DNA from: Verrucomicrobiota bacterium
Lineage (GTDB): Bacteria > Verrucomicrobiota > Verrucomicrobiia > Opitutales > Puniceicoccaceae
DNA: 64,000 nucleotides
Reading direction: 5' to 3'
Assembly (NCBI GenBank): GCA_038744685.1
Contig: JBCDMB010000003.1
Coordinates: 1-64,000, forward strand
Shown: piece after piece, positions 1-64,000 of the stretch
Position numbering within the stretch: the first letter of the stretch is position 1
How the letters are laid out: each line of letters starts with the position of its first letter
Translations under genes and position numbers: made by a program
Notes under the pieces: model-generated
Database searches by the model: none
What the model saw: only the letters and a program-made list of their open reading frames with translations
What the model was told of the DNA's origin: nothing

Positions 1-1
1 C

Positions 2-17
2 TAATGCCATTGCATAA
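2..17. repeat. IS left terminal inverted repeat
   Basis: TAATGCCATTGCATAA; its exact reverse complement lies at 1463-1478. The pairing stops at base 18, so the ends are sharply defined. Confidence 0.9.
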
Positions 18-75
18 TTAGAGAGCCCATTTGGGAGCTTACATTTTTTCGTAAAAAAGGCTGTACCTTCGTTCA

Positions 76-1455
76 GTGTTGTGCTGCAAGATTGGGATGC
101 ACGACACGGATCTATCCTATATCGACATAAGAGGAATCATCTCGAGGTTCGACGAGGTGCTCTCGGACTTTCGCGGTTCTTCACGAGGACGTGGCCGACC
201 TGCAGGGGTAAGTTTAGGGACGTTGTTGTTCTCGACGATCCGCCAGAAGATCTTCAACCGTGGAGGGATGACCGAACATGTGGAGAAGACCTGCAGTAAG
301 AATCTGGAAGGCTCGACGATATCGCGTCGTTTGGCAAAGATCCCGAAAAATCAATTGGAAGCGGTGAGCGAGAGTCTACTCGGTCCGATCGGCGAGCGCA
401 GCACGAACCCCCAGGGCTATTACCACGACTACCGCATGGTAGGTATCGACGGGACGTGTTTTACACTCATCAACACGGATGCGATCCTGGAGAAGGTTCC
501 TAAATCCAAAAGCCGCAACCGCATGGGAGAGGAGCCGGGCGAGGTTGCCTTTCCCCAGATTTATGCGAGTTCACTGGTGGAACTCGGGCCGCACAACCCG
601 GTCGCTCTAAGCGTTGGTGTTGAAGGTGAGTCGGAGATGGAGTTGTCTATGGGTCTAATCAGCAAGCTCACTGGTTCGGACATGCTTTTTGCAGACCGCC
701 GCTACGGGGTAGCATGGTTCCTGCATCAGTTGCTCGAACAGAGCTTCTGTAGAGCGTTTTTGTTAAAGTTATCGGCAGTTCAAACCAGCCGGGAGATCGA
801 GCAACTCGAAGACGGCTCGTGGATCGTCGAAGTAGACGTGCGGAGCCGTCGCCGGCCAGGCGACATCATTGCTACCCACCGGGTTCGGGAGATACGCTTC
901 GAGGTGACGAGCATCGATGGGCAAGGCCAGCCCCGCACAGACCCATACCGCCTCTGGACGAACTTCATGGATTGCCGAAGAGATCCGGCACTACAATTGG
1001 TCGAGCTATACCGGGAACGCTGGGAACACGAGGCCTACTACCGCGAACTCAAACTGGAGCTCAAAAAGCAAAAGTACCTGAAGGCTCAGCTCATCGAGAC
1101 CGCACATATAGAGATCCTGTCGATGGTTTGGGCCAGTTCCCTCATTGCAAGAGAGCGCCTGCGGCTGAGCACAATGAACCAACCCCAGGAAAAGTCCCGA
1201 AGAATACGCTTTGATGTCGTCGCAGAGCAAATGCGCGTGATCTGGCCCTTGCAAACACAGGTCGGTAAACACCTCAGCCACGATCAGTTCAAAGCCATAG
1301 TTCAAAGCCTCTCAGAGGACTCCTCACTTTACTATACTCCCAAAAGAAGAACACGTTCGTGCCCAAGAAAGGTCAGAAAAACCCAGACACACTGGCCAAA
1401 ACTTCGACAACGAACTGAGTCAAAACAACCACCAAACATCACCATCACCCAGTAA
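76..1455 (+). CDS. IS4-family DDE transposase
   Basis: This is the transposase of the flanking IS; it cuts and joins the element ends with a DDE catalytic triad. Visible catalytic residues are D125 (in GIDGTCF), D207 (in LFADRRYG) and E319. E319 lies in a perfect Y-x2-R-x3-E-x6-K (YREK) signature, Y312, R315, E319 and K326, that defines IS4-type enzymes. Length, about 450 residues, is normal for the family. The first possible start is GTG at 76; ATG at 97 (residue 8) is as likely, and neither has a clear ribosome site. No frameshift or internal stop is seen, so the enzyme should be active. The C-terminal 50 residues are very basic. Confidence 0.93.
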   Translation: MLCCKIGMHDTDLSYIDIRGIISRFDEVLSDFRGSSRGRGRPAGVSLGTLLFSTIRQKIFNRGGMTEHVEKTCSKNLEGSTISRRLAKIPKNQLEAVSESLLGPIGERSTNPQGYYHDYRMVGIDGTCFTLINTDAILEKVPKSKSRNRMGEEPGEVAFPQIYASSLVELGPHNPVALSVGVEGESEMELSMGLISKLTGSDMLFADRRYGVAWFLHQLLEQSFCRAFLLKLSAVQTSREIEQLEDGSWIVEVDVRSRRRPGDIIATHRVREIRFEVTSIDGQGQPRTDPYRLWTNFMDCRRDPALQLVELYRERWEHEAYYRELKLELKKQKYLKAQLIETAHIEILSMVWASSLIARERLRLSTMNQPQEKSRRIRFDVVAEQMRVIWPLQTQVGKHLSHDQFKAIVQSLSEDSSLYYTPKRRTRSCPRKVRKTQTHWPKLRQRTESKQPPNITITQ

Positions 1456-1462
1456 GGGTGAT

Positions 1463-1478
1463 TTATGCAATGGCATTA
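1463..1478. repeat. IS right terminal inverted repeat
   Basis: TTATGCAATGGCATTA, the perfect reverse complement of bases 2-17. It starts 8 bases after the transposase stop codon. Confidence 0.9.
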
Positions 1479-1488
1479 CCTTTGAAGC

Positions 1489-2667
1489 TCAGCGATTTCG
1501 CCGCTTCGGCCGGGTTTTTCGCTGATTGACTCCTTCGAGCGGATCATACCGGTAAGCGAAGCCTTCCAGCTTCGCTTTCGGCACTTCCCGTTTTATGTAA
1601 GACTCAATTGCCATCAGAGCGCTGGTTTCATCAGGAGCCTGCAGTGTCACCGCATTCCCCTCCCGTTTCGCCCGACCAGTCCGGCCGATCCGGTGAACAT
1701 AGTCTTCGGCATGCTGGGGGACGTCGTAGTTTACCACGTGGGTGACGTCTGCAATGTCGAGCCCGCGCGAAGCGATGTCAGTCGCTACCAGAATCGGGAT
1801 TTCGCCCTTCTTAAATTTTTCGAGCGCCTTCGTGCGGTCCTTTTGAGAAAGATCGGAGTGAATGACGCCAACGTTAAATCCCCGTTCCATCAGCCACCGT
1901 GCCACTCGATCCGAACCTCTTCGCATCCGACAAAAAATCAGGGTGTTTTTCGCCTCAAACTGGTTCAGCAGTGAAACCAGCAGATCGAATTTCTGCATCG
2001 CGTTTACCGGATACACCTCATGCTTGACCGTTGATGCAGGGGAGAGGTTCTGTCCGATCGAGATGTTCACCGGATCCTTTAACGCCCAATTCGCAAGGCG
2101 TTGAATTGTATCAGGGACGGTTGCTGAGAACAGGAGAGTTTGTCTTCCTTTCTTGGAGCACTTCTTCACGATTTTCCGAACGTCTTCGATAAATCCCATG
2201 TCCAGCATGCGATCGACTTCATCCAAAATCAGGATTTCAACGTCGTTTAGGGAGGCTGTCCCCTGCTGGACGTGATCCAGTAAACGCCCCGGCGTAGCGA
2301 CAATCACATCCATTCCACGTGCGAGGTCCTCTTTCTGTTTGCCATAACCAACTCCTCCATGAAGGAGAGTAATCCGGAGATCGAGGTGTTTACCATACGC
2401 ACGAAAGTTCTCTTCTACTTGAGCGGCCAACTCCCGGGTAGGGCCAATCGCAAGACAACGGCACTTCCCATGTTCTCCCAAACGTTGAATGGTTGGGAGT
2501 GCGAAAGCCGCCGTCTTTCCGGTTCCCGTCTGGGCAGAGCCTATCACATCCTTCCCCTCAAGAATAACCGGAATAGCCTGTTCCTGGATAGGTGTTGGCG
2601 AGTCGTAGCCGATTTCCTGAATCGCTTCGAGGATTTCGGGCCGAAATGGGAGGTCTGCAAACTTCAT
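1489..2667 (-). CDS. DEAD-box ATP-dependent RNA helicase (RhlE-like)
   Basis: A cytoplasmic RNA helicase that unwinds or remodels RNA during ribosome assembly or decay. All family motifs are present in order: Q motif (GYDSPTPIQ, near 20-28), Walker A AQTGTGKT with K51, Ia PTRELA, Ib TPGR, motif II DEVD at 149-152 (V replaces the A of DEAD), SAT at 181-183, motif V SRGLD and motif VI HRIGRTGR. A short basic tail rich in R and K follows, typical of RhlE-type helicases for RNA contact. At 392 residues it is a minimal two-RecA-domain enzyme. It stands alone on the minus strand, and the IS end lies just past its stop. The exact subfamily cannot be fixed from motifs alone. Confidence 0.93.
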   Translation of the reverse strand: MKFADLPFRPEILEAIQEIGYDSPTPIQEQAIPVILEGKDVIGSAQTGTGKTAAFALPTIQRLGEHGKCRCLAIGPTRELAAQVEENFRAYGKHLDLRITLLHGGVGYGKQKEDLARGMDVIVATPGRLLDHVQQGTASLNDVEILILDEVDRMLDMGFIEDVRKIVKKCSKKGRQTLLFSATVPDTIQRLANWALKDPVNISIGQNLSPASTVKHEVYPVNAMQKFDLLVSLLNQFEAKNTLIFCRMRRGSDRVARWLMERGFNVGVIHSDLSQKDRTKALEKFKKGEIPILVATDIASRGLDIADVTHVVNYDVPQHAEDYVHRIGRTGRAKREGNAVTLQAPDETSALMAIESYIKREVPKAKLEGFAYRYDPLEGVNQRKTRPKRRNR

Positions 2668-2836
2668 GTGGTTAGGGCGAAGAAGCGGTTCTTCTCCAGT
2701 TCAGCTCTCCTTCGCATTTTTAAAAACCTCAGAGCAAAGACCTTGGGACCTTCATTGGCGAGGACGATTTTTGGGGAGATGGGACAACGAGCAGCGTGAT
2801 CTGCTGCTCCCTTTCCCGAGTCCACCGGACGGCGAC

Positions 2837-3814
2837 CTACGCTTCCTGAAAAGCCAGAAGTCCTTCTCGCCACTTGTCGGGGACACCGTTTTCAGCCCCA
2901 AGAAGAGATCCCACAACTGCGCCCCGGTGACAATTGTCTCCGCCACATCGGGCATTCGCAAGGATACCCGCCTCAAAGTCTTTCGCATACCTCCAGGAAA
3001 TGAAAAGGGACGCGGTAAAGGATTCAGGAAGGTAACAGGCCGGTGACAGGTGTCGTCCAACCACTGTCCGGTCGTCCCAATCTCTCCAAGATTCGAATTT
3101 TTCCGCAGATGCCCACGGAGACGCAATTTGCTCAATCGCTTCTCGCAGAGGAGTTCCTGACGCCTGCAGTAGTAGAATCTTCGCGTGAGCCTTTGCCGCC
3201 TGTAGGGCCACCCTGCTGCGATGAGTCAAAGCGATGTGATCTCGAACCCTATCCATAACATCTTCGCGGTCGGCTTCTCCGATCGCCTCCAGAGCGGCCA
3301 AGAGAAAAGGAACCGCCGTCAATCCACCAATGTGAATATCCTCGATTCCACAGTCTTCGACGCGAACTCCACGAGCGAGATTATCAAAAAATTCCCGATG
3401 GTACTCCTCAAGGTAGGTATCGCTATGCCAGCCGGGAGTCCGCAGACAATCCACGTAGTGCCTTATCCAACTACCGGCGTCATACCTCCTATCCTTCAAC
3501 ACGAGTGCATAAAGCTCCTGCCCTAGTCGAAAATTGATCGTGCTTTCTCCCGCTCGCAAAAACTGGTGGTAATGCACTCCACGCTTGCCCCAATACTGCG
3601 CCTGATCGTGGAGAATTTCTCCGTTTTTGTTTCTCGGTTGGTAACGCGATCGCCAAAGAATGCTATCGGGATGAGGGTTTTTTGGCGCGACGAAATCCTG
3701 GATTTGTCCGTAATCGCGATCCATGGCCGACCGATCATAATACCAATGGACTGGCATCGCGACAGCATCGGCCGCCATTGCTCCCACCATTGCGTTTTCG
3801 AGAACATTTTCCAC
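2837..3814 (-). CDS. ADP-ribosylglycohydrolase family protein
   Basis: Member of the ADP-ribosylglycohydrolase (DraG/ARH, crystallin J1-like) family, all-alpha enzymes that remove ADP-ribose from proteins or small molecules using a binuclear Mg site. The N-terminus VGAMAADAVAMPVHW is the usual first helix. The C-terminal metal region reads CGGDNCHRGAVVGSLLGA, where classic members have GDTDT, so the metal site is of the variant crystallin-J1 subtype and the substrate is not predictable. The start shown is GTG with GGAG just upstream; ATG at 3790 is the alternative. It is monocistronic and faces away from the helicase by 169 bp. Length 325 is usual. Confidence 0.8.
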   Translation of the reverse strand: MENVLENAMVGAMAADAVAMPVHWYYDRSAMDRDYGQIQDFVAPKNPHPDSILWRSRYQPRNKNGEILHDQAQYWGKRGVHYHQFLRAGESTINFRLGQELYALVLKDRRYDAGSWIRHYVDCLRTPGWHSDTYLEEYHREFFDNLARGVRVEDCGIEDIHIGGLTAVPFLLAALEAIGEADREDVMDRVRDHIALTHRSRVALQAAKAHAKILLLQASGTPLREAIEQIASPWASAEKFESWRDWDDRTVVGRHLSPACYLPESFTASLFISWRYAKDFEAGILANARCGGDNCHRGAVVGSLLGAENGVPDKWREGLLAFQEA

Positions 3815-3865
3815 CGCTCCAGTCTACGCGATAACTCCAAAATTCCAAGGTGCAGTAAAGAAACC

Positions 3866-5668
3866 TCAGAGAATTTCGATACTCAGCCGGAAAAAACCGG
3901 ATTCATCTACCTCTTCTGAAAATGGTGGTGTCACCTGCACCAAAGTCCCACCGGCCACCACACTTTCTTCGACCAAGGCAGTTCCCGACCAGATTCCACT
4001 CGTATCTCTCAGAGCGACTGAAGACCACCCGTCTGATTCCAGGCCGCTATTCGCCTCTACCTCAATCTGCACGTCAGCTGGTACGGTCTCTGGCAGCAGA
4101 AAGGAAAGGGTAATCGGGCCTTGTTCCGAAAGGCCTGTAGATACCTCTACAATCGCAGAGGTGAATTCCGCTGGATTCAAATCCAATCCATACTCAACAC
4201 CATTGGGCACACGGTCGGACTCAAAATCCGCATCCTCGGCAGCGTTTGAGTTCACTGTGGGCGTTGTCCCCAACTCCGCCAGGGTCCAGACGTAGTAAGG
4301 TTCCGCATCAATAATGGTTGCCGTTGCCAACGGATCACCAAGCACCACGGACTGCCAGGACACCTGCATAATCGATGACCACGCAGCCTCGACGTAGGTC
4401 AGCCCATGATTGAAAAAACCATCCAGAAAAATCACACTCCGCGAGATCCCGAAGGTAAACGGTTCCCAGACGGTGCCCGTCGCAAAGGTTCCCCCAGCAG
4501 TGATCCACTCTTCAACCTGCGCCTGATTGATTGGGGGAGTAACACCGCCCAAACCCGCAGCACCATAGCTCTCGTAAGCAGCAAAACTAGCTCCCGGAAC
4601 CAATTGATTGGCAAAACTGGAAAGATATTGCCGCTCACCGCTCCCCGAATGATTAACGCCATAGGAATTCAAGTGAGCCACTGGTCCCGTGGTGGCCGTG
4701 ACGGGTGTGAAAGTAACTGTATTTGTCTCACCAATGAGAAAAGATCCCGTCCTGTCTACAATTACCCGACTCCATTCGCCCGAAAAGAGTGTGTCCACTT
4801 CACCATAATCATCTACTGGAGTGAAAGTGATATCCAGCGGATACCTGTCGTCCTGGAGAGGATCACTTCGGCCATCAGCATCGAACAACAAAGCATCGGT
4901 CTGTTTGCGAATCGTGATCGAAGCAGCTTGGTCAATCATCGCTTTCACATCATCTGCGGTCTCCCCATCCAGGCGCGCCGTTAGATAAATATGGCCTGCA
5001 TCCATCGGAATCTCAATGGCACTCACCCGAAATTGCAGAGTCTCGTAGCCTCTCCACCAATTATAGGTAGTGTCACGCTGAAAGAAGTCACTGCTATCAG
5101 ATTTTATGTCGGTGCGGTCAAAACTTGAGAATGGCGCAGTCTCCTCGAAGTAGGGATTGTAGATAGCACGATCTGCGGGCGAATCCATCTCTCCACCCTG
5201 CTCCCCCTCGTCCAGGTCGAACTGAAGAAATATCAGTTCTGAGTCCACCGAAGCGTAAGTAAGGTTTCTGTCAGAATAGGCGGCCGACGCCTGTTGAGGG
5301 CTATCTCCTAAGTTGGGGTTCTCTAAGTCCAAATCCTGAATTCGGTGCGGGATTCCTTTTGTAAGGACAATGACCATTACATCCTCTGAGAGATCATTTT
5401 CATTCAGGTGTGCCCTGATCGGATCCCGGATTTTTGACCCGAAGTCGCTGTATGATACGGTTCCGGGCAAAAGACTTGAATCATTCAAATCCAAGGAAAG
5501 AACGCCAGGTCTCGCATTTGTGTAGTAGTTGAACACTTCCAAGCTGTCCGGCTCCTCGCTATTGTAGACAACGAGAACGTTCTCAGCCGTGATTGCGGAC
5601 GAAGAAAAGGCACAGAAAAATGAGGTGAGAGCTATGACGGCCAGCCTGATCACCACCAAACATAGCAC
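3866..5668 (-). CDS. TIGR03790-family secreted protein
   Basis: The N-terminus is a signal peptide (hydrophobic VIALTSFFCAFSSSA). It is followed by a domain starting ENVLVVYNSEEPDSLEVFNY and containing VMVIVLTKGIPHRI, which I recognise as the TIGR03790 family. The family has no known function but is reported to occur only in genomes carrying exosortase, the PEP-CTERM sorting enzyme, so it suggests envelope or exported-protein sorting. The C-terminal 100 residues are a separate beta-rich domain ending in FFRLSIEIL, like the tail of the 26.3-31.3 kb secreted protein. The start codon is probably GTG. It lies 30 bp downstream of the GH13 gene on the same strand, which may be chance. Confidence 0.75.
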   Translation of the reverse strand: MLCLVVIRLAVIALTSFFCAFSSSAITAENVLVVYNSEEPDSLEVFNYYTNARPGVLSLDLNDSSLLPGTVSYSDFGSKIRDPIRAHLNENDLSEDVMVIVLTKGIPHRIQDLDLENPNLGDSPQQASAAYSDRNLTYASVDSELIFLQFDLDEGEQGGEMDSPADRAIYNPYFEETAPFSSFDRTDIKSDSSDFFQRDTTYNWWRGYETLQFRVSAIEIPMDAGHIYLTARLDGETADDVKAMIDQAASITIRKQTDALLFDADGRSDPLQDDRYPLDITFTPVDDYGEVDTLFSGEWSRVIVDRTGSFLIGETNTVTFTPVTATTGPVAHLNSYGVNHSGSGERQYLSSFANQLVPGASFAAYESYGAAGLGGVTPPINQAQVEEWITAGGTFATGTVWEPFTFGISRSVIFLDGFFNHGLTYVEAAWSSIMQVSWQSVVLGDPLATATIIDAEPYYVWTLAELGTTPTVNSNAAEDADFESDRVPNGVEYGLDLNPAEFTSAIVEVSTGLSEQGPITLSFLLPETVPADVQIEVEANSGLESDGWSSVALRDTSGIWSGTALVEESVVAGGTLVQVTPPFSEEVDESGFFRLSIEIL

Positions 5669-5697
5669 TAAACTGGCAACCCTTCAGTCGAGGATCG

Positions 5698-7425
5698 CTA
5701 TTTCTTGGGAGCCAACCAGACGGATTGGTAGGGAGCCAGTGTGACTCCCCTCTTTCTCGGTCTTATGGTCTTTCCCGAAATAATCTCGAAGAAAACCTCG
5801 ATTCCTGCGACTCCATTGATTCGATCCAGCCCCTTAAAGGTCACCTTCTCTGCCGAAAAGTTGGAAATGCACAACACCCGCTGCTCTTTCGAGATTCGCT
5901 CAACCACCAAGCAATCCTCTCGGACAGCATGAACGCTCTGGACTGAGTTCGGGTGAAAGGCGGAGTAGCCACCCCGCCGCCGAAGGAGCAGCAAATACTC
6001 TTCAAAGACATCACGACTGGGACCGTCTTTCGCCAACTCCGCCTCGAGTTTTTCGACCTGCCACTTTTCCCGGTTGATTGATCGACTCCTACCGGTTCGC
6101 CTCACCCCTTCTTGATCGTTCTGTGCACCAAACAAGCTGGGCAAATACACTGCCGGTATCCCGCGAAGGCTGAGCGCAACCACCTGGGAACACAGGAACC
6201 TTCTGATTCCCAGAGACACATTATCGGGATCAGATAGAGCTGAAGCATAGGTGATATTCAATTCGTACGGACTCTCACTACCATCTGAATTTGTCTTCGT
6301 CGAAACCAAGCCGCCCCGCTTCTTAACCGTCGAAATCACCTTTGCAATCTCACTCTCCGGCAAGAGCCCAGTCAGTGGCCGCACCCCAACCCCGTCGTGG
6401 CTGGCAGTAAAATTCAGGAAAGACTGCTCGGGACCCAAATCAGGTAGAGACGCAGCCCACCGTGTCAGATGACGCGCCGTTCCCGTGAGAAGCCCATGCA
6501 AAAGCAGAGGCGGTAAAGCAAACTGATACACCATGTGTGCCTCATCATTATTGCCAAAATAACTGATATTCTCTTCGTGAGGAACATTCGTTTCGGTGAG
6601 AAGGATTGTCTCCGGTGCCACAACCTCAAGAATGTCGCGGAAGAGCTTTACCACTTCATGCGTCTCCGCGAGATGGATACACTCTGTGCCAACCTCTTTC
6701 CAAAGAAAAGCTACCGCATCCAGTCGTAGCACCCGTATTCCCATCGAAAGGTAGAGAAAGAGAATATCGACAAACTCGAAGAATAAATTCGGGTCCTTCC
6801 AATTCAGATCCACTTGGTCCGCACTAAAGGTAGTCCATACGTGCTTTTCCCCATCTCTGGTCGCAAACTTGGTAAGGAGCGGGGAGGTTCGAGGCCTCAC
6901 TACCATACTTACATCTACTTCAGGGTCCTCGGTGACAAAGTAATCCGCCCCGGGCTGTATGCCCTGAATAAACTCCTTGAACCACTCCCCTTTTGCGGAA
7001 CAGTGATTGAGAACCAGATCGGCCATCACTCCAAATTCGGAAGAGAGCGAACGAACGTCCTCCCAACCTCCCAAGTGGGGATCTACCTCACGATAGTCTT
7101 TCACAGAAAACCCATCATCCGAACTCCACGGAAAGAACGGAAGAATGTGAATCGTACTGACCGCCCCCTTAAGATAGCGAAGGCAAAACTTCCGAAGGGT
7201 CTGCAGCGGAGGCTCGTCGACTGCCTGGACCGTATCACCATACGTAATCAGAACCACACTCTTTTCGTTCCAAAGCGTGTCCGGCCGAACGGGATGCAAA
7301 CCAACTCCATACCGACCGAGAGCTGCGTAGAATCTACGGGTCATACGATCCGCTTCCTCGCCGTAGAGATGCCGGAAGCGGCGCTGAATGTTCTCAAACT
7401 GCTGATGGGAAACGAAACGAATCAT
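5698..7425 (-). CDS. GH13_18 sugar phosphorylase, glucosylglycerate phosphorylase candidate
   Basis: A sucrose-phosphorylase-type alpha-amylase-fold enzyme. Catalytic residues are readable: nucleophile D236 ([10 protein letters not shown]), acid/base E278 (LLTETNVPH) and the third carboxylate D344 ([10 protein letters not shown]). The early [16 protein letters not shown] block is a hallmark of subfamily 18. These enzymes cleave glucosides with phosphate to give glucose 1-phosphate. Known specificities are sucrose, sucrose 6-phosphate, glucosylglycerol and glucosylglycerate. The gene overlaps the upstream GT4 gene by ATGA (7422-7425), and gpgS is 17 kb away. I therefore infer glucosylglycerate or a related compatible solute rather than sucrose. 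Length 575 is normal. The family call is firm; the substrate is inference. Confidence 0.85.
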
Positions 7426-8684
7426 GACGACATCCCGGTCAAACTGGTGAGGAGGGTGCGGAGATTCCTGCGGAGCACACTGTAACTGTAGAAACGCCTC
7501 GCTGTCTTAAAGTTGTGCTCGACCATCTTTCGACGGTAATCTTCATCTGCGAGAACTCTCTGGACTTGGCGGATCACCTTTTGAGTGACAAAGCCATCCA
7601 TCTCAAGCAGGCGAAACCCTTTCGGCTCAATGTCCTGAACGTAAATTGAGTAGCGGTTGATCACAGTTGGCAACCGGAAGTAAATTGCCTCCAACAAAGC
7701 GTTCCCAAATCCCTCGTAGAGGCTGGGATAAGTCACCAGATCAGCATGCAGATAAGCATCCCAAAGGGTGTACACTTTTCTTCCCTCTGAATCGTACTGC
7801 CGCACTTCGCTAATCCGGTCGGCTACAAACCGCAAATCGACGCCTTCTTCATGGGCAAGTTCCTGAAGGCGATTGGAATACTCGAAACCCTCGTCACCAG
7901 CCTCATGGGTGATCACCAGCTTACAGCGCGGATCCTCAAGGGCTCCAATCAACTTGATGGAGTGCTCGATCCCCTTTCGTGGAACAATGCGAGTCGGCTG
8001 AAGAATCAGGATATCGTCATTCGTAAGGCCGATTTCCGATCGAAAGTCCGCAGCATATTCGTCCGGACTCTCAGGAGCGTTGTCGAAATCGAAGACGTTG
8101 GGAATTAGGAGCGATGAAACACCCTTCCGTAAAGAAAGCTGTTCCTGAGCCGCCTGATTGATGACGACATGCCTCATGTTCGACATCCGGGCGGGGAAAG
8201 CCATGTCGAGGTACTCCTGAACCGCACCCACGCTAAAACGCGTTCGCTCCCAATAAAAATCATGGTGGTGCGCGATCGTGGGAATCTGTGTCTCCGCGAG
8301 AAACTCCGTTAGAGCAATTCCAAGAGGAACATGCATAGGAATCGCGAGCACATTTTGAGGAACGATTACGTCAATCCGAAATCTTTCGACAAAATCATAC
8401 AGCGTTCTTTTGAGGTACCCTGAAAGATCCCGGATGCGGGCAGTCACTTCAGGACCTCTGCGGGTCTTTCCCCAAATCCGATCATTAATCCATTGGTTCT
8501 CAGCAAACCCAAAGTAGGCTTCGGGCACGCAATGCGTGATGGATTCATGACGATCGCTCTTACCGCTGTACCAGTACGAGATATGTTTGTCTTCCCAAAG
8601 TGCTTCCGCCCACTTTGCACTTTCCAGTGAAACCCCGTCCTGTCCAGCAAAACGAGTAGAAACGAATCCAATATTCTTTGGCAT
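7422..8684 (-). CDS. GT4 glycosyltransferase, mannosylglucosylglycerate-synthase-like
   Basis: A two-Rossmann-domain retaining glycosyltransferase. The N-terminus [17 protein letters not shown] resembles the proteins annotated as mannosylglucosylglycerate synthase (MggS), which moves mannose from GDP-mannose to glucosylglycerate. The C-terminal donor site has [12 protein letters not shown] and [15 protein letters not shown], the GT4 E-x7-E-type motif. The start is taken at ATG 8684 (residue 9 of a longer TTG frame) because homology-like sequence begins there. The stop overlaps the GH13_18 start by ATGA, so the two are translationally coupled and should share a substrate. The MggS assignment rests on remembered sequence similarity and context; GT4 is secure. 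Confidence 0.8.
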
Positions 8685-8927
8685 AGGAGAGCGTGAGTAA
8701 TCCAGCAAAGAGCATGCCTCGAACCAAGAAAAAAAGGCAGAGAACGTTCAGCCAATAGTGATCGAGAACCTGCGATGCAGACTTTCAAGCTAACCCGTTT
8801 ATCGGTTCAACGTGTTAGTGGATCATCCGCTCATCCCGCACATGACTCTCATGAAACGCCTTTGGCGGGACGCTAAAACAGAATCCAAGTGTCTTGCCCA
8901 CGGACGGATCCACCTGAGGACAAACGC

Positions 8928-9731
8928 TTAAAACGACCTTAAATAGCCTGGACTCGGGATGATAAAGCCGGAGTCCCGCAATTCGGCTTCCACCACTCCT
9001 TTGAATCTTGGCTTGAAGTGCCCCACCCATACCTCTTTTGGACTGACCCTTAGTCCGGCGACAATCCGTTGCACGAGCTCAGGAGTGAGGTGTCCAAACC
9101 GCATCGCCTTCTCCGTATCCCCTACAGCATAAGAGCACTCCGTGCACAGAACGTCCAAACCTCCTAATTCATTCAAACTTTCAACCAGCACCTCATCGTA
9201 ACCCGTATCCCCTGTTAAAGCCAAACGCCTTCCTGACGGGAAGGTGATCCCATAGCCGCAGCTCGGTACACCGTGTCGAGTCGCAAACGGGGTGAGAGAA
9301 ATCCCCGAGGGATCCGATATACTCTTTCCGCATGCCAGCTCGGTCAGCCGGAGGAAACCCTTCTTCTCATCCGGAATTTTCTCAAAGTCCGGCCAAACAA
9401 GACCGTTAAACACATGAGTTCGAAGGACGTTTAACACCTCTGGAAGACCAAACACTTCCACACCAGGCCCAGGACCTTCTTCGAATAAGGTTTCGATGAG
9501 AAGAGGCAAAGCACTGATATGATCCGCATGAGCGTGGGTCAGGTAGACTCTCCGAATCTGCTGCACCCGACCATCCTCAAGAGCTTCTAGACCACTTCCT
9601 GCATCGAATAGAACTTCATCTCCCACCCGAATCGAAGTCGTGGGCTCACCCAAGCCACCACCATTACCAAGGACCTCAATTTCCACAGCCGCAGCCTGCC
9701 TAAGATTTAAACGTGGGGAAAGCCGAAACAT
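8928..9731 (-). CDS. Metallo-beta-lactamase-fold cyclic-nucleotide phosphodiesterase (class II-like)
   Basis: A metallo-beta-lactamase-fold hydrolase with the zinc motif HAHADH at 66-71 and later ligands in ATRHG, TGDTG and VGHF. The stretch after the motif (ISALPLLIETL, then HVFNGLVWPDF) matches class II 3',5'-cyclic-nucleotide phosphodiesterases, the yeast PDE1 type. The predicted reaction is cAMP to AMP. Context supports this: a cNMP-binding protein starts 53 bp away on the other strand, followed by an adenylate cyclase. The short divergent spacer (9732-9783) must hold both promoters, so the pair could be co-regulated. No signal peptide, so cytoplasmic. Confidence 0.75.
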   Translation of the reverse strand: MFRLSPRLNLRQAAAVEIEVLGNGGGLGEPTTSIRVGDEVLFDAGSGLEALEDGRVQQIRRVYLTHAHADHISALPLLIETLFEEGPGPGVEVFGLPEVLNVLRTHVFNGLVWPDFEKIPDEKKGFLRLTELACGKSISDPSGISLTPFATRHGVPSCGYGITFPSGRRLALTGDTGYDEVLVESLNELGGLDVLCTECSYAVGDTEKAMRFGHLTPELVQRIVAGLRVSPKEVWVGHFKPRFKGVVEAELRDSGFIIPSPGYLRSF

Positions 9732-9783
9732 TCGACTGACCTATTTGCTTGCCTCCGATTTAGAGAGAAACCACCCTGCCACT

Positions 9784-10248
9784 ATGGGCCTTCGCGACTT
9801 TGAAATCCTTCTCGATACGGGTATTCTTTCCACCGAAGAGGGCATATCAGACGAGACGCGAAGAATTCTCGCCGAAGAAGATTTTACTGAAATCGTATCG
9901 ATCAAGAAAGAAACCATTCTCGTAGAACAAGGCACTCGCCCAGAGGCCCTGTTTTTCACAATTGATGGCAAGTTTCATGCGATTAGTCATGCCAATCCAG
10001 ATGCACCTAACCGACTCCTTGGGCGGATTGGTGAGGGTCAGTTTATTGGAGAGGTGTGCTTGGTCGACCCGACCAGCAAGGCCAGCGCAACTGTAAAAGC
10101 CCTTCCAGACTCGATGGTTCTCAAGATGAAGCCAGAGGCGTTCGAGAGCTTATGCAAATCCCACCCGGTGGCGGCAAATGAATTCCTCCTCTCAGTAGCC
10201 CGGCAACTGGCCAAGCGTCTTCGGGAAGCAAACGAGCGGGTTCTTTGA
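9784..10248 (+). CDS. Stand-alone cyclic nucleotide-binding domain protein
   Basis: A single cNMP-binding (Crp N-terminal-like) beta-barrel of 154 residues: ILVEQGTRPEALFFTIDGK opens the barrel and GRIGEGQFIGEVCLVD is the phosphate-binding cassette region. In the cassette GEVCLVDPTSKASATV, the usual R-A after the loop is replaced by K-A, so cyclic nucleotide affinity may differ. There is no DNA-binding HTH, so it cannot act as a Crp-type regulator by itself and is probably an effector or adaptor. ATG 9784 begins just before the domain; an in-frame extension back to 9640 runs antisense into the phosphodiesterase gene and is rejected. It is followed 104 bp later by the adenylate cyclase. Confidence 0.8.
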   Translation: MGLRDFEILLDTGILSTEEGISDETRRILAEEDFTEIVSIKKETILVEQGTRPEALFFTIDGKFHAISHANPDAPNRLLGRIGEGQFIGEVCLVDPTSKASATVKALPDSMVLKMKPEAFESLCKSHPVAANEFLLSVARQLAKRLREANERVL

Positions 10249-10352
10249 GCAAGTACTTTCGAGCACCTACTGACGTGCTCTCTGAACAATCTGTAATGCA
10301 CTGATACCAGTTTATGGGGGCAGACAAAAGGCATTGGACAACCGAAGGTCTG

Positions 10353-12497
10353 ATGAAATTCCTCAAACGTCGCCGAGTCCTTGTTTTCTCCGCGATCACA
10401 GCAGTTCTGACTGGCACTGCTTTGCTCCCGCAATTCGAGTATTTCAAGTTTTTCTACTCGATTGATCAGTCCTTTCTGAGTTTTCGCTACTTTATTCGGG
10501 GATTCGAAGACAGTGCCAAGGACAGAGCACCAATCGTCATCGTAGGGGTGGATGACGCCTCCCTCTATTCTGTTCTTTCAGGAGAAGTGTCAGAGGAGGA
10601 CCTAGCAGCAAATCCTGAAGTGTCGAATCTGAATAGTTCGTGGCCTTGGAACCGATCGGTTCACGGCTTTCTCGCGGAGCGACTCTTTGATGCAGGTGCA
10701 AGGGTTGTGGCGTTTGACTTTATTTTTCCGACGCCGAATGAAGGCGATTGGCAATTTTACGAGGTTATAGAAGCCAATATTGGAAGACTCATCATAAGCT
10801 ATAACTACGTTCCTGTTGAATCCGAACTAGGCGAAATCAGAATGGTGGAGAGCCTTCCTTATGAGGATCTCCTTCCGATCGAGGGTGAAGAGGAACTCCT
10901 TGGCTTTGTAAACATAGAGCGAGATTCCGATGGTGTTCTACGGCGGGCCAAACTTCGAACGAATCTGTATGCCGAAAACCAAAGGTTTATTTTGGATCCC
11001 GCACTGCGGGCGAATGTCTTAAACCGTGCGAAGAGATCTCCACCCTCTTTCTCGCTCGGCACACAAGCAGCCATTCTGTCTGATCCTGCAGTGCGCGAGG
11101 AAGTTCCGCCTCTCTTCCAGTCTCCACTCGTCAACTACGGTGGACTGGACTACTTCCCGACGGTCAGTTACCTCGATGTTCTCCTCGAGGATCGGTTCGA
11201 TGCTCAAAAGTCCCTGTTTCAAGATGCCATCGTTCTTGTCGGTCCATTTTCCGATTTTTTCAAAGACATCTATGCCACTCCGATCGGAGACTTATTCGGG
11301 GTCGAATATCATGCCCACATCACCCGTTCACTGCTGAACCGATCATTCTTCACTGAACTTCGAGGCCCGGCCCGTCTCGCTGCCCTTGTCTTTTTCGCCT
11401 TCGCTTTGCTGATCGGCACGCTGAAGTTCAGGGGCGCTCTGCAAAAAGCCGGATGGATGGTGGCATTGATAGTTGTCTACCTCGTTCTTTCGCAACTTGC
11501 CTTCAATCATCTGCATCTTGTCGTCCCTATTGTTCCTGCTCTCTGGATACTCCTTGGCACCGGATTCACCTTCATCATCTACGACTTCGCCCTAAGTCAA
11601 TATGACCGACTGAAACTGAAAGGCTATCTGAGCCGGTACGTATCTCCGGAGGTCGCCAGCGTCCTGTCCGACGAGTCATCCGAGCTGGAAACCATACTCA
11701 CGGGTGTCAGCCGTCCAGTCGCAGTTCTCTTTTCTGATATTCGCGGCTTCACCACGCTTAGCGAGCACTACGCTCCCGTCAAACTTGTCGCACACTTGAA
11801 TGACTATTTCGAGAGCATGGTTGGCTGTATCCACAAACACAATGGCACCCTCAACAAATACATTGGTGATGCTATTCTTGCCGTCTGGGGAGGACTCTTC
11901 AGTAAGGGCGCAGAGAATGACTGTTTACATGCGGTCAGCTCGGCTCTCGACATGGAGCAGCAGATGATCGAGCTCAACCGAAATTGGTCTAACGATCCCG
12001 ATAAACTCCCGTTTAAGATCGGTATCGGGATTAGTCACGGAAACGCATTTGTTGGAAACATGGGCCACTCCAATCGCAAAGAATTTGCTGTCATGGGAGA
12101 TGTCGTCAATCTCGGCTCCCGCCTCGAAGGGGCAACCAAGCAATACGGTTGCAGCATCCTCGTCTCCGAAGAAGTCTACCAGCTGTGCAAAAACAAGGTT
12201 CGGTTTCGGGATGTGGACATTATCCGAGTCAAAGGAAAGAGTAAAGGCGTTCACACCTACGAGCCGATCAACTTTGTTTCAGATCCCGAGCCCTCCTGGT
12301 TGGATCAGTGGAACCAATCACTCACAAAATATCGCGAGCGTGACTTCAAAACCGCTCAGACGCATTTCTCTCGACTCAAAGAAAGCGTTCCCGCGTTAGT
12401 CCAGAGTGCGACGCTTTACGAAGAACGCTGTAAATTGCTGATTACGATGCCGCCTCCGGAAAACTGGGATTTCGTTTACGTGATGGAGACTAAGTAG
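10353..12497 (+). CDS. CHASE2-domain adenylate cyclase (class III)
   Basis: Membrane receptor cyclase making cAMP from ATP. In order: a basic KRRR stretch and N-terminal TM, a periplasmic CHASE2 sensor (IVIVGVDDASL through WPWNR and GARVVAFDFIF), three close TM helices, then a class III cyclase domain. Counted from the upstream in-frame ATG at 10314, the helices are near residues 350-420 and the metal aspartates are D475 (LFSDIRGFT) and D519 (NKYIGDAILAVWG). The block NRKEFAVMGDVVNLGSRLEG holds the base-selecting and transition-state residues, and K before EF suggests adenine specificity. ATG 10353 is chosen because GAAGG lies 4 bases upstream and the topology is better. A short C-terminal helical tail follows. 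Confidence 0.9.
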   Translation: MKFLKRRRVLVFSAITAVLTGTALLPQFEYFKFFYSIDQSFLSFRYFIRGFEDSAKDRAPIVIVGVDDASLYSVLSGEVSEEDLAANPEVSNLNSSWPWNRSVHGFLAERLFDAGARVVAFDFIFPTPNEGDWQFYEVIEANIGRLIISYNYVPVESELGEIRMVESLPYEDLLPIEGEEELLGFVNIERDSDGVLRRAKLRTNLYAENQRFILDPALRANVLNRAKRSPPSFSLGTQAAILSDPAVREEVPPLFQSPLVNYGGLDYFPTVSYLDVLLEDRFDAQKSLFQDAIVLVGPFSDFFKDIYATPIGDLFGVEYHAHITRSLLNRSFFTELRGPARLAALVFFAFALLIGTLKFRGALQKAGWMVALIVVYLVLSQLAFNHLHLVVPIVPALWILLGTGFTFIIYDFALSQYDRLKLKGYLSRYVSPEVASVLSDESSELETILTGVSRPVAVLFSDIRGFTTLSEHYAPVKLVAHLNDYFESMVGCIHKHNGTLNKYIGDAILAVWGGLFSKGAENDCLHAVSSALDMEQQMIELNRNWSNDPDKLPFKIGIGISHGNAFVGNMGHSNRKEFAVMGDVVNLGSRLEGATKQYGCSILVSEEVYQLCKNKVRFRDVDIIRVKGKSKGVHTYEPINFVSDPEPSWLDQWNQSLTKYRERDFKTAQTHFSRLKESVPALVQSATLYEERCKLLITMPPPENWDFVYVMETK

Positions 12498-12656
12498 TCA
12501 CTCGCGTGCAAGGTGCTGCAGAGAAGAGAAAAACCGCTCGAAACACAGGAAAAAGGTTCAGATTTTTTTCGATTTATACCTCGAACGATCTGAAAAAGTC
12601 GTCCATCCTCCGACGTTTTCTCTCTAAACACCTTCAGAGCCACAGGAGAATCAGCC

Positions 12657-13949
12657 ATGAAAAACATTGTTGCCGTACTATCCCTTTTCATCACCGCCCT
12701 ACTAGCGTATGGGGCTGACTCACCTGCTGGGTTGAAGGAGTCCACGATCGTTGAAACCGTTTCCGACGTCAGTGTTCTCACCGGAAAAGATCTCGATTCG
12801 AGTCCGGCATTTGAAGGAGAAATCTTCAAAGCACCCGATTTTTTGGAGACAGGACGGAGATCGAGGGCTAGGCTGGAGGCAGAGGATGGAACGATCACCC
12901 GGATCGGCTCGAACACCCTCTTTTCCTTTCAAGAAAACGACCGCACGATCAAGCTGGAGCGTGGTTCCATTCTCTTTAGCTCACCAGAAGGGCGTGGCGG
13001 AGGAAGAATTGTTACGGCCTCGGCTACCGCATCAGTAGTCGGAACTACCATCATTGTTGAGGCAACAGAAGACGGCGGTTTCAAAGTTTTCGTTCTTGAA
13101 GGGTCGGCCACAGTCACGTTTCCAGACAATTCAACGGCATTTCTGGAAGCCGGACAGATGACCTTTGTTCAACCGAATTTGCCCGGTGTCTCGAATGGGG
13201 AATCAGGTAGGGGCCCTGTCCTCAACTTCGACCTTGAGGCCTTTGTCAAGGACTCTCAACTGGTGAACGGCTTCGACTCTCCCTTGCAAAGTCTTCCCTT
13301 CATTGATGCCGCTATCGCCGAACAGGACCAGAGGATAGAGGATGGAAGCCTTCAAAAGGCCGGTCGATTCGTTTTACTCTCAGATGACGATAATATCGTC
13401 GACCTCGATCTCGCCGCTTTGAATAAGCTCTTTGAAAACGAAGACGATAGGGCTTTAGATGGTCTCGAACCAATGGTTCTAGTGGGCGGTATATCGGCCT
13501 TGGTTGAGACTGCTGACGTCGCGTTCGGCAACCTCCCCTCCGGAAAAGTAGTTACAATTAGCGACGAGGGAGTTGAGACCCTCGATCCAGAAGACGTTGG
13601 TGAGATCCCAGCAGAACTGCCGCGAGTCACGGTCGGTGCGATTGACTTTCTTCCAGAAGATCAAAAAGCCGCGCTCGCGATCAAGCTCGAGAAAGCATTT
13701 GAAGAGGTTCTGAAATCCTATGAAGACGGTTCGGTCTCGGCTGAAGATACAATTGCTATCGCAAAGTTTCTTCTAAGTCTCGATCTACCTCTGGATGAGC
13801 GTTTCAAGGACGATGTGGAGGATCAATTTGGTCCGCTTTTAGACGAACCGGATGAAGAGGGTCCCTTCGAGGACTCCCAAGATTTGTTGGATGACTCCAC
13901 TCAAGTGACGGATCCGATTGATATCAACGATGGTTACTTTGCGCCCTAG
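12657..13949 (+). CDS. FecR-domain secreted protein
   Basis: Signal peptide (MKNIVAVLSLFITALLAYG) followed by a FecR beta domain: GRRSRARLEAEDGTITRIG, ERGSILFSSPEG, TASVVGTTIIVEA and KVFVLEGSATV are its usual strands. The rest, from about residue 190, is acidic, lacks recognisable domains and is rich in D and E. FecR domains of this secreted kind are often encoded next to CHASE2 proteins and are thought to act as periplasmic ligands or sensors. Here it follows the CHASE2 cyclase by 159 bp, which suggests it feeds that receptor. A good ribosome site, AGGAGA, lies 8 bases before the ATG. It is not a sigma/anti-sigma FecR, since it has no cytoplasmic N-domain and no TM helix beyond the signal. 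Confidence 0.82.
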   Translation: MKNIVAVLSLFITALLAYGADSPAGLKESTIVETVSDVSVLTGKDLDSSPAFEGEIFKAPDFLETGRRSRARLEAEDGTITRIGSNTLFSFQENDRTIKLERGSILFSSPEGRGGGRIVTASATASVVGTTIIVEATEDGGFKVFVLEGSATVTFPDNSTAFLEAGQMTFVQPNLPGVSNGESGRGPVLNFDLEAFVKDSQLVNGFDSPLQSLPFIDAAIAEQDQRIEDGSLQKAGRFVLLSDDDNIVDLDLAALNKLFENEDDRALDGLEPMVLVGGISALVETADVAFGNLPSGKVVTISDEGVETLDPEDVGEIPAELPRVTVGAIDFLPEDQKAALAIKLEKAFEEVLKSYEDGSVSAEDTIAIAKFLLSLDLPLDERFKDDVEDQFGPLLDEPDEEGPFEDSQDLLDDSTQVTDPIDINDGYFAP

Positions 13950-14152
13950 GTAGTGCCTGTGTTTGATTGGCGTGTCGCCAAACCTCTTCCATCCATATCC
14001 GGCAACCTCACTCTTCGAGAAAAGCTGCCCACTCCCCACTAACATTAGAACTGTCGGTCTCTTTCGAACACGAAAGCCCCACTGCGCAAAACTTATAATA
14101 TTACGACTCCTCTGATTTTCATTTCAGCGACACCCCTCAAAGAAGCACCGCC

Positions 14153-15565
14153 GTGTATAATCTAAGCTCTAAAAGAGACGGGAGTTTTCTTACGGCCAAA
14201 GACGATTCCCGAATACCGCCGGGCATTCGGGTCCGAAAACTGCGGAAAGGTGGTATCTCCTACAAGAGGTGGTTGCTCCCTCTCTCATGGGGACACCTTA
14301 CACTCCGAGAGGCTTACGAGTACTTGACGATCGTAGGTGCACCCCAAGGCGAGATTCCAGAGGTAATTCGGTGGACCGAAGGAAAAGACTCTCACCTGGT
14401 AAAACAGTTCTTCTACGGTGGGGTTGACCTCAGAGCGCACGACTACATTCACATCCTCCTCGGTCGTGGCCTGCTTCCCAAAGATGAAGCTTTCGTGATT
14501 GGATTCACCATGGGCAGTACGAATCGTCTTCACTCCATGAACGAAGACGCGTTCGCCTACATTGCTAAACACCATTATCCAAACGCCTACCGCATGGATG
14601 ACGAATCGCGTGAGGTGTTTTTGGACGCTACCAAGCTCGGTTTTGTGTCCGATTGCACTCCTCTGGATCAAATCGATTTCAAACCTTTCCTCGATACCAC
14701 CATCGACGAAGTCAGAAAACGGATCAATCTGAGGCCGGACCTTTTAGAAGCCTATTTCCGCGATGTTGAACAACTTCGCTTTCCCGAAGATCCTGCTAGC
14801 AAACGCCTCCTGCCCCCAACTCCCCCAAGGGATGATCGCTGGATCCTTTACTCCGAAGATGATCAGCGCAAGATGTCAGATGTCGTGGCCGAACTGAACC
14901 ACCTTCTGGACGAGAGCGACGTCGGAGCCACCCTTGAAGAAGCAGAATTTCAGTCAAACCTCTCTGCAGCGCGCACCTCGGTCTTGGAACACCTTGAAGG
15001 ACAAAGGGATCTCGCCAAACATTGCTTCGAGGAAATAGACCGTGTTCTCGAAGGCGAAAACCCGCAGGCAAGGAGGGACGTTGAAGAAGCTCGCTGGAAC
15101 GATTTTTACGAGCAAGCGAAGGGTAACGTTGAATTGGCAAGCGCTATGGTTGATCGCGAGGTGCATCATTTGACTTGGGAAGGGCATGAGTCCGAACAAA
15201 GGGAACTCAGGACTTGGGTGCATGCCATCCTTGGAAGAGGAGCGTCTCCGCGTGACCGTGCTTTTTGCCGAGGTTTCTATCACGGAAGCTCAAACAATCG
15301 AACCAGTTACGCATCGCTTCTCAAACTGGGGCTCATGCAAAACCTACCCATCTGTAGAGACGGACTTTTCTCGGAGGACATGAGCGAAGTCTACAATGAC
15401 GGAGTTCGCTTGGGCCATATCAGCCCCTGCAAGCCACTGGCAGAAGTCGATTTTGAATCCCTATCATCCTTCACCGTTCGAGAAGCACGACAGCACATCG
15501 ATCTGAAAACGGGTCTTCTGTCGGCCTACCAGAGAGGTATCGAAGACCAACGTCTCTTACTCTAG
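14153..15565 (+). CDS. Duplicated Coq4-like domain protein
   Basis: A 470-residue protein built of two homologous halves joined by a charged helical linker. Both halves share an ILLGRG / AILGRG turn, a GFTMGS / GFYHGS helix, GFVSDCTPLDQIDF / GHISPCKPLAEVDF, and RINLRPDLLEAY / HIDLKTGLLSAY. The first copy has H96-D97-Y-I-H100, then eleven residues, then E112: exactly the HDxxH-x11-E metal motif of the ubiquinone-biosynthesis protein Coq4. In the second copy HD has become LR and E has become R, with only one H kept, so that site looks dead. No signal peptide or TM. The start is GTG with a weak ribosome site. No quinone genes are nearby, so the function is unknown. I am sure of the duplication, less so of Coq4 kinship. 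Confidence 0.7.
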   Translation: MYNLSSKRDGSFLTAKDDSRIPPGIRVRKLRKGGISYKRWLLPLSWGHLTLREAYEYLTIVGAPQGEIPEVIRWTEGKDSHLVKQFFYGGVDLRAHDYIHILLGRGLLPKDEAFVIGFTMGSTNRLHSMNEDAFAYIAKHHYPNAYRMDDESREVFLDATKLGFVSDCTPLDQIDFKPFLDTTIDEVRKRINLRPDLLEAYFRDVEQLRFPEDPASKRLLPPTPPRDDRWILYSEDDQRKMSDVVAELNHLLDESDVGATLEEAEFQSNLSAARTSVLEHLEGQRDLAKHCFEEIDRVLEGENPQARRDVEEARWNDFYEQAKGNVELASAMVDREVHHLTWEGHESEQRELRTWVHAILGRGASPRDRAFCRGFYHGSSNNRTSYASLLKLGLMQNLPICRDGLFSEDMSEVYNDGVRLGHISPCKPLAEVDFESLSSFTVREARQHIDLKTGLLSAYQRGIEDQRLLL

Positions 15566-15587
15566 AGACGACTTTGTCGGACGCCGT

Positions 15588-17375
15588 TCACTCGATACCA
15601 ATACTCTCAAGAAACGCGATTTCATCGCGCCATTCTTTCCTGAGGGAATCGGAAAAGGCTTCGGGATCATCGAGTAAGCTCTTCCGGGTGCAATTGACCA
15701 AAGCCTGCAAGGTCTGGTAGCGACGGGTATCGGCGATGTCCGGGGGAATCAGGTCATCGATCAGTCTTTCGACTTCCTCGAGATCGAGAGCGGCTCCCAA
15801 ACTCCGCAGTTCGCTTCTCAAATTAGCAAATTGCGCGGCAGAGTAGGCCTCCGTTTTAGTGCGAAGCCGCTCCAATTCATGCTCCCCCAACTTTTTCTTC
15901 AGCACTCCTTTAAGAGACCACCGGAGAAAGTCCTCGTGATCCTGTCCCTTCGGATCGAGAACGGGAATAATCAAACTACCTGCACGACCCGGACGTCGAA
16001 TATCCGGGGACAGGAGATGGATACGCGCCGTAATCAATAACCAAGTCACCTTTCCCTTCATCGTCTGGTCAGACATCAACGCTTGGATCTTTCCAGTGAG
16101 CCTCCGTTCCGTTGAATGGTCGCCTTTGCCAACTCCTCCAAACTGGGTGTCCGCTTCATCAATAAAAATCAACGCTCGACCAACCGCCTGAAGGACCCGC
16201 TTCAATTTCTCAAAAAGAACATCGGTCTGCCCAAACCACTGCGACCGAATATTTTTGATCGTCATCACCACTATGCCCAACTCTCCGGCTACCGCTTCAA
16301 AAACAAATGTCTTTCCAGAGCCAATGGGTCCGGCGACTGCAGCACCCGTCAATGCACTTGAATCGGTCGAACGAATACGCGGAATGAACTCGTCCTTCAG
16401 GTAAGACTTTAGTCGGGAAAAACCCACTACATCCCTGAGCCCGTGATCGGGCTTCTTGAACTCAACAATGTCCTCACCGATCTGATCGATTATAAATGCC
16501 TCCACTTTGGCAACAACGTCTTCCGGCCGAAGGGACTCGTTTCGATAGGCCGCGCCTTTTAGCAGTTGCTGGAGCGCATAAAGGGACAATCCAGCTGACA
16601 GCTCAGCAATCGCTGTCTGGCTCATACCACGCTTCAATTTCTGTGTTTCCGGTAGCGTCCCGTTGAACCACTGAATAAACTCTTTTCGAGCTTCAAAGTC
16701 AGGGGATTCGATCTCCACAGAGAGAACCTGAGGTAGCCGCGAGACGCGGTGATTGATCAGACTTTCCGCCTCCGCAACGAGAACCACTGTGTCTTCTCCG
16801 CTGGCAAATGACGGTTCCGAAAACCAATCCTGAACTTTACAAACACGACTCCTATCTTTCTCCGACAAATTAGCCAGTGGCCCTTCCGGGAGTATGACAT
16901 CAGCATTGTCGATAACGATAATGACCCTGCTCTCGATAAGACCACGGCGTGAACACAAGGTGATCTGGCGAAGGATCTCCAGAGCCTGAAGACTATCACC
17001 AACGGCCTTGAGGATACGGTCTTCGAGACTGGGAGTGACTGGCTTCTTGACCTTTTTTCCGAGCATTTCCCGGATCGCAGCTTCATCGCGATCCACTCCC
17101 CCTCTCAGTGCATCCCATGCTTTTCCTACATCTTCACGGTTTGCCTCCGGTATCTGAATAAGCCCGTTCAATTCGTAACGGATTATGATGTTTCCAGCCA
17201 ACCCCCACCGGGCGGCCAAGAGAGAGCCGAGATCGGTGTAAACCACCTCATCCCGATCAGCCTTTTCTTCGATTGCAAAGAGGTCATGAACGTTTCCATG
17301 GAGAATCAGGGATCGGCTTTGCCCTGAATTCACAATTCTTCCCGCCTCTCGAAGGAACGTATGGTCTGTCTTCAT
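15588..17375 (-). CDS. Double-AAA ATPase of the PspA module
   Basis: A Ycf46/Cdc48-like AAA protein of 595 residues. The C-terminal AAA domain (about 310-500) is complete: Walker A GPIGSGKT with K355, Walker B LIFIDEAD with D406/E407, sensor region LLITARIHLL and the arginine-finger block DIRRPGRAG. The N-terminal AAA-like half opens with SLILHGNVHDLF and keeps a Walker B-like VIIVIDNAD near 151-159 but lacks a Walker A, so it is probably structural. It lies 213 bp after pspA on the same strand. By analogy with Vps4 acting on ESCRT-III, it may disassemble PspA polymers; this is inference from the known PspA/ESCRT-III homology. No TM helix. Confidence 0.85.
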   Translation of the reverse strand: MKTDHTFLREAGRIVNSGQSRSLILHGNVHDLFAIEEKADRDEVVYTDLGSLLAARWGLAGNIIIRYELNGLIQIPEANREDVGKAWDALRGGVDRDEAAIREMLGKKVKKPVTPSLEDRILKAVGDSLQALEILRQITLCSRRGLIESRVIIVIDNADVILPEGPLANLSEKDRSRVCKVQDWFSEPSFASGEDTVVLVAEAESLINHRVSRLPQVLSVEIESPDFEARKEFIQWFNGTLPETQKLKRGMSQTAIAELSAGLSLYALQQLLKGAAYRNESLRPEDVVAKVEAFIIDQIGEDIVEFKKPDHGLRDVVGFSRLKSYLKDEFIPRIRSTDSSALTGAAVAGPIGSGKTFVFEAVAGELGIVVMTIKNIRSQWFGQTDVLFEKLKRVLQAVGRALIFIDEADTQFGGVGKGDHSTERRLTGKIQALMSDQTMKGKVTWLLITARIHLLSPDIRRPGRAGSLIIPVLDPKGQDHEDFLRWSLKGVLKKKLGEHELERLRTKTEAYSAAQFANLRSELRSLGAALDLEEVERLIDDLIPPDIADTRRYQTLQALVNCTRKSLLDDPEAFSDSLRKEWRDEIAFLESIGIE

Positions 17376-17453
17376 GATCTTCTAATACCGAATTCGAGAA
17401 GGTTTGATAGATGTGGCGGGATGGAAAATATGTCTGTGCAAGGCGGCCCTACT

Positions 17454-17473
17454 GGAGGCGGGTCTGCGACCCG
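17454..17473 (+). repeat. REP-like palindrome with GGAG head
   Basis: GGAG (17454-17457) precedes a hairpin with 6-bp arms CGGGTC/GACCCG and a TGC loop. It sits in the 213-bp gap between pspA and the AAA gene. Three other sites in the window (23526-23585, 35392-35414, 43302-43323) have the same GGAG-plus-palindrome architecture with different stems. Confidence 0.6.
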
Positions 17474-17588
17474 TGCCAATCAGTGACCTGTCTTCCTTGA
17501 GCGACTCCCCATCACCCCAGAGAGTTTCACTAGTTCACAGAGTTGCCAGCGCAACGGTGCCCGGATCGAAAGAAGAACCTTCAAGGAC

Positions 17589-18401
17589 CTACTCCGGCAG
17601 TTTCTCGGGAGCAGACACTTTTGGTGAGGTCTCTGGCTCGGACTCCTTCTTTTCTTCCCCAAAGATCAAGTCGTCGAACTCTGACTTTGCCAAACTCTCT
17701 TCAGCCATACTTAAGAAATCAGCTTCCTCGAGTGCAACATCAGTCCCGGCCAATTCGCTGGTGATTTTAGCTTGAGAGCTGACTTTCCGCACCCTGTCAC
17801 GCAAAGCAGACAATTGCTCAGCAGTATCATCCTTTCCAATTCCCGCTAGAGCCTCACTGACTTCCCGCTGGTGTTTCGCCATTGTTATCTCGGCAACGGC
17901 CTCATGTTTCTCCGACTTCAGCTTCTCTAACTCGCGCTGAAAGTTGATCAACTGCTGCTTGTAAGCTTCGATCTGTTTGCTTCCAGCCTCAACGTCACTC
18001 TCCAAATCACTCACCCGCGAACGTTTCTCAGCAAGGGTTGAATTGAAATTCTTAAACGCTTCCATCGCACGAGTGTACTCCGCGCTCCCAGCCGCCTCTT
18101 CCTTTGACTTTCCCTGCGCTGCTTTCTTGGCGTAGGCGACGGCTCCTGCCGATTTCTTCTCCAAAGTCTCAATTTCGCCCACCAACTTCTCTGCTTGGGA
18201 CTTTTTGCGCTCTTGTTGAGCCATCAATCCCGCGACCGCATCCCGGATGTCCCTCACCTGTCTCGTCATATGAGCGATCAATTCATTATACTCCTCGCGG
18301 ACGACGTGACTGTCCTCAGCAATTGAGTCGGTCTTTTCGTTGATTCGTCCAGTAAGAAGGCGACCTACGGTTTTGAAGAAACGGCTTATTGCCTTAAACA
18401 T
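17589..18401 (-). CDS. pspA: PspA/IM30 (Vipp1) family membrane-remodelling protein
   Basis: A 270-residue, almost wholly helical coiled-coil protein of the PspA/IM30 family, the bacterial ESCRT-III relatives that polymerise on the inner membrane under envelope stress. The N-terminus MFKAISRFFKTVGRLL is an amphipathic membrane-binding helix. Long heptad-rich helices follow (about 30-190), then an unstructured acidic and proline-containing tail of about 60 residues that E. coli PspA lacks. The tail could be the binding site for the AAA ATPase, much as ESCRT-III tails bind Vps4. AAGGA lies 5-6 bases before the ATG. The upstream gene ends 11 bp away. No pspBC or PspF gene is visible, so control must differ from the enterobacterial system. 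Confidence 0.85.
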   Translation of the reverse strand: MFKAISRFFKTVGRLLTGRINEKTDSIAEDSHVVREEYNELIAHMTRQVRDIRDAVAGLMAQQERKKSQAEKLVGEIETLEKKSAGAVAYAKKAAQGKSKEEAAGSAEYTRAMEAFKNFNSTLAEKRSRVSDLESDVEAGSKQIEAYKQQLINFQRELEKLKSEKHEAVAEITMAKHQREVSEALAGIGKDDTAEQLSALRDRVRKVSSQAKITSELAGTDVALEEADFLSMAEESLAKSEFDDLIFGEEKKESEPETSPKVSAPEKLPE

Positions 18402-18412
18402 AATTTTCCTTG

Positions 18413-19159
18413 TTAAGATTCAATGTTGGTCGGAGAGATCTGCCAGTCGTCCATTTTTTCTTGCACGCGCCTCGAGATTTCGAGCTGAGAGTCCAATTCT
18501 TCGCGAATTCTAGCAGACTCCGCAACGCTGTAATTTTTCCGGTTGTCGATAAAGGCCATAAGGATCCTCTCGATCGACTGAATACTCTTTCGGGTCTCTT
18601 CAATCAGCTCGTTTCTTTTATCCAGAGAGGCTTTTTCCAATGACTCAATCGAAGTCTCTTCCGCTTTTCTGAGAAGTTGGACGCTTTCCTCGAGATTGCG
18701 GATACTGGTGCTCACCAGTTCCTCAACATTTTGGATCGCAAAATTTCCCTCAAGTCCCGCAACTTCGCTGTCGATTTCTTTTGAAACCGTGTTCTGGAGG
18801 GCCAGTAACCGATCAAACATTTCTTCGGTCTGTGGATCACCGTCCGAGACTAGCTGGGCCCGGGCACGGGCGAGAGCCTCGTTAACCGCCTTTTCTGCCT
18901 CGCGTGCCCTTCGGTAGACAATCTTGTCCCGTATTTTACCAGCGTTTCGCCAGTTGAAAGCCACTCTGGCAGCGTACAGGCCGACCGAAAGAAGGCTCAA
19001 CCCCACGCCTATTCCGGTGATTAGAGGCATGGACTTCCCGATAAGAAATGAGGCGACTGCCATGGGAAAACCAACGAATGCGGGAATCAAGCTGTAGGCC
19101 GGTTTGTAGAAGATCTCATCTTTGATTTCTTCTTTGATCAGCTTCTCATCGCCTTTCAT
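18413..19159 (-). CDS. Two-TM coiled-coil membrane protein of the PspA module
   Basis: Not a family I recognise. A short charged N-terminus (KGDEKLIKEEIKDEIF) precedes two adjacent TM helices (about residues 22-70, AFVGFPMAVASFLIG and ITGIGVGLSLLSVGLYAA). A cytoplasmic helical and coiled-coil domain of about 170 residues follows, rich in E, K and R. The arrangement suits an inner-membrane anchor or adaptor for the soluble PspA encoded 11 bp downstream. ATG 19159 is chosen over the upstream in-frame start at 19201 because GAAGGTG lies 6 bases before it and the longer form would overlap the preceding gene. That gene ends 10 bp upstream, so the two are surely cotranscribed. Confidence 0.8.
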   Translation of the reverse strand: MKGDEKLIKEEIKDEIFYKPAYSLIPAFVGFPMAVASFLIGKSMPLITGIGVGLSLLSVGLYAARVAFNWRNAGKIRDKIVYRRAREAEKAVNEALARARAQLVSDGDPQTEEMFDRLLALQNTVSKEIDSEVAGLEGNFAIQNVEELVSTSIRNLEESVQLLRKAEETSIESLEKASLDKRNELIEETRKSIQSIERILMAFIDNRKNYSVAESARIREELDSQLEISRRVQEKMDDWQISPTNIES

Positions 19160-19169
19160 AAAAACACCT

Positions 19170-20768
19170 TCAATACGGAAGCTGACCCGCCTCAAATACA
19201 AGGTTCAGAGAAGACCAGTCCTTGGCACTGGATAGACTGGCCACCACCCGTAGTCGATCCGGGTCGGTGCCTTCTCCAATCAAAAAATCTGCAGCCGCCC
19301 GGGCTCGCCTGAGTGCCAGATCTAGAGCCACCTGATCCAGGGCGGCATCCCCGGTTTCCTGAGACTGACCGACGAGGGTTACGTAGTAGGAAGGCCAATC
19401 CTTCAAGCGTTGTGAGATCTCTGAGAGTCTTCGCCCGTTTTGGAGGGTGATTTTGGCCGACATGCGAGGAAACCGAATTTGCTCAACCTGAAAGTTTCCC
19501 ACGGGTCGCAAACTATTCCACTGTCTCTCTCCTAGTTCCGGCATATCAACAATGCCCGTTGCCAACTCGTCCACGCTATCTTCGTCGATCCCCTCGATGA
19601 GTCTGATTCCCTTTCCCGGATGGAACCCGTTCCGATGCATTTCTGCCAGAATCGCATCGTAGTAAATGGAGTTGTATGATCCGTCCAGTGGATCCTCAGA
19701 GAGCAAACCGGTATCGACCATAACATCGGTTATTTTCTCCAGGATTTCATCAATCGACTCGCCCTCTCCTTCCCGGACGCCGAAGTAGGTAAAATTGTCC
19801 GTCGTATTTTTCCATACGATCCCATCGGCGATATTCCTAACGTAAGCATCCGAGAGCGATCCGCCCCCGAGCAGCAAATCCTCACGCACAACCTCCTCCA
19901 TACCTCCTGACGTCGTAGAACTAAAGAGGGTGCGGAGATACGACTCTAGTATAATCGCCACTACCTGTTCGTTTTCTTTGAGGAAATTTCGCTCTACGAC
20001 CAAAGCATCGAGGATGAATCCTTTCGTCCTCGAGCTATCCAGAAGCACATGAACGTCGGGATCTTCCAACGCCTTCGAAACCTGAGGCTCCCACATCACA
20101 TAGGCGAACGGCTCCTTCGGATCTCCTTTGAGAAGGTCTTCCAGAATTTTCTCTGAACCCGGTCTTTTCACCCTCCAATCGGGCGAAAGACTGGGCAATA
20201 CGAAGCTCTCTACCGTGATTTCCGCTAGAAACTCCGAAGGCGACTCCCCGGTAAAGAAGACTCTTGCATCCGGTTGATCCAGATCCTGGATTTTTGAAAG
20301 GCCTTCCCTGTAAGCAACAATGGCGTCAGCCCCTTGGGTTTCATCGATGATCAGGACAATCGTCGCGGGAAACTGACCTACTTCGGCACCCGCTTTCAGA
20401 AAGGAATTCAGGGGAAAAGCCGCCATTTGTGCGTCGCCCGAAATGAGTGCCTGCATTCGTGCTCCGTAATCAGCATGATCGTCGATAATTTCCAAATCGA
20501 TCTTCTCTTTCGCCAGCGCTTCCCTGAACTCATCCGATCTCAGAATGGCATACCCCGAAAACCCATCCGCATAAAGAACTACCTCGTGTTCTATATCCCC
20601 TTTTGCTTTCGCACTTGTTTCAGCTACCAGTGCCTCTGCTGCCTCGTTCTCCCTTCGCTCCTGCAAGAAAGGGTCGACGATGAAACGATAAATCAAAACG
20701 CAACCCGTCACGATGATCACCCATGCGACAAAAGCGGCAACGACGCCCTTTTTCCCGCGACTGGCCAT
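19170..20768 (-). CDS. Membrane-anchored substrate-binding/OmpA-like fusion protein
   Basis: One N-terminal TM helix (GVVAAFVAWVIIVTGCVLIY) anchors a periplasmic domain that looks like an NMT1/TauA-type periplasmic binding protein: VVLYADGFSGYAIL, MQALISGDAQMAAFPLNSFL and ILDALVVERNFLKEN are equivalent to the ligand-binding strands. The last 110 residues form an OmpA-like domain with VTLVGQSQETGD and LALRRARAAADFL, the usual R-A-x2-V-x2-L helix, but it ends before the ENRRV block, so peptidoglycan binding may be weak. It is paralogous in layout to the product of 21557-23383. No ABC permease or ATPase is encoded nearby, so the binding domain probably senses rather than transports. It starts 8 bp after the VWA gene. 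Confidence 0.82.
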   Translation of the reverse strand: MASRGKKGVVAAFVAWVIIVTGCVLIYRFIVDPFLQERRENEAAEALVAETSAKAKGDIEHEVVLYADGFSGYAILRSDEFREALAKEKIDLEIIDDHADYGARMQALISGDAQMAAFPLNSFLKAGAEVGQFPATIVLIIDETQGADAIVAYREGLSKIQDLDQPDARVFFTGESPSEFLAEITVESFVLPSLSPDWRVKRPGSEKILEDLLKGDPKEPFAYVMWEPQVSKALEDPDVHVLLDSSRTKGFILDALVVERNFLKENEQVVAIILESYLRTLFSSTTSGGMEEVVREDLLLGGGSLSDAYVRNIADGIVWKNTTDNFTYFGVREGEGESIDEILEKITDVMVDTGLLSEDPLDGSYNSIYYDAILAEMHRNGFHPGKGIRLIEGIDEDSVDELATGIVDMPELGERQWNSLRPVGNFQVEQIRFPRMSAKITLQNGRRLSEISQRLKDWPSYYVTLVGQSQETGDAALDQVALDLALRRARAAADFLIGEGTDPDRLRVVASLSSAKDWSSLNLVFEAGQLPY

Positions 20769-20775
20769 CACCCGT

Positions 20776-21516
20776 TCAAGGCAACTGCCCGAGCGGCTGA
20801 TTTCCCCCTTCGGAAAGTATGTCGATCACAGCAAGGGTGGTCTCGTCGTTGCCAAAAACATCCAAAAAGGCATACACGTCTTCAGAAGTTGCGTCGCCAC
20901 TACCGGGATTAGGCACTTCGGCGAGAAACGAAGTTACCGCTTCCCGAAGAGACGCTGCGTCATTGGCTGCGACATACTGGTTGGCCAACGTTTTCAGCGT
21001 ATGCGCTTGCCTCATCCCAACCCCAATCACATCCAGGGAAATCCCGCGGCCCACTAGCTCTTTCGCGTAGAGGCGCATCAAGTCATCATCACTCGCCTCA
21101 CCATCGGTCACTACAATCAACCGGTAGGTTCCGTAATTGAAGTTCTTTTCCCTTTGTTCAAGGAGCGCATCAGCAGCCATCTTCATGTGCTTGCCAAGAG
21201 GTGTGCTCCCGCCAGCTTCAATCCCTTTTACACTGTCCCACACCTTTTTCCGGTCGAACGGCCCGAGGGGATATACCCATCCATTCGCATTTCTGCTAAA
21301 CACAATACACCCGAAATTGGTTTCCGGGGTGAGCCTATCCAATGCCGGAATGAGGGCCAGCTTTGCAGCCGTCATTTTATCTTTTCTCCCAATTTCGTTT
21401 TCCATAGATCCCGAACCATCAATCAGGATCACTACATTATCCGGTGCCTGAGAGCCGAAGCCCTTTTGTGCGAAAATGAAGAGGGAGAAGATGAGGGAAA
21501 AGATGAACAGTTTCAT
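20776..21516 (-). CDS. Secreted von Willebrand A domain protein
   Basis: Signal peptide (MKLFIFSLIFSLFIFAQKGFG) followed directly by a VWA domain. The metal-ion-dependent adhesion site is complete: VILIDGSGSMENEIG (DxSxS form, D-G-S-G-S), the threonine in GGSTPLG, and VVTDGEASDDD. Such domains bind protein ligands through a divalent metal, so it probably bridges the periplasmic parts of the neighbours. About 246 residues; the last 70 are helical and low in known motifs. It lies between two SBP-OmpA fusion genes with 40-bp and 8-bp spacers. ATG 21516 gives a clean signal peptide and is preferred to the in-frame start at 21579, which would overlap the upstream gene. Confidence 0.85.
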   Translation of the reverse strand: MKLFIFSLIFSLFIFAQKGFGSQAPDNVVILIDGSGSMENEIGRKDKMTAAKLALIPALDRLTPETNFGCIVFSRNANGWVYPLGPFDRKKVWDSVKGIEAGGSTPLGKHMKMAADALLEQREKNFNYGTYRLIVVTDGEASDDDLMRLYAKELVGRGISLDVIGVGMRQAHTLKTLANQYVAANDAASLREAVTSFLAEVPNPGSGDATSEDVYAFLDVFGNDETTLAVIDILSEGGNQPLGQLP

Positions 21517-21556
21517 TGAATGCCCTGGTGGTTGAGGGGTGAAGACTAGGGTCAGG

Positions 21557-23383
21557 TTAAAAATCAAAGTCTGATTCATTCTGTGCCTCTGCAGACACCC
21601 GAACCAAAAGGAACTCTACACGGCGGTTCTCCCCCGCCTCTTTAGCATTGGAAGGTTTCGGATGCACAGGCTCACGAATACCAACGCCAATCGGTTGGAT
21701 TTGCGATGCATCAAGGGGAATGGTCTCGACATTCGCAAAGCTCACCACTGCGTCCTTCACCGACTCAGCCCGCGAACGGGATAGATTCAGGCCAGCCTGC
21801 ATCACCTGACGGGGAGTTTGCCCTTTGTAGGTGACTCGATCAAAGCTGCCGTTGGCGATGAGGTCGGTCAGCAATTTTGTATTCGTGATATCGAGACGTT
21901 TCCCGTTGAGGAAGTAGCTGTAGTTTCCTGCGCTACCGGTCTGCTCGATGATATCACTTTCGATTCCACCCTTTACCAAGGTAAGGAGAGTCAACGTCGG
22001 ATCCGTGTGACCCCGAACCGCAATCACCGCATTCCCGTATTGCTGGACGAGCTCAAGGATCTTGCTGAACTCCACTCCGTACTGGACAGCACTAAACTCA
22101 TTCTGGTTGGGTTGAAACGTGATCACGACACTGTAGATCACATTGTCCGCGAGGTCACCGCCTGCATTCAGAAGTTCAAGCTCCTCGATCGTTGCCTCTG
22201 CGTTGAAACGTGGTTGCTGCTCAGTATCTGTTTTGGATAGAAAATCCGTAAACGCCGGGCTGTTCCAGTCGAGGTCGGACGGAATAAATCCCTGCCGCAC
22301 AGAGGCGTAGCCTCGTTTCGCAGCCATATCGAGTGCCCTCCGTTGAAAAGCGGAAAAGCCCCGGAAAGGGTTTTGGTCGCTGAAGAACGCGATGTTTCCC
22401 GGGTGACCCGCAAACGTGCAGTCAAGAAGGAGTCCGTGAGCATCGGCTTCAAGAGAAGGGATCACATCTTCGCCGTAGATATCCTGGGTTAGCTGCAGAA
22501 GCTCCATGTATTCCTCGCTTCCGTCTTCCTCGTAGTCCTTTTGGAGATCAATCAGCGTTTCTGCTGCCTTTAAATAACCAGCCGAAAACTTGGTCACCCA
22601 CTCCTTGTTCTCTTCATACCAATCGCTTCGGCACGCATAGACATCCGCGATCGAATAGGACCGCTCTGCTGTCGAGGCGAGGACCCTAGCCCCCCGGACA
22701 GAGCCCTCGATCCCAGTCCCCGTCTCCTGAAGACCACCCGTTAGCCCAAGCATGTCCGGGGTGATCACAAAAGCCACGTCCACCTCTTCATTATCGCGAA
22801 AAATCGCTGCCGGGCTATCGTCCGATCCAGTCAGATCCGTAGCCCAGATCACGTTGACGTCATCCCAGCTGTAGCCCGCGTCAGAAAGGAGGTCATCCAG
22901 TAAGCCTTCATGGGGCCCGGACTTCTGTAGTACCACAGTAGCCCCTTTCAAATCGGCGAGGGTCTTTATGTCGGAACGAGAAACCGCGTGGTCTCCCGCG
23001 CTCCACGTTAGCTGAAGAAAAATTACGGGTTTTGTCCGGGGATCCTGCCCGAGAACCTCAGAAGCCATGCCGAGCATTCGATAAGTTCCCCGCAGAAAAG
23101 GGCTTTTCCCCTCTAGATAGTTCCGCACCTGCTGGGGAAAATCGTCACCCGGCACCAAATCAATCTCCAGTCCCTGTTCGGCAAAAATAGAGCCCGGCTC
23201 TGTATCCAAACCTCCGTTCGCGTAAAAAGTAGCCATATCTCCACCCCAGACGATAAATGGGACTTCGACTGCCTTTCCTGGCTCAACCTCTCCTACCGTG
23301 ACCGGGCCAATCAAGTCTTGATACGGCTCCGCGATAAGAGTCGAAATGGCGACAAACAATGAGAAAATAGGGATACCTTTCAT
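21557..23383 (-). CDS. Secreted substrate-binding/OmpA fusion protein
   Basis: First gene of the PspA-module operon. Signal peptide MKGIPIFSLFVAISTLIA, then an NMT1/TauA-like binding-protein domain of about 380 residues (VPFIVWGGDMATFYANGG, KTLADLKGATVVLQKSGP, VDVAFVITPDMLGLTGG). A complete OmpA-family peptidoglycan-binding domain follows: VIAVRGHTDP, LNLSRSRAESVKDAVV, and GVGIREP...ENRRVEFLLVRV with the expected N-x2-x-R-R-V-E core. The protein should sit in the periplasm tied to the cell wall. No transporter genes accompany it. ATG 23383 is preferred to 23401 because the signal peptide then starts properly. Similar fusions are annotated in databases as phosphate ABC-type SBP/OmpA proteins, but nothing here shows phosphate specificity. 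Confidence 0.85.
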   Translation of the reverse strand: MKGIPIFSLFVAISTLIAEPYQDLIGPVTVGEVEPGKAVEVPFIVWGGDMATFYANGGLDTEPGSIFAEQGLEIDLVPGDDFPQQVRNYLEGKSPFLRGTYRMLGMASEVLGQDPRTKPVIFLQLTWSAGDHAVSRSDIKTLADLKGATVVLQKSGPHEGLLDDLLSDAGYSWDDVNVIWATDLTGSDDSPAAIFRDNEEVDVAFVITPDMLGLTGGLQETGTGIEGSVRGARVLASTAERSYSIADVYACRSDWYEENKEWVTKFSAGYLKAAETLIDLQKDYEEDGSEEYMELLQLTQDIYGEDVIPSLEADAHGLLLDCTFAGHPGNIAFFSDQNPFRGFSAFQRRALDMAAKRGYASVRQGFIPSDLDWNSPAFTDFLSKTDTEQQPRFNAEATIEELELLNAGGDLADNVIYSVVITFQPNQNEFSAVQYGVEFSKILELVQQYGNAVIAVRGHTDPTLTLLTLVKGGIESDIIEQTGSAGNYSYFLNGKRLDITNTKLLTDLIANGSFDRVTYKGQTPRQVMQAGLNLSRSRAESVKDAVVSFANVETIPLDASQIQPIGVGIREPVHPKPSNAKEAGENRRVEFLLVRVSAEAQNESDFDF

Positions 23384-23401
23384 AACAAAACCACTTACCA
23401 T

Positions 23402-23891
23402 ACTTAAACGTCCAAACCGGCGATACTCCTATCAACCAAGAGGACTCTGATGCAAGCCTATCGTCGTAAACCGTCAGATCCAGGGTGTAATTAAAAGCGT
23501 GGGGTATCGGGCTAATAAGTACTGATGCGGACTCAAGTCCGCGCTCCTCAAGACCATCACGATGGAGCGCGGACTTGAGTCCGCACCGGTGGAGTAGTGT
23601 GTTTTCCATACTACCCCGTGGGTTTAATTACACCGTCTAATCCACCAATCGCTCAAGCCCTACCCAAATCACCGCACCCACAAACTCCATCCTTGTGGGC
23701 CAACGACCAACTCAAAGGTAAAAACCACTGCCTTACCTCTAACATTTCGCCATGCTCACACATGGCATCCTCGCAGATTTCCCATTTTTCTCACTGAAGA
23801 TCAAAGACCGGTTCTCTCACCATACAAAGATTCAAGAGGAAACATCTTGCGGTTCAGACAGACCCATGCCCCAATTTCGGGGACGGATCCC
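23402..23891. other. Intergenic region between divergent units
   Basis: About 490 bases without a convincing gene. It must hold the promoters of the minus-strand PspA-module operon and the plus-strand M20-like/gpgS unit. The only clear structure is the inverted pair of GGAG palindromes at 23526-23585. Confidence 0.6.
23526..23585. repeat. Inverted pair of GGAG-headed REP palindromes
   Basis: Two perfect 22-base copies in opposite orientation (23526-23547 and 23564-23585) with a 16-base spacer. Each copy is itself a palindrome, GCGGACT-TG-AGTCCGC, headed by GGAG. This is the layout of a bacterial interspersed mosaic element built from REP sequences. The whole could fold as one 22-bp hairpin in RNA. 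Confidence 0.75.
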
Positions 23892-25055
23892 ATGCCGAAG
23901 ACCAGTAGTCAGATTTCTAAGTTGATACCCGACCCTTCCGAGATCGAAGTGATCAAGGAAGTCATTCTCGCTAATACGGTGATGTGTGGTGAGATTCCGG
24001 CCCCCACTTTCGAGGAGGGGCAACGGGTCGTTTTCATGCGGGACCGGTTCAATGAGGCCGGCTTGGAGCACATCTCTGTCGATGAAAAAGACAACGTCGC
24101 GGCCGTCCTGCCTGGTTCTTCGGGCGAACGCAAAATACTTCTTTCGGCGAATCTGGATACGATTCACTACGCAGGGGCTGATCATGCGATGACTTTGGGA
24201 ACAGATACGATCACTGGGCGTGGTATCTGCGAAAACAGTCTGGGCATCGGCGTCCTCTCGGCGCTTCCGATGGTCCTTGACCGACTGGATGTCACCCTTG
24301 AATCAGACCTTCTCCTATTGGGCACCTCCAAGGCACTCGGCATTGGAAATATCGCGGGAATTCGCTTTTTTCTCGAGAACTATCCGGAGCAAATCGACTT
24401 TGGCATCTGCCTGCGGGCCGTCCAGTTGGGACGATTGAGCTATGCTTCCCTTGGGATGCTTCGGGGCGAGATTCAAGTAGAGGTGCCGGAAGAGTATGAC
24501 TGGAAGCGCGTTCCGGAAGGCAGTGCAATCGTGACTTTAAACCGCCTGATCACCCGTCTTCAGGGTATCCCGCTTCCCACAAACCCGGTAACAACAATCA
24601 ATCTCGGTTCGGTTACAGCCGGAAACACTTTTGGGACGGCCGCCTCGACGGCCACTATCCGTTTTGAGGCGCGCAGTGAGGAGGAAGGCAGGACGGATTG
24701 GATCGAAAATCAAATCGAGGAAATCGTTGAGGAGCTTGATGCCGAAAACGAGGTTTCCGTTTATCTACAGGTCTTTGCGCGCCGCAAGGTAGGCGGCATT
24801 TCGTTTTCCCACCCTCTCGTGAAGACAACGCGTTCAATCATCAACAGCCTTGGAGTCGAACAAATCATCGCTCCGTCTACCGGTGAGTTGTGCGCGTTGA
24901 TCGATAAGGGCGTCCCGGGAGTGACGGTGGGTCTCAGCCAGGGGGAGCACCTGCACGAACGAAACGAGACAATCCGCATTTCTCCGGTTTTTCAGGGTGT
25001 CGCCCAATTAATTGGCCTTCTTCGGGCCATCGACGGAGGACATTGCGATGAGTAA
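23892..25055 (+). CDS. Catalytically degenerate M20/M42-fold peptidase homologue
   Basis: The fold is that of M20-type zinc aminopeptidases, but most metal and catalytic positions are altered. The HxD motif reads N87-L-D89 (SANLDT). The bridging aspartate block reads GRGICENSLG with E114 in place of D. The catalytic/ligand EE pair reads K147-A148 (GTSKALGIGN). The next ligand D is R in CLRAVQLG. A distal H in EHLHERNET remains. The protein should therefore not hydrolyse peptides. It overlaps the gpgS start by 8 bp (ATGAGTAA), so the two are translationally coupled. It may be a regulator or scaffold for GpgS, or bind a glycerate-type ligand. ATG 23892 is used; no good ribosome site is seen. 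Confidence 0.75.
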   Translation: MPKTSSQISKLIPDPSEIEVIKEVILANTVMCGEIPAPTFEEGQRVVFMRDRFNEAGLEHISVDEKDNVAAVLPGSSGERKILLSANLDTIHYAGADHAMTLGTDTITGRGICENSLGIGVLSALPMVLDRLDVTLESDLLLLGTSKALGIGNIAGIRFFLENYPEQIDFGICLRAVQLGRLSYASLGMLRGEIQVEVPEEYDWKRVPEGSAIVTLNRLITRLQGIPLPTNPVTTINLGSVTAGNTFGTAASTATIRFEARSEEEGRTDWIENQIEEIVEELDAENEVSVYLQVFARRKVGGISFSHPLVKTTRSIINSLGVEQIIAPSTGELCALIDKGVPGVTVGLSQGEHLHERNETIRISPVFQGVAQLIGLLRAIDGGHCDE

Positions 25056-26031
25056 TAAAGTCATCGAATCGTGGCTCGATTCGAATACCTTCCACTACAG
25101 CGACTTCTGGGATCTTCTCGCGCTGATTCGGGAGAAGGAATCCAAGGGGCTCAGGATTTCCCTCTGCATACCTACTCTGAATGAAGAAAAGACGATCGGA
25201 AAAGAGATCGTGATTTTTCGTTCCGAACTCATGGAGCGTTATCCTGTTGTCGACGAGATCGCGGTCATTGACAGCGGTTCGACCGATCAAACTCGCGAAG
25301 TGGCCGCATCATTCGGGGCCGACGTTTACCTAGCTTCTGAAATCCTTCCGGAAGAGGGGGACAAACCGGGCAAGGGCGAAAACCTCTGGAAGGCAATTCA
25401 CCAGCTCGACGGCGACATCATCTGTTACGTAGATGCGGATATCAAAAACATCCATCCCCGTTTCGCCTATGGCCTGATCGCACCACTCGTCTACAACGAC
25501 ACCATCCAATACGTGAAGGCGTTCTACGATCGCCCCCTTGCTTTTTCACAAGGTATCCGCCCAAGCGGAGGCGGACGAGTTACCGAGATTCTTGTTCGTC
25601 CACTCTTCTCCCTGTTTTTCCCTGAGTTGACCGCCCTCATCCAACCTTTGTCCGGAGAGTATGCCGTCCGACGGAATGTGTTGGAGAAAATCCCCTTTCC
25701 GATCGGCTACGGTGTCGAAACCTCACACATCCTCGACGTCTACCACGAGTTCGGACTCGCTGCGTTTGGCCAAACCGACCTCGATCAAAGAGTGCACCGC
25801 AACCAGACCACCCTTGCCCTTGGTAAGATGTCGTTTGGCATCCTTCAGACTTTCCTGAGACGGATGAAGGCGTTTGGAATGTTTGATCGCCTTCCGGATC
25901 TAGAAACCGTCTACCGCCAGTTCCAGGTTCAGGAAAACCAATACGAACAGGTCACCTTCGACATCGTCGAAGAGGAGCGTAGACCCATGATTGAGGTCCC
26001 GGCCTATCGGGAAAAATTTCACGGAAAGTGA
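25048..26031 (+). CDS. gpgS: Glucosyl-3-phosphoglycerate synthase (GT81)
   Basis: Transfers glucose from NDP-glucose to 3-phosphoglycerate, the first step to the compatible solute glucosylglycerate and, in some bacteria, mannosylglucosylglycerate. GT81/GT-A features: SLCIPTLNEEKTIG and VIDSGSTDQT for nucleotide binding, CYVDADIKNI as the DxD-type metal motif, GKGENLWKA, then PLSGEYAVRR, GYGVETSHILDVY and DLDQRVHRNQ, all typical of GpgS acceptor and donor sites. 327 residues is the family length. The start at 25048 has GGAGGA 7 bases upstream and lies inside the end of the preceding gene. No gpgP phosphatase (HAD MpgP-like or PGM-like) is adjacent. Confidence 0.87.
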   Translation: MSNKVIESWLDSNTFHYSDFWDLLALIREKESKGLRISLCIPTLNEEKTIGKEIVIFRSELMERYPVVDEIAVIDSGSTDQTREVAASFGADVYLASEILPEEGDKPGKGENLWKAIHQLDGDIICYVDADIKNIHPRFAYGLIAPLVYNDTIQYVKAFYDRPLAFSQGIRPSGGGRVTEILVRPLFSLFFPELTALIQPLSGEYAVRRNVLEKIPFPIGYGVETSHILDVYHEFGLAAFGQTDLDQRVHRNQTTLALGKMSFGILQTFLRRMKAFGMFDRLPDLETVYRQFQVQENQYEQVTFDIVEEERRPMIEVPAYREKFHGK

Positions 26032-26297
26032 TTTTTTGGAGGTCCCGAAAGACACATGCGCCACTTAAACGTGAGACTCCTGTAGTTGAACCAACTTTCT
26101 TTTAACGCAGCACACAGATCCGACAACCTGTTCTCAGGTTTGCGGAATAACCTTTTCAAAGTCCCGATTTCTTTCTCAGGACGCCCGTTTTTTCGGTTTA
26201 ATTTGGCTGAAAAACCTATTTGTATTCAAAAGGGTGTAGACCATCTCTTCCACAAGTCCATCATCGGTTCACCTATTGCTTTTCCATCCTCCTCCTC

Positions 26298-29200
26298 ATG
26301 TGCATGCTTTTTCGCCAAAGCCTTGACTGTGAAGCGATCCGGATTCTTGGCCTCGCAGCATCCACTCTGCTGGTGCCCTGTCTTTCAAGTGGAGAAATCA
26401 GTTTTTTAGAGCTCAGTGCTGATGGACAGGGAGACTTCCCCTGGCACCAGACCCTAAACTGGGACCAAGAAGTGCTGCCAACCGATTCGGATGTGGTCCA
26501 GATCGGCAACACATCCACTGAAGTCCACTGTCACATTAAAGGCCCGGGAGCTGTTGCCCAAAGCATTGAGATTTCTGAATACGGACTCGATGGTGGTTTC
26601 ACCAACACTCTGACTCTTACCGACTCTGGCACACTCGATGTCTCAAGCATTTTTGAAGTCGGGAAAGACAAACACGGGGTTTTCGTCATGGAGGGAGGCC
26701 TCTTAACTGTAAATTCCTTCCTACTGATAGGCTCGACCAATCGAGGATCCGACGCCTGGGGGACCATGGAGATCAAGGGTGGAACAGCGACTGCAAGAAA
26801 CCAGATTCTAATTGGACGAAGTCGATTCGCTCCAACAACCTCAAATAGTTCTCTTATCCTCTCGGGAGGCAGTCTGAATGCGGAGCAAAACCTCACTGTG
26901 GATTCCATCGACCGAACGCAACCCGGGATTTTTCTCCTGGAAGGCGATGCGACCTATCAACAAGTCTCTAACAGACTGACCGAAGTTCAGTCGGGTGTCA
27001 TGGAGATCCGGGGCAATCAGGTTTCTATTGATCTGGGAGATCTTGCTCTCACTCAAAACACCTCATCCAAGCTTATTTTTTCTGGTAACGGAGTCAGTAC
27101 GTTACGAGCACAAGATGTCTATTTTTCTTCCAGCAGCCAGTTAGATGTTTCGGGGCTTACTGTTGGCAACGGGAAATATGTTCTCGTCAACGGAGAGACC
27201 ATTACCAACGACGGTATTTTTTTCACCTCCAATGTTGACCGGAACCTCTGGCATCTGGAGGTCGATTCGGCCTCTGGAGATCTTTGTCTGACTCGTGGCA
27301 ACGGACCGGTTCAACACGATCTACTTATTTATGGTGGGAGTGGTAGTGGCATGTATGCAACAGGCACAATCGTTCCGATCCAGGCTGCGGCTCCCGCACC
27401 TGGCCTCGTTTTCGACACATGGGAGGGCAGTGTCGAAGAGATTGACGACCTCTTTGCCACCGAGACCACATTTACTATGGGAAGCGGTTCCACAACGATA
27501 ACCGCGATTTACAAGCCCATTGGCACTCCCCATACTCTCACAGTTTACGACGGCAGTGGCCAGGGAGAATACGGCCCGGAACAAGTCATTCCCATTCAGG
27601 CAGATCAAAGTGTCGCAGGTCGCACCTTTGCCCGTTGGTTGGGAGATAGTGGGATCGCCGATCCATTTTCTCCGACCACCACATATACGATGCCAAACAG
27701 GGAGTCTGTCCTTGAAGCTCAATTCTATCAAAATGAATGCCATGCCGGAGACCGAGGTTACCGCGCCAGACCCTGTGGTCTTGATCTGAATAATGATGGC
27801 GAAATCGGTGAGGATGGCGTAGACAATATTCTGGGCCGGAACGGATCCAACTGGAACTGGTTGGATCCGGATGGAGACGGTGATTTCGAAGACTATTTTT
27901 TTGTCGATTCCTTCAACGGGAACGACAGCAATCCGGGAACCAAGAACGCTCCTCTGAAAACCATTCAAGCAGCCCTCGATCTTTGCGATGGAGCTGCGAA
28001 TGGTATAGAAGACATCATCTGCATATACGGTATCTTCGGAGAGGAAATTACCCTTACCCAGAGTGGCAAGCCAGGCCACTACACAAGGCCCGATGATCAC
28101 TTTGAGTTTCCTGCTGATCCGATGCGTATCATTGGCTGGGACAAAGATGAGGATGGAGAATACCCGCCCTACGATAAGGACGATCAAGCTGTCATTGATG
28201 GAAGTAGCGGGCTGATCACTGCTATCTACAATGATAACAAGGTCAGTTACGTTGAGATCGCCCATTTAAGCATCCATAACTTCCAGGGCTGGTCGCCTGA
28301 CAGTTCCCGTGGAGCAATTCGATTTTCCCGCAGCGGTGGTAACGACGTGAGCCACATTTACGTGCACGACGTCGAGATGAAAAATATCAACACGAACACC
28401 CCATGGGATCCAAGTGTCCCTCCTGAAGACGTTGTTCATTTTGAGCACCGAGGTGGTGAACGCATAGTTGCAACATTCTGGAATGGGGATACGGCTCTTC
28501 AACATATCGCTATGTGCAACATCCTGGTGGATGGCTTCGGAGACTTTTTTGCTCGTGGTGCCCCCGCTAACGGCAGTGGAAATTTCCGCTTCCAAAACAT
28601 GACATTGAACTGCAAGTCCTTCGACGGAGCAGGTATCACTGGGTTCAAAATCTGGGGGGCTCACGAGAACGTCGAGATTCTGGATAGTATCTTTGACGGT
28701 CGCCCCGGAGACTGGAGCTACGGACAAGGAGGCCCTCGCATGGTAGCTATCCGCCCGGATCAACGCAATGTAACTGTCCGCAACAACCTCTTTCTGAACG
28801 CCCGCGCCGCCGTCACTATTGACGGATGCTCATTGAATTTTGGGCCAAACCGAACGACTGATAACGTTGTTGTCGATAGCAACCATATCATCACCACTCA
28901 CGACGACTGGGGACCGGGAGGTGGAAAACCAGTAGGTATTAGGATCGAACCAGGCTGCGATATAGGCCGCACCACCGAAGACATCGCCATCGTAAACAAC
29001 TTTATCCATATTCCAGTGTGGGGGGCATCTGCCCTTATCCTGAGCCCGGGGATGACAGAGTCGGGTCAAGCCGCTCAACCCGGTACGCTCACCGTAGCTC
29101 ACAACACCATATGGGGTCCCGGCGAGGGCCACAATTTTTACGGGATTCTGATCGATTTGGACCAAGTGACGAATCCACAACGTAATTTTCTCATCAAAAA

Positions 29201-31313
29201 CAACCTCTTTGCCAACATTGGCTCAAGTGGCCAGAACATAGCTCACAATTACAACCCTAGTGTCTCAACCTCAGGATTCAGTATCGATGGCAATATCTGG
29301 TCTCCCGGAGGTGTCTTCATTTGGAAAGGCGAACGGATGGACGACTTCGCAGATTGGCAAAGCACTAGTGGTCAGGATAGCAATTCCATTGTAGCATCAC
29401 CCCTATTTGCCAATACCATTGGCGGAGATCTACACTTGGCTCCCGAGGACAACACAACTCGCACTGTGGGGGTGGCCCTCAGCACGATTGACACCGAAGA
29501 TCTGGATGTGGATCTCACTCAGGATATTGATGGCGATCTCCGCGAAAACAATACTCCGTGGGCAGGAGCGGATAAGCTTGTCTCCGCTCACACCCCAACG
29601 GGACAAGCCGATGCTTACTTCCTCAATGAAGATCATGTTCTCAAAATCACCTCTGACTCCGGAGTTCTACTAAACGATGGCTATGGGGCACCCTCTCTTT
29701 GTGACACAAGCCAAAATCATGGTCCTATGGCCCTGCTTATCCAAAATGCCGTGCATGGATCAATGCGTCTCTCACGGGACGGCTCTTTTACATACATACC
29801 GGATCCAGACTACTTCGGCAACGATCAGTTCTCTTACCGTCTACGTACTCCTGAAAATCTTTACAGTCTACCCATCACGGTTGATTTCGCAGTTTCATCA
29901 GTCAACGACGCTCCCGTTGCTGTTGATGACCGATACAGAAATCTACTCGGTGAACCGCTGGATGTTTCCAGTCCAGGGCTTTTGGCCAATGATGCAGATG
30001 TAGAAAATGATACGCTTGCTGCCGTATTAATCTCTCCACCACTCTACGCACAAGAATTCCAGCTCAATCCTGATGGCAGCTTTCACTACCTGCCTCTTGC
30101 CGGAGTGATCTGTGAAGATCGGTTTATCTATGCCGCATCAGACGGATCTCTGGGAGAGCCGGCTACCGTCACACTAAACATTAGCAATATTCCCTCGGAA
30201 ATCGTGCTTGATGAAGAGGGAAATGATCCTTCGCAAGGGTCGGTTTCTCAAATCGGGACCTGGCTCTCTTCCGGAGCCAGTGGGGCTTACAATGGTGCGT
30301 CGATATATTCCAACAATGATACCGGCAATGAGAGCTTTACCTGGACTCCCAATCTCCCTGTAGACGCTGTCTATCGTGTCTATGCCCGATGGACAGCTTT
30401 TTCCACCCGTAGTCCGAGTGTGACCTATACCGTCCATCATGCTGAAGGAAGTGAAGCCATTACGCTAAGCCAGAAGGATGTGACTCTAGCGTCTCAATGG
30501 GTTTTCCTGGGAGAATACTCCTTTGATGCTGGCTCCGAGAAATCCGTCACTCTCTCAAGCTTGCGCGGAGAACAGATCAATGCCGATGCCATCCGCTGGG
30601 AGCGCACGTTTCATGAAGTGCCGGAAGAACTCATCGTGGACAATTTGAGCTCAACGACGAGTTCCCAAGGCTCATGGGGAACCTCATCCGGAAGTCCAGC
30701 CTTCCATTCAGACTCGGTCTTCAGCGACGATCCAGGAGACAGTTTCAGCTGGGATATTAACATTCCGGAAGACGGCCAATACGGCATCTACGCTTGGTGG
30801 ACCCACTCCAATGGATTTCGTTCGGATCAAGTGCCTTACCGCATCATTCACGACGGCGGCATTGCAAACACTGTTGTCGATCAGAGTGACCCAAGCCTTG
30901 CAGGACAATGGAATCACTTGGGGGACTACACTTTTGCAGCGAGTTCGAATGGACAAGTGATTGTCACGGTTCCCGAAACAGGCAGCGTCAAGATAGCCAG
31001 TGCCGATGCCATTCGCCTTGTCAGGATTGATGGTAGTGCTTCCCACACTATTCCTCCCAACCCCTCCGGAGATCCCGCCGACCTTGTTCAAATCTCGGCA
31101 ATGTGTTTCCACGAGGGAAGCAATGATGCGTTGCAAGTTGAAGCTATTCTTGGCGCCACATATATCTTGCAGCGCTCGCTGGACCTTTCCCAAAATAGTT
31201 GGACAGACGTTGAGTCAATAACGGCTCTGGATGAACGCATTCTTCTCTCAACACCTCACGAAGAGGGCCTCGATAAGTGCTTTTATCGCATCAAGATAAT
31301 TCTACCTGAGTAG
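26298..31313 (+). CDS. Giant secreted beta-helix protein with golvesin-like domains
   Basis: About 1670 residues, exported. In order: signal region (AIRILGLAASTLLVPCL), a repetitive beta-strand region of 'LxIGxS...GGxxxxxxx' units (about 60-330), two InlB-type repeats (GGSGSGMYATGTIVPIQ and DGSGQGEYGPEQVIPIQ), and a dockerin-like LDLNNDGEIGEDG with DPDGDGD. A right-handed parallel beta-helix follows (about 590-1080, with NVTVRNNLFLNAR and VVDSNHIITT rungs), then two cadherin-like domains (AVDDRYRNLL, LANDADVENDT), two golvesin C-terminal domains each ending ADAIR, and a beta tail ending CFYRIKIILPE. Probably surface-bound and polysaccharide-active or adhesive. The frame is open from TTG 26220; ATG 26298 or 26304 is likelier. 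No ribosome site is evident. Confidence 0.85.
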   Translation: MCMLFRQSLDCEAIRILGLAASTLLVPCLSSGEISFLELSADGQGDFPWHQTLNWDQEVLPTDSDVVQIGNTSTEVHCHIKGPGAVAQSIEISEYGLDGGFTNTLTLTDSGTLDVSSIFEVGKDKHGVFVMEGGLLTVNSFLLIGSTNRGSDAWGTMEIKGGTATARNQILIGRSRFAPTTSNSSLILSGGSLNAEQNLTVDSIDRTQPGIFLLEGDATYQQVSNRLTEVQSGVMEIRGNQVSIDLGDLALTQNTSSKLIFSGNGVSTLRAQDVYFSSSSQLDVSGLTVGNGKYVLVNGETITNDGIFFTSNVDRNLWHLEVDSASGDLCLTRGNGPVQHDLLIYGGSGSGMYATGTIVPIQAAAPAPGLVFDTWEGSVEEIDDLFATETTFTMGSGSTTITAIYKPIGTPHTLTVYDGSGQGEYGPEQVIPIQADQSVAGRTFARWLGDSGIADPFSPTTTYTMPNRESVLEAQFYQNECHAGDRGYRARPCGLDLNNDGEIGEDGVDNILGRNGSNWNWLDPDGDGDFEDYFFVDSFNGNDSNPGTKNAPLKTIQAALDLCDGAANGIEDIICIYGIFGEEITLTQSGKPGHYTRPDDHFEFPADPMRIIGWDKDEDGEYPPYDKDDQAVIDGSSGLITAIYNDNKVSYVEIAHLSIHNFQGWSPDSSRGAIRFSRSGGNDVSHIYVHDVEMKNINTNTPWDPSVPPEDVVHFEHRGGERIVATFWNGDTALQHIAMCNILVDGFGDFFARGAPANGSGNFRFQNMTLNCKSFDGAGITGFKIWGAHENVEILDSIFDGRPGDWSYGQGGPRMVAIRPDQRNVTVRNNLFLNARAAVTIDGCSLNFGPNRTTDNVVVDSNHIITTHDDWGPGGGKPVGIRIEPGCDIGRTTEDIAIVNNFIHIPVWGASALILSPGMTESGQAAQPGTLTVAHNTIWGPGEGHNFYGILIDLDQVTNPQRNFLIKNNLFANIGSSGQNIAHNYNPSVSTSGFSIDGNIWSPGGVFIWKGERMDDFADWQSTSGQDSNSIVASPLFANTIGGDLHLAPEDNTTRTVGVALSTIDTEDLDVDLTQDIDGDLRENNTPWAGADKLVSAHTPTGQADAYFLNEDHVLKITSDSGVLLNDGYGAPSLCDTSQNHGPMALLIQNAVHGSMRLSRDGSFTYIPDPDYFGNDQFSYRLRTPENLYSLPITVDFAVSSVNDAPVAVDDRYRNLLGEPLDVSSPGLLANDADVENDTLAAVLISPPLYAQEFQLNPDGSFHYLPLAGVICEDRFIYAASDGSLGEPATVTLNISNIPSEIVLDEEGNDPSQGSVSQIGTWLSSGASGAYNGASIYSNNDTGNESFTWTPNLPVDAVYRVYARWTAFSTRSPSVTYTVHHAEGSEAITLSQKDVTLASQWVFLGEYSFDAGSEKSVTLSSLRGEQINADAIRWERTFHEVPEELIVDNLSSTTSSQGSWGTSSGSPAFHSDSVFSDDPGDSFSWDINIPEDGQYGIYAWWTHSNGFRSDQVPYRIIHDGGIANTVVDQSDPSLAGQWNHLGDYTFAASSNGQVIVTVPETGSVKIASADAIRLVRIDGSASHTIPPNPSGDPADLVQISAMCFHEGSNDALQVEAILGATYILQRSLDLSQNSWTDVESITALDERILLSTPHEEGLDKCFYRIKIILPE

Positions 31314-31654
31314 AGTCTGGTTTTTACCTGAGTCCCAAAAAGGAGATACCCGCTTATCGAGAAATTTCTCGCCGAGTAGTCTGTCAAAAGTTACCGCAGG
31401 GGGTAAACCAAGTTTAAGAAGAATTGATAGTTATGGCGGGATGTGGGATGAGCCTGAGCTGCAACATAACTGCCAATCCTTCTTAAACTTGGTATTAGCT
31501 CTTCCGCTTCACGTAAGCGAACTACCCCACTACATCTTCGAAACCAATGAACACGGACGACTTTCTTGGAGCGGCACCCTACGTGAATTCCGAATATCGC
31601 GTTTACAATTCTTTAAAAGGCTAAGAGAACGTAGGTCACGATGAGCTCCCGCAA
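31314..31654. other. Intergenic region with a long imperfect inverted repeat
   Basis: 341 bases with no credible gene. The only clear structure is the inverted repeat at 31407-31493. The downstream gene starts with GTG at 31655. Confidence 0.6.
31407..31493. repeat. 29-base imperfect inverted repeat
   Basis: The outer 15 bases of each arm (31407-31421 and 31479-31493) are perfect reverse complements, ACCAAGTTTAAGAAG against CTTCTTAAACTTGGT. The pairing continues inward for another 14 bases with three mismatches. The loop is about 29 bases. It could be a small non-autonomous element or a transcript-stabilising hairpin; no T-tract follows. Confidence 0.6.
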
Positions 31655-33073
31655 GTGAGAATCGCGATCCTTCACTACCACTTCGACCGCGGCGGAGTTA
31701 CCCGTGTGGTGTCTTCTACCTTAGACGCTTTCCGTACCCGGTTTGACCACCAATTTGCGCTCCTTTCCGGGCGGCCCGTCGACGGAATAGACGCACCTTC
31801 CGATTTCATTCCCGGGCTCGATTACTCGACCACCGCGAACCAGACGCCGAGTGCAGACGAACTCTACGAGACCATATGCCAATCAGCCCGCACTCTCTTT
31901 GCTGGCCACCTTCCCGATGTTTGGCACATCCATAACCCAGCTCTGGGGAAAAACACCGCTATGGTCGGACTCGTCCACCGACTTGCTGCCAGTGGACAAG
32001 CTCTCCTCCTCCATGAGCACGATTTTGCAGAGGACTTTCGACCTGCAAACTTCCAATTGCGTGAGGCAGCCAGGCAATTGAACGAATCGCCTTTTCCCCA
32101 CAGCGAAAGAGTGCGCTTTGCCACACTGAATGCACGGGACCGCAGAATTCTTCTTTCGGCGGGAATGCCAACCGATCACGTATTCTCCCTCGCCAACCCG
32201 ATTCCTTCGTCTGATTTCATTTCAGCTGAAAAAGATTCGGATCTATTCCTCTACCCTGTTCGGGCACTGGCCCGAAAGAACTTTGGAGAATTCCTGCTCC
32301 TCGCTTACGCAGGTGGAAATCAGTTCCATTGGAAGACGACCCTTCCTCCGACCAATGCGGCCTACCAACGACAATTCGAACGGTGGAAGGATATAGGTGC
32401 GAAACTGAGTCTTCCGGTTTCTCTCGGTGTTGCGGAAGAAGACGACCTCTCATTCGAGGAAAGGATTGGTTCTTGCCGCGCAGTCGTCTCAACCAGTGTC
32501 GCTGAAGGTTTTGGTCTTTCGTTCTTAGAACCGTGGACGTTCGGAAGACCAGTCGTCGGAAGAAATCTGCCCGAAATAACCTCAGAATTCGTCGAAAGTG
32601 GAGTTCCCCTCGAATCCCTCTATGATCGTCTGCCTGTCCCCACAGAGGCAGTTGATGTGAAGAAGGTCGCTTCAAAATGGCGTCAGGGTGTAGAGTCCGC
32701 CTACTCCTCCTTCGGAGTCGCTTCTACTTCTGAAGAGGTTTCTCAAATCGAGGAAGAGATCCGCAACTCCTCCGATATCGATTTCGCACTCCTTGGCGAA
32801 TCGCTTCAGGAAGATGCGCTGGTTACTATTAAGAAAAAGAACATTCCCTTTTCCCTGCCGTTTTCTGGTGAATTTCCTTCCGACACTGAAATTGAGTCCG
32901 CCCGTGCAACCATCTTGAAGAATTTCAGTCTATCCTCGTATGCAGACAAACTGGAAATGATTTACAAACTCGTTGCCGAGTCTCCTTCGGGTCCGATTGA
33001 CTCGATCGATACCGATAAAGTGCTGTCCGGCTTCCTCCATCCGTCTCGATTTCGTCCCCATTTTGTTGAATGA
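31655..33073 (+). CDS. GT4-like glycosyltransferase coupled to a HAD protein
   Basis: A glycosyltransferase with GT-B features: N-terminus IAILHYHFDRGGVTRVV, acceptor-domain VWHIHNPALGKNTAMVG, and the donor-binding motif SVAEGFGLSFLEPWTFGRP. There is no signal peptide or TM segment. The donor and acceptor are not predictable; the N-terminal HYHFDRGGV is a loop seen in GT4 enzymes acting on small acceptors. It ends in an ATGA overlap with a HAD-fold gene (33070-33073), so the pair probably acts in one pathway. GT-plus-phosphatase pairs make solutes such as mannosylglucosylglycerate elsewhere, but this HAD lacks the standard phosphatase acid (see that entry). The start is GTG 31655. Confidence 0.78.
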   Translation: MRIAILHYHFDRGGVTRVVSSTLDAFRTRFDHQFALLSGRPVDGIDAPSDFIPGLDYSTTANQTPSADELYETICQSARTLFAGHLPDVWHIHNPALGKNTAMVGLVHRLAASGQALLLHEHDFAEDFRPANFQLREAARQLNESPFPHSERVRFATLNARDRRILLSAGMPTDHVFSLANPIPSSDFISAEKDSDLFLYPVRALARKNFGEFLLLAYAGGNQFHWKTTLPPTNAAYQRQFERWKDIGAKLSLPVSLGVAEEDDLSFEERIGSCRAVVSTSVAEGFGLSFLEPWTFGRPVVGRNLPEITSEFVESGVPLESLYDRLPVPTEAVDVKKVASKWRQGVESAYSSFGVASTSEEVSQIEEEIRNSSDIDFALLGESLQEDALVTIKKKNIPFSLPFSGEFPSDTEIESARATILKNFSLSSYADKLEMIYKLVAESPSGPIDSIDTDKVLSGFLHPSRFRPHFVE

Positions 33074-33951
33074 GTGTTTCTCTCTATTCCGACCCCGACG
33101 ATTTGATCCGCATCATTCGCGAATCCTCTTCAAAACTGGACCCGATACCCACGGGCGAAAAGCCAAGACCGCCCTCCAAAGCATTCACGCACTTGGTTTT
33201 CGACATTTACGGCACCTTGATGGTTTCCGGTGTTGGAGATATAGGGAATAGTGCTCCGGCAGATCGCGGATCTGCGCTTATGAAAGTGTTGGTGGATGCG
33301 GGGGCTCCCAGTCCTCCTCCTGCGAAAATTCTCGAAGCAAAATTTCTCGAAGCAATCGAAGATCATCAGGAGTCAACCAGAGCAAAAGGCGTCGAATATC
33401 CGGAAGTGGAGATTCGTGAGGTTTGGCAGTCGTTTATCGAGGAGACTGTGAAAGGTTTTTTTCCTTCGCCTAAAGCGATCGAGGAAATTGCTCTCCGATT
33501 TGAGCTCGAGGTAAACCCGGTCTGGCCAATGCCCGGCCTCGTTTCCACACTCAAGAGTCTGCGAGACTATTTCCCCGCTTTCGGGGTCGTCTCGAACGCG
33601 CAGTTCTTTACGCCGCTTCTCTTTTCGGCCCTGACTGGAGAAAGCCTGGAGGATCTCGGTTTCGACGAAAACCTCTGCGTTTGGTCCTTTGAAGAAAGAG
33701 AAGCCAAACCGTCACCCCACTTATTTTCGCTCTTGTTGGAGAGAATCGGGGCGGACGTGAATGAGGCCGACTGCCTCTACGTCGGAAACGACATGCTGAA
33801 CGATATTTCAGCAGCGAGTCATATCGGTCTACAAACTGCTCTTTTCGCGGGGGATCAGCGATCGCTGCGCCTGCGGGAAACTCATCCGTTCTGCGAGATC
33901 CTTTCACCCGACTCTGTCCTGACAACCCTCGAACAGCTGATTCCAACCTAA
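33070..33951 (+). CDS. HAD-superfamily hydrolase with a dehalogenase-type D-x-Y motif
   Basis: Rossmann-like HAD fold of 293 residues. Motif I is VFDIYGTLM (D45-I-Y47-G-T): the nucleophile D45 is present, but the usual second aspartate is Y47, as in L-2-haloacid dehalogenases rather than classic phosphatases. Motif II is GVVSNAQF, motif III/IV is KPSPHLF with YVGNDMLNDISAA. A 43-residue N-terminal extension precedes the fold. It overlaps the upstream glycosyltransferase by ATGA, so an acting role on the GT product or acceptor is likely. Chemistry is uncertain; it could still be a phosphatase, since some D-x-Y members are. Confidence 0.78.
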   Translation: MSVSLYSDPDDLIRIIRESSSKLDPIPTGEKPRPPSKAFTHLVFDIYGTLMVSGVGDIGNSAPADRGSALMKVLVDAGAPSPPPAKILEAKFLEAIEDHQESTRAKGVEYPEVEIREVWQSFIEETVKGFFPSPKAIEEIALRFELEVNPVWPMPGLVSTLKSLRDYFPAFGVVSNAQFFTPLLFSALTGESLEDLGFDENLCVWSFEEREAKPSPHLFSLLLERIGADVNEADCLYVGNDMLNDISAASHIGLQTALFAGDQRSLRLRETHPFCEILSPDSVLTTLEQLIPT

Positions 33952-34012
33952 TATCAGACTTCCCACCGACCCTCCTCCATCCTAGGTTTCACGCCAAGCA
34001 CGACAAACTCAT

Positions 34013-34885
34013 ATGATCGAAACGAAAAACTTCGCGGTTACCCGGAAGGGCAAATTCAAGTTGGATGATCATCCAACGAGAATCGACGATTTGTACGCTG
34101 ACAAACTAGACTACAAGGCGAAGCTGCGCGATCTGCAGAACGAGATCAACGAGCTACAACGGATGATGTACGCGCACGGGCGCTACAGTATGCTTCTCAT
34201 CTTTCAGGCCATGGACGCGGCGGGTAAAGATGGGACAATTCGAGCGGTGATGAATGGCGTCAACATCCACGGCGTCAATGTAAACGCGTTTCGCAAGCCC
34301 AGCGAAAATGAACTCGAGCACGATTTCCTCTGGCGGACCACTCTCCGCCTGCCCAAACGAGGTCAAATCGGAATCTTCAATCGTTCTTACTACGAGGAAG
34401 TGCTCATCGCGAGGATTCATCCTCCGATCCTCAAGAGGCAGAAGCTTCCCGAGGAGCTAACCTCAAACAAGAAAGAACTCTGGAGCGGTCGGCACGAGTC
34501 TATTGAAGATTTTGAGAAACACATGTGGCGAAATGGGACTCACGTCGTGAAATTCTTTCTCCATTTGAGTTACGATGAACAGCGGAAGAGGTTTCTTGAC
34601 CGCATCGACAAACCGGAGAAGAACTGGAAATTCGAGGACGGAGATATCAACGACCGGAAATTTTGGCCTCAGTATCAAGAGGTCTACGAAGAGACCATCA
34701 ATGCAACGGCAGCCAACGTCGCACCGTGGTACATCATTCCTGCCGACGACAAGAAAAACATGCGTCTGATTACGGCTCAGGTCATTCTCGAACACATGAA
34801 AATGCTTGATATGTCTTACCCCGAAGTCACCGAAGAAAGACGCGCCGAACTCAAAGAGGACCGGAAGATCCTTGAGGCGGATTAA
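34013..34885 (+). CDS. ppk2: Polyphosphate kinase 2 family protein
   Basis: PPK2 enzymes move phosphate between polyphosphate and nucleotides. Characteristic blocks: LLIFQAMDAAGKDGTIRAVM with the P-loop-like DAAGKDG, GVNVNAFRKPSENELEHDFL, GQIGIFNRSYYEEVL (Walker B-like) and HVVKFFLHLSYDEQRKRFLDR (lid). At 290 residues with a single domain it is the short type, which phosphorylates AMP or ADP; the exact class cannot be fixed by eye. No ribosome site is obvious before the ATG. It follows the HAD gene by 61 bp and precedes a Gre-like factor by 24 bp, probably one transcript. Confidence 0.9.
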   Translation: MIETKNFAVTRKGKFKLDDHPTRIDDLYADKLDYKAKLRDLQNEINELQRMMYAHGRYSMLLIFQAMDAAGKDGTIRAVMNGVNIHGVNVNAFRKPSENELEHDFLWRTTLRLPKRGQIGIFNRSYYEEVLIARIHPPILKRQKLPEELTSNKKELWSGRHESIEDFEKHMWRNGTHVVKFFLHLSYDEQRKRFLDRIDKPEKNWKFEDGDINDRKFWPQYQEVYEETINATAANVAPWYIIPADDKKNMRLITAQVILEHMKMLDMSYPEVTEERRAELKEDRKILEAD

Positions 34886-34909
34886 TCTCGAATTCGGGGA
34901 GATAAAGGT

Positions 34910-35380
34910 ATGGACAAGATCAAGGTCTATGATTCTTTGCTCGCGAGGCTGGAGGAAGATTTGGGGGTTGCGATCGGAGCGTCGAGAGACGCGGCAGACT
35001 ATGCCACGAACGAAGAAGCACGCGCCGAATCCAAATACGACACGCAGGGTCTTGAGGCCTCCTATCTAGCAGCTGGCCAAGCCTCACTTGCCACGGAGAA
35101 CGCACAAGCGATTTCAGACCTCAAAACCCTCCGCGATGAAATGATCCAACCCCGTGAAAAGGTCATGCGAGGAGCACTGGTAGAGTGTGATTTGGATGGA
35201 GAATCAGAATGGTTCTTTCTTTGCTCCGTGGGTGGAGGAGAAATCCTTGAGGTGAACGAACAAGAGATTTCGGTCCTAACGGTTCAGTCCCCTCTCGGGG
35301 CGACCCTAGCCGGAAAACAAGCCGGCGCGACCTTTCGACTGCCCAACGGGCTCCAAGGAAAAATTGTATCTGTTCAGTAG
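34910..35380 (+). CDS. GreA/GreB-family transcription factor-like protein
   Basis: A 156-residue protein with an N-terminal helical hairpin (residues 1-75, LLARLEEDLGVAIGASRDAA, ATNEEARAESKYDTQG) and a C-terminal FKBP-like domain ending SPLGATLAGKQAGATF and GLQGKIVSV. This is the architecture of GreA/GreB, which enter the RNA polymerase secondary channel and promote transcript cleavage. The acidic hairpin tip (DAADYATNEE) retains possible catalytic carboxylates, but spacing differs from GreA, so it may be a paralogous channel-binder. A ribosome site GGGGAG plus AAAGG precedes the ATG. A REP-like palindrome follows 12 bp after the stop. Confidence 0.8.
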   Translation: MDKIKVYDSLLARLEEDLGVAIGASRDAADYATNEEARAESKYDTQGLEASYLAAGQASLATENAQAISDLKTLRDEMIQPREKVMRGALVECDLDGESEWFFLCSVGGGEILEVNEQEISVLTVQSPLGATLAGKQAGATFRLPNGLQGKIVSVQ

Positions 35381-35391
35381 GTTTTTTCGGT

Positions 35392-35414
35392 GGAGGGACA
35401 TCGGCCCCGATGTC
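35392..35414 (+). repeat. REP-like palindrome with GGAG head
   Basis: GGAG (35392-35395) followed by GACATCGG-CC-CCGATGTC, an 8-bp-arm palindrome. It lies 12 bp after the stop codon of the Gre-like gene and may act as a transcript 3' end. Confidence 0.6.
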
Positions 35415-35492
35415 TGTATCCTAGAAATCCGGCAACTCGGAAAAAAGAGCAAGGATTAGCTTGGCCCGTTTCTCCCGCTCGTTTCGGCTCCG

Positions 35493-35969
35493 CTACTCAT
35501 ATTCAACTTTAAAGTTTATAAACTGCACACCTCCTCCAAAAACGGGTTGCTGGTCCTCTCCGACAAGATAGACCGGAATCACCATCGCCTCTCTCTGCGC
35601 ATCACGATCCGTCAGCACTAAGTCTTCGGGCCTCGTAAACCAGTACTCAATCTTCAGATCGTCACCGCGTTCAACGGTTCTTACTTCAACGACTGTAGGA
35701 TCGGACAGAAAACGGTGTACATTTTCTCTCACTCCATTAAAAAATTCCACCTCTTCTTCTTCTGACTGGTAGCCAATTGGGGAATGCTCATTCCCCTCAA
35801 CGTATATTTCAAAGAATCTAGATGGATCAGATGTGTTCAGGGAGTTGAAGAAGGCTACTGACTTTTCGTCAGAACGCAGGAAATCCGACACTATAATGTG
35901 ACGTTCACCAAAAAGTAGAGCGCACTGAATTAATCCTAATGCTAGAACACACATCTTTATTACTTTCAT
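35493..35969 (-). CDS. Secreted protein of unknown function
   Basis: Not a family I recognise. Signal peptide MKVIKMCVLALGLIQCALLFG, then a 135-residue acidic domain of alternating strands ending FINFKVEYE. There are no cysteines in the mature part. GGAGAG lies 6 bases before the ATG, and the ATG directly abuts the stop codon of the upstream gene, so the two are cotranslated. Base composition is lower in GC than in the surrounding operons, which suggests recent acquisition. Because the upstream product may be a fragment of a toxin-bearing repeat protein, an immunity role is conceivable, but nothing shows it. Confidence 0.6.
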   Translation of the reverse strand: MKVIKMCVLALGLIQCALLFGERHIIVSDFLRSDEKSVAFFNSLNTSDPSRFFEIYVEGNEHSPIGYQSEEEEVEFFNGVRENVHRFLSDPTVVEVRTVERGDDLKIEYWFTRPEDLVLTDRDAQREAMVIPVYLVGEDQQPVFGGGVQFINFKVEYE

Positions 35970-36446
35970 CTAGTTCTCTCCTGGGGCTATAAACAGAAAC
36001 TCTTGACTCGGGAGACTGTGAACTTCGTGGTCTACGGCTTTGCCACCTGCGTAGTTTATCTCTTTCACCTCAAGGTCTACTCTATATGTTTTTGTTATCA
36101 TGCGAACTGTAGCACCGTTTGAATTCGTCCACTCCGTAGAGGTTTCGTTCACAAGACCGACATCGGAGTGCAATAAAGTCACCTCTGTTTTAAGGTAGGC
36201 AAGTGGGCCGGTAATTGCATTATCTGACAAATAAGGGTTTGGCCTAAGAGATAAGCTATAACCAGTGATCGATGGAGCAACCGGGTTTGCAGGATCTACG
36301 CATCCTTCAATAAACGCACTCGCGTGAATGTTGCCGCTGACCGATACATTATTTAAGGTGTGAACGTCAAATTGACTCCGCTCTACTGGTCTTGGCGATA
36401 ACTCTACTCGATTCAGCCCCATAGGGTCCAGCCCCGTCGTCGGCAC
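35970..36446 (-). CDS. Unknown protein, possible tail of an RHS-like gene
   Basis: A 158-residue reading frame that begins with GTG in VPTTGLDPMGLNRVE. The DPMGL string resembles the end of RHS repeat cores (DPxGL) that mark the boundary between core and variable C-terminal domain. The frame stays open about 230 bases upstream of the GTG but contains no RHS repeats there. The remaining 140 residues are strand-rich (SITGYSLSLRPNPYL, YRVDLEVKEINYAGG). It could be a truncated polymorphic C-terminal domain whose core has been lost, or a stand-alone small gene. Coding is supported by the abutting downstream gene with a strong ribosome site. Confidence 0.5.
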   Translation of the reverse strand: MPTTGLDPMGLNRVELSPRPVERSQFDVHTLNNVSVSGNIHASAFIEGCVDPANPVAPSITGYSLSLRPNPYLSDNAITGPLAYLKTEVTLLHSDVGLVNETSTEWTNSNGATVRMITKTYRVDLEVKEINYAGGKAVDHEVHSLPSQEFLFIAPGEN

Positions 36447-36774
36447 CTGCGCATAAAAGTGCCGGTTCGTGCCATCCGGTAATCCTGCCCGGTCGGCGGA
36501 TGTCCAAAATGGGTGACCCGACGCGATTATCGTAACGGTAAGCCCGTTTTCCTGGCGCGGATAGCGGCTTGCGGAGCGATCGGACCTGACGCGTCCGGCA
36601 GCTAGAAAAAAATCCCCCGACGCGGTTTTTTGACCCCGAGCCGGTTTCCTCCGGTGCGTATGTTGGATTCAGGGCAACCATTGCAGCGGTCTTGAATCTG
36701 CCTTTGGACCGACTTCCGGGCAAGGCTTTTCGGGCGGATCCATCGGGACGCGAAGCAGCTAAAGAAATAGCTCG
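36447..36774. other. Gap without convincing gene, possibly decayed
   Basis: 328 bases rich in GC compared with the genes to the left. Minus-strand frames are open through much of it but show no recognisable protein family or start. It may be the eroded upstream part of the gene at 35970-36446. Confidence 0.5.
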
Positions 36775-36999
36775 TTATCGGGTCAGCTTCAGGAACTCGT
36801 CAATCGTCAGTCCCGATGCACGGATCAGGCTTCGCAAGGTTCCTTTGGCAACTTCCTTGTGATCGGGAACGGAGAGTGTCGTCATGCTGCCGTCCTTGAC
36901 CATCACCATATGGCTTCCGCGTTGGCGGACTTTTTCCCAGCCGTCCCGGCCGAAGGCTTTGGCGACCTCGCGTCCGCTCAAACTCGGCAGGGAGGGCAT
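36775..36999 (-). CDS. hicA: HicA-family mRNA interferase toxin
   Basis: A 74-residue toxin of the HicA double-stranded RNA-binding fold, a type II toxin that cuts mRNA and blocks translation. The catalytic histidine is in QRGSHMVMVKDG, followed by TTLSVPDHKEVAKGTLRSL, the usual strand and helix. It follows the HicB gene with one base between the stop and start region, so both are read from one transcript starting at the antitoxin. Lying in a small accessory island beside a decayed integrase, it was probably acquired horizontally. No mutations are seen that would inactivate it. Confidence 0.88.
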   Translation of the reverse strand: MPSLPSLSGREVAKAFGRDGWEKVRQRGSHMVMVKDGSMTTLSVPDHKEVAKGTLRSLIRASGLTIDEFLKLTR

Positions 37000-37000
37000 T

Positions 37001-37219
37001 TCAGACGGCGACTTCGATTTGCCGGGTTTCGATTGTCAGCGGCAAGCCCCGTTCCGAACGTACTTCCAAGCAAAGCAGGATCGCTTCACGAACATTTTCC
37101 AAGGCTTCCTGGCGGCTTTCGCCTTGGCTCACGCATCCGGGGATCGAGGGACACTCGGCCACCCAAACACCGTCCTCATCGCGGTCCAATGTCACCGTAA
37201 AATTCATGGAGAAGATCAT
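37001..37219 (-). CDS. hicB: HicB-family antitoxin
   Basis: A 72-residue HicB N-terminal domain: FTVTLDRDEDGVWVAECPSI, PGCVSQGESRQEALENVREA, then a short C-terminus. It should neutralise HicA and is encoded upstream of it, a common order. There is no C-terminal HTH or ribbon-helix-helix, so autoregulation by DNA binding may be absent or rely on another protein. The start is ATG 37219 or ATG 37207; neither has a strong ribosome site. The gene begins 20 bp from the end of an integrase remnant. Confidence 0.88.
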   Translation of the reverse strand: MIFSMNFTVTLDRDEDGVWVAECPSIPGCVSQGESRQEALENVREAILLCLEVRSERGLPLTIETRQIEVAV

Positions 37220-37238
37220 GGCCGAATTCCGGGATTCT

Positions 37239-37395
37239 TCAAGTTCTCTCTTTGCCCGAAGGGTGCGTCCGTCCGTGGACCTCGATGAGTTCTTTGATGC
37301 TCACTTCGGTGTAGATCTGTGTCGTCTTGAGTTTCTCGTGGCCGAGGAGTTACTGGATGAAGCGGATGTCGGCCCTACCTTCGAGCATGTGGGGG
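37239..37395 (-). pseudogene. Tyrosine recombinase C-terminal remnant
   Basis: The minus strand encodes HMLEGRADIRFIQ-stop-LLGHEKLKTTQIYTEV followed by VHGRTHPSGKERT and a stop. This is the end of an integron/phage-type tyrosine integrase: it carries the third catalytic block (LLGHE) and the tyrosine nucleophile (TQIYT). An in-frame TAA at 37350-37352 interrupts it, probably from CAA. Upstream of HMLEG the homology disappears, so the catalytic N-terminal two thirds are gone. Not present in any complete open frame. Confidence 0.75.
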
Positions 37396-37467
37396 TTCTT
37401 ACATTGTTTAGCGTTGGAAGTTCAACGTTTCAAGTTTGCTATCTCTCTGCCAATCCGCCCAAGAAAG

Positions 37468-37851
37468 CTACTCCAAACCGCGCCTTACCAGATCCTCCTC
37501 ATCCAAACCCAAAAGATGACCGAGCTCATGAAGAAGTGTAACCCGCACTTCCTCTCGAAACTCTCCAGTATCTCCCTCTACAAAATCCACGATGTTTCGG
37601 AGGAAAATGAGAATCCTTGCCTGCCCCGCTTCCTCCTCTCCCACATCCGCACCATCGAACATTCCCAGAAGGTCAGGTTCCCAACCATCATCAATCAGGT
37701 GCTTAGGCATTTCCTCCTCCAACAGAATGGGGATCGCCTTGGCGACCGCACGGATCTCGGGAGGCAGCGCACCAACCGCATCTTCCACAACCTTTCCCGC
37801 GATTTCGACCCAATCAGTGGCCACCCGCAAAGCACTCCAGAATCCGATCAT
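37468..37851 (-). CDS. Minimal zincin metallopeptidase-like protein
   Basis: A 127-residue metallopeptidase-like protein. The zinc motif HExxH appears in VTLLHELGHLLGLDEEDL, with the family's typical acidic tail. The N-terminal half has the expected VVEDAVGALPPEIRAV helix and LLGMFDG strand. This matches the small zincin-like family found widely in bacteria, with no defined substrate. The coding end lies in the same operon as the inositol-phosphatase-like gene: its first 38 bases overlap the end of that gene. It is the last gene of the polymerase-GT4-phosphatase-zincin operon. No signal peptide, so probably cytoplasmic. Confidence 0.82.
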   Translation of the reverse strand: MIGFWSALRVATDWVEIAGKVVEDAVGALPPEIRAVAKAIPILLEEEMPKHLIDDGWEPDLLGMFDGADVGEEEAGQARILIFLRNIVDFVEGDTGEFREEVRVTLLHELGHLLGLDEEDLVRRGLE

Positions 37852-38617
37852 GAAACTCGCGGCTGGATGAGGCGATCAATGAGTTTCCTTCCTCTGCGTT
37901 GAGTCCTCGAAAATCAGAGACGATGGCACCAGCACCCCTTAGAACCGGCAGCAGTGGCAAAAGGTCCCAAGGACTTAGAACCGGATCGAGCATCGCATCC
38001 GCCTTTCCGCTCACCAAGGAGAGATACCCAAAACAATCCCCCCATGAGCGAACGATTCCTGCCTCCCGAATCAGTGACTTAAAGACCTCGCCCCGATCAA
38101 GAAATACCGGGTCGGAGGGATCCGTGAGGAGAAGAGTCGAATCGGATATCGCCCTCGCCTCTCTCACGCGGGTCGGTTCACCATTGAGAAACGTCGTCCG
38201 ATTGTCTCCGACCGCCATCTGATCGAGAACCGGTTGAAAGATGCAGCCGATCACCGATCGATTCTCGTGAAGCAGCCCTACCAAGGTTCCGAATAAGGGA
38301 ACCCCGTGAATAAAACTCTTCGTTCCGTCAATCGGGTCCAGAACCCAGACGAAGTCACGGGAGACATCGGTTCCACCAAATTCCTCGCCAATCACCCCGT
38401 GCTCAGGAAATCTACTTTCAATCCGCTTCCTCAACAAGAGTTCCGCGTCCCGGTCTGCTTCCGTAACCGGTGAACCGTCCTCCTTATCTTCAACCTCGAA
38501 GCTTCCTCTACGAAAACGCTCGGCAACCAATTCTCCTGCTTCCCGAGTGATTGCCTCAGCGAATGTACGAAATTCGTCCAACCTTTTGTCGATGAGACCT
38601 TCCAACTCTTCGCTCAT
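37814..38617 (-). CDS. Inositol monophosphatase/HisN-family phosphatase
   Basis: Mg-dependent sugar- or histidinol-phosphate phosphatase. Motifs: GEEFGG for the first metal ligand, WVLDPIDGTKSFIHGVP (the DPxDGT core), and SPWDLLPLLPVLRGAG. Length 267 is normal. The run-on GTKSFIHGVPLFGT is closer to histidinol-phosphatase (HisN) than to classic inositol phosphatases, so HisN is the best guess, though no other histidine genes are here. GAGGA lies just before the ATG. It follows a GT4 gene by 21 bp and overlaps the zincin gene at its end. Confidence 0.85.
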   Translation of the reverse strand: MSEELEGLIDKRLDEFRTFAEAITREAGELVAERFRRGSFEVEDKEDGSPVTEADRDAELLLRKRIESRFPEHGVIGEEFGGTDVSRDFVWVLDPIDGTKSFIHGVPLFGTLVGLLHENRSVIGCIFQPVLDQMAVGDNRTTFLNGEPTRVREARAISDSTLLLTDPSDPVFLDRGEVFKSLIREAGIVRSWGDCFGYLSLVSGKADAMLDPVLSPWDLLPLLPVLRGAGAIVSDFRGLNAEEGNSLIASSSREFHDRILECFAGGH

Positions 38618-38638
38618 TCCTCAGGAAAGCGTTATCCG

Positions 38639-39835
38639 CTACCCGTTCTCAACCCCAAAAACCTTCCGGTTTCGATCCTGAGTGGCAAACACCTTCAACA
38701 AATCGTCATGAAACCGGTCAAAACCAAATTTCTCCTCATAACGAAGCCTTCCGTTTTGCCCTAGTCGATCTCTCCACTCGGAATCCTCCGCGAGCTGTTC
38801 AATTCCCTCCGCCAGACTCCCAGCGTCGGGAGGAGCCAACAGGGCCACGTTCTCATCCAAAACCAACCGATTGGCGGCCGTATCCGTGGCAAGGATACAA
38901 CGCCCCGACCGCAAGTAATCGAGAACCTTCAAAGGTGTATTTCCGCCCTGCAACCGTGGAGATACCAAAACATCGCAAGCGATCAAAAAGTCAGCGACCT
39001 CGTCTGGCTGAATGCGGTCCAGATGAACTACGCGTTCCGAACAACCACATTCCCGTCCGATTTTTGCCGTGTTTTCCCGATCCTCTCTTGAGCCTCCCAC
39101 GAAAACAAAACGAAGCACCCCTTCCTTGCGCAGCACTTTCCGTATTGCTTCACAGAGGAGCGGTACTCCCTGGTATTCAGCGAACGATCCGATGTAGGCG
39201 ACTACAAGATCATTGGGGTGGCAGCCGAAAAGTTCCCTCCATCGGGGAATCTCTTCACTCTTCCCTTCTCGGTCCGTTGAGGGAACATCTGAAATTACAT
39301 GAACCTCTCCACGCACCCGATAACGGTGAACCTGCTTCGCAAGACCGGGTCCCGTTACAATAATCACGTCCGCACGACGACAGACAAACCTCTCCAACGA
39401 AGCATAAACCGTCATCAGCAAGTTCTTCATCCTCGACTCCGAGCGGTGGGAGCCCGGATCGGAGTGTTTTTCAAATACAAAACGGGCACCTGTAACTCGT
39501 GCAACCAGCCAAGCGGCCAACCCCATGTCTTCGATTCCATGGACGCTCGAATAGCGGCGGAACAGGCCGAGAAGAATCCCTCGGACTGCAATCATCCTTC
39601 CAAAAATAAATTTCGGCCAAGAGGGTCCAATCCGGATCTCTCTCACCCCCGGAAGATTCCATACACGGAACAGTCGCACCGAATCCGGTAGATCCACTTC
39701 CGCGCCAATGGGTAAGGTCACGACGTCCATGGAGAATCCGTCGTGCCCTAGAGCCCGCAGAAACGCCTTCACTCGCAGCGGAGAACCTCTCGCTTCAAAG
39801 AGTGGTTGGGAACAAAGCGTTAGGATTCGCTTCAT
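38639..39835 (-). CDS. GT4 glycosyltransferase
   Basis: A 398-residue GT-B fold enzyme. ILTLCSQPLFEARGSPLRVKA starts the acceptor domain. The donor domain has VVAYIGSFAEYQGVPLLCEA and the late region ISPRLQGGNTPLKVLDYLRSGRC, a short form of the GT4 E-x7-E motif in which the first glutamate is not obvious. Such enzymes often make cell-surface glycans. Its start overlaps the stop of the DNA polymerase gene by ATGA (39832-39835), so it is translated from the polymerase message, an odd pairing. No membrane segment is evident. Confidence 0.82.
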   Translation of the reverse strand: MKRILTLCSQPLFEARGSPLRVKAFLRALGHDGFSMDVVTLPIGAEVDLPDSVRLFRVWNLPGVREIRIGPSWPKFIFGRMIAVRGILLGLFRRYSSVHGIEDMGLAAWLVARVTGARFVFEKHSDPGSHRSESRMKNLLMTVYASLERFVCRRADVIIVTGPGLAKQVHRYRVRGEVHVISDVPSTDREGKSEEIPRWRELFGCHPNDLVVAYIGSFAEYQGVPLLCEAIRKVLRKEGVLRFVFVGGSREDRENTAKIGRECGCSERVVHLDRIQPDEVADFLIACDVLVSPRLQGGNTPLKVLDYLRSGRCILATDTAANRLVLDENVALLAPPDAGSLAEGIEQLAEDSEWRDRLGQNGRLRYEEKFGFDRFHDDLLKVFATQDRNRKVFGVENG

Positions 39836-41994
39836 AGATCATCGCCTAAAAACTCGCCGTATCGTTTCAGCCAGTTTTCGATTCGTTTTTGATAATAGCC
39901 GGGATCGTAAGGTGCCGCTACCGGATCAAACTCTTCCAAGGCACGCGCTTTTTGCCATTCGGGCGAAGTCCGCTTCTCGCCCTCACCCACATAGTAGCGG
40001 ACTCTTTCTCCCATTTTTGGGACTGGTTTCATCCGAAGGGCCACCTCAAGCGATGCCCTCCGGGATTTTCCTTTATCAGCAACCGCCTTTTCATAAGCGG
40101 TCGGCGACTGACTCAAGAACTCTGCCTTTGCCAATTCCTCGACGGGAATCGAGTGCTCTTCGAGTCTGGACCGAAGTTCGGTGATCGTCTCCCTGGGATG
40201 CTCCTTGCGCTGTCCGAGCAACCACTCAATCAGGTGCTGGGTCAGATCGCGGAGAAACGGCTCTGTTCCCCGTGAACGAAGGGCCGATCCTTTAACCACA
40301 ACACTCCCCTCATCGAGCAACGCATAGTTCTTCGCCTTGTAGCAAAACATCGCCTCGTAGGCACCGTCGAACTCCAGATCGACCCCTTCCGGAAGATCAC
40401 CGTTGACCAATTCCAACAACCCTTCCGGATTCTGAAACCACTCGGGAGCCGACACATAGATCCCATCGGTATCCGCCTCGAGAACCCGACACTCCTTGGA
40501 CTGAAAGTTGGTAATCAATTGCTCCAGAATTTCGCGACCCCCTGCCGTTACCTCGGCCGCCAGATCACTATCGCCAAACCGAGCCCCACCGAAACCCAGA
40601 TAGCCGTAGAACGAATTGATCAAAATCTTGAAGCTGTTCTGCCTTGCGGAAAACTCCTGCTGCAAACTCGGCTCAGACTCCTCTTGAGCTCTTTTCTTAT
40701 AAGAAAGCCGCTCGGAGCGAAGCCGTTCCAGCGCGGGAATCAACACCCCAAGGTCATCATTGCGCGGGTTTCGGCCGATGTGAAGCAGGAGACTTGGATA
40801 AAGCGAGGCGACGTCGAAGTGAAGAACCTTGCGAAAGACTCCCGTCTCAAAACTGCGCGAGACAGCACCCTCAAAAGACCGGGACTCCTGTGGGACCGGT
40901 AAAGAACGCTCCGCTCGGAAGTACTCTTCCAAAAAAATCATCTCCACCCGAGTGCCGGTGCCACGAAGGAGTATCTCCTGCAAAGTCATCGGGAAGATCG
41001 CCGCCTGTGCGATGTAGGTAGGCAGGAGAATCGTCGCTACACCTTCCGTTTCCCGCAAATCGTCCTCGAGATAGCTCAGGAAAGTCTTCCGATCTTTCCA
41101 AAAAGCACCGGCGATTTCCTCTCCTGGAAGATACGTTCGATCTTCCGCCGTGCTCAGCCCGAAATGGCGGGCGAGATCTTTCAGACCGAAAGATGGCAGA
41201 CTTCTTTGGGTAAGGTCGTAAAACTGGGCCGCAATCAGAGTATCGAAAACCGCCCGACCGGGAATGTCGCAGCGAAGAAGGTCGAACCACCTTTCAGCAA
41301 TCCTGACCCGGCTTTTACGAAAATTAGCCGATGCCCCGAATCGACCCCAGTCAGGTGCTAGTTTAAAACGACGACCTCTCGTATTGAGATAGGAGAGGTC
41401 GAAATTGAAAAAGTTGTGCCCCTCAAGAATGTCAGGATCAATCTCCCGCAATCGACGTCCGAAACGCTTCAAGAGATCCCGCTCCGCGGTATCGCTATTC
41501 TCCGCCAGCTCCAAAAACTCGGTCTTGCCGCCGCAACGGATTCCAATCGCGAGAACCCGATCCCCTTTGCGCCTCGCATCGCTAAACCCTCCCTCCTTCT
41601 CGCAGTCCGTTTCGATATCGATCTGACAGCGAACCAGATCGTCGAGAAAGCCCGGTGTGAAGAGCCTTAACCCATTGCGCAGCATGAACTGATGTTCGAG
41701 CGGCCGAACCGACTCCACCTGAGCGGGTCCGCCCGAAAGCCTCGCGAGCACCTTTGCAGAGTGCGGATCTTTCCCTTCAATGAGATGAGAAAGAGCACCG
41801 CTTCCCGCAAGCCGCTTTCGTGGCAACGCTCCTACTTCCGGATCTTCACAGAGGCTTTCGGCCACCCAGGCGAATCCTTCAAACGGATCCTGCTGCACCC
41901 GCGCAGCGCCACCACTTTCAGACCGCCACGCCGTGTGCACCTGAGCCTCGTTTTCGTCTACCCAAATACCAACGAGATTCTCTTTAGCAGACAT
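39832..41994 (-). CDS. Family B DNA polymerase, bacterial divergent type
   Basis: A 720-residue replicative/repair-type polymerase with proofreading. Exonuclease motifs: Exo I D126-I-E128, Exo II GHNFFNFD with D199, Exo III Y308-x3-D312. Polymerase motifs: A D394-VASLYP, B K456 in RQNSFKILINSFYG, C A-D508-T-D510. All catalytic carboxylates are present. It is shorter than E. coli Pol II and lacks its N-terminal region, and the palm sequence is more like phage/archaeal B enzymes. It is the first gene of an operon with GT4, phosphatase and zincin genes, which gives no clue to its job. Possible roles are damage tolerance or repair; the chromosomal replicase will be a C-family enzyme. Confidence 0.88.
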   Translation of the reverse strand: MSAKENLVGIWVDENEAQVHTAWRSESGGAARVQQDPFEGFAWVAESLCEDPEVGALPRKRLAGSGALSHLIEGKDPHSAKVLARLSGGPAQVESVRPLEHQFMLRNGLRLFTPGFLDDLVRCQIDIETDCEKEGGFSDARRKGDRVLAIGIRCGGKTEFLELAENSDTAERDLLKRFGRRLREIDPDILEGHNFFNFDLSYLNTRGRRFKLAPDWGRFGASANFRKSRVRIAERWFDLLRCDIPGRAVFDTLIAAQFYDLTQRSLPSFGLKDLARHFGLSTAEDRTYLPGEEIAGAFWKDRKTFLSYLEDDLRETEGVATILLPTYIAQAAIFPMTLQEILLRGTGTRVEMIFLEEYFRAERSLPVPQESRSFEGAVSRSFETGVFRKVLHFDVASLYPSLLLHIGRNPRNDDLGVLIPALERLRSERLSYKKRAQEESEPSLQQEFSARQNSFKILINSFYGYLGFGGARFGDSDLAAEVTAGGREILEQLITNFQSKECRVLEADTDGIYVSAPEWFQNPEGLLELVNGDLPEGVDLEFDGAYEAMFCYKAKNYALLDEGSVVVKGSALRSRGTEPFLRDLTQHLIEWLLGQRKEHPRETITELRSRLEEHSIPVEELAKAEFLSQSPTAYEKAVADKGKSRRASLEVALRMKPVPKMGERVRYYVGEGEKRTSPEWQKARALEEFDPVAAPYDPGYYQKRIENWLKRYGEFLGDDL

Positions 41995-42101
41995 CGATCA
42001 GACACCCCTCGGTTGGCAACGAAGGCAGTTTCCCAAACTGCAAGAGATTTTTAGAGCGAGGAGTTGTTTAGTGACTCGAAAAGCGTCTCCCACGGGTCGC
42101 C

Positions 42102-43205
42102 TCATCCAATTTTATCCAGGATCGCCGCAACCATCTGGTCCGTCCCGACAGCTTCTCTACCGAAGGCGATATCGCTGGTGCGCACGCCATTCTTTACGAC
42201 AGACTTGACCGCTTCCTCGATCCGATCCGCAGCCTGATTGGCTCCAAAACTGTAGCGCAGCATCATAGCCGCACTTAGAATCTGCGCACAAGGGTTGGCC
42301 TTATTCTGGCCGACAATGTCCGGCGCACTTCCTCCACCCGGCTCGTAGAGTCCAAAAGGATGCCCATGTGCATTGTGATCTTTTCCAAGACTAGCCGAAG
42401 CCAACATGCCAATCGACCCGCAAACGACCGCCAACTCGTCTGAAAGAATGTCGCCGAACATATTTTCGGTGAAGAGAACGTCGAACTGGTTTGGATTGGA
42501 AACCAGCTGCATCGCAGCGTTATCGACGTAGAGATGGCTCAATTCAATCTCCGGGTATTCAGAGGCAAAAAATTCTGTCACCGTCTTTCGCCACAACACC
42601 GAGGTCTCCAACACATTCGCTTTGTCGACCGAGCACACCCTGCCGCTTCGTTCTTTCGCAGCTACCGCTGCCACTTCGGCAATGCGACGGATCTCCGATG
42701 CTTTGTAGACCATCGTATCGATCGATTCCACGTCCCCGTCGTCGAGTTCAACAGTTGTCTTAGGCTGTCCAAAGTAGATGCCACCCGTCAGCTCGCGGAT
42801 GCAAACGATATCAATCCCCTCCGGGATGCGGTCTGGTCGAATTGGCGATGCCTCCACTAGCTCCGGGAAGAGCAATCCGGGCCGAATATTCGCAAATAAA
42901 GAGAACGCCTTCCGCAAAGGCAGCAGTGCAGCCCGCTCCGGTTGCTCCTTCGGTGGAAGACTCTCCCACTTGGGTCCTCCGACCGAGCCAAAAAGGATGG
43001 CATCTGCGGCCTGACAGCCCACCAGAGTTTCACTTGGTAGGGCAGTTCCATGACTGTCAATAGCGGCTCCACCGACGGGGTATTCCGCGTAATCCAGAGC
43101 GAAGCCCTCTTGTTCGGCCACCCTTTTCAGGATGGTCATTGCTCCTACCATGACCTCGGGTCCGATCCCGTCTCCCGGGAGAACCGCAACTTTCACTTCC
43201 ATCAT
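42102..43205 (-). CDS. leuB: 3-isopropylmalate dehydrogenase
   Basis: NAD-dependent decarboxylating dehydrogenase in leucine biosynthesis. The N-terminus VKVAVLPGDGIGPEVM, the substrate-binding RELTGGIYFGQPK, the SVDKANVLETSVLWRK block, and the final catalytic/cofactor region MFGDILSDE and GSAPDIVGQNKANP are all as expected. The in-frame upstream start at 43283 adds 26 non-homologous residues; ATG 43205 is chosen for its GAGG ribosome site. No other leu genes are adjacent. It lies opposite gpmA across a gap with a REP-like palindrome. Confidence 0.95.
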   Translation of the reverse strand: MMEVKVAVLPGDGIGPEVMVGAMTILKRVAEQEGFALDYAEYPVGGAAIDSHGTALPSETLVGCQAADAILFGSVGGPKWESLPPKEQPERAALLPLRKAFSLFANIRPGLLFPELVEASPIRPDRIPEGIDIVCIRELTGGIYFGQPKTTVELDDGDVESIDTMVYKASEIRRIAEVAAVAAKERSGRVCSVDKANVLETSVLWRKTVTEFFASEYPEIELSHLYVDNAAMQLVSNPNQFDVLFTENMFGDILSDELAVVCGSIGMLASASLGKDHNAHGHPFGLYEPGGGSAPDIVGQNKANPCAQILSAAMMLRYSFGANQAADRIEEAVKSVVKNGVRTSDIAFGREAVGTDQMVAAILDKIG

Positions 43206-43539
43206 CCTCATTAGATACGTTGCCCGCTTCACAAGGGCGAGGGTCTTTTTCAATTTTCCAACTTTCGCCTCCACAAAAGTCAAAATTTAGACAGTTAGAA
43301 TGGAGCGGCGGCTTCAGCCGCCGAAAGTGTTCAAAGGGGGGTTCTCCGGCGGCAAAAGCAGCCGCCCAGGGCCCCGGATTCGGGTTCAGCGACTCCACCA
43401 ACTCGCGTCCGGTCCAGAGTAATGGCGGCCATAAGCACCCCTTCAAACTACTGTCACTCCGTTTTCACAAACTTGGAGCTTGCACGTTTTCGCGCCCTTC
43501 TCTCAATCTGCGAGCCAAACGAACCTTTTTTTCGCGACT
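43206..43539. other. Divergent intergenic region with REP-like palindrome
   Basis: 334 bases between leuB and gpmA. Besides the GGAG palindrome at 43302-43323 there is a second GC-rich hairpin near 43354-43372 (GGCGGC with GCCGCC). No gene is credible. Confidence 0.6.
43302..43323 (+). repeat. REP-like palindrome with GGAG head
   Basis: GGAG (43302-43305) followed by CGGCGGCT-TC-AGCCGCCG, 8-bp arms. Same architecture as the sites at 17454, 23526-23585 and 35392. Confidence 0.65.
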
Positions 43540-44289
43540 ATGCACAAACTCGTTCTTCTCCGACACGGCGAAAGCCAGTGGAATCTAGAAAACCGTTTTA
43601 CCGGGTGGACCGATGTCGACCTCACCGATACCGGCCGTGAACAAGCGAAATCCGCCGGATACTACCTAAAGAAAGAGGGCTTTGCCTTCGATCTAGCGTT
43701 CACCTCCTACCAAAAACGGGCCATCCGGACGCTGTGGATTGCAATGGACGAAATGGATCTCCTTTGGGTTCCGGTTCGACGGGCTTGGCAGCTCAATGAG
43801 CGACACTACGGTAGCCTGCAGGGACTAAACAAAGCGGAGACCGCCGAGAAATACGGCGATGAGCAAGTTCTCATTTGGAGGCGTAGCTACGATGTGCCTC
43901 CTCCACCACTCGAGAAGGAAGACGAGCGGTATCCCGGCCACGATCCGCGTTACGCCAATCTGGCACCCGAGCAACTTCCCTTGACGGAGTGCCTCAAAGA
44001 TACCGTGGAGAGATTCCTTCCCTATTGGCACGAGTCTATCGTTCCGGAAATCCGCTCCGGGAAACAGGTCATCATAGCGGCCCACGGAAACTCCCTCCGC
44101 GCTCTCGTTAAATACTTGGATGACCTCTCCGAGGAAGAAATTCTCAAACTGAATATCCCCACAGGGATGCCGTTGGTCTACGAGTTGGACGAAGACCTAA
44201 AGCCTTTAAAAAACTATTACCTGGGCGATCCTGAAGAGGTCAAAAAAGCCATGGATGCAGTCGCCAACCAGGGCAAAGCAGCCAAGTAA
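43540..44289 (+). CDS. gpmA: 2,3-bisphosphoglycerate-dependent phosphoglycerate mutase
   Basis: Glycolytic interconversion of 3- and 2-phosphoglycerate. The histidine nucleophile is in [10 protein letters not shown], followed by [24 protein letters not shown], the middle catalytic block and [11 protein letters not shown] near the end. Length 249 is standard for dPGM. The upstream in-frame start 43480 is discarded because ATG 43540 begins the conserved [10 protein letters not shown]. Fba follows on the same strand after 47 bases, so the two glycolytic genes may be cotranscribed. Confidence 0.95.
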
Positions 44290-44336
44290 CCCAAAGTCGC
44301 AACGCGCTAACACTTCACCACCGAACCCATTCAAAA

Positions 44337-45368
44337 ATGCCAGTCGCTACACCAGAACAATATCGGGCTATGATCGCAGCCGCGCAGAAGGGAAACTATG
44401 CCTACCCTGCTGTTAACGTCACGTCGATCACCACAATCAACGCTGCCCTCTCCGCCTTCGCTGAGGCTAAATCGGATGGAATCATCCAGGTTTCCACGGG
44501 AGGAGGCCAGTTCGCTTCAGGCCTGAGCGTAAATGACGCCGCTTTTGGTGCCATCGTTCTTGCAGAAGCCACCCATCGACTCGCTGAAAAGTACGACATC
44601 CTCGTCGGACTCCACACGGACCACTGTCACCCTGAAAAGGTCGATGGTTTTCTCAGACCTCTGTTGGACGCATCACGCGAACGCGTGGCTGCGGGTAAGG
44701 GGCCTCTCTTCCAGTCCCATATGTTCGATGGCTCAGTGATCGATTTGGAAGCAAATCTGAAGATTTCCATAGAACTTTTGAAGGAATGTGCTGAATTGGA
44801 AATCATCCTCGAAGTCGAAGCCGGTTGCGTCGGCGGCGAAGAGGACGGACACGACACCTCAGGACTACCCAGCGAAAAGCTCTACACGACCCCGGAAGAT
44901 ATGGTCGAAGTCTATGAGGCTCTCCACCCAATCGGACCTTTCCTCTTCGCGGCTACCTTCGGAAATGTTCACGGTGCCTACAAGCCCGGTGCAGTGAAAC
45001 TGAAACCAACCATCCTCCGCGACGGACAGAAAGCAGTCGTGGATAAATATGGAGAAGAAGCACTCATGGATCTCGTTTTCCACGGAGGGTCAGGGTCCGA
45101 GTTGAGTGACATCCGCGAAACGTTGGAATACGGTGTCGTCAAGATGAACATCGACACCGACACCCAATACGCCTTTACCCGACCCATCGTCACCCACGTC
45201 TGTGAAAACATCGAAGGAGTGCTGAAGATCGACCACGAAGTGGGAAATAAAAAGACCTACGATCCACGCAGTTATTTGAAGAAAGCCGAAAAGAGCATGA
45301 AGGAACGCATGATTCAGGCCGTCGACGACCTGTGCGCGACCGGAAAGACCATTTTTGGAACCGTCTAG
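44337..45368 (+). CDS. fba: Class II fructose-bisphosphate aldolase
   Basis: Zn-dependent aldolase joining or splitting fructose 1,6-bisphosphate. Metal and catalytic sites: LHTDHCHPEKV, ILEVEAGCVGGEEDG, FAATFGNVHGAYKPG, DLVFHGGSGS and VVKMNIDTDTQYA. It is the type A (long) class II form, 343 residues. It comes just after gpmA and ends 26 bases before a strong intrinsic terminator. Confidence 0.95.
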   Translation: MPVATPEQYRAMIAAAQKGNYAYPAVNVTSITTINAALSAFAEAKSDGIIQVSTGGGQFASGLSVNDAAFGAIVLAEATHRLAEKYDILVGLHTDHCHPEKVDGFLRPLLDASRERVAAGKGPLFQSHMFDGSVIDLEANLKISIELLKECAELEIILEVEAGCVGGEEDGHDTSGLPSEKLYTTPEDMVEVYEALHPIGPFLFAATFGNVHGAYKPGAVKLKPTILRDGQKAVVDKYGEEALMDLVFHGGSGSELSDIRETLEYGVVKMNIDTDTQYAFTRPIVTHVCENIEGVLKIDHEVGNKKTYDPRSYLKKAEKSMKERMIQAVDDLCATGKTIFGTV

Positions 45369-45393
45369 CACCCTTTCGCAGGAACCCAAGAGG

Positions 45394-45421
45394 GCGGCAC
45401 CTAGTAGGTGCCGCTTTTTTT
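45394..45421 (+). terminator. Intrinsic terminator after fba
   Basis: Perfect 9-bp stem GCGGCACCT / AGGTGCCGC (45394-45402, 45406-45414), 3-base loop, then seven T residues. Located 26 bases after the fba stop codon. Confidence 0.9.
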
Positions 45422-45504
45422 GTGGCGACAACGCGACAGCGGTTTCTCATCTTTTAATATTAATTCGCTACTTAAATAGAACCTACTCGGGATTCGATAT
45501 CGGG

Positions 45505-45551
45505 ATCGAAATCGGGCCTCGAGAGCATTCGATAGCGATACCGATTTCGAT
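45505..45551. repeat. Short A/T-C-G palindromic motif cluster
   Basis: ATCGAAATCGG (45505-45515) and CCGATTTCGAT (45541-45551) are perfect reverse complements. The surrounding 45490-45560 stretch repeats the theme TCGATATCG, CGATAGCGA and CGATTTCG several times. Low complexity; no T-tract is needed since the fba terminator is already upstream. It may also be the 3' end hairpin of the DUF817 gene on the other strand. Confidence 0.5.
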
Positions 45552-45594
45552 TTCGATTTTTGTATGAGGCGCGGTTTAATATAATCCCCTGGAT

Positions 45595-46389
45595 CTACTC
45601 TTCCGAAAGTCCTCGCACGAAAGGCACCGGACGTTGCACCAACGACACCAAAACAAAGCTAAGGATCATCAGAAGGAACCATGCCATCAACTTCGAGAGA
45701 GGGACAATCTTCCAGCCATCAGACTGATTCGGGTAAATCCATACGTTCGCGTAGGTCGCAATATTCTCGGCAAACCAGATAAAGAGCGCGACCAATACCC
45801 AGCCGGCCAGTAGCGGCATCCCACGGTGGATTCGGTCAATTCTAAAATACACGAAACACCGCAGAAATAGAACGACGGTTCCCAGAAGCAGCAGAACCCT
45901 GATGTCCAAAATGAAATGATGGGTGAAGAAGTTGATGTAGATCAAAGAAACCAGAACAACAGTCATCCAAATCCTGGGGTAGTGCGTAAACTTGAAATCA
46001 AAGATCCTCCAGACCCTCGCAATGTAGCTACCGACGGCGCTATACATGAATCCCGCAAAGAGAGGGACGTTGCCAACCTTCAATACAGCCGGCTCGGGAT
46101 AGACCCACGAACCGATGGATTCATGTGTCTTAAAAATTTCCATTCCGGTTGCAACGACATGGAACAGGAGAATGACGATTGCCTCCCTAGGTTCCTCGAG
46201 TTTAAACGCCAGGAGGAAGACTTGAAACGCTACCGCACAGAGAAAGAGAAAGTCATAGCGGTAAAGCCAAGCTCCTTCAGGATACCACAACCGAGTCAGC
46301 AGAATGATCAGAAGGAGAAATCCACCAAAGATACAAGCCGACGCTTGCTTCAGGCCAAATACCCAAAACTCCCAGATAAACTTTCTCAA
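45595..46389 (-). CDS. DUF817 integral membrane protein
   Basis: A 264-residue membrane protein with about eight TM helices (for example [34 protein letters not shown] between helices, [17 protein letters not shown] and [18 protein letters not shown]). The conserved [20 protein letters not shown] and [18 protein letters not shown] mark the DUF817 (B. subtilis YoaT-like) family. Its function is unknown; the two motifs, each with W and Y-P, probably form a membrane-embedded site. It stands alone on the minus strand and converges with fba. Confidence 0.85.
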
Positions 46390-46772
46390 TGGATCAATCG
46401 GAGCAAAAAAGTTCTGGTTAGCACTTCAACGACTTTGCCAAAGATGCGTGGCTGGGACTTCTCTCAGGTTACAAAAGGTCTGAATCCAATTTCCAGATTC
46501 TCCCCTCAAACCGACACCATCGATCTTTTCACTCCAAATCAAAACCTGAGTCATCATCTTTTCCCAACTTAGTGTTCAGAAAACCAGTCAGCAAGGTTTG
46601 GTTGTCCGAGCAATGAGCGCACCTTGGCACATTTTGTACGCAGCCTACCTCGCCCTGTTTGGAAAGATAGCGTTCCTCAACGCTTGAAGTCCCGGCAATT
46701 ATACATCACGCAAAACCCCCTCTCTTCCCGATTGATCCCTTAGCCATCCTCCTCCATTATCTTCCGTTTTCC
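46390..46772. other. Intergenic region, nothing recognised
   Basis: 383 bases with no clear gene, repeat or RNA. It must contain divergent promoters for the DUF817 gene and proA. Confidence 0.5.
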
Positions 46773-48056
46773 ATGTTTGAAGAACCTGAATCCCTAGAGC
46801 AGCTCGTCTCCAAAATCGCGTCCAGTGCAAGGGAGGCGTCCTACGATCTTGCCGTAACCTCCAGCGAAGAGAGAGACGCGGTTCTTTACCGTCTGGCTGC
46901 GCTCATTGAAGAATCGGCAGACACCCTGACCGATGCCAACGAAAAGGATCTCGAATCGGGGAAAACGGATGGACTTAGCCAGGCCCTGCTCGACCGCCTT
47001 ACTCTTACGCCGGAACGGATCTCCGGCATGGCCGAGGGAGTTCGGCAGGTCGCCGCACTCGCAGATCCTATCGGGGAGGAAATCGAACGACTCTCTCCAG
47101 CGAATGGCCTCGATATACGCAAAGTCCGTGTGCCGATCGGCGTCGTGGGAATCATTTATGAGTCCCGCCCCAACGTCACGATTGACTGCGCAGCCCTCTG
47201 CTTGAAGTCGGGTAACGCCTGTATCCTGCGCGGAGGAAGAGAGGCTTTCCACTCCAATCAGGCTCTCGCAGGACTCGTGCAGCGAGCCCTTGAGGATGAA
47301 AAGATCAGCCCTGATGCCGTCCAGTTGATTCCAACAACCGACCGGGCAGCCCTCGGGTTTCTCCTCAAGGAAGATGACAACGTTCATTGCATCGTCCCCC
47401 GCGGCGGCGAAGGGTTGATCCGTTACGTTGCCGAGAATTCAACGATCCCTGTCATCAAACATTTCGAGGGAATTTGCAGTCTTTACCTCGACCAGGAGGC
47501 AGATCCAGAAATGGCAACTTCGATCACCGTAAACGCGAAATGTCAGCGTCCCGGGGTCTGCAACGCCATCGAGAACCTTGTTGTCCATCGGGATTTTGCG
47601 ACGCAGCACCTTGCAGGAATCGCGTTAAAACTTCACGAGGAAGGCGTAGAGCTGCGGGCAGATGAGGAATCTGCCGTCATCCTCGATGCGGCCCGGATCC
47701 CGTGTAAACTGGCCGTCGAGGAGGACTGGTCGACCGAGTATCTCGAACTTATCCTCTCGATTCGCATTGTTGGATCAGTTGGCGAGGCAATTGCTTTCAT
47801 CAATCATTATGGGTCTCAACACAGCGACTCGATTATCACCGAGAATGAGAAAACTGCCCGTAAATTTCTCCGGGCCGTCGATGCCGCCACCGTTTACTGG
47901 AATGCCAGTACCCGCTTTACGGATGGTTTTGAATTCGGGCTTGGAGCAGAGGTGGGCATCTCCACGGATCGTCTCCATGCTCGAGGACCGATGGGGATCC
48001 GAGAACTCTGCACCTACAAATACGAGATCTTTGGCCACGGTGAGATCAAACAATGA
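46773..48056 (+). CDS. proA: Glutamate-5-semialdehyde dehydrogenase
   Basis: Reduces gamma-glutamyl phosphate in proline biosynthesis. Aldehyde-dehydrogenase fold: VPIGVVGIIYESRPNVT (cofactor domain), LKSGNACILRGGREA, the catalytic cysteine in NAKCQRPGVCNA, NASTRFTDGFEFGLGAEVGIST and HARGPMGIRELCTYKY. Length 427 is typical. No ribosome site is evident. Its last codons overlap the mazG start by ATGA. No proB is near. Confidence 0.94.
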   Translation: MFEEPESLEQLVSKIASSAREASYDLAVTSSEERDAVLYRLAALIEESADTLTDANEKDLESGKTDGLSQALLDRLTLTPERISGMAEGVRQVAALADPIGEEIERLSPANGLDIRKVRVPIGVVGIIYESRPNVTIDCAALCLKSGNACILRGGREAFHSNQALAGLVQRALEDEKISPDAVQLIPTTDRAALGFLLKEDDNVHCIVPRGGEGLIRYVAENSTIPVIKHFEGICSLYLDQEADPEMATSITVNAKCQRPGVCNAIENLVVHRDFATQHLAGIALKLHEEGVELRADEESAVILDAARIPCKLAVEEDWSTEYLELILSIRIVGSVGEAIAFINHYGSQHSDSIITENEKTARKFLRAVDAATVYWNASTRFTDGFEFGLGAEVGISTDRLHARGPMGIRELCTYKYEIFGHGEIKQ

Positions 48057-48721
48057 CTCCAATTGAGGAGCTACAGAAGACCGTCGAAAGACTGCGCGCT
48101 CCCGGGGGCTGCTCGTGGGATCAGGAACAGACTCACGAGTCCCTCATCCCCTGCCTGATCGAGGAATGCTCCGAGGTCATCGAGGCAATCGACAACAACG
48201 ATTTTCCTCTTCTTGAAGAAGAGTTGGGCGATCTTTTACTGAGCGTGTTGATGCATGCTCAAATCGCCCAAGAAAGCGGCCGCTTCAACCTCGACCGAGT
48301 CGCCCAAGGCGTCAACGATAAGCTCATCCGCCGCCACCCTCACGTCTTTGGACCCAACGCCGGGAAGATGACGACTGACGAAGTGCTTGCCCAATGGGAG
48401 ACGATTAAAAAGCAAGAGAAAGCCGCGAAGGGACTTACCGATGAACCGGTCTTCAAAGATCTCCCTCCACGTTTGCCTGCTCTCCACTACGCTTCCGATA
48501 CGGCAAAACGCATTCGAAAGAAGTCACTACCGACAACCACAGCAGGCGACTCAGAGCCTTGGCTTTCATTTCAGAGTGAAGAGGAAGTTGGCAAGGCACT
48601 ATTTGCACTCGCAACCCTCTGTGACCAAAACGGATGGGACGCGGAAGGCATTCTCCGCAAGCGTAGTGACGCAGTGCGCGAAGAAGTTACAGAGAGGACG
48701 AGCCGGTCCTCTCATGGATAG
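48053..48721 (+). CDS. mazG: MazG nucleoside triphosphate pyrophosphohydrolase
   Basis: Hydrolyses NTPs to NMP and pyrophosphate. The four-helix catalytic site shows EQTHESLIPCLIEECSEVIE and LEEELGDLLLSVLMHAQIA (the ExxE and ExxD metal motifs), then KLIRRHPHVFG. It has the second, C-terminal helical region of the E. coli-type enzyme but is shorter (222 residues) and the second half is partly degenerate. The start overlaps the proA stop by ATGA, so its expression follows that of proA. Confidence 0.9.
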   Translation: MTPIEELQKTVERLRAPGGCSWDQEQTHESLIPCLIEECSEVIEAIDNNDFPLLEEELGDLLLSVLMHAQIAQESGRFNLDRVAQGVNDKLIRRHPHVFGPNAGKMTTDEVLAQWETIKKQEKAAKGLTDEPVFKDLPPRLPALHYASDTAKRIRKKSLPTTTAGDSEPWLSFQSEEEVGKALFALATLCDQNGWDAEGILRKRSDAVREEVTERTSRSSHG

Positions 48722-48848
48722 CTTTATGGCACTTCGATCATTGCCCCGGATCAATCTGCGGTAGATAGTCGACCGTGCTGGAGAAGCCTCTGCCGAGATA
48801 CCTTCTCCCTATCGCTACATCCTATTCTACCCACAACCAGAACCCATC

Positions 48849-49262
48849 ATGATTGAAGCTGTATCGATCCCCGTCCTCCAAATCGTCCTCTTTCTCGCCG
48901 CTCTCTATGCGCCGGGTAACGCGATCGAAATGGAAATTGATTCCGAAGAGAAATCGATGACATATCTTCTCGATAATGGGGTGTGGATCCCGAAAGACGG
49001 AACGGAAAATGCATTTACCATCAAAGGATTCAGGCTCTTGACCCCTTCTGGATTTACAGACCTTGAATCCGTTTTGGGGAACCTTTCGAACCACAACTGG
49101 TCAACAGAAAGCATTTTGAAAATCGACTCTCAAATCGAAGTGCTCAAGACCAAGGACGGTTTACTTGTCTTTCCCGAAGGACTTCGGGGAACCGCAGAAC
49201 CAATTCGTGTGGTATACACGATGACCAGCCCACCACGTCGTAGGATTAACATCACTGAGTGA
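48849..49262 (+). CDS. Small exported protein of unknown function
   Basis: Unrecognised. A signal peptide-like N-terminus (IPVLQIVLFLAALYAPGNA) precedes about 110 residues with a helix-poor, strand-rich pattern and a basic end. It is not in an obvious operon: mazG ends 128 bp upstream and the next gene is on the other strand. Codon usage resembles its neighbours, which favours a real gene. Confidence 0.55.
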   Translation: MIEAVSIPVLQIVLFLAALYAPGNAIEMEIDSEEKSMTYLLDNGVWIPKDGTENAFTIKGFRLLTPSGFTDLESVLGNLSNHNWSTESILKIDSQIEVLKTKDGLLVFPEGLRGTAEPIRVVYTMTSPPRRRINITE

Positions 49263-49365
49263 GAAGTCAGGGTTTCGTTCTTCCGGCTCCATCTTATGCA
49301 AATAAGGGGGACTGACCTAACCTACTTACCGGTTTCTCTCCGAAACTCTCCTCCCTTACATCATC

Positions 49366-50487
49366 CTACTTTTTCTCGAGCACCTTTTCGTAGAAAGCCA
49401 AAAGGCGTTTCACCGCTACCCGAACGTCCCATTGATCTGAAGATTGTCTTGCAGCGTTTCCGAGCGATTCCCTCAGATCGCTATTTTGCAAAATGCGGAC
49501 GGTGGCGTCAGTGAGAGCTTTCTCATCCCCAACAGGAACCTGTAGCCCATTTTTCCCGTCTTGAATCGCTTCAGGAACCAGTCCAACCGGAGTCGTCACG
49601 ATTGCCCGCGATAACCGCATCGCCTCGAGTAATGTAATCGGTCCTCCTTCGTAGTGGGATGCGATGGCGAAGACATCAGCCATTGCGATCCAGGGCCGAA
49701 CGTCTTTCTGAAATCCTACGAGGTGAATTCTACTCTCTAATCCGCTAGCCTTCCGAAGCTTCTCTATTCTCTCCCTGTCCGGGCCTTCCCCAACGATCAC
49801 CAGATGCGCTTGAAGCTCATCCGGAATCTTCGCGAAAGCCTGCACAAGCGTATCAAGACCTTTTTGCGGAGCAAGACGTCCAGCAGTTACAACTATTCTC
49901 GCATTTGACGGAACTCCCAACTCCTGCCGGGCAGCTTCAACTGCTGCATCCGAAGGTTCCTCGAATTCATCGAAAGGGATCCCGTAGAAAAAGGTTTCCA
50001 GCGTTTCCTGAGGAACTTTCCGCTCCTCTATCATGAACCGGGCTACCGCGGAAGAAATCGCTAGAGAGGAATCCGTCCATCGACTCAACACCCGATCCGC
50101 AATACGCTGCACGAAAGGCTGCGAGGGAAAGACCACGTGCTCGTGGACAATGTTGGGGATTTTCAACCGCCTTGACGCGATCCGACCAAAGTTGGTCGAA
50201 GCGTATCCATGAAGATGAAGGAGGTCGGCGTTCCAACCTCTCGCCTCTCGGCAAATGACTCCTATTGTCCGAGGGTCGAATTTACCCACAGATACAAACT
50301 GAAGATCAATTCCTCTGGCTGCGAAAAATTCCGCCGCTTCTTCTTCCCTTCCCCGGAGGCTTAGAATGCGAAAGCACACCTTGGTCGGGTCAGAATTTGA
50401 CGCCCACCATTCCAAGGCCCTTGAGATCCCGTGAATTCCCGATCCGTCGACACTCAGTTTGTCGATAACGTGAAGAGCTCTGATCAT
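49366..50487 (-). CDS. GT4 glycosyltransferase
   Basis: A 373-residue GT-B enzyme. The N-terminus ALHVIDKLSVDGSGIHG carries the G-loop, the donor domain has VTAGRLAPQKGLDTLVQAF and the signature ASHYEGGPITLLEAM (E-x7-E). Last gene of a four-gene polysaccharide operon; its start overlaps the flippase stop by ATGA. It likely adds a sugar to the lipid-linked unit that the flippase exports. The acceptor is unknown. Confidence 0.88.
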   Translation of the reverse strand: MIRALHVIDKLSVDGSGIHGISRALEWWASNSDPTKVCFRILSLRGREEEAAEFFAARGIDLQFVSVGKFDPRTIGVICREARGWNADLLHLHGYASTNFGRIASRRLKIPNIVHEHVVFPSQPFVQRIADRVLSRWTDSSLAISSAVARFMIEERKVPQETLETFFYGIPFDEFEEPSDAAVEAARQELGVPSNARIVVTAGRLAPQKGLDTLVQAFAKIPDELQAHLVIVGEGPDRERIEKLRKASGLESRIHLVGFQKDVRPWIAMADVFAIASHYEGGPITLLEAMRLSRAIVTTPVGLVPEAIQDGKNGLQVPVGDEKALTDATVRILQNSDLRESLGNAARQSSDQWDVRVAVKRLLAFYEKVLEKK

Positions 50488-51989
50488 CCTCTCTTCAAAA
50501 CACGGTTGACAATACCGGCGATCAAAGCCCGTTCCTGTTTCCCCAGCAGAAAAAACCAGATGATGGGAAGGAAAACGACGATAAGCCCTGCGCCAAAAAG
50601 CATTCCTTGATGGTTGTCTGGCAGGAAGACCATCAAAATCAAAACACCAATCGTGATTCCGAAACAGACTACGAGTCGAGAGCCGTATTGAGAGGTTCCC
50701 GGCATGCGTCGCTGCGCCAGCCAGAGCATGATTCCAAACTCAAGGACACCGCGAGCCGTCCACGCAATCGCTGCGCCGACTACCCCTCCAAGACTGATTC
50801 CAACATAAGCCAAGGCAATGTAGATCGGAAGTTCCCCCAGATGGGCGATCGCGGTGTAAGAAGGCTTTCCCGAAGCCTGCACCAGAAACTGCGGAACGTA
50901 GGCCAGACTTAATGCAACGATCCCCACGGCAAGCCACCGAAGAACGGGTCCACTGTTTTCGCGAAACTCTTCTCCAAGCCAGACTCCCAGCCCCCAAGGC
51001 CCAAAAACGATTAGAATGGAAGAACCCACTAGCAATAGAGCCATGAGAAGAATCAAACACTGCGAAAAAAGCTCCTCCACCCCTTCCTTCTTTCCCGCAA
51101 ACCGCATGGTAAGATTGGGAAACAGAGCAGTGACAATTGAACGGGGAACTACCAACAAACGAACAATCAATTCTGCTGGGGTAGCGTAATAGGTAACCGA
51201 GACGAGATTCTTCATACCTCCCAGGAAGAACCGGTCTCCATGAATCATCGCGGGCTGTATGATATTGGTGACCGTCATCCAACCGCCGAATCCGAACATT
51301 CTCTTCGCATAATACGGGCTCGGTCTTGGCAGATAACCCCCAACCCGGTGCCGAGAAAAAATGAAGAACGCCAGCATCTCAACTACCCTACCTGCTCCCA
51401 TAGCCAAAACCACCGCGACAAGAGAGTCGGTAAATGGCAGGACAAACAAAGGTGCAACAATGTAGAGTGCACCCGTAGGAATCCGGATCAGGTTGATTAA
51501 GCGAAACTCCTGATACGCTTCCAAAGTAGCGATCAGACAGGGCGAAAGCATAACGAACGGAACGATGAACGGAACCATTTGGAAGGCTTGAATCACCTCT
51601 GCCTCCAGCTCAGGCTCCACCTCCAAAACGGACCGGGCAAACCACTCACTCAAGTAGAACGAAACTCCAGAGAAAACGACTCCGAGGCAGAGGATCAGGA
51701 GTATCCCTGTCCAAAATACGACAGCTATGTCGTTCTCCCGTCCACGCCCTCTTCGGTCCGCAATAAAATAGGCCTGCGCCTGCCCCAGTCCTAGGTCAAA
51801 GACGCTCATGTACCCGATCACTAATCCGATGATGGCGAGAACTCCGAACCGTTCCTTCCCGAGGTTGTCAATTAACAACGGAATCGCAATGAGCGCGAGA
51901 ACCAAGGGAAGGGTGAGCCCGACAAAATTCCAAAGACTCTGCCCGGCTACGGTTTTCAAATCCCCGGGATCTTTTACTTCTTCGCTCAA
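50484..51989 (-). CDS. Wzx-type polysaccharide flippase
   Basis: An MVF/PST-superfamily transporter with about 14 TM helices (for example FVGLTLPLVLALIAIPLLI, FGVLAIIGLVIGYMSVFDLGLG, LALGAGRVVEML region) that flips lipid-linked oligosaccharides. TTG 51989 is the best start: AGAGGG lies 6 bases upstream, and TTGA overlaps the stop of the preceding GT4 gene. ATG 52070 in the same frame would add 27 residues that overlap that gene further. 501 residues from TTG. Confidence 0.85.
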   Translation of the reverse strand: MSEEVKDPGDLKTVAGQSLWNFVGLTLPLVLALIAIPLLIDNLGKERFGVLAIIGLVIGYMSVFDLGLGQAQAYFIADRRGRGRENDIAVVFWTGILLILCLGVVFSGVSFYLSEWFARSVLEVEPELEAEVIQAFQMVPFIVPFVMLSPCLIATLEAYQEFRLINLIRIPTGALYIVAPLFVLPFTDSLVAVVLAMGAGRVVEMLAFFIFSRHRVGGYLPRPSPYYAKRMFGFGGWMTVTNIIQPAMIHGDRFFLGGMKNLVSVTYYATPAELIVRLLVVPRSIVTALFPNLTMRFAGKKEGVEELFSQCLILLMALLLVGSSILIVFGPWGLGVWLGEEFRENSGPVLRWLAVGIVALSLAYVPQFLVQASGKPSYTAIAHLGELPIYIALAYVGISLGGVVGAAIAWTARGVLEFGIMLWLAQRRMPGTSQYGSRLVVCFGITIGVLILMVFLPDNHQGMLFGAGLIVVFLPIIWFFLLGKQERALIAGIVNRVLKRG

Positions 51990-53215
51990 GTCATTCCCTC
52001 TCTCAATCGTCGAAACAATTCCAGATGCGCCTTCGCTATATTCGAAAAGGAATAATTTTCTTCGACCCACTTCCTCGCCGATTTTCCCAAATCTTCACGA
52101 AGCGCCGAGTCTTCGGAGAGACGTTTTAGCGCGGCTGTCAAAGCCCGTTTGTCTTTGGACCCAATCCGTATACCGGCAATTCCATCCGGCACGGTTTCAG
52201 CCAAAGCACCCGCGTCCGTGCTAATCGCAGGAAGTCCGCAGGCATTGGCCTCCAAAGGCGCGAGCCCAAACGATTCCATCTCTGATGGAAACACGAAAAC
52301 ATCCGCCGCCTTCAACCATTCTTCCACGTTTCTTTTGTAACCGGTGAATCGGACCGAATGCGACAGACCCTCCGAAACAACCGTCTCTCTAAGCGACTCC
52401 TCCTCTGAAAGAAACTGGCCACCACCGGACCCAACCAAAACGAGAGTTCCCACACCTCCGCCATTCTTGAACTCCTTCCAGCTGGAAAGCAAAAGGCTCA
52501 ATCCTTTGCCACGATTCAATTTACCAGAATACAAAAAGACTAAGCCTTCGGGCAAATCCAGAGCCAGTCGAAGTTTCTCTTTCTCGTCGGAAGTTGCAGG
52601 ACAAAAGCGTTCCAAATCGACACCGTTTGGGATGCGGGCCAACTGGTCGGTGGAGACACCCTCCTCAAGGTATTCTTCTTCAATCACTGACGAAATGGCG
52701 AGAAAGTGTCCGCTTCGAATCAAACGTCGGTTACGAATCCGGATCAACGGGGTGAAAAGTGCTTTTAACCATCGATTTGTACCGCCTCCGGGCCGATCCC
52801 AAATGAATCCACCAGACATTTCTCCACAGGACTCGGCCCGTAGTACTAGCGGTGTTTTTGTGCGTGCGGCTGCCCTAGCCAATGGCCAGCCAAGAACGCG
52901 AAAACCACAGAGATAGACGAGATCAAAGTCACTTCGACGCTTCTTCCACTCTCTTAGAAGAGCTGGAATGAATCGGTATTTTCCCCAGCGGGGACTACCC
53001 GGAGCCCCAACTCGCAGAACGGTCACTCCGTTTTCCAGCCTCTCTTCTGCTGCAAGATCCTCCCTTGCTCTTCGGGTCAACACCGTAACCTCTGCACCGA
53101 TTCTCCCCATCTCCAGAGCAATATCCCGTGCATGTGTTTCGGCACCTCCGACGATCGGAGGAAAAAGATCGACTACCAACGCCACTCGGATGGGATTCTT
53201 ATCCTTTGAACTCAC
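51986..53215 (-). CDS. GT4 glycosyltransferase
   Basis: A GT-B enzyme of about 409 residues. IRVALVVDLFPPIVGGAETH opens the acceptor domain, ISSVIEEEYLEEGVSTDQL and FLYSGKLNRGKGLSLL the donor domain, and FPSEMESFGLAPLEANACG is the E-x7-E motif. GTG 53215 is chosen: it overlaps the stop of the upstream HAD gene by GTGA and gives the proper N-terminus. The longer frame from 53335 would overlap HAD by more than 120 bp. Confidence 0.87.
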   Translation of the reverse strand: MSSKDKNPIRVALVVDLFPPIVGGAETHARDIALEMGRIGAEVTVLTRRAREDLAAEERLENGVTVLRVGAPGSPRWGKYRFIPALLREWKKRRSDFDLVYLCGFRVLGWPLARAAARTKTPLVLRAESCGEMSGGFIWDRPGGGTNRWLKALFTPLIRIRNRRLIRSGHFLAISSVIEEEYLEEGVSTDQLARIPNGVDLERFCPATSDEKEKLRLALDLPEGLVFLYSGKLNRGKGLSLLLSSWKEFKNGGGVGTLVLVGSGGGQFLSEEESLRETVVSEGLSHSVRFTGYKRNVEEWLKAADVFVFPSEMESFGLAPLEANACGLPAISTDAGALAETVPDGIAGIRIGSKDKRALTAALKRLSEDSALREDLGKSARKWVEENYSFSNIAKAHLELFRRLREGMT

Positions 53216-53919
53216 GAAGGGCTTCTTTCTCTGAGAAACGAGGGCAAAAGACTTTCGGGTGGAGGAAATAAACTCGTCCCTCCCTTCACACGATCGGAAA
53301 CCCAAAGGAAATGAACTCCTGCAGCTTCCGCGCAAGGCCGATCCCGATCCAAACGATCTCCTACGAAAAGGGCGTTTTCAGGTTTCGTATCCAACTTTGA
53401 AAGAACCACTTCAATCCCTTTCGGATTCGGTTTAAATGCATCCACTTCTGCGTCCGTGGAAGATACAATCACATCGAAGGAAAGCCCAAGAGCAGCGACC
53501 TTCTCCTTCGCTGGGTATTCAGAGTAGACCCCAAGCCCTACACCCAGAGAGCGCAACGATGACGTCCATTCTTCGACTCCGGGAACACGAAACTTCTTCA
53601 AATACCGAAGGGGTTCCCTATGAATCCAGCGCTCTACCGCTGCCTTCACCCGTGAAGGCTTCAAACCGAGATTCTCACCAGTCACCCGATACTGTGCCTC
53701 GGCAAAACCACTCTTCACCTTCTGGCCCAGCGTTTCCCGATCTTTGCGGAAGCGTTTGAGAATCAATAGGTCTTTTCTCGTCTCCGAACTCAAGAGGGAC
53801 CCGATCAGGAGTTTCCGTAGCATGACCCGCCTAAGGCCCTTCTGTTGATAGAGAGTTCCATCAACATCAAAAACGACCGCTACCCGCTCTTCGGGGCTTT
53901 CTGACTTCGCATCCACCAC
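53212..53919 (-). CDS. HAD-family phosphatase
   Basis: A 235-residue HAD fold with classic motif I VVFDVDGTLYQQ (DxDGT), motif II VYSEYP, and FVGDRLDRDRPCAEAAG (motif IV). The nucleophile and acid aspartates are both present, so it should be a phosphatase. It starts the polysaccharide operon and probably acts on a sugar phosphate or a lipid phosphate. The start is GTG 53919 or the adjacent GTG; neither has a good ribosome site. Confidence 0.82.
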   Translation of the reverse strand: MVDAKSESPEERVAVVFDVDGTLYQQKGLRRVMLRKLLIGSLLSSETRKDLLILKRFRKDRETLGQKVKSGFAEAQYRVTGENLGLKPSRVKAAVERWIHREPLRYLKKFRVPGVEEWTSSLRSLGVGLGVYSEYPAKEKVAALGLSFDVIVSSTDAEVDAFKPNPKGIEVVLSKLDTKPENALFVGDRLDRDRPCAEAAGVHFLWVSDRVKGGTSLFPPPESLLPSFLRERSPS

Positions 53920-54038
53920 TATCGACTCGTTCTACGAACGCAACGCCATGCGGACAAGGGGTTTCTCTCTTCGGAGACTTTACCGGTTGCAAAGACTCAC
54001 CTGCAAGGTCCAGTTTCAAATACAACCCAGCCCAGTTC

Positions 54039-56090
54039 TTGATCTATCCTCTGCTCCTTGCCCTCTTCTTGAGCGAACTCCCCGAATCGGCGGATTCGCC
54101 CGAGGAAGGCACCCAGAAGATTGTCGAGTTTCCCGAATACACCGTGGGCGTTACCCGCACCGAGAGCCTCCTCTCTGACGTTCCCTTCAGTGCCTCGGTT
54201 GTCGATCAGACCATCATCCAAGAAGGAAGTTTGCAGATCGCTCTCGATGAACCTCTCCAAAACGTTCCCGGAGTGTTCGTGCTCAATCCCTACAATTACG
54301 CCCAGGATACCCGAATAGCCATTCGTGGTTTTGGAGCCCGCGCAAACTTCGGCATTCGCGGGATCAAACTCTTTGTCGACGGTATTCCTGCAACGACACC
54401 TGACGGCCAAGGCGAAGTGGATGGGATCGATCTCGGCTCAGCAGAGAGAATCGAGATTCTTCGCGGTCCTTCCTCGGCCTTGTATGGATCTTCTGCCGGC
54501 GGCGTTCTTCTCATTGAAACCGAAAGTGCTCCAGAAAATCCCACTGTAGAATCCCGGATTACCGTGGGGTCCTACGGCTTGTTTCAGATTCAGGGAAAAG
54601 CTGGTGCGCGAGGAAAAAATCTAGAAGGCCTAGCAAGTTCATCCTACCTCAACTACAAGGGATATCGCCAAAACAGCCGGACTGAGGGCACCAAATTCAA
54701 CTCCCGATGGAAGTATTCATTCAACGAGCGAAACACCCTTTCCGTGATCCTAAACGCGATCGACCTTCCCCGCCAGGACGATCCAGGTGGACTCACACTT
54801 TCCGAGGCTGAGGAAGATCCCCGCCAAGCAAGAGAACGGAATATTCTCTTCGATAGCGGCGAGGAAGTCTCCCAAGAAAGAATTGGAGCTCGCTGGATTC
54901 ACAATTTTGATGAGCAAACCAACCTTTCCTTTAGGGCTTACTACACTCACCGGGACTTCGCCAATAGACTTCCGTTTGAAGACGGTGGCCAAGTTACTTT
55001 GGACCGGAATGTTCCGGGAGGAGGAATCCTTTTTCAAAAAGACAGTGGGTCACTTCAAGTCAGTGCAGGTGCGGACTATGACTACCAAAATGACCGAAGA
55101 AAGAACTTTGATAATCTGGAGGGCACCCGCGGTGATCTCGTATTGGATCAGAAAGAGACTGTCGATAGCCTGGGAATCTTTATCGCTCCTGAATACAGGA
55201 TTTCAGAGGCTTGGAACGTCTCCGCAGCCCTTCGCTATGATCGGGTCGACTTTCAGGTGAAAGACGACTTTGCCGCCGACGGTGACGACTCGGGAGATCG
55301 GACATTCGACCAGATAAGCCCGATGATTGGTACCGTGTGGACTCCCGCTGAGTCTTTTAGCCTTTTTGCCAATGTTTCGCAGTCGTTCGAAACACCTACC
55401 ACAACCGAGCTCGACAATCCTGACGGGGGTGGGTTCAACCCCGACCTCGAACCTCAGACAGCGACAAACTTCGAGCTCGGCACGCGTGGTCGCTGGACCG
55501 AGGTGGTCGTTCCCTTCCGTTATGAAATCGCCCTATTTCACATCGCCATCGATGATGCTCTCGTGCCTTTTGAAGAGGAGGCATTTCCCGGACGCGAGTT
55601 CTACCGGAACGCAGGGCGAAGCTCACGCACCGGCTTGGAGGTATTCGCAGAGGCACTACTTACCGAATCACTCACTCTCTCCGGAAGCTACACTTGGTCC
55701 GACTTCCGTTACGATTCCTATTCTGTTAATGGCGAAGATTTCTCCGGCAACGAGATTCCCGGAATTCCAAAAAACTTCGGCTCGGCCGTCCTCCAATATC
55801 GTTCTGAAAACGGCCTGTTTCTTCGCTGGTCTACCCGATTGATTGGCTCCTACTTCGCTGATGATTCGAACCAAACGAAAGTCAGCAGCTATTCCACCTC
55901 TGATCTACGGCTTGGATTTGAGAAAAGCTGGAACAACTGGACCCTGTCGCCCTTCATTGTAATCAACAATATCTTCGACGAAGAGTATTTCGGAAATATC
56001 CGCATCAATGCTTTCGGAGGCCGCTTCTACGAACCCGCCCCAGATAGAAACTTCTACGGGGGCTTGCGGGTCAGCTTCGCGTTTGAATGA
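54039..56090 (+). CDS. TonB-dependent outer-membrane receptor
   Basis: A 683-residue outer-membrane barrel with plug. The signal part (LLLALFLSELPES) is short; a TonB-box-like VEFPEYTVGVTRTE follows, then the plug: DVPFSASVVDQTII, NVPGVFVLNPYNYAQDTRIAIRGFGARANFG and RIEILRGPSSALYGSSAGGVL, after which the barrel strands run to FYGGLRVSFAFE. The aromatic C-terminus F is as expected for BamA recognition. Substrate is unknown; iron-siderophore or oligosaccharide are possible. No ATG is in frame near the start; TTG 54039 is the only candidate, so the true N-terminus is uncertain. Confidence 0.88.
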   Translation: MIYPLLLALFLSELPESADSPEEGTQKIVEFPEYTVGVTRTESLLSDVPFSASVVDQTIIQEGSLQIALDEPLQNVPGVFVLNPYNYAQDTRIAIRGFGARANFGIRGIKLFVDGIPATTPDGQGEVDGIDLGSAERIEILRGPSSALYGSSAGGVLLIETESAPENPTVESRITVGSYGLFQIQGKAGARGKNLEGLASSSYLNYKGYRQNSRTEGTKFNSRWKYSFNERNTLSVILNAIDLPRQDDPGGLTLSEAEEDPRQARERNILFDSGEEVSQERIGARWIHNFDEQTNLSFRAYYTHRDFANRLPFEDGGQVTLDRNVPGGGILFQKDSGSLQVSAGADYDYQNDRRKNFDNLEGTRGDLVLDQKETVDSLGIFIAPEYRISEAWNVSAALRYDRVDFQVKDDFAADGDDSGDRTFDQISPMIGTVWTPAESFSLFANVSQSFETPTTTELDNPDGGGFNPDLEPQTATNFELGTRGRWTEVVVPFRYEIALFHIAIDDALVPFEEEAFPGREFYRNAGRSSRTGLEVFAEALLTESLTLSGSYTWSDFRYDSYSVNGEDFSGNEIPGIPKNFGSAVLQYRSENGLFLRWSTRLIGSYFADDSNQTKVSSYSTSDLRLGFEKSWNNWTLSPFIVINNIFDEEYFGNIRINAFGGRFYEPAPDRNFYGGLRVSFAFE

Positions 56091-56094
56091 CAAG

Positions 56095-57033
56095 CTAACC
56101 CCCTATCCTTGGAAGTTGAATAAAACTTTCCTCCAGAAAGACCTCAAGCGGCGGGATGTCGACGAAAAAGAAAAAGACGATCAAGGCGCACACAAAGAGA
56201 GTGTAGATGACGAACCATTTGCGCTTATACATCTCTTCGGGATTTTCCGCCACCCCGTCCTGCTTCAGGCCATACCATAGATACCACGAAAACAGAATGG
56301 CAAGAAACGGGAAAACGAGGAGGAACTCGATACGATACTTGATCAAAAAGACGCCCAGAAACAAGGCCGAGTTCATCGCGTAGAAGAAGCTCGAAAGAAG
56401 GAGAATGTTCGAAGTGTATTTTTGAAAGGAACGCCGGTAGAGACCTGCACGTTCCGGGTCAGCGATGCTGCTGTATTCCGAATAACGTTTGACTGCCATT
56501 AAAAAGGCACCACCAAACCAATACGCTAGCAGCACACTGGAGGGAGGAAGAGCCGACTTCTCAACTATTGCCCAACCCAGGACCAACCGGATCGGGTTGT
56601 TAATCGATTCGGAAAGGACGTCTACAATCACCCGCTCCTTCAGGCGAAAAGGCCGAACATTGTAGAGAAAGCCCATGAAAAGGAAAAAGACCGAGACGAT
56701 GAAAAACATCTTCCCGATGACCGCCGCCAGCAAGAGGCCGACCACGCCAAGAGCGAGGTACTCCAGAATCACTCCTTTGGCCTGAATCTTCCCCTGGACG
56801 CTTGGACGCTTACTTTTCACCGGATGAAACCGGTCAAACTCGGCATCCAGGTATTCGTTGATCACGTAGTTTGCAGAAGCGAGCAAACACGCCGCTACTA
56901 CTCCAAGGATAAAGTGAAAAACGAACGTTCCAGTGAGGGTGCCAACAAGGAGAAACGCCAACCCTGTTCCGGGAAGCATGAAGACATTTTTGAACCAATG
57001 GTCAGGCCGTGCGATGCGTATATACGGGTTCAT
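56095..57033 (-). CDS. UbiA-family prenyltransferase, DPPR-synthase-like
   Basis: An integral membrane prenyltransferase with about nine TM helices. The start RIARPDHWFKNVFMLPG and the aspartate-rich NYVINEYLDAEFDRFHPVKS match decaprenyl-phosphate phosphoribosyltransferases (mycobacterial Rv3806c type), which put phosphoribose on a polyprenyl phosphate. The later KRYSEY is like the second metal site. The product would feed a furanose donor for a GT-C glycosyltransferase, and such a protein is encoded just upstream (25-bp gap). Other UbiA members use different acceptors, so DPPR synthesis is inference. Confidence 0.8.
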   Translation of the reverse strand: MNPYIRIARPDHWFKNVFMLPGTGLAFLLVGTLTGTFVFHFILGVVAACLLASANYVINEYLDAEFDRFHPVKSKRPSVQGKIQAKGVILEYLALGVVGLLLAAVIGKMFFIVSVFFLFMGFLYNVRPFRLKERVIVDVLSESINNPIRLVLGWAIVEKSALPPSSVLLAYWFGGAFLMAVKRYSEYSSIADPERAGLYRRSFQKYTSNILLLSSFFYAMNSALFLGVFLIKYRIEFLLVFPFLAILFSWYLWYGLKQDGVAENPEEMYKRKWFVIYTLFVCALIVFFFFVDIPPLEVFLEESFIQLPRIGG

Positions 57034-57058
57034 TGAGAAAGAGACGCAGCCAATTTCG

Positions 57059-59140
57059 TCAAAGAACTCGGTGAAGTGCCAACCCGAAATGCACAGAAAC
57101 GCTCCATAGGAAAGTCACCACAAAGAAGCCCTCCATCAGCCTTTTACCCACTCTTTGGACCGTAGTTCGACAGGCATCGCGATCCCGCATCGACCAGAGA
57201 AGAAAAAATGCAAGGACCAGCCACGGAAGGTAATCGACCGCGTAACGCGGCGCTGAGTAGGAGAAGCAGGCAATCACCGAGAAGTTGATCATCGCAATTC
57301 CAACTACAGAAATCAAAACCCACCACCCTTCGCTGCTTAACTTACGAAGGCTCGATCTACGCACTATCAGAGGTATGAGGAGTAAATACGGGTTCGTGAC
57401 TAGAAAACCGAGTGCGCCCTCGACTCGAATGTGCGACTCTGGACGTTCTACCCAAGAGAGCAAATTCTCCCATTGCGGATAGACCCAGGGAAAGTCCGAG
57501 GCAAATGCTGGCGGTTGAAAAAGATTGATGACCGAGTTGTATAGGTAGTTAGCCGGATCGAGAAACGAGATGCTGCTAGGATCGATGACGCCTATTTGGT
57601 AATTGTGGCCAAATTCGACCGGGTCCCCGAATCGTAAGTAGTTATGAGCAAGAAGTGCTACGCCAATGCAAGCCGCGGGAAAGGCAGCCAAAGTTACTTT
57701 GCGGACTCCTTCCCAAAGACTTTTTTTGGAAAACAAGATCGCGCACCCAAAAGCACCGAGAATAAAGACGCTGGGTAAAACAAAGGAATGTCTGCTCGCC
57801 ATCGCCATACCCAAACTGATTCCAGTAGCAATCAGAACGCTGAAAGTGCCTCTCCTTTGCAACCCTTCTACCGAAAGAAGAATAGCCGCAGCAGTCCAGA
57901 ACAGGGCAGATCCCAGTGCCACCTCGTAAACGACGCTACGGGACATCAAGTAGAGTGCACCGGTAGTGAATCCCAGACCACTCGCAGCGATCAGAAGCTG
58001 TCCAATACTCAACTTTTCACTGACTCCCTCTCTAACTTTGAGGAAAGTAAGCAATAGCAGGACGAAAGCCCCTGTGAGGAAAAAGCCGTCTGCCCATCGG
58101 TCCGGCAAATCTGTCCCCGTGAGAATCTTCCAGGGAAGATAGAGGGACACTACGGGTGCAGGTCCGAAATACACGTAGTATTTTTCCTCAAAATAGCTGG
58201 CATCATGAAGACGCAGTTTTTCGTTGGTTCCGGGGTCGAAAGGATTTTCCAGTTCTCTCAAGGGTCGAACAGGCTCCTCGAGTAGACTCAGCTGCCCGTG
58301 AAGAAACGCTTCAGTAAGGTGAAAATAGAGGTTGTGTCCCGCCATATGCTGAGGCACTGGATCCCTCTCCGCCTGAGTTCCCAAAAGAAAATACAGTCCC
58401 GAAACGGCCAAAACAACGACACCGAAAACCCAAATCCGGTATCCCGAGAGAGGCCCTTGATTTGCACGTAGAGATCGAGTAACCGACCAGACAAAAGAGA
58501 GTCCCCAAAAGAAAATCCCAATCGCTCCGAGCGTGACTGTCAGAGCAACTAACCAACGAGCAATTTTCTTCCATCCGAAAACCTTCGGTTCCGGTGCCGG
58601 GGCAGCAAATGTGAACTGTGGGTCCAGCCCAGTTGATCGGTAGAGGATTCCACCTAGGGCATCATTCCCGATCACCGCTATCTGCGCCGCAGGAATGAGC
58701 ACTTCCGCCACTTTCTCACCCTCCCACTCCAGCACTTCCCGGTCGGAAACGAGCCTCACTGACCGAATGGAGAAGAGCCCAGGGCGAGCTGGACCATCAA
58801 ACCTCATATCTTCCCACTGGGTATAAGGGAGAAACATCTGAACCTGTTCAAACTGACCTGTTCCGGGAACAGCGATCCGGCGGCTCTGCTCCTCACTTAG
58901 CCCACTTCCGGTATCCTGATAAACCTGTAGATAGACCTCGTCCTTTCGTTCGTTTTCATCTTCGAGCCGAACCTCTACCTCGATGCGGACAGGACTCAAC
59001 CAACCCGGCGGGAACGCCAAGAAACGAACGCCCTGAATGAGGACTAGAATAAAAGCGCACCAGAAAACCCTTCGTATCCAGACAGATCCGCGCCGGGAGG
59101 ACTCCTGTTCAAGGGTTGCTTTCCCAGAGTAGCTGCTCAT
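57059..59140 (-). CDS. Multi-TM GT-C-like glycosyltransferase
   Basis: About 693 residues. One N-terminal TM, then a long periplasmic beta domain (about 45-200, IEVEVRLEDENERKDEVYLQ), then ten or more TM helices. The signature HDASYFEEKYYVYFGPAP after the second TM is typical of a lipid-phosphate-sugar-using GT-C-like family. Upstream and downstream genes (epimerase, UbiA protein) support a polyprenyl-sugar donor. ATG 59140 gives an ATGA overlap with the epimerase stop; the in-frame ATG 59149 is three codons longer. The family name is not certain. Confidence 0.7.
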   Translation of the reverse strand: MSSYSGKATLEQESSRRGSVWIRRVFWCAFILVLIQGVRFLAFPPGWLSPVRIEVEVRLEDENERKDEVYLQVYQDTGSGLSEEQSRRIAVPGTGQFEQVQMFLPYTQWEDMRFDGPARPGLFSIRSVRLVSDREVLEWEGEKVAEVLIPAAQIAVIGNDALGGILYRSTGLDPQFTFAAPAPEPKVFGWKKIARWLVALTVTLGAIGIFFWGLSFVWSVTRSLRANQGPLSGYRIWVFGVVVLAVSGLYFLLGTQAERDPVPQHMAGHNLYFHLTEAFLHGQLSLLEEPVRPLRELENPFDPGTNEKLRLHDASYFEEKYYVYFGPAPVVSLYLPWKILTGTDLPDRWADGFFLTGAFVLLLLTFLKVREGVSEKLSIGQLLIAASGLGFTTGALYLMSRSVVYEVALGSALFWTAAAILLSVEGLQRRGTFSVLIATGISLGMAMASRHSFVLPSVFILGAFGCAILFSKKSLWEGVRKVTLAAFPAACIGVALLAHNYLRFGDPVEFGHNYQIGVIDPSSISFLDPANYLYNSVINLFQPPAFASDFPWVYPQWENLLSWVERPESHIRVEGALGFLVTNPYLLLIPLIVRRSSLRKLSSEGWWVLISVVGIAMINFSVIACFSYSAPRYAVDYLPWLVLAFFLLWSMRDRDACRTTVQRVGKRLMEGFFVVTFLWSVSVHFGLALHRVL

Positions 59141-60141
59141 CGCAGCCATCCCGCCTCGCGATAAGCCGATGCAGTTGCCGCAAGGCCGTCCTCAATTGTG
59201 ACCAAAGGTTCGTAGCCAAGAACCCGTTTTGCCTTTGAGATATCAAAAGCCCGGCTCTTAGTGAAAAAATCGACACGGCGGCGATACAGCGGCGGGTTGA
59301 GGCCCAATGGAATAAAGACCCCCTCACAAAAAGACCCAGCCCATTGAAACGGTTTCGCCGGAAAGTGAAGAAGCTCACCCTTCTTACCGAGAATTTCAGC
59401 AATGCTCTTTAGAAGTTCATTGAGGGAAAGAAAACGGTCTCCCCCGATTATAAATGCTTCCCCAACAGCCTCCGGCACTCGTCCCGCCAACAGAAACCCG
59501 GTTGCCAAATCCTCAACGTGAACCATGTGATAAAAGATCTCGCCAGAGCCCAGAAGAACAATCCGGTCTCTGTTTGCCAAGCGGAACATCTTTAGCAGCC
59601 GCTCATCATCAGGGCCATAAATTGCAGCAGGCCGCACCACACTTACCGGCAATCCATGTTCCCGCTGAAACCGAAGGGCTACCTTCTCTCCCTCCAACTT
59701 GGTCTTCTGATAGACATCTCCGGGCGAATAACGATAGGTTTCATCAGCAGGCGGATCTTCAATGTGACCATGCACCCCAACAGTGCTACAGTGGACGAAT
59801 CTCTTCACCCCCGCTGACAGGGCTGCTTCGCAAAGGTTTCGAGTGCCCTCAACGTGCACCTCGCGGTAGACGTTATGGTCGAGTCCACCTTCCCGATAAA
59901 CTGCTGCCAAATGATAGACTGCCGAGACTCCCTCGACAGCCCGATTGACAGCCGATTGATCTGTAATGGAGCCTTCGATACAATCGACCCCAGACAATCC
60001 TTTCTCGGCAAACTTCTCGCCCGACCGAACCAGGACCCGAGGACGGGCACCACTATCAACCAAACGGCGAGTCAAGACGCCACCAGCAAACCCAGTTGCC
60101 CCGGTCACGAGAATGGTCTCGCCTTGATGAAAATCAGACAT
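59137..60141 (-). CDS. NAD-dependent epimerase/dehydratase (extended SDR)
   Basis: An extended SDR enzyme. NAD site GATGFAGGVLTRRL, then VYHLAAVY, FVHCSTVGVHG with the active Ser/Thr, and YQKTK (Y-x3-K catalytic pair), VVRPAAIYGPDD, and GEAFIIGGDRFLSLNELL. Closest in feel to hopanoid-associated sugar epimerases or 3-beta-HSD-like proteins. It overlaps the FkbM gene end by ATGTCTGA (8 bp) and the next gene start by ATGA, so all three are coupled. Substrate unknown. Confidence 0.85.
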   Translation of the reverse strand: MSDFHQGETILVTGATGFAGGVLTRRLVDSGARPRVLVRSGEKFAEKGLSGVDCIEGSITDQSAVNRAVEGVSAVYHLAAVYREGGLDHNVYREVHVEGTRNLCEAALSAGVKRFVHCSTVGVHGHIEDPPADETYRYSPGDVYQKTKLEGEKVALRFQREHGLPVSVVRPAAIYGPDDERLLKMFRLANRDRIVLLGSGEIFYHMVHVEDLATGFLLAGRVPEAVGEAFIIGGDRFLSLNELLKSIAEILGKKGELLHFPAKPFQWAGSFCEGVFIPLGLNPPLYRRRVDFFTKSRAFDISKAKRVLGYEPLVTIEDGLAATASAYREAGWLR

Positions 60142-60895
60142 TCTTAGGCGACAAAATGAGCCATTCCGTCTCCTCGTTTCGGCCTTCCATCATGAGGTAT
60201 TTTTTCAGCCCAGTCGGAGCGAGCTGAAGTATCGGGTGCGAAGGAAAATCAGCCAAGGTACGCTCTCTCAGGCAAATGTGAGTCACGTCATGGGTATCAC
60301 GCGCCCTATCCCACAGGACCTCCTTGATATCTGAGTGAGCGAAAAAGTGGAGCTCGATGAGAAGGTAGCAGTCCCGCAACGAAGGCACCTTCTCGAGATC
60401 AAAGAGTTCAAACTCGTAGCCCTCACAATCGAGAATGACCAACGTTGGACCCTCCTCGCCGATTTCTGCCGCGAGAGCCTCCGGATCACAAAACCCTTTG
60501 ATGGTGACCTGATCTTGCAGGTTATTCCGGCGGAGCAGTTTGCCCTGCAGACGTCGCCCGAGTGGGTCTCCCTCAAACGCGGTCACTTTCGTATCCGGCA
60601 GTTTGCTTGCAAAGCCACCGGCATAGTAGCCCTCTGCGGTGCCGACATCGACTACTTGTCGAGGGCTCAGATCAATGAGCTTTTTCACCTCCTCATGCAG
60701 CTCTACTTCGTACGTAGCGATCAGCTTGTTGTAATAGGCAGAGCCCACGCTTGTGTATACGTACTTGAGCCCCTTGAAGGGACCGGCAATCACCCGCCTC
60801 CCACAAACCCAGTAGTACATCCAATGGGCAATCAGATAGGGTTGCGCCCAATGAGGCAGCTTCCTTTTGAGAGAGGTATACGTGGATTTGAGCAT
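60134..60895 (-). CDS. FkbM-like SAM-dependent methyltransferase
   Basis: A class I methyltransferase fold of about 253 residues. Motif I VVDVGTAEGYYAGGFA binds SAM, then VTAFEGDPLGRR, and LVILDCEGYEFELF (acidic post-motif). FkbM-type enzymes methylate sugars or polyketides. First gene of the four-gene envelope glycan operon, so it likely methylates a sugar of that glycan. ATG 60895 is used; a longer GTG frame to 60943 is possible. Confidence 0.75.
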   Translation of the reverse strand: MLKSTYTSLKRKLPHWAQPYLIAHWMYYWVCGRRVIAGPFKGLKYVYTSVGSAYYNKLIATYEVELHEEVKKLIDLSPRQVVDVGTAEGYYAGGFASKLPDTKVTAFEGDPLGRRLQGKLLRRNNLQDQVTIKGFCDPEALAAEIGEEGPTLVILDCEGYEFELFDLEKVPSLRDCYLLIELHFFAHSDIKEVLWDRARDTHDVTHICLRERTLADFPSHPILQLAPTGLKKYLMMEGRNEETEWLILSPKNV

Positions 60896-61145
60896 TCGTG
60901 TTAGACCCGAGGATCGAAACTTGAGTTGCACCAGCGACTCCACAGAAAAGCAACAAGAAAGGCATCCAGACGAAACGGTTGATTGGATTTATTTTCTTTT
61001 CTGAGGACAGCTCCAAGAACCTCCTTTTTTCTCATGGCAATTGAACTCGGGAACACCGTTATTGAATTGTAGCCAGGTGAAATAGGCCCTATCGAACCGC
61101 CCTTGACTAGAGCGCTCCGATTTTTTATCACTTGCCGTCCACAAC

Positions 61146-62114
61146 ATGAAAAAAGCACTACTTCTCTCAGCTCTCTTTTCTGCGACCGCCGTCTCCTCGG
61201 CTTTTGCGCTCTTTGGCTTTGGTGAAGACGATACCGAATCCACCAATGAAGATTTTGGTTTACCTCCTTACAGTGGGGTAAAACATGCGATCACGGTCCT
61301 CCCACCCAAGTACACCGCTATCTTTTCGTACCCTGGGGACTTGTCGGAATCCATTTCCAGCATGTTGGAGTCCGCCCTTTTTGACACCAACCGGTTCATC
61401 GTCGTCGACCGAGACCGAATTGGAGACACAATATTAGAACAAGACCTGCAGACCGATGGGCGTTCGGCAGCCGCTTCCGATGTAGCCCAGACCGGGATGA
61501 TTCGGAGCGCAAAGTACTTGGCAGATATTGAGATTACCGACGTGGAAGGTTCGACCGAGGGTCAGAGTGGAGGACTGTCGATCGGAGGTTTTCGAATCGG
61601 TGGTAGTGGAGGAAAAGCCCAGATCACTACGATCGTAAAAATCATTGATTCAACCACAGGGGAAATCGTTGCGAAAGAACGCGTGACGGGAGAAGCGGGA
61701 CGCAAAGGCCTTAATGTGGGTTACGTAGCCTCCAGCTGGGGTGCAGACCTGGGCGGTTTCACCAAAACACCGATTGGCGAAGCGGCCTATGACAACGTAG
61801 TCCTCTCCACGCGGTTTCTCGCTGAGGAGTTTGAGGACTTTTCCCTCGAAGGCGCAGTCGTTACGGTGTCCGGCGACCGCATTATCATTAATCGCGGTTC
61901 CAACTTCAACATACCAGAAGGCCAGACCTTCGTCGTACGCGAACAGGGTGAACTTCTTCTGGACCCGACCACTGGAGACGTCCTTGAGAGAATTGAGGGT
62001 GACGTGGTTAGCACGATAAAAGTCAATAAAGTCTCCGATAAGATCAGCTACGCGGAACTTGTTGACGGGGTCTTACCAAAAAAAGGTGACGTGGTAGTTG
62101 CAACCGGAAGTTGA
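61146..62114 (+). CDS. CsgG-like periplasmic/outer-membrane protein
   Basis: Signal peptide MKKALLLSALFSATAVSSAFA, then a CsgG-type domain: ITVLPPKYTAIFSYPG, SSMLESALFDTNRFIVVDRDRIGDTILEQDLQ and IKSAKYLADIEITDVEG-type strands, VKIIDSTTGEIVAKERVTGEAG. CsgG secretes curli in proteobacteria; verrucomicrobial relatives of this length usually lack curlin genes, and none is here. The C-terminal 90 residues form an extra beta domain. No lipobox cysteine after the signal, unlike true CsgG. Role: envelope, unspecific. Confidence 0.72.
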   Translation: MKKALLLSALFSATAVSSAFALFGFGEDDTESTNEDFGLPPYSGVKHAITVLPPKYTAIFSYPGDLSESISSMLESALFDTNRFIVVDRDRIGDTILEQDLQTDGRSAAASDVAQTGMIRSAKYLADIEITDVEGSTEGQSGGLSIGGFRIGGSGGKAQITTIVKIIDSTTGEIVAKERVTGEAGRKGLNVGYVASSWGADLGGFTKTPIGEAAYDNVVLSTRFLAEEFEDFSLEGAVVTVSGDRIIINRGSNFNIPEGQTFVVREQGELLLDPTTGDVLERIEGDVVSTIKVNKVSDKISYAELVDGVLPKKGDVVVATGS

Positions 62115-62183
62115 AAGACGAGGATATCAAACAAGCTCCCCCCAACCGAAAACACACGGTAAATCTCCAAGACACACCCACTC

Positions 62184-62816
62184 ATGAAAATCGCCCTTAC
62201 CCTTCTTAGCCTCACACTCGTCGCAGGCCTCCACGCTAAGACTTTCGAGGGAGACCTCACCATCGCAGTTGAAGCCGACGGTGAGAGCCAAGAAATGAGT
62301 GTCACCACAAAAGGTGACAAGATGTCGATCAAGCTACCTGAGCTTGGCGGTGGATTCGCCCTCATGGATTGGGGCAGTAAGATCGCGAAAATCGTGATGC
62401 CTGAACAGCGAATGTTTCTCGAAGCCCCCGCTGCAGATCTCGCACCAGGTGTGCCGGAAGTTGGAGAAGGAGAAGTTGAAGTTACGAACGAAACGAAGGA
62501 TATCCTTGGATTCACAACCCGAAAGGTCATTTTCACGAGCGGCACCGATTCTGCGACGCTCTGGATGACTTCAGATTTAGGCTCTTTTACGATGATGGGA
62601 GGATTGGATAGTCAGCAGGCTCCAGCCGAATTCCGACAAGCTTTTCCCAACGGAGCCCTTGCTCTCGAGATGATCTACACGGACGGCGAAGAGTCAGCAA
62701 CAGTTCGCATCACCGCTGTAAATCCTCGGAGTGTTGCGACAACCGAGTTGGAAGTTCCAAAAGGATACTCGAAAATGTCTCTCCCCGACGGAATGAATTT
62801 TCCTGGTATGCCCTGA
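62184..62816 (+). CDS. DUF4412-like secreted protein
   Basis: Signal peptide MKIALTLLSLTLVAGLHA then a beta-rich domain of about 190 residues; VTTKGDKMSIKLPELGG, KIVMPEQRMFL, DILGFTTRKVIF and VPKGYSKMSLPDG fit the DUF4412 pattern (periplasmic lipocalin-like beta barrel). No cysteines. It lies between the CsgG-like gene (69 bp) and the pseudopilin gene (74 bp), all on one strand. Function unknown. Confidence 0.68.
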   Translation: MKIALTLLSLTLVAGLHAKTFEGDLTIAVEADGESQEMSVTTKGDKMSIKLPELGGGFALMDWGSKIAKIVMPEQRMFLEAPAADLAPGVPEVGEGEVEVTNETKDILGFTTRKVIFTSGTDSATLWMTSDLGSFTMMGGLDSQQAPAEFRQAFPNGALALEMIYTDGEESATVRITAVNPRSVATTELEVPKGYSKMSLPDGMNFPGMP

Positions 62817-62890
62817 TTTGACCCCTAGACTAGGTCAAAATCCACAAAATATCAGTTGACTCAACCCACAACGTAAACGACGTTTCCACT

Positions 62891-63589
62891 ATGAAATCTA
62901 AACCCCGCCCACACTTCAAAAAAGGCTTCACCCTCATCGAGCTCCTGACCGTCATCGCGATCATCGGGATTCTCGCAGCGATCATTATACCGGCCGTTGG
63001 CAACGTGCGTGTGAAGGCAGCTCAAGCCGCATCAGCTAGTGACCTGAAAAACATTGCCACTAGCTACAATTCATTTGCGATTGCAGGTGCCCGTTCGCGG
63101 ACGATCGGCGACGGTGCATGGGCAGAAGGGCAGACCAGCGCCTCTACCCCTGCTGAATGGGCACAAGTCCTAGCCGAGTTTGCTGAACTAAACGATGGCT
63201 CGATCTACTTCATTTCGTCTGCGGACGATGTCGCTGGAATAGCAGTCATACCGAAAGTCATTCTCACGGGTGATCCGGTTGCGCCAACAGCGGATTGGAC
63301 CAGCGCAGCCGATGAAATCAGCTACTCGATGGCTGTGAACATTAGCCCAAATGCACCCGCATCTGTAACACCTATCATCTGGACGAAGGGTCTCGAAACT
63401 GACGGAACATGGGATCCTGATCGTAGCATCTCCCCGTGGGGCGACGACGGTGGTCACATTGCATTTGCGGATGGGCACGTGCAGTTTTACAAGACTACTG
63501 AGGACGAACTAATCGACCCGGTAACTGGTGACACGACGACAAACATCGAAACTGCAGTAGGCTCGACCAATATCGTGGAGACCAACTAG
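62891..63589 (+). CDS. Type II secretion/type IV pilus-like pseudopilin
   Basis: The N-terminus FKKGFTLIELLTVIAIIGIL is a prepilin signal: cleavage after G, then the F-T-L-I-E start and the hydrophobic helix. The remaining 190 residues carry WGDDGGHIAFADGHVQFYKT, the C-terminal block typical of the large verrucomicrobial/planctomycetal pseudopilin families (H-x9-DGHV). Cell-surface or secreted; these are numerous in such genomes. It is followed by a strong terminator. Confidence 0.88.
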   Translation: MKSKPRPHFKKGFTLIELLTVIAIIGILAAIIIPAVGNVRVKAAQAASASDLKNIATSYNSFAIAGARSRTIGDGAWAEGQTSASTPAEWAQVLAEFAELNDGSIYFISSADDVAGIAVIPKVILTGDPVAPTADWTSAADEISYSMAVNISPNAPASVTPIIWTKGLETDGTWDPDRSISPWGDDGGHIAFADGHVQFYKTTEDELIDPVTGDTTTNIETAVGSTNIVETN

Positions 63590-63626
63590 ACCGTTTTTTG
63601 AACCCCATACCACGGTTCTTTAGAAA

Positions 63627-63655
63627 AGCCGGCGTTAGAAAACGCCGGCTTTTTT
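63627..63655 (+). terminator. Intrinsic terminator after the pseudopilin gene
   Basis: Stem AGCCGGCGTT (63627-63636) with AACGCCGGCT (63641-63650), 4-base loop, then six T residues (63650-63655). Confidence 0.9.
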
Positions 63656-63700
63656 CTTTGCAAGTCTTCTCAGTCTTTCATTTGTCTTTACGCCACATCA

Positions 63701-64000
63701 GTGGTGAAGAAACCGATTTACATATTTGGACACAAGAATCCCGACGCAGACGCCATCTGCTCGGCGATTGGCTACGCTTCGTTTAAACACGCAATTGGAG
63801 AGACTCAGTTTGTTCCTGCACGCTGTGGGAACTCAAACGCGCGAATAGACACTATCCTCAAACGGTTCGACACTCCCCTTCCGATCTTCATAAACGATGT
63901 CACTCCCCGTCTGGAGGAGATTATGCGGACCGAATATTACCAAGCTGCTCCGGAAAGCACCTGTGCCGAAGCCCTTCAAATGTTCGACCAGCACGATGTT
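63701..64000 (+). CDS. Mn-dependent inorganic pyrophosphatase, N-terminal part (cut by window)
   Basis: Opens at GTG 63701 or 63704 and runs off the window edge with no stop. The first residues read KKPIYIFGHKNPDADAICSA, the DHH-family (family II pyrophosphatase) metal motif GHxxPDxDxxxSA. Next comes a segment RLEEIMRTEYYQAAPESTC-AEAL that looks like the start of a CBS domain, as in regulated CBS pyrophosphatases. Hydrolysis of pyrophosphate would be the role. The 100 codons seen are too few to exclude another DHH enzyme. Confidence 0.8.
   Translation, partial: MVKKPIYIFGHKNPDADAICSAIGYASFKHAIGETQFVPARCGNSNARIDTILKRFDTPLPIFINDVTPRLEEIMRTEYYQAAPESTCAEALQMFDQHDV

Follow-up and report, generated by a model that had tools for sequence, protein, structure and literature searches.

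Vps4, the AAA ATPase that disassembles ESCRT-III polymers, carries a single AAA domain, with an MIT domain at its N terminus. Whether bacterial PspA and Vipp1 have a Vps4-like ATPase is an open question according to Liu et al. The gene neighbourhood closest to the one studied here is described in the main text of Ravi et al. (2024, mSystems, PMC11237479), and associates PspA, a double AAA protein with an inactive first domain, an ABC transporter and a PBPB-OmpA protein (example OGG56892.1). VWA and OmpA proteins also occur in the FtsZl1-VWA-OmpA membrane-remodelling systems (Makarova & Koonin 2010, PMC2875224). A sequence-only reading of the window (the whole stretch of 64,000 nucleotides analysed here) had proposed that six of its genes form a PspA module, parts of which had appeared in surveys of PspA neighbourhoods. 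The main text of Ravi et al. indeed presents the form with a transporter. The neighbourhood as such is already described there; what we add is a variant lacking the transporter and a clue in the tail of PspA.

The six open reading frames lie on the minus strand at 15588-23401 and are all intact. Our check of ORFs and domains in the window recovered the order, spacers and domains first claimed for them. The spacers are 40, 7, 10, 11 and 213 bp, given internal ATG starts for the VWA protein (21516, the likely start of an ORF open up to 21579), SBP-OmpA2 (20768) and the 2TM protein (19159). The features are as follows.

21557..23401, minus strand: SBP-OmpA1 (P0001), secreted, NMT1-type SBP domain and C-terminal OmpA-like peptidoglycan-binding domain; orthologue in 18 loci
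20776..21516, minus strand: secreted VWA protein (P0002), PF00092 at 5.9e-14, signal-like segment, conserved MIDAS
21406..21420, minus strand: MIDAS loop DGSGS of the VWA protein, conserved across 18 orthologues
19170..20768, minus strand: SBP-OmpA2 (P0003), one N-terminal TM, SBP-like domain, OmpA domain without the usual Asp
18413..19159, minus strand: 2TM protein (P0004), two-TM hairpin and helical domain, cytoplasmic; no known family
17589..18401, minus strand: PspA/IM30 protein (P0005), bacterial ESCRT-III superfamily, PF04012 at 4.5e-9
18348..18401, minus strand: N-terminal amphipathic helix of PspA, MFKAISRFFKTVGRLLTG, hydrophobic moment 0.69 vs a mean of 0.28
17592..17600, minus strand: C-terminal tail LPE of PspA, candidate AAA docking signal; [LI]PE in 33/33 of a family sharing ancestry
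17376..17588, no strand: 213-bp gap, the place of SBP3, ABC permease and ABC ATPase in relatives; no convincing remnant
15588..17375, minus strand: tandem AAA ATPase (P0006), PF00004 at 2.3e-17, degenerate AAA module 1 and predicted active, classical module 2
16308..16331, minus strand: Walker A motif of AAA module 2, GPIGSGKT; its GKT does not vary among 17 sequences
16230..16238, minus strand: pore-loop-like motif WFG, W and G invariant with F/Y between them in the alignment
16149..16160, minus strand: Walker B DEAD, invariant in 17 sequences
15984..15998, minus strand: arginine-finger (SRH) region RRPGR, invariant in 17 sequences

Domains and hydropathy agree with the claimed set of a secreted SBP-OmpA, a secreted VWA protein, a TM-anchored SBP-OmpA, a two-TM protein, PspA and a double AAA protein. 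By hydropathy, P0001, P0002 and P0003 each have a signal or anchor at the N terminus, P0004 has a membrane hairpin of two helices, and P0005 and P0006 have no membrane or signal segment. Domain and conservation tests show that the solute-binding/OmpA fusion is present as two paralogues. The OmpA-like C terminus of SBP-OmpA1 falls under the Pfam cut-off as a single sequence; its HxD and R are conserved in the orthologues. The MIDAS of the VWA protein, which had been read as intact, has its DxSxS, T and D, and the motifs DxSGSM, GxTPLG and VTDG are conserved in 18 orthologues. The AF2 model of P0004 is all helical. Neither a profile comparison with PspA (probability 1.5%), nor a Pfam scan of nine family members (Snf7 included), nor a search of the model against PDB folds at E<=0.001 gave a match; P0004 as a PspA/ESCRT-III paralogue is thus unsupported by these searches, the model being only moderate (pLDDT 74).

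Shared with the type of Ravi et al. are PspA, solute-binding/OmpA proteins and a protein with two AAA copies, the N-terminal one inactive, as well as an ABC ATPase and permease if the relatives of the window are considered. The locus differs in lacking the ABC transporter and in encoding a VWA protein besides two SBP-OmpA paralogues. The main text of PMC11237479 speaks of neither the VWA protein nor the conserved tail of PspA. That type also includes a Snf7 homologue with a TM segment; P0004 has a TM hairpin and helices, and no homology to PspA or, by Pfam scan, to Snf7 was detected in it. Like ESCRT-III/Vps4, the locus combines a polymer protein of the ESCRT-III superfamily, with a C-terminal motif that could recruit the ATPase, and a classical AAA ATPase. 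Yet, this ATPase is a Cdc48/Rix7-like tandem without MIT, [L/I]PE matches no known MIM and the Pfam scan gave no Snf7 homologue. PspA and an envelope link are shared with the classical phage-shock response (PspF, PspABC), but the AAA protein does not belong to the NtrC-type activators and, as the earlier reading had it, PspF, PspB and PspC are absent from the operon and the scanned flanking genes. The FtsZl1-VWA-OmpA systems also associate VWA and OmpA-family proteins with a polymer-forming cytoplasmic protein (PMC2875224), but the window has PspA and a tandem AAA and no FtsZ-like protein. Finally, a second family (L074-L076) has PspA followed by a related AAA of 556-575 aa, in L076 also with SBP3, permease and ABC ATPase; yet its AAA proteins reach only 174-203 bits against the AAA2 profile and its PspAs end in M[GA]P instead of LPE.

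Gene order in relatives had been chosen beforehand as the point on which the module would stand or fall. It was found in several phyla, and because it recurs so widely the module is not a chance assembly. In these relatives the operon has nine genes: SBP-OmpA1–VWA–SBP-OmpA2–2TM coiled coil–PspA–SBP3–ABC permease–ABC ATPase–tandem AAA. The six genes of the window keep their order inside it. Their unity as a module thus holds, but they are not its full form: the window lacks SBP3, ABC permease and ABC ATPase, which normally separate PspA from the AAA gene. Domains and gene order also support the presence of envelope-facing partners alongside PspA and AAA in one conserved module.

P0006 exceeds the Pfam cut-off for AAA and has two AAA modules, the first degenerate. 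In the second, the alignment of 17 AAA2 sequences shows invariant Walker A/B, RRPGR and W-F/Y-G loop. The AF2 model (pLDDT 81) matches Rix7, p97 and Cdc48 over both modules, and no MIT domain was found by domain search or in the model. Judged by its motifs and predicted structure, the protein is a tandem ATPase of Cdc48/Rix7 type with a dead first module and an intact second, a label that denotes resemblance, at a TM-score of about 0.5 with module 1 degenerate, rather than a place within the clade. A Vps4 homologue is ruled out by the two AAA modules rather than one and the lack of MIT. Hence, the parallel to ESCRT-III/Vps4 drawn earlier holds for the conserved PspA–AAA pairing and fails for the identity of the ATPase.

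P0005 scores 36.7 bits against PF04012 (cut-off 33.9), which makes it a member of PspA/IM30, and its amphipathic segment is strongest at residues 1-18. At the other end, [LI]PE occurs within the last four residues of 33/33 PspAs of its family, which share ancestry and are not 33 independent events, against 0/33 other PspAs. The motif follows a variable linker. The Planctomycetota PspAs, collected after the tail was first noticed, keep it as well, four of them as IPE. Yet, the tail is not universal in the wider group, since the PspAs of the three orthologous operons furthest removed (L046-L048) end in ELKA. This pattern suggests that the tail is a candidate docking signal for the tandem AAA.

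PspA and AAA are the most persistent pair and the durable core of the operon. In the class, six of 384 genomes have both AAA and the [L/I]PE-type PspA (Fisher 1.6e-12); beside the seventh PspA of this set the contig ends within an ABC gene, just before the expected place of AAA. In two genomes (G1003 and G1008) the two genes are more than 1 Mb apart and both retained. Nine loci have bare PspA–AAA pairs (L016, L017, L045, L101-L105, L107), and a search for SBP-OmpA1 at E<=1e-20 found none in eight of these nine genomes. This shows that the periplasmic part is dispensable for whatever PspA and AAA do, and we counted the bare pairs against the full model below.

From computed gene content, order, motifs, tail conservation and co-occurrence we infer tail binding, disassembly, anchoring and sensing as follows. 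In the cytoplasm, PspA would bind the inner membrane by its amphipathic first helix and then polymerise. The tandem AAA, with a dead ring 1 and an active ring 2, would recognise the free [L/I]PE tail and thread or pull PspA subunits from the polymer at the expense of ATP. An AAA of another type would then play for PspA the part of Vps4 in ESCRT-III disassembly. Anchoring of this machinery in the inner membrane may fall to the 2TM protein, while membrane-anchored SBP-OmpA2, secreted SBP-OmpA1 and the VWA protein might link the site to peptidoglycan in the periplasm and signal a small ligand or the state of the wall. Because the window locus has lost SBP3 and the ABC transporter, the SBP domains of the six-gene form are presumably sensors or tethers, not uptake components. 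We hold such a PspA-turnover machine coupled to the cell wall to be fairly probable as a whole. Its predicted PspA–AAA step is well supported; ligand sensing is weakly suggested, by domain names only, and the missing Asp in the OmpA domain of SBP-OmpA2 counts against the model. Most PspAs function without this ATPase, which counts against the model too. We lean, slightly, to the more specific proposal of a dedicated bacterial ESCRT-III/Vps4-like pair, in which a Cdc48/Rix7-type tandem AAA, taken on independently of Vps4, would remove PspA from polymers by its [L/I]PE handle; the six-gene form would place this pair under wall-tethered sensors with no transporter. A system of two proteins and a three-residue tail makes the question of a Vps4-like ATPase directly testable.

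PspA might also be the adaptor rather than the substrate. At sites of inner-membrane damage its LPE tail would recruit the AAA unfoldase, which would extract or refold other membrane clients, e.g. the 2TM protein or transporter subunits. Tail conservation and co-occurrence suit recruitment equally with extraction, a general unfoldase agrees with the resemblance to Cdc48/Rix7, and there is a precedent in classical PspA, the adaptor for another AAA protein, PspF. Yet, no other candidate client lies beside the bare PspA–AAA pairs, and we regard this alternative as rather unlikely compared with turnover of PspA itself.

The operon might also be primarily a machine for solute uptake, in which the SBP-OmpA proteins would supply the ABC transporter, PspA and AAA would guard the membrane during transport and the window would hold a reduced form. 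Most full operons do have SBP3, permease and ATPase, of a taurine/sulfonate/urea-type family, and Ravi et al. (PMC11237479) suggested that solute transport and membrane remodelling are connected. But there is no transporter in the window, where a six-frame comparison of the 213-bp gap gave matches at chance level only, nor in L053, and both loci keep the remaining motifs intact. No permease or ABC ATPase orthologue was found elsewhere in the window's genome: the best permease match is a generic taurine/sulfonate-type protein (27% identical, contig C28), with an ABC ATPase (48%) adjoining it. A single origin of ABC-less forms is rejected by the tree, which has six changes, three or more of them forced by well-supported branches. 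This count also covers bare pairs and a locus truncated by its contig end (L015); L053 vs L051 is the sole clean case in which just the transporter was lost separately. The transporter is thus dispensable to the module, with a separate loss in at least one other lineage. Bare PspA–AAA pairs are common, and we consider uptake as the main function improbable. The natural series from nine-gene operon to six-gene operon to bare PspA–AAA pair reveals the core parts.

That the window copy is instead a patchily inherited operon drifting after transporter loss seems very improbable: its AAA is the longest end branch of the AAA tree (1.17 vs a median of 0.33) and two same-genus genomes lack AAA2, [L/I]PE-type PspA and SBP-OmpA1, but the six ORFs, Walker A/B, RRPGR, MIDAS, LPE and tight packing are all retained.

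A scan for promoters and terminators gave no more sites than shuffled sequences. A terminator-like hairpin lies directly past the AAA stop, at 15570-15551, and is suggestive only.

The six genes are arranged as follows, in transcription order.

15588-23401, minus strand: six-ORF operon, its ORFs filling the whole interval
first gene, minus strand: SBP-OmpA1 (P0001), 614 aa
second gene, minus strand: VWA protein (P0002), named from Pfam/NCBIfam
third gene, minus strand: SBP-OmpA2 (P0003), named from Pfam/NCBIfam
fourth gene, minus strand: two-TM helical protein (P0004), without family match
fifth gene, minus strand: PspA (P0005), 270 aa
sixth gene, minus strand: tandem AAA protein (P0006), 595 aa

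Pfam and NCBIfam together back the names of five of the six proteins, and P0004 matches nothing in either. The set looks like one isolated unit: on one side a convergent gene stops at 15565, and on the other a divergent gene begins at 23847. The spacers of 40, 7, 10, 11 and 213 bp given by the sequence-only reading were reproduced, given internal ATG starts in three ORFs; promoter and terminator scans of the operon gave nothing above chance. Directly downstream and convergent with the operon, 10314-15565 (plus strand) holds a CHASE2-adenylate cyclase gene, a FecR-domain gene and the gene of a 470-aa protein without Pfam match, possibly another envelope-signalling set.

The gene neighbourhood is already known, since Ravi et al. 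2024 (PMC11237479) described PspA with a two-AAA-domain protein whose first domain is inactive, reported longer operons that add an ABC ATPase, a permease and a PBPB-OmpA protein, and proposed ATP-dependent membrane remodelling. In the main text of that paper we found neither the VWA protein nor the transporter-less form, no bare or split forms presented as a series, and no [L/I]PE tail on PspA; the main text of Popp et al. 2022 leaves the system unmentioned. The pairing of PspA with AAA2, the family of P0006, bears on an open question of the literature, that of a Vps4-like ATPase for bacterial PspA/Vipp1.

Scanning with the window AAA protein yielded 17 relatives (46-59% identity), from MAGs that bear the labels Verrucomicrobia, Sumerlaeota, Hydrogenedentota, Deltaproteobacteria (placed with Myxococcota in the tree), Acidobacteria, Proteobacteria, Planctomycetota/Phycisphaerae and Omnitrophota. 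The six genes, proposed earlier as a module, are indeed conserved in relatives, though the window carries a shortened form of a nine-gene operon. The order SBP-OmpA1–VWA–SBP-OmpA2–2TM–PspA–SBP3–ABC permease–ABC ATPase–AAA occurs in 13 loci, including two whose outermost gene is cut at the end of the stretch; L010 has it except for SBP3, none being detected, and three distant operons (L046-L048) keep it.

PspA and AAA together form the core of the system. The two genes adjoin, with no other operon part nearby, in nine loci (L016, L017, L045, L101-L105, L107). SBP-OmpA1 at E<=1e-20 is absent from eight of these nine genomes, completeness being known for just one (92%). The ninth, G646, is a split nine-gene system with both halves present: the pair at L016 and the other seven genes together at L069. 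Three genomes of the Planctomycetota sample (L142-L144) have a rotated order, AAA first, and in G1003 and G1008 the two genes share a contig at a distance of more than 1 Mb. Among 384 genomes of the class to which the window belongs, AAA2 occurs at full strength in six and PspA of the P0005 type (family PspA) in seven, all six being common (Fisher 1.6e-12, relatedness ignored); in the seventh, G167, the family PspA lies in an operon broken off by the contig end within the ABC gene, where AAA would be expected next. The system is rare (6/384 in the class, 5/388 in the phylum sample, 15/392 in the Planctomycetota sample) and patchy, two genomes of the same genus as the window lacking AAA2, family PspA and SBP-OmpA1. 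In G878 (L093/L109) the AAA2 gene and the ABC gene are broken by stops and fragments, no family PspA was found, and the system is apparently decaying. G727 (L105, L108) has two AAA2-like genes against one family PspA.

Family PspAs share a distinctive C terminus: a conserved ...EFLEYA...EFDxLxGL is followed by about 15-30 residues of variable linker, then by a fixed end. The 33 distinct sequences, which share common ancestry, end in LPE (27), LPEN (2) or IPE plus one residue (4), an end found in 0/33 other PspAs of the same phylum. The motif was spotted in the first 22 sequences, and every later family member then had it. Family PspAs followed by SBP3, by the permease or by AAA all have this tail, as do those with AAA far off; it is therefore not forced by overlap with the downstream gene. 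The PspAs of L046-L048 end in ELKA. A separate group (L060-L063, L138, L139) ends mostly in M[GA]P, with TMGQ in L137 as the exception; several members of this group lie beside a different AAA protein of 556-575 aa (L074-L076), accompanied in L076 by SBP3, permease and ABC ATPase. This is a hint that tail type and ATPase type may be matched.

An alignment of 17 sequences shows GPxGxGKT, DEAD, RRPGR and a W-[FY]-G loop retained in the second AAA module, and no recognisable Walker A in the first. Both modules resemble p97/Cdc48/Rix7-type tandem AAA proteins in sequence and fold (TM-score about 0.5). The window protein has no MIT domain, which rules out that it is a Vps4, but it may work like one.

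Most likely, and with strong indirect support, AAA2 would recognise the PspA tail and take PspA out of membrane polymers or recycle it. Placing or triggering this step at wall-attached sites would fall to the 2TM and periplasmic proteins, and the ABC transporter would be an optional partner. Operon membership suggests the link to the periplasm, and bare pairs show this link to be dispensable. A rival account would make PspA an adaptor for an unfoldase.

The operon might alternatively be a transport-centred system. The SBP3 and transporter of relatives group near taurine/sulfonate and urea-carboxylase-associated transporters; in the window, AAA directly follows PspA with no SBP3, permease or ABC ATPase between, and a search of its genome found no orthologue of the permease or the ABC ATPase. 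The six-gene form occurs a second time at L053, in the wider phylum; its transporter loss there is a separate event, since the sister locus L051, of the same family as L053, has all nine genes. Decay of the window copy is the remaining rival. In the AAA tree the window copy takes no settled place, and it sits on a long end branch (1.17 vs median 0.33).

Among the envelope-facing proteins, P0002 is secreted and has an intact MIDAS. P0001 starts with a signal-like segment, and its family keeps the HxD and R that in OmpA-like domains go with peptidoglycan binding. P0003 carries a single N-terminal TM, and its OmpA domain lacks the Asp of HxD. In P0004, basic residues come after a hydrophobic hairpin, which should put the protein's helical domain on the cytoplasmic side, together with PspA and AAA. 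At L068, a weak PspA-like protein lies near a distant SBP-OmpA1-like and a VWA-like gene, a possible further variant of the system. Elsewhere in the window, 26220-31313 (plus strand) encodes a 1697-aa protein that adjoins glycosyltransferases and is probably a surface protein; its domains include golvesin C-terminal, InlB-like, Big_9 and cadherin-like ones.
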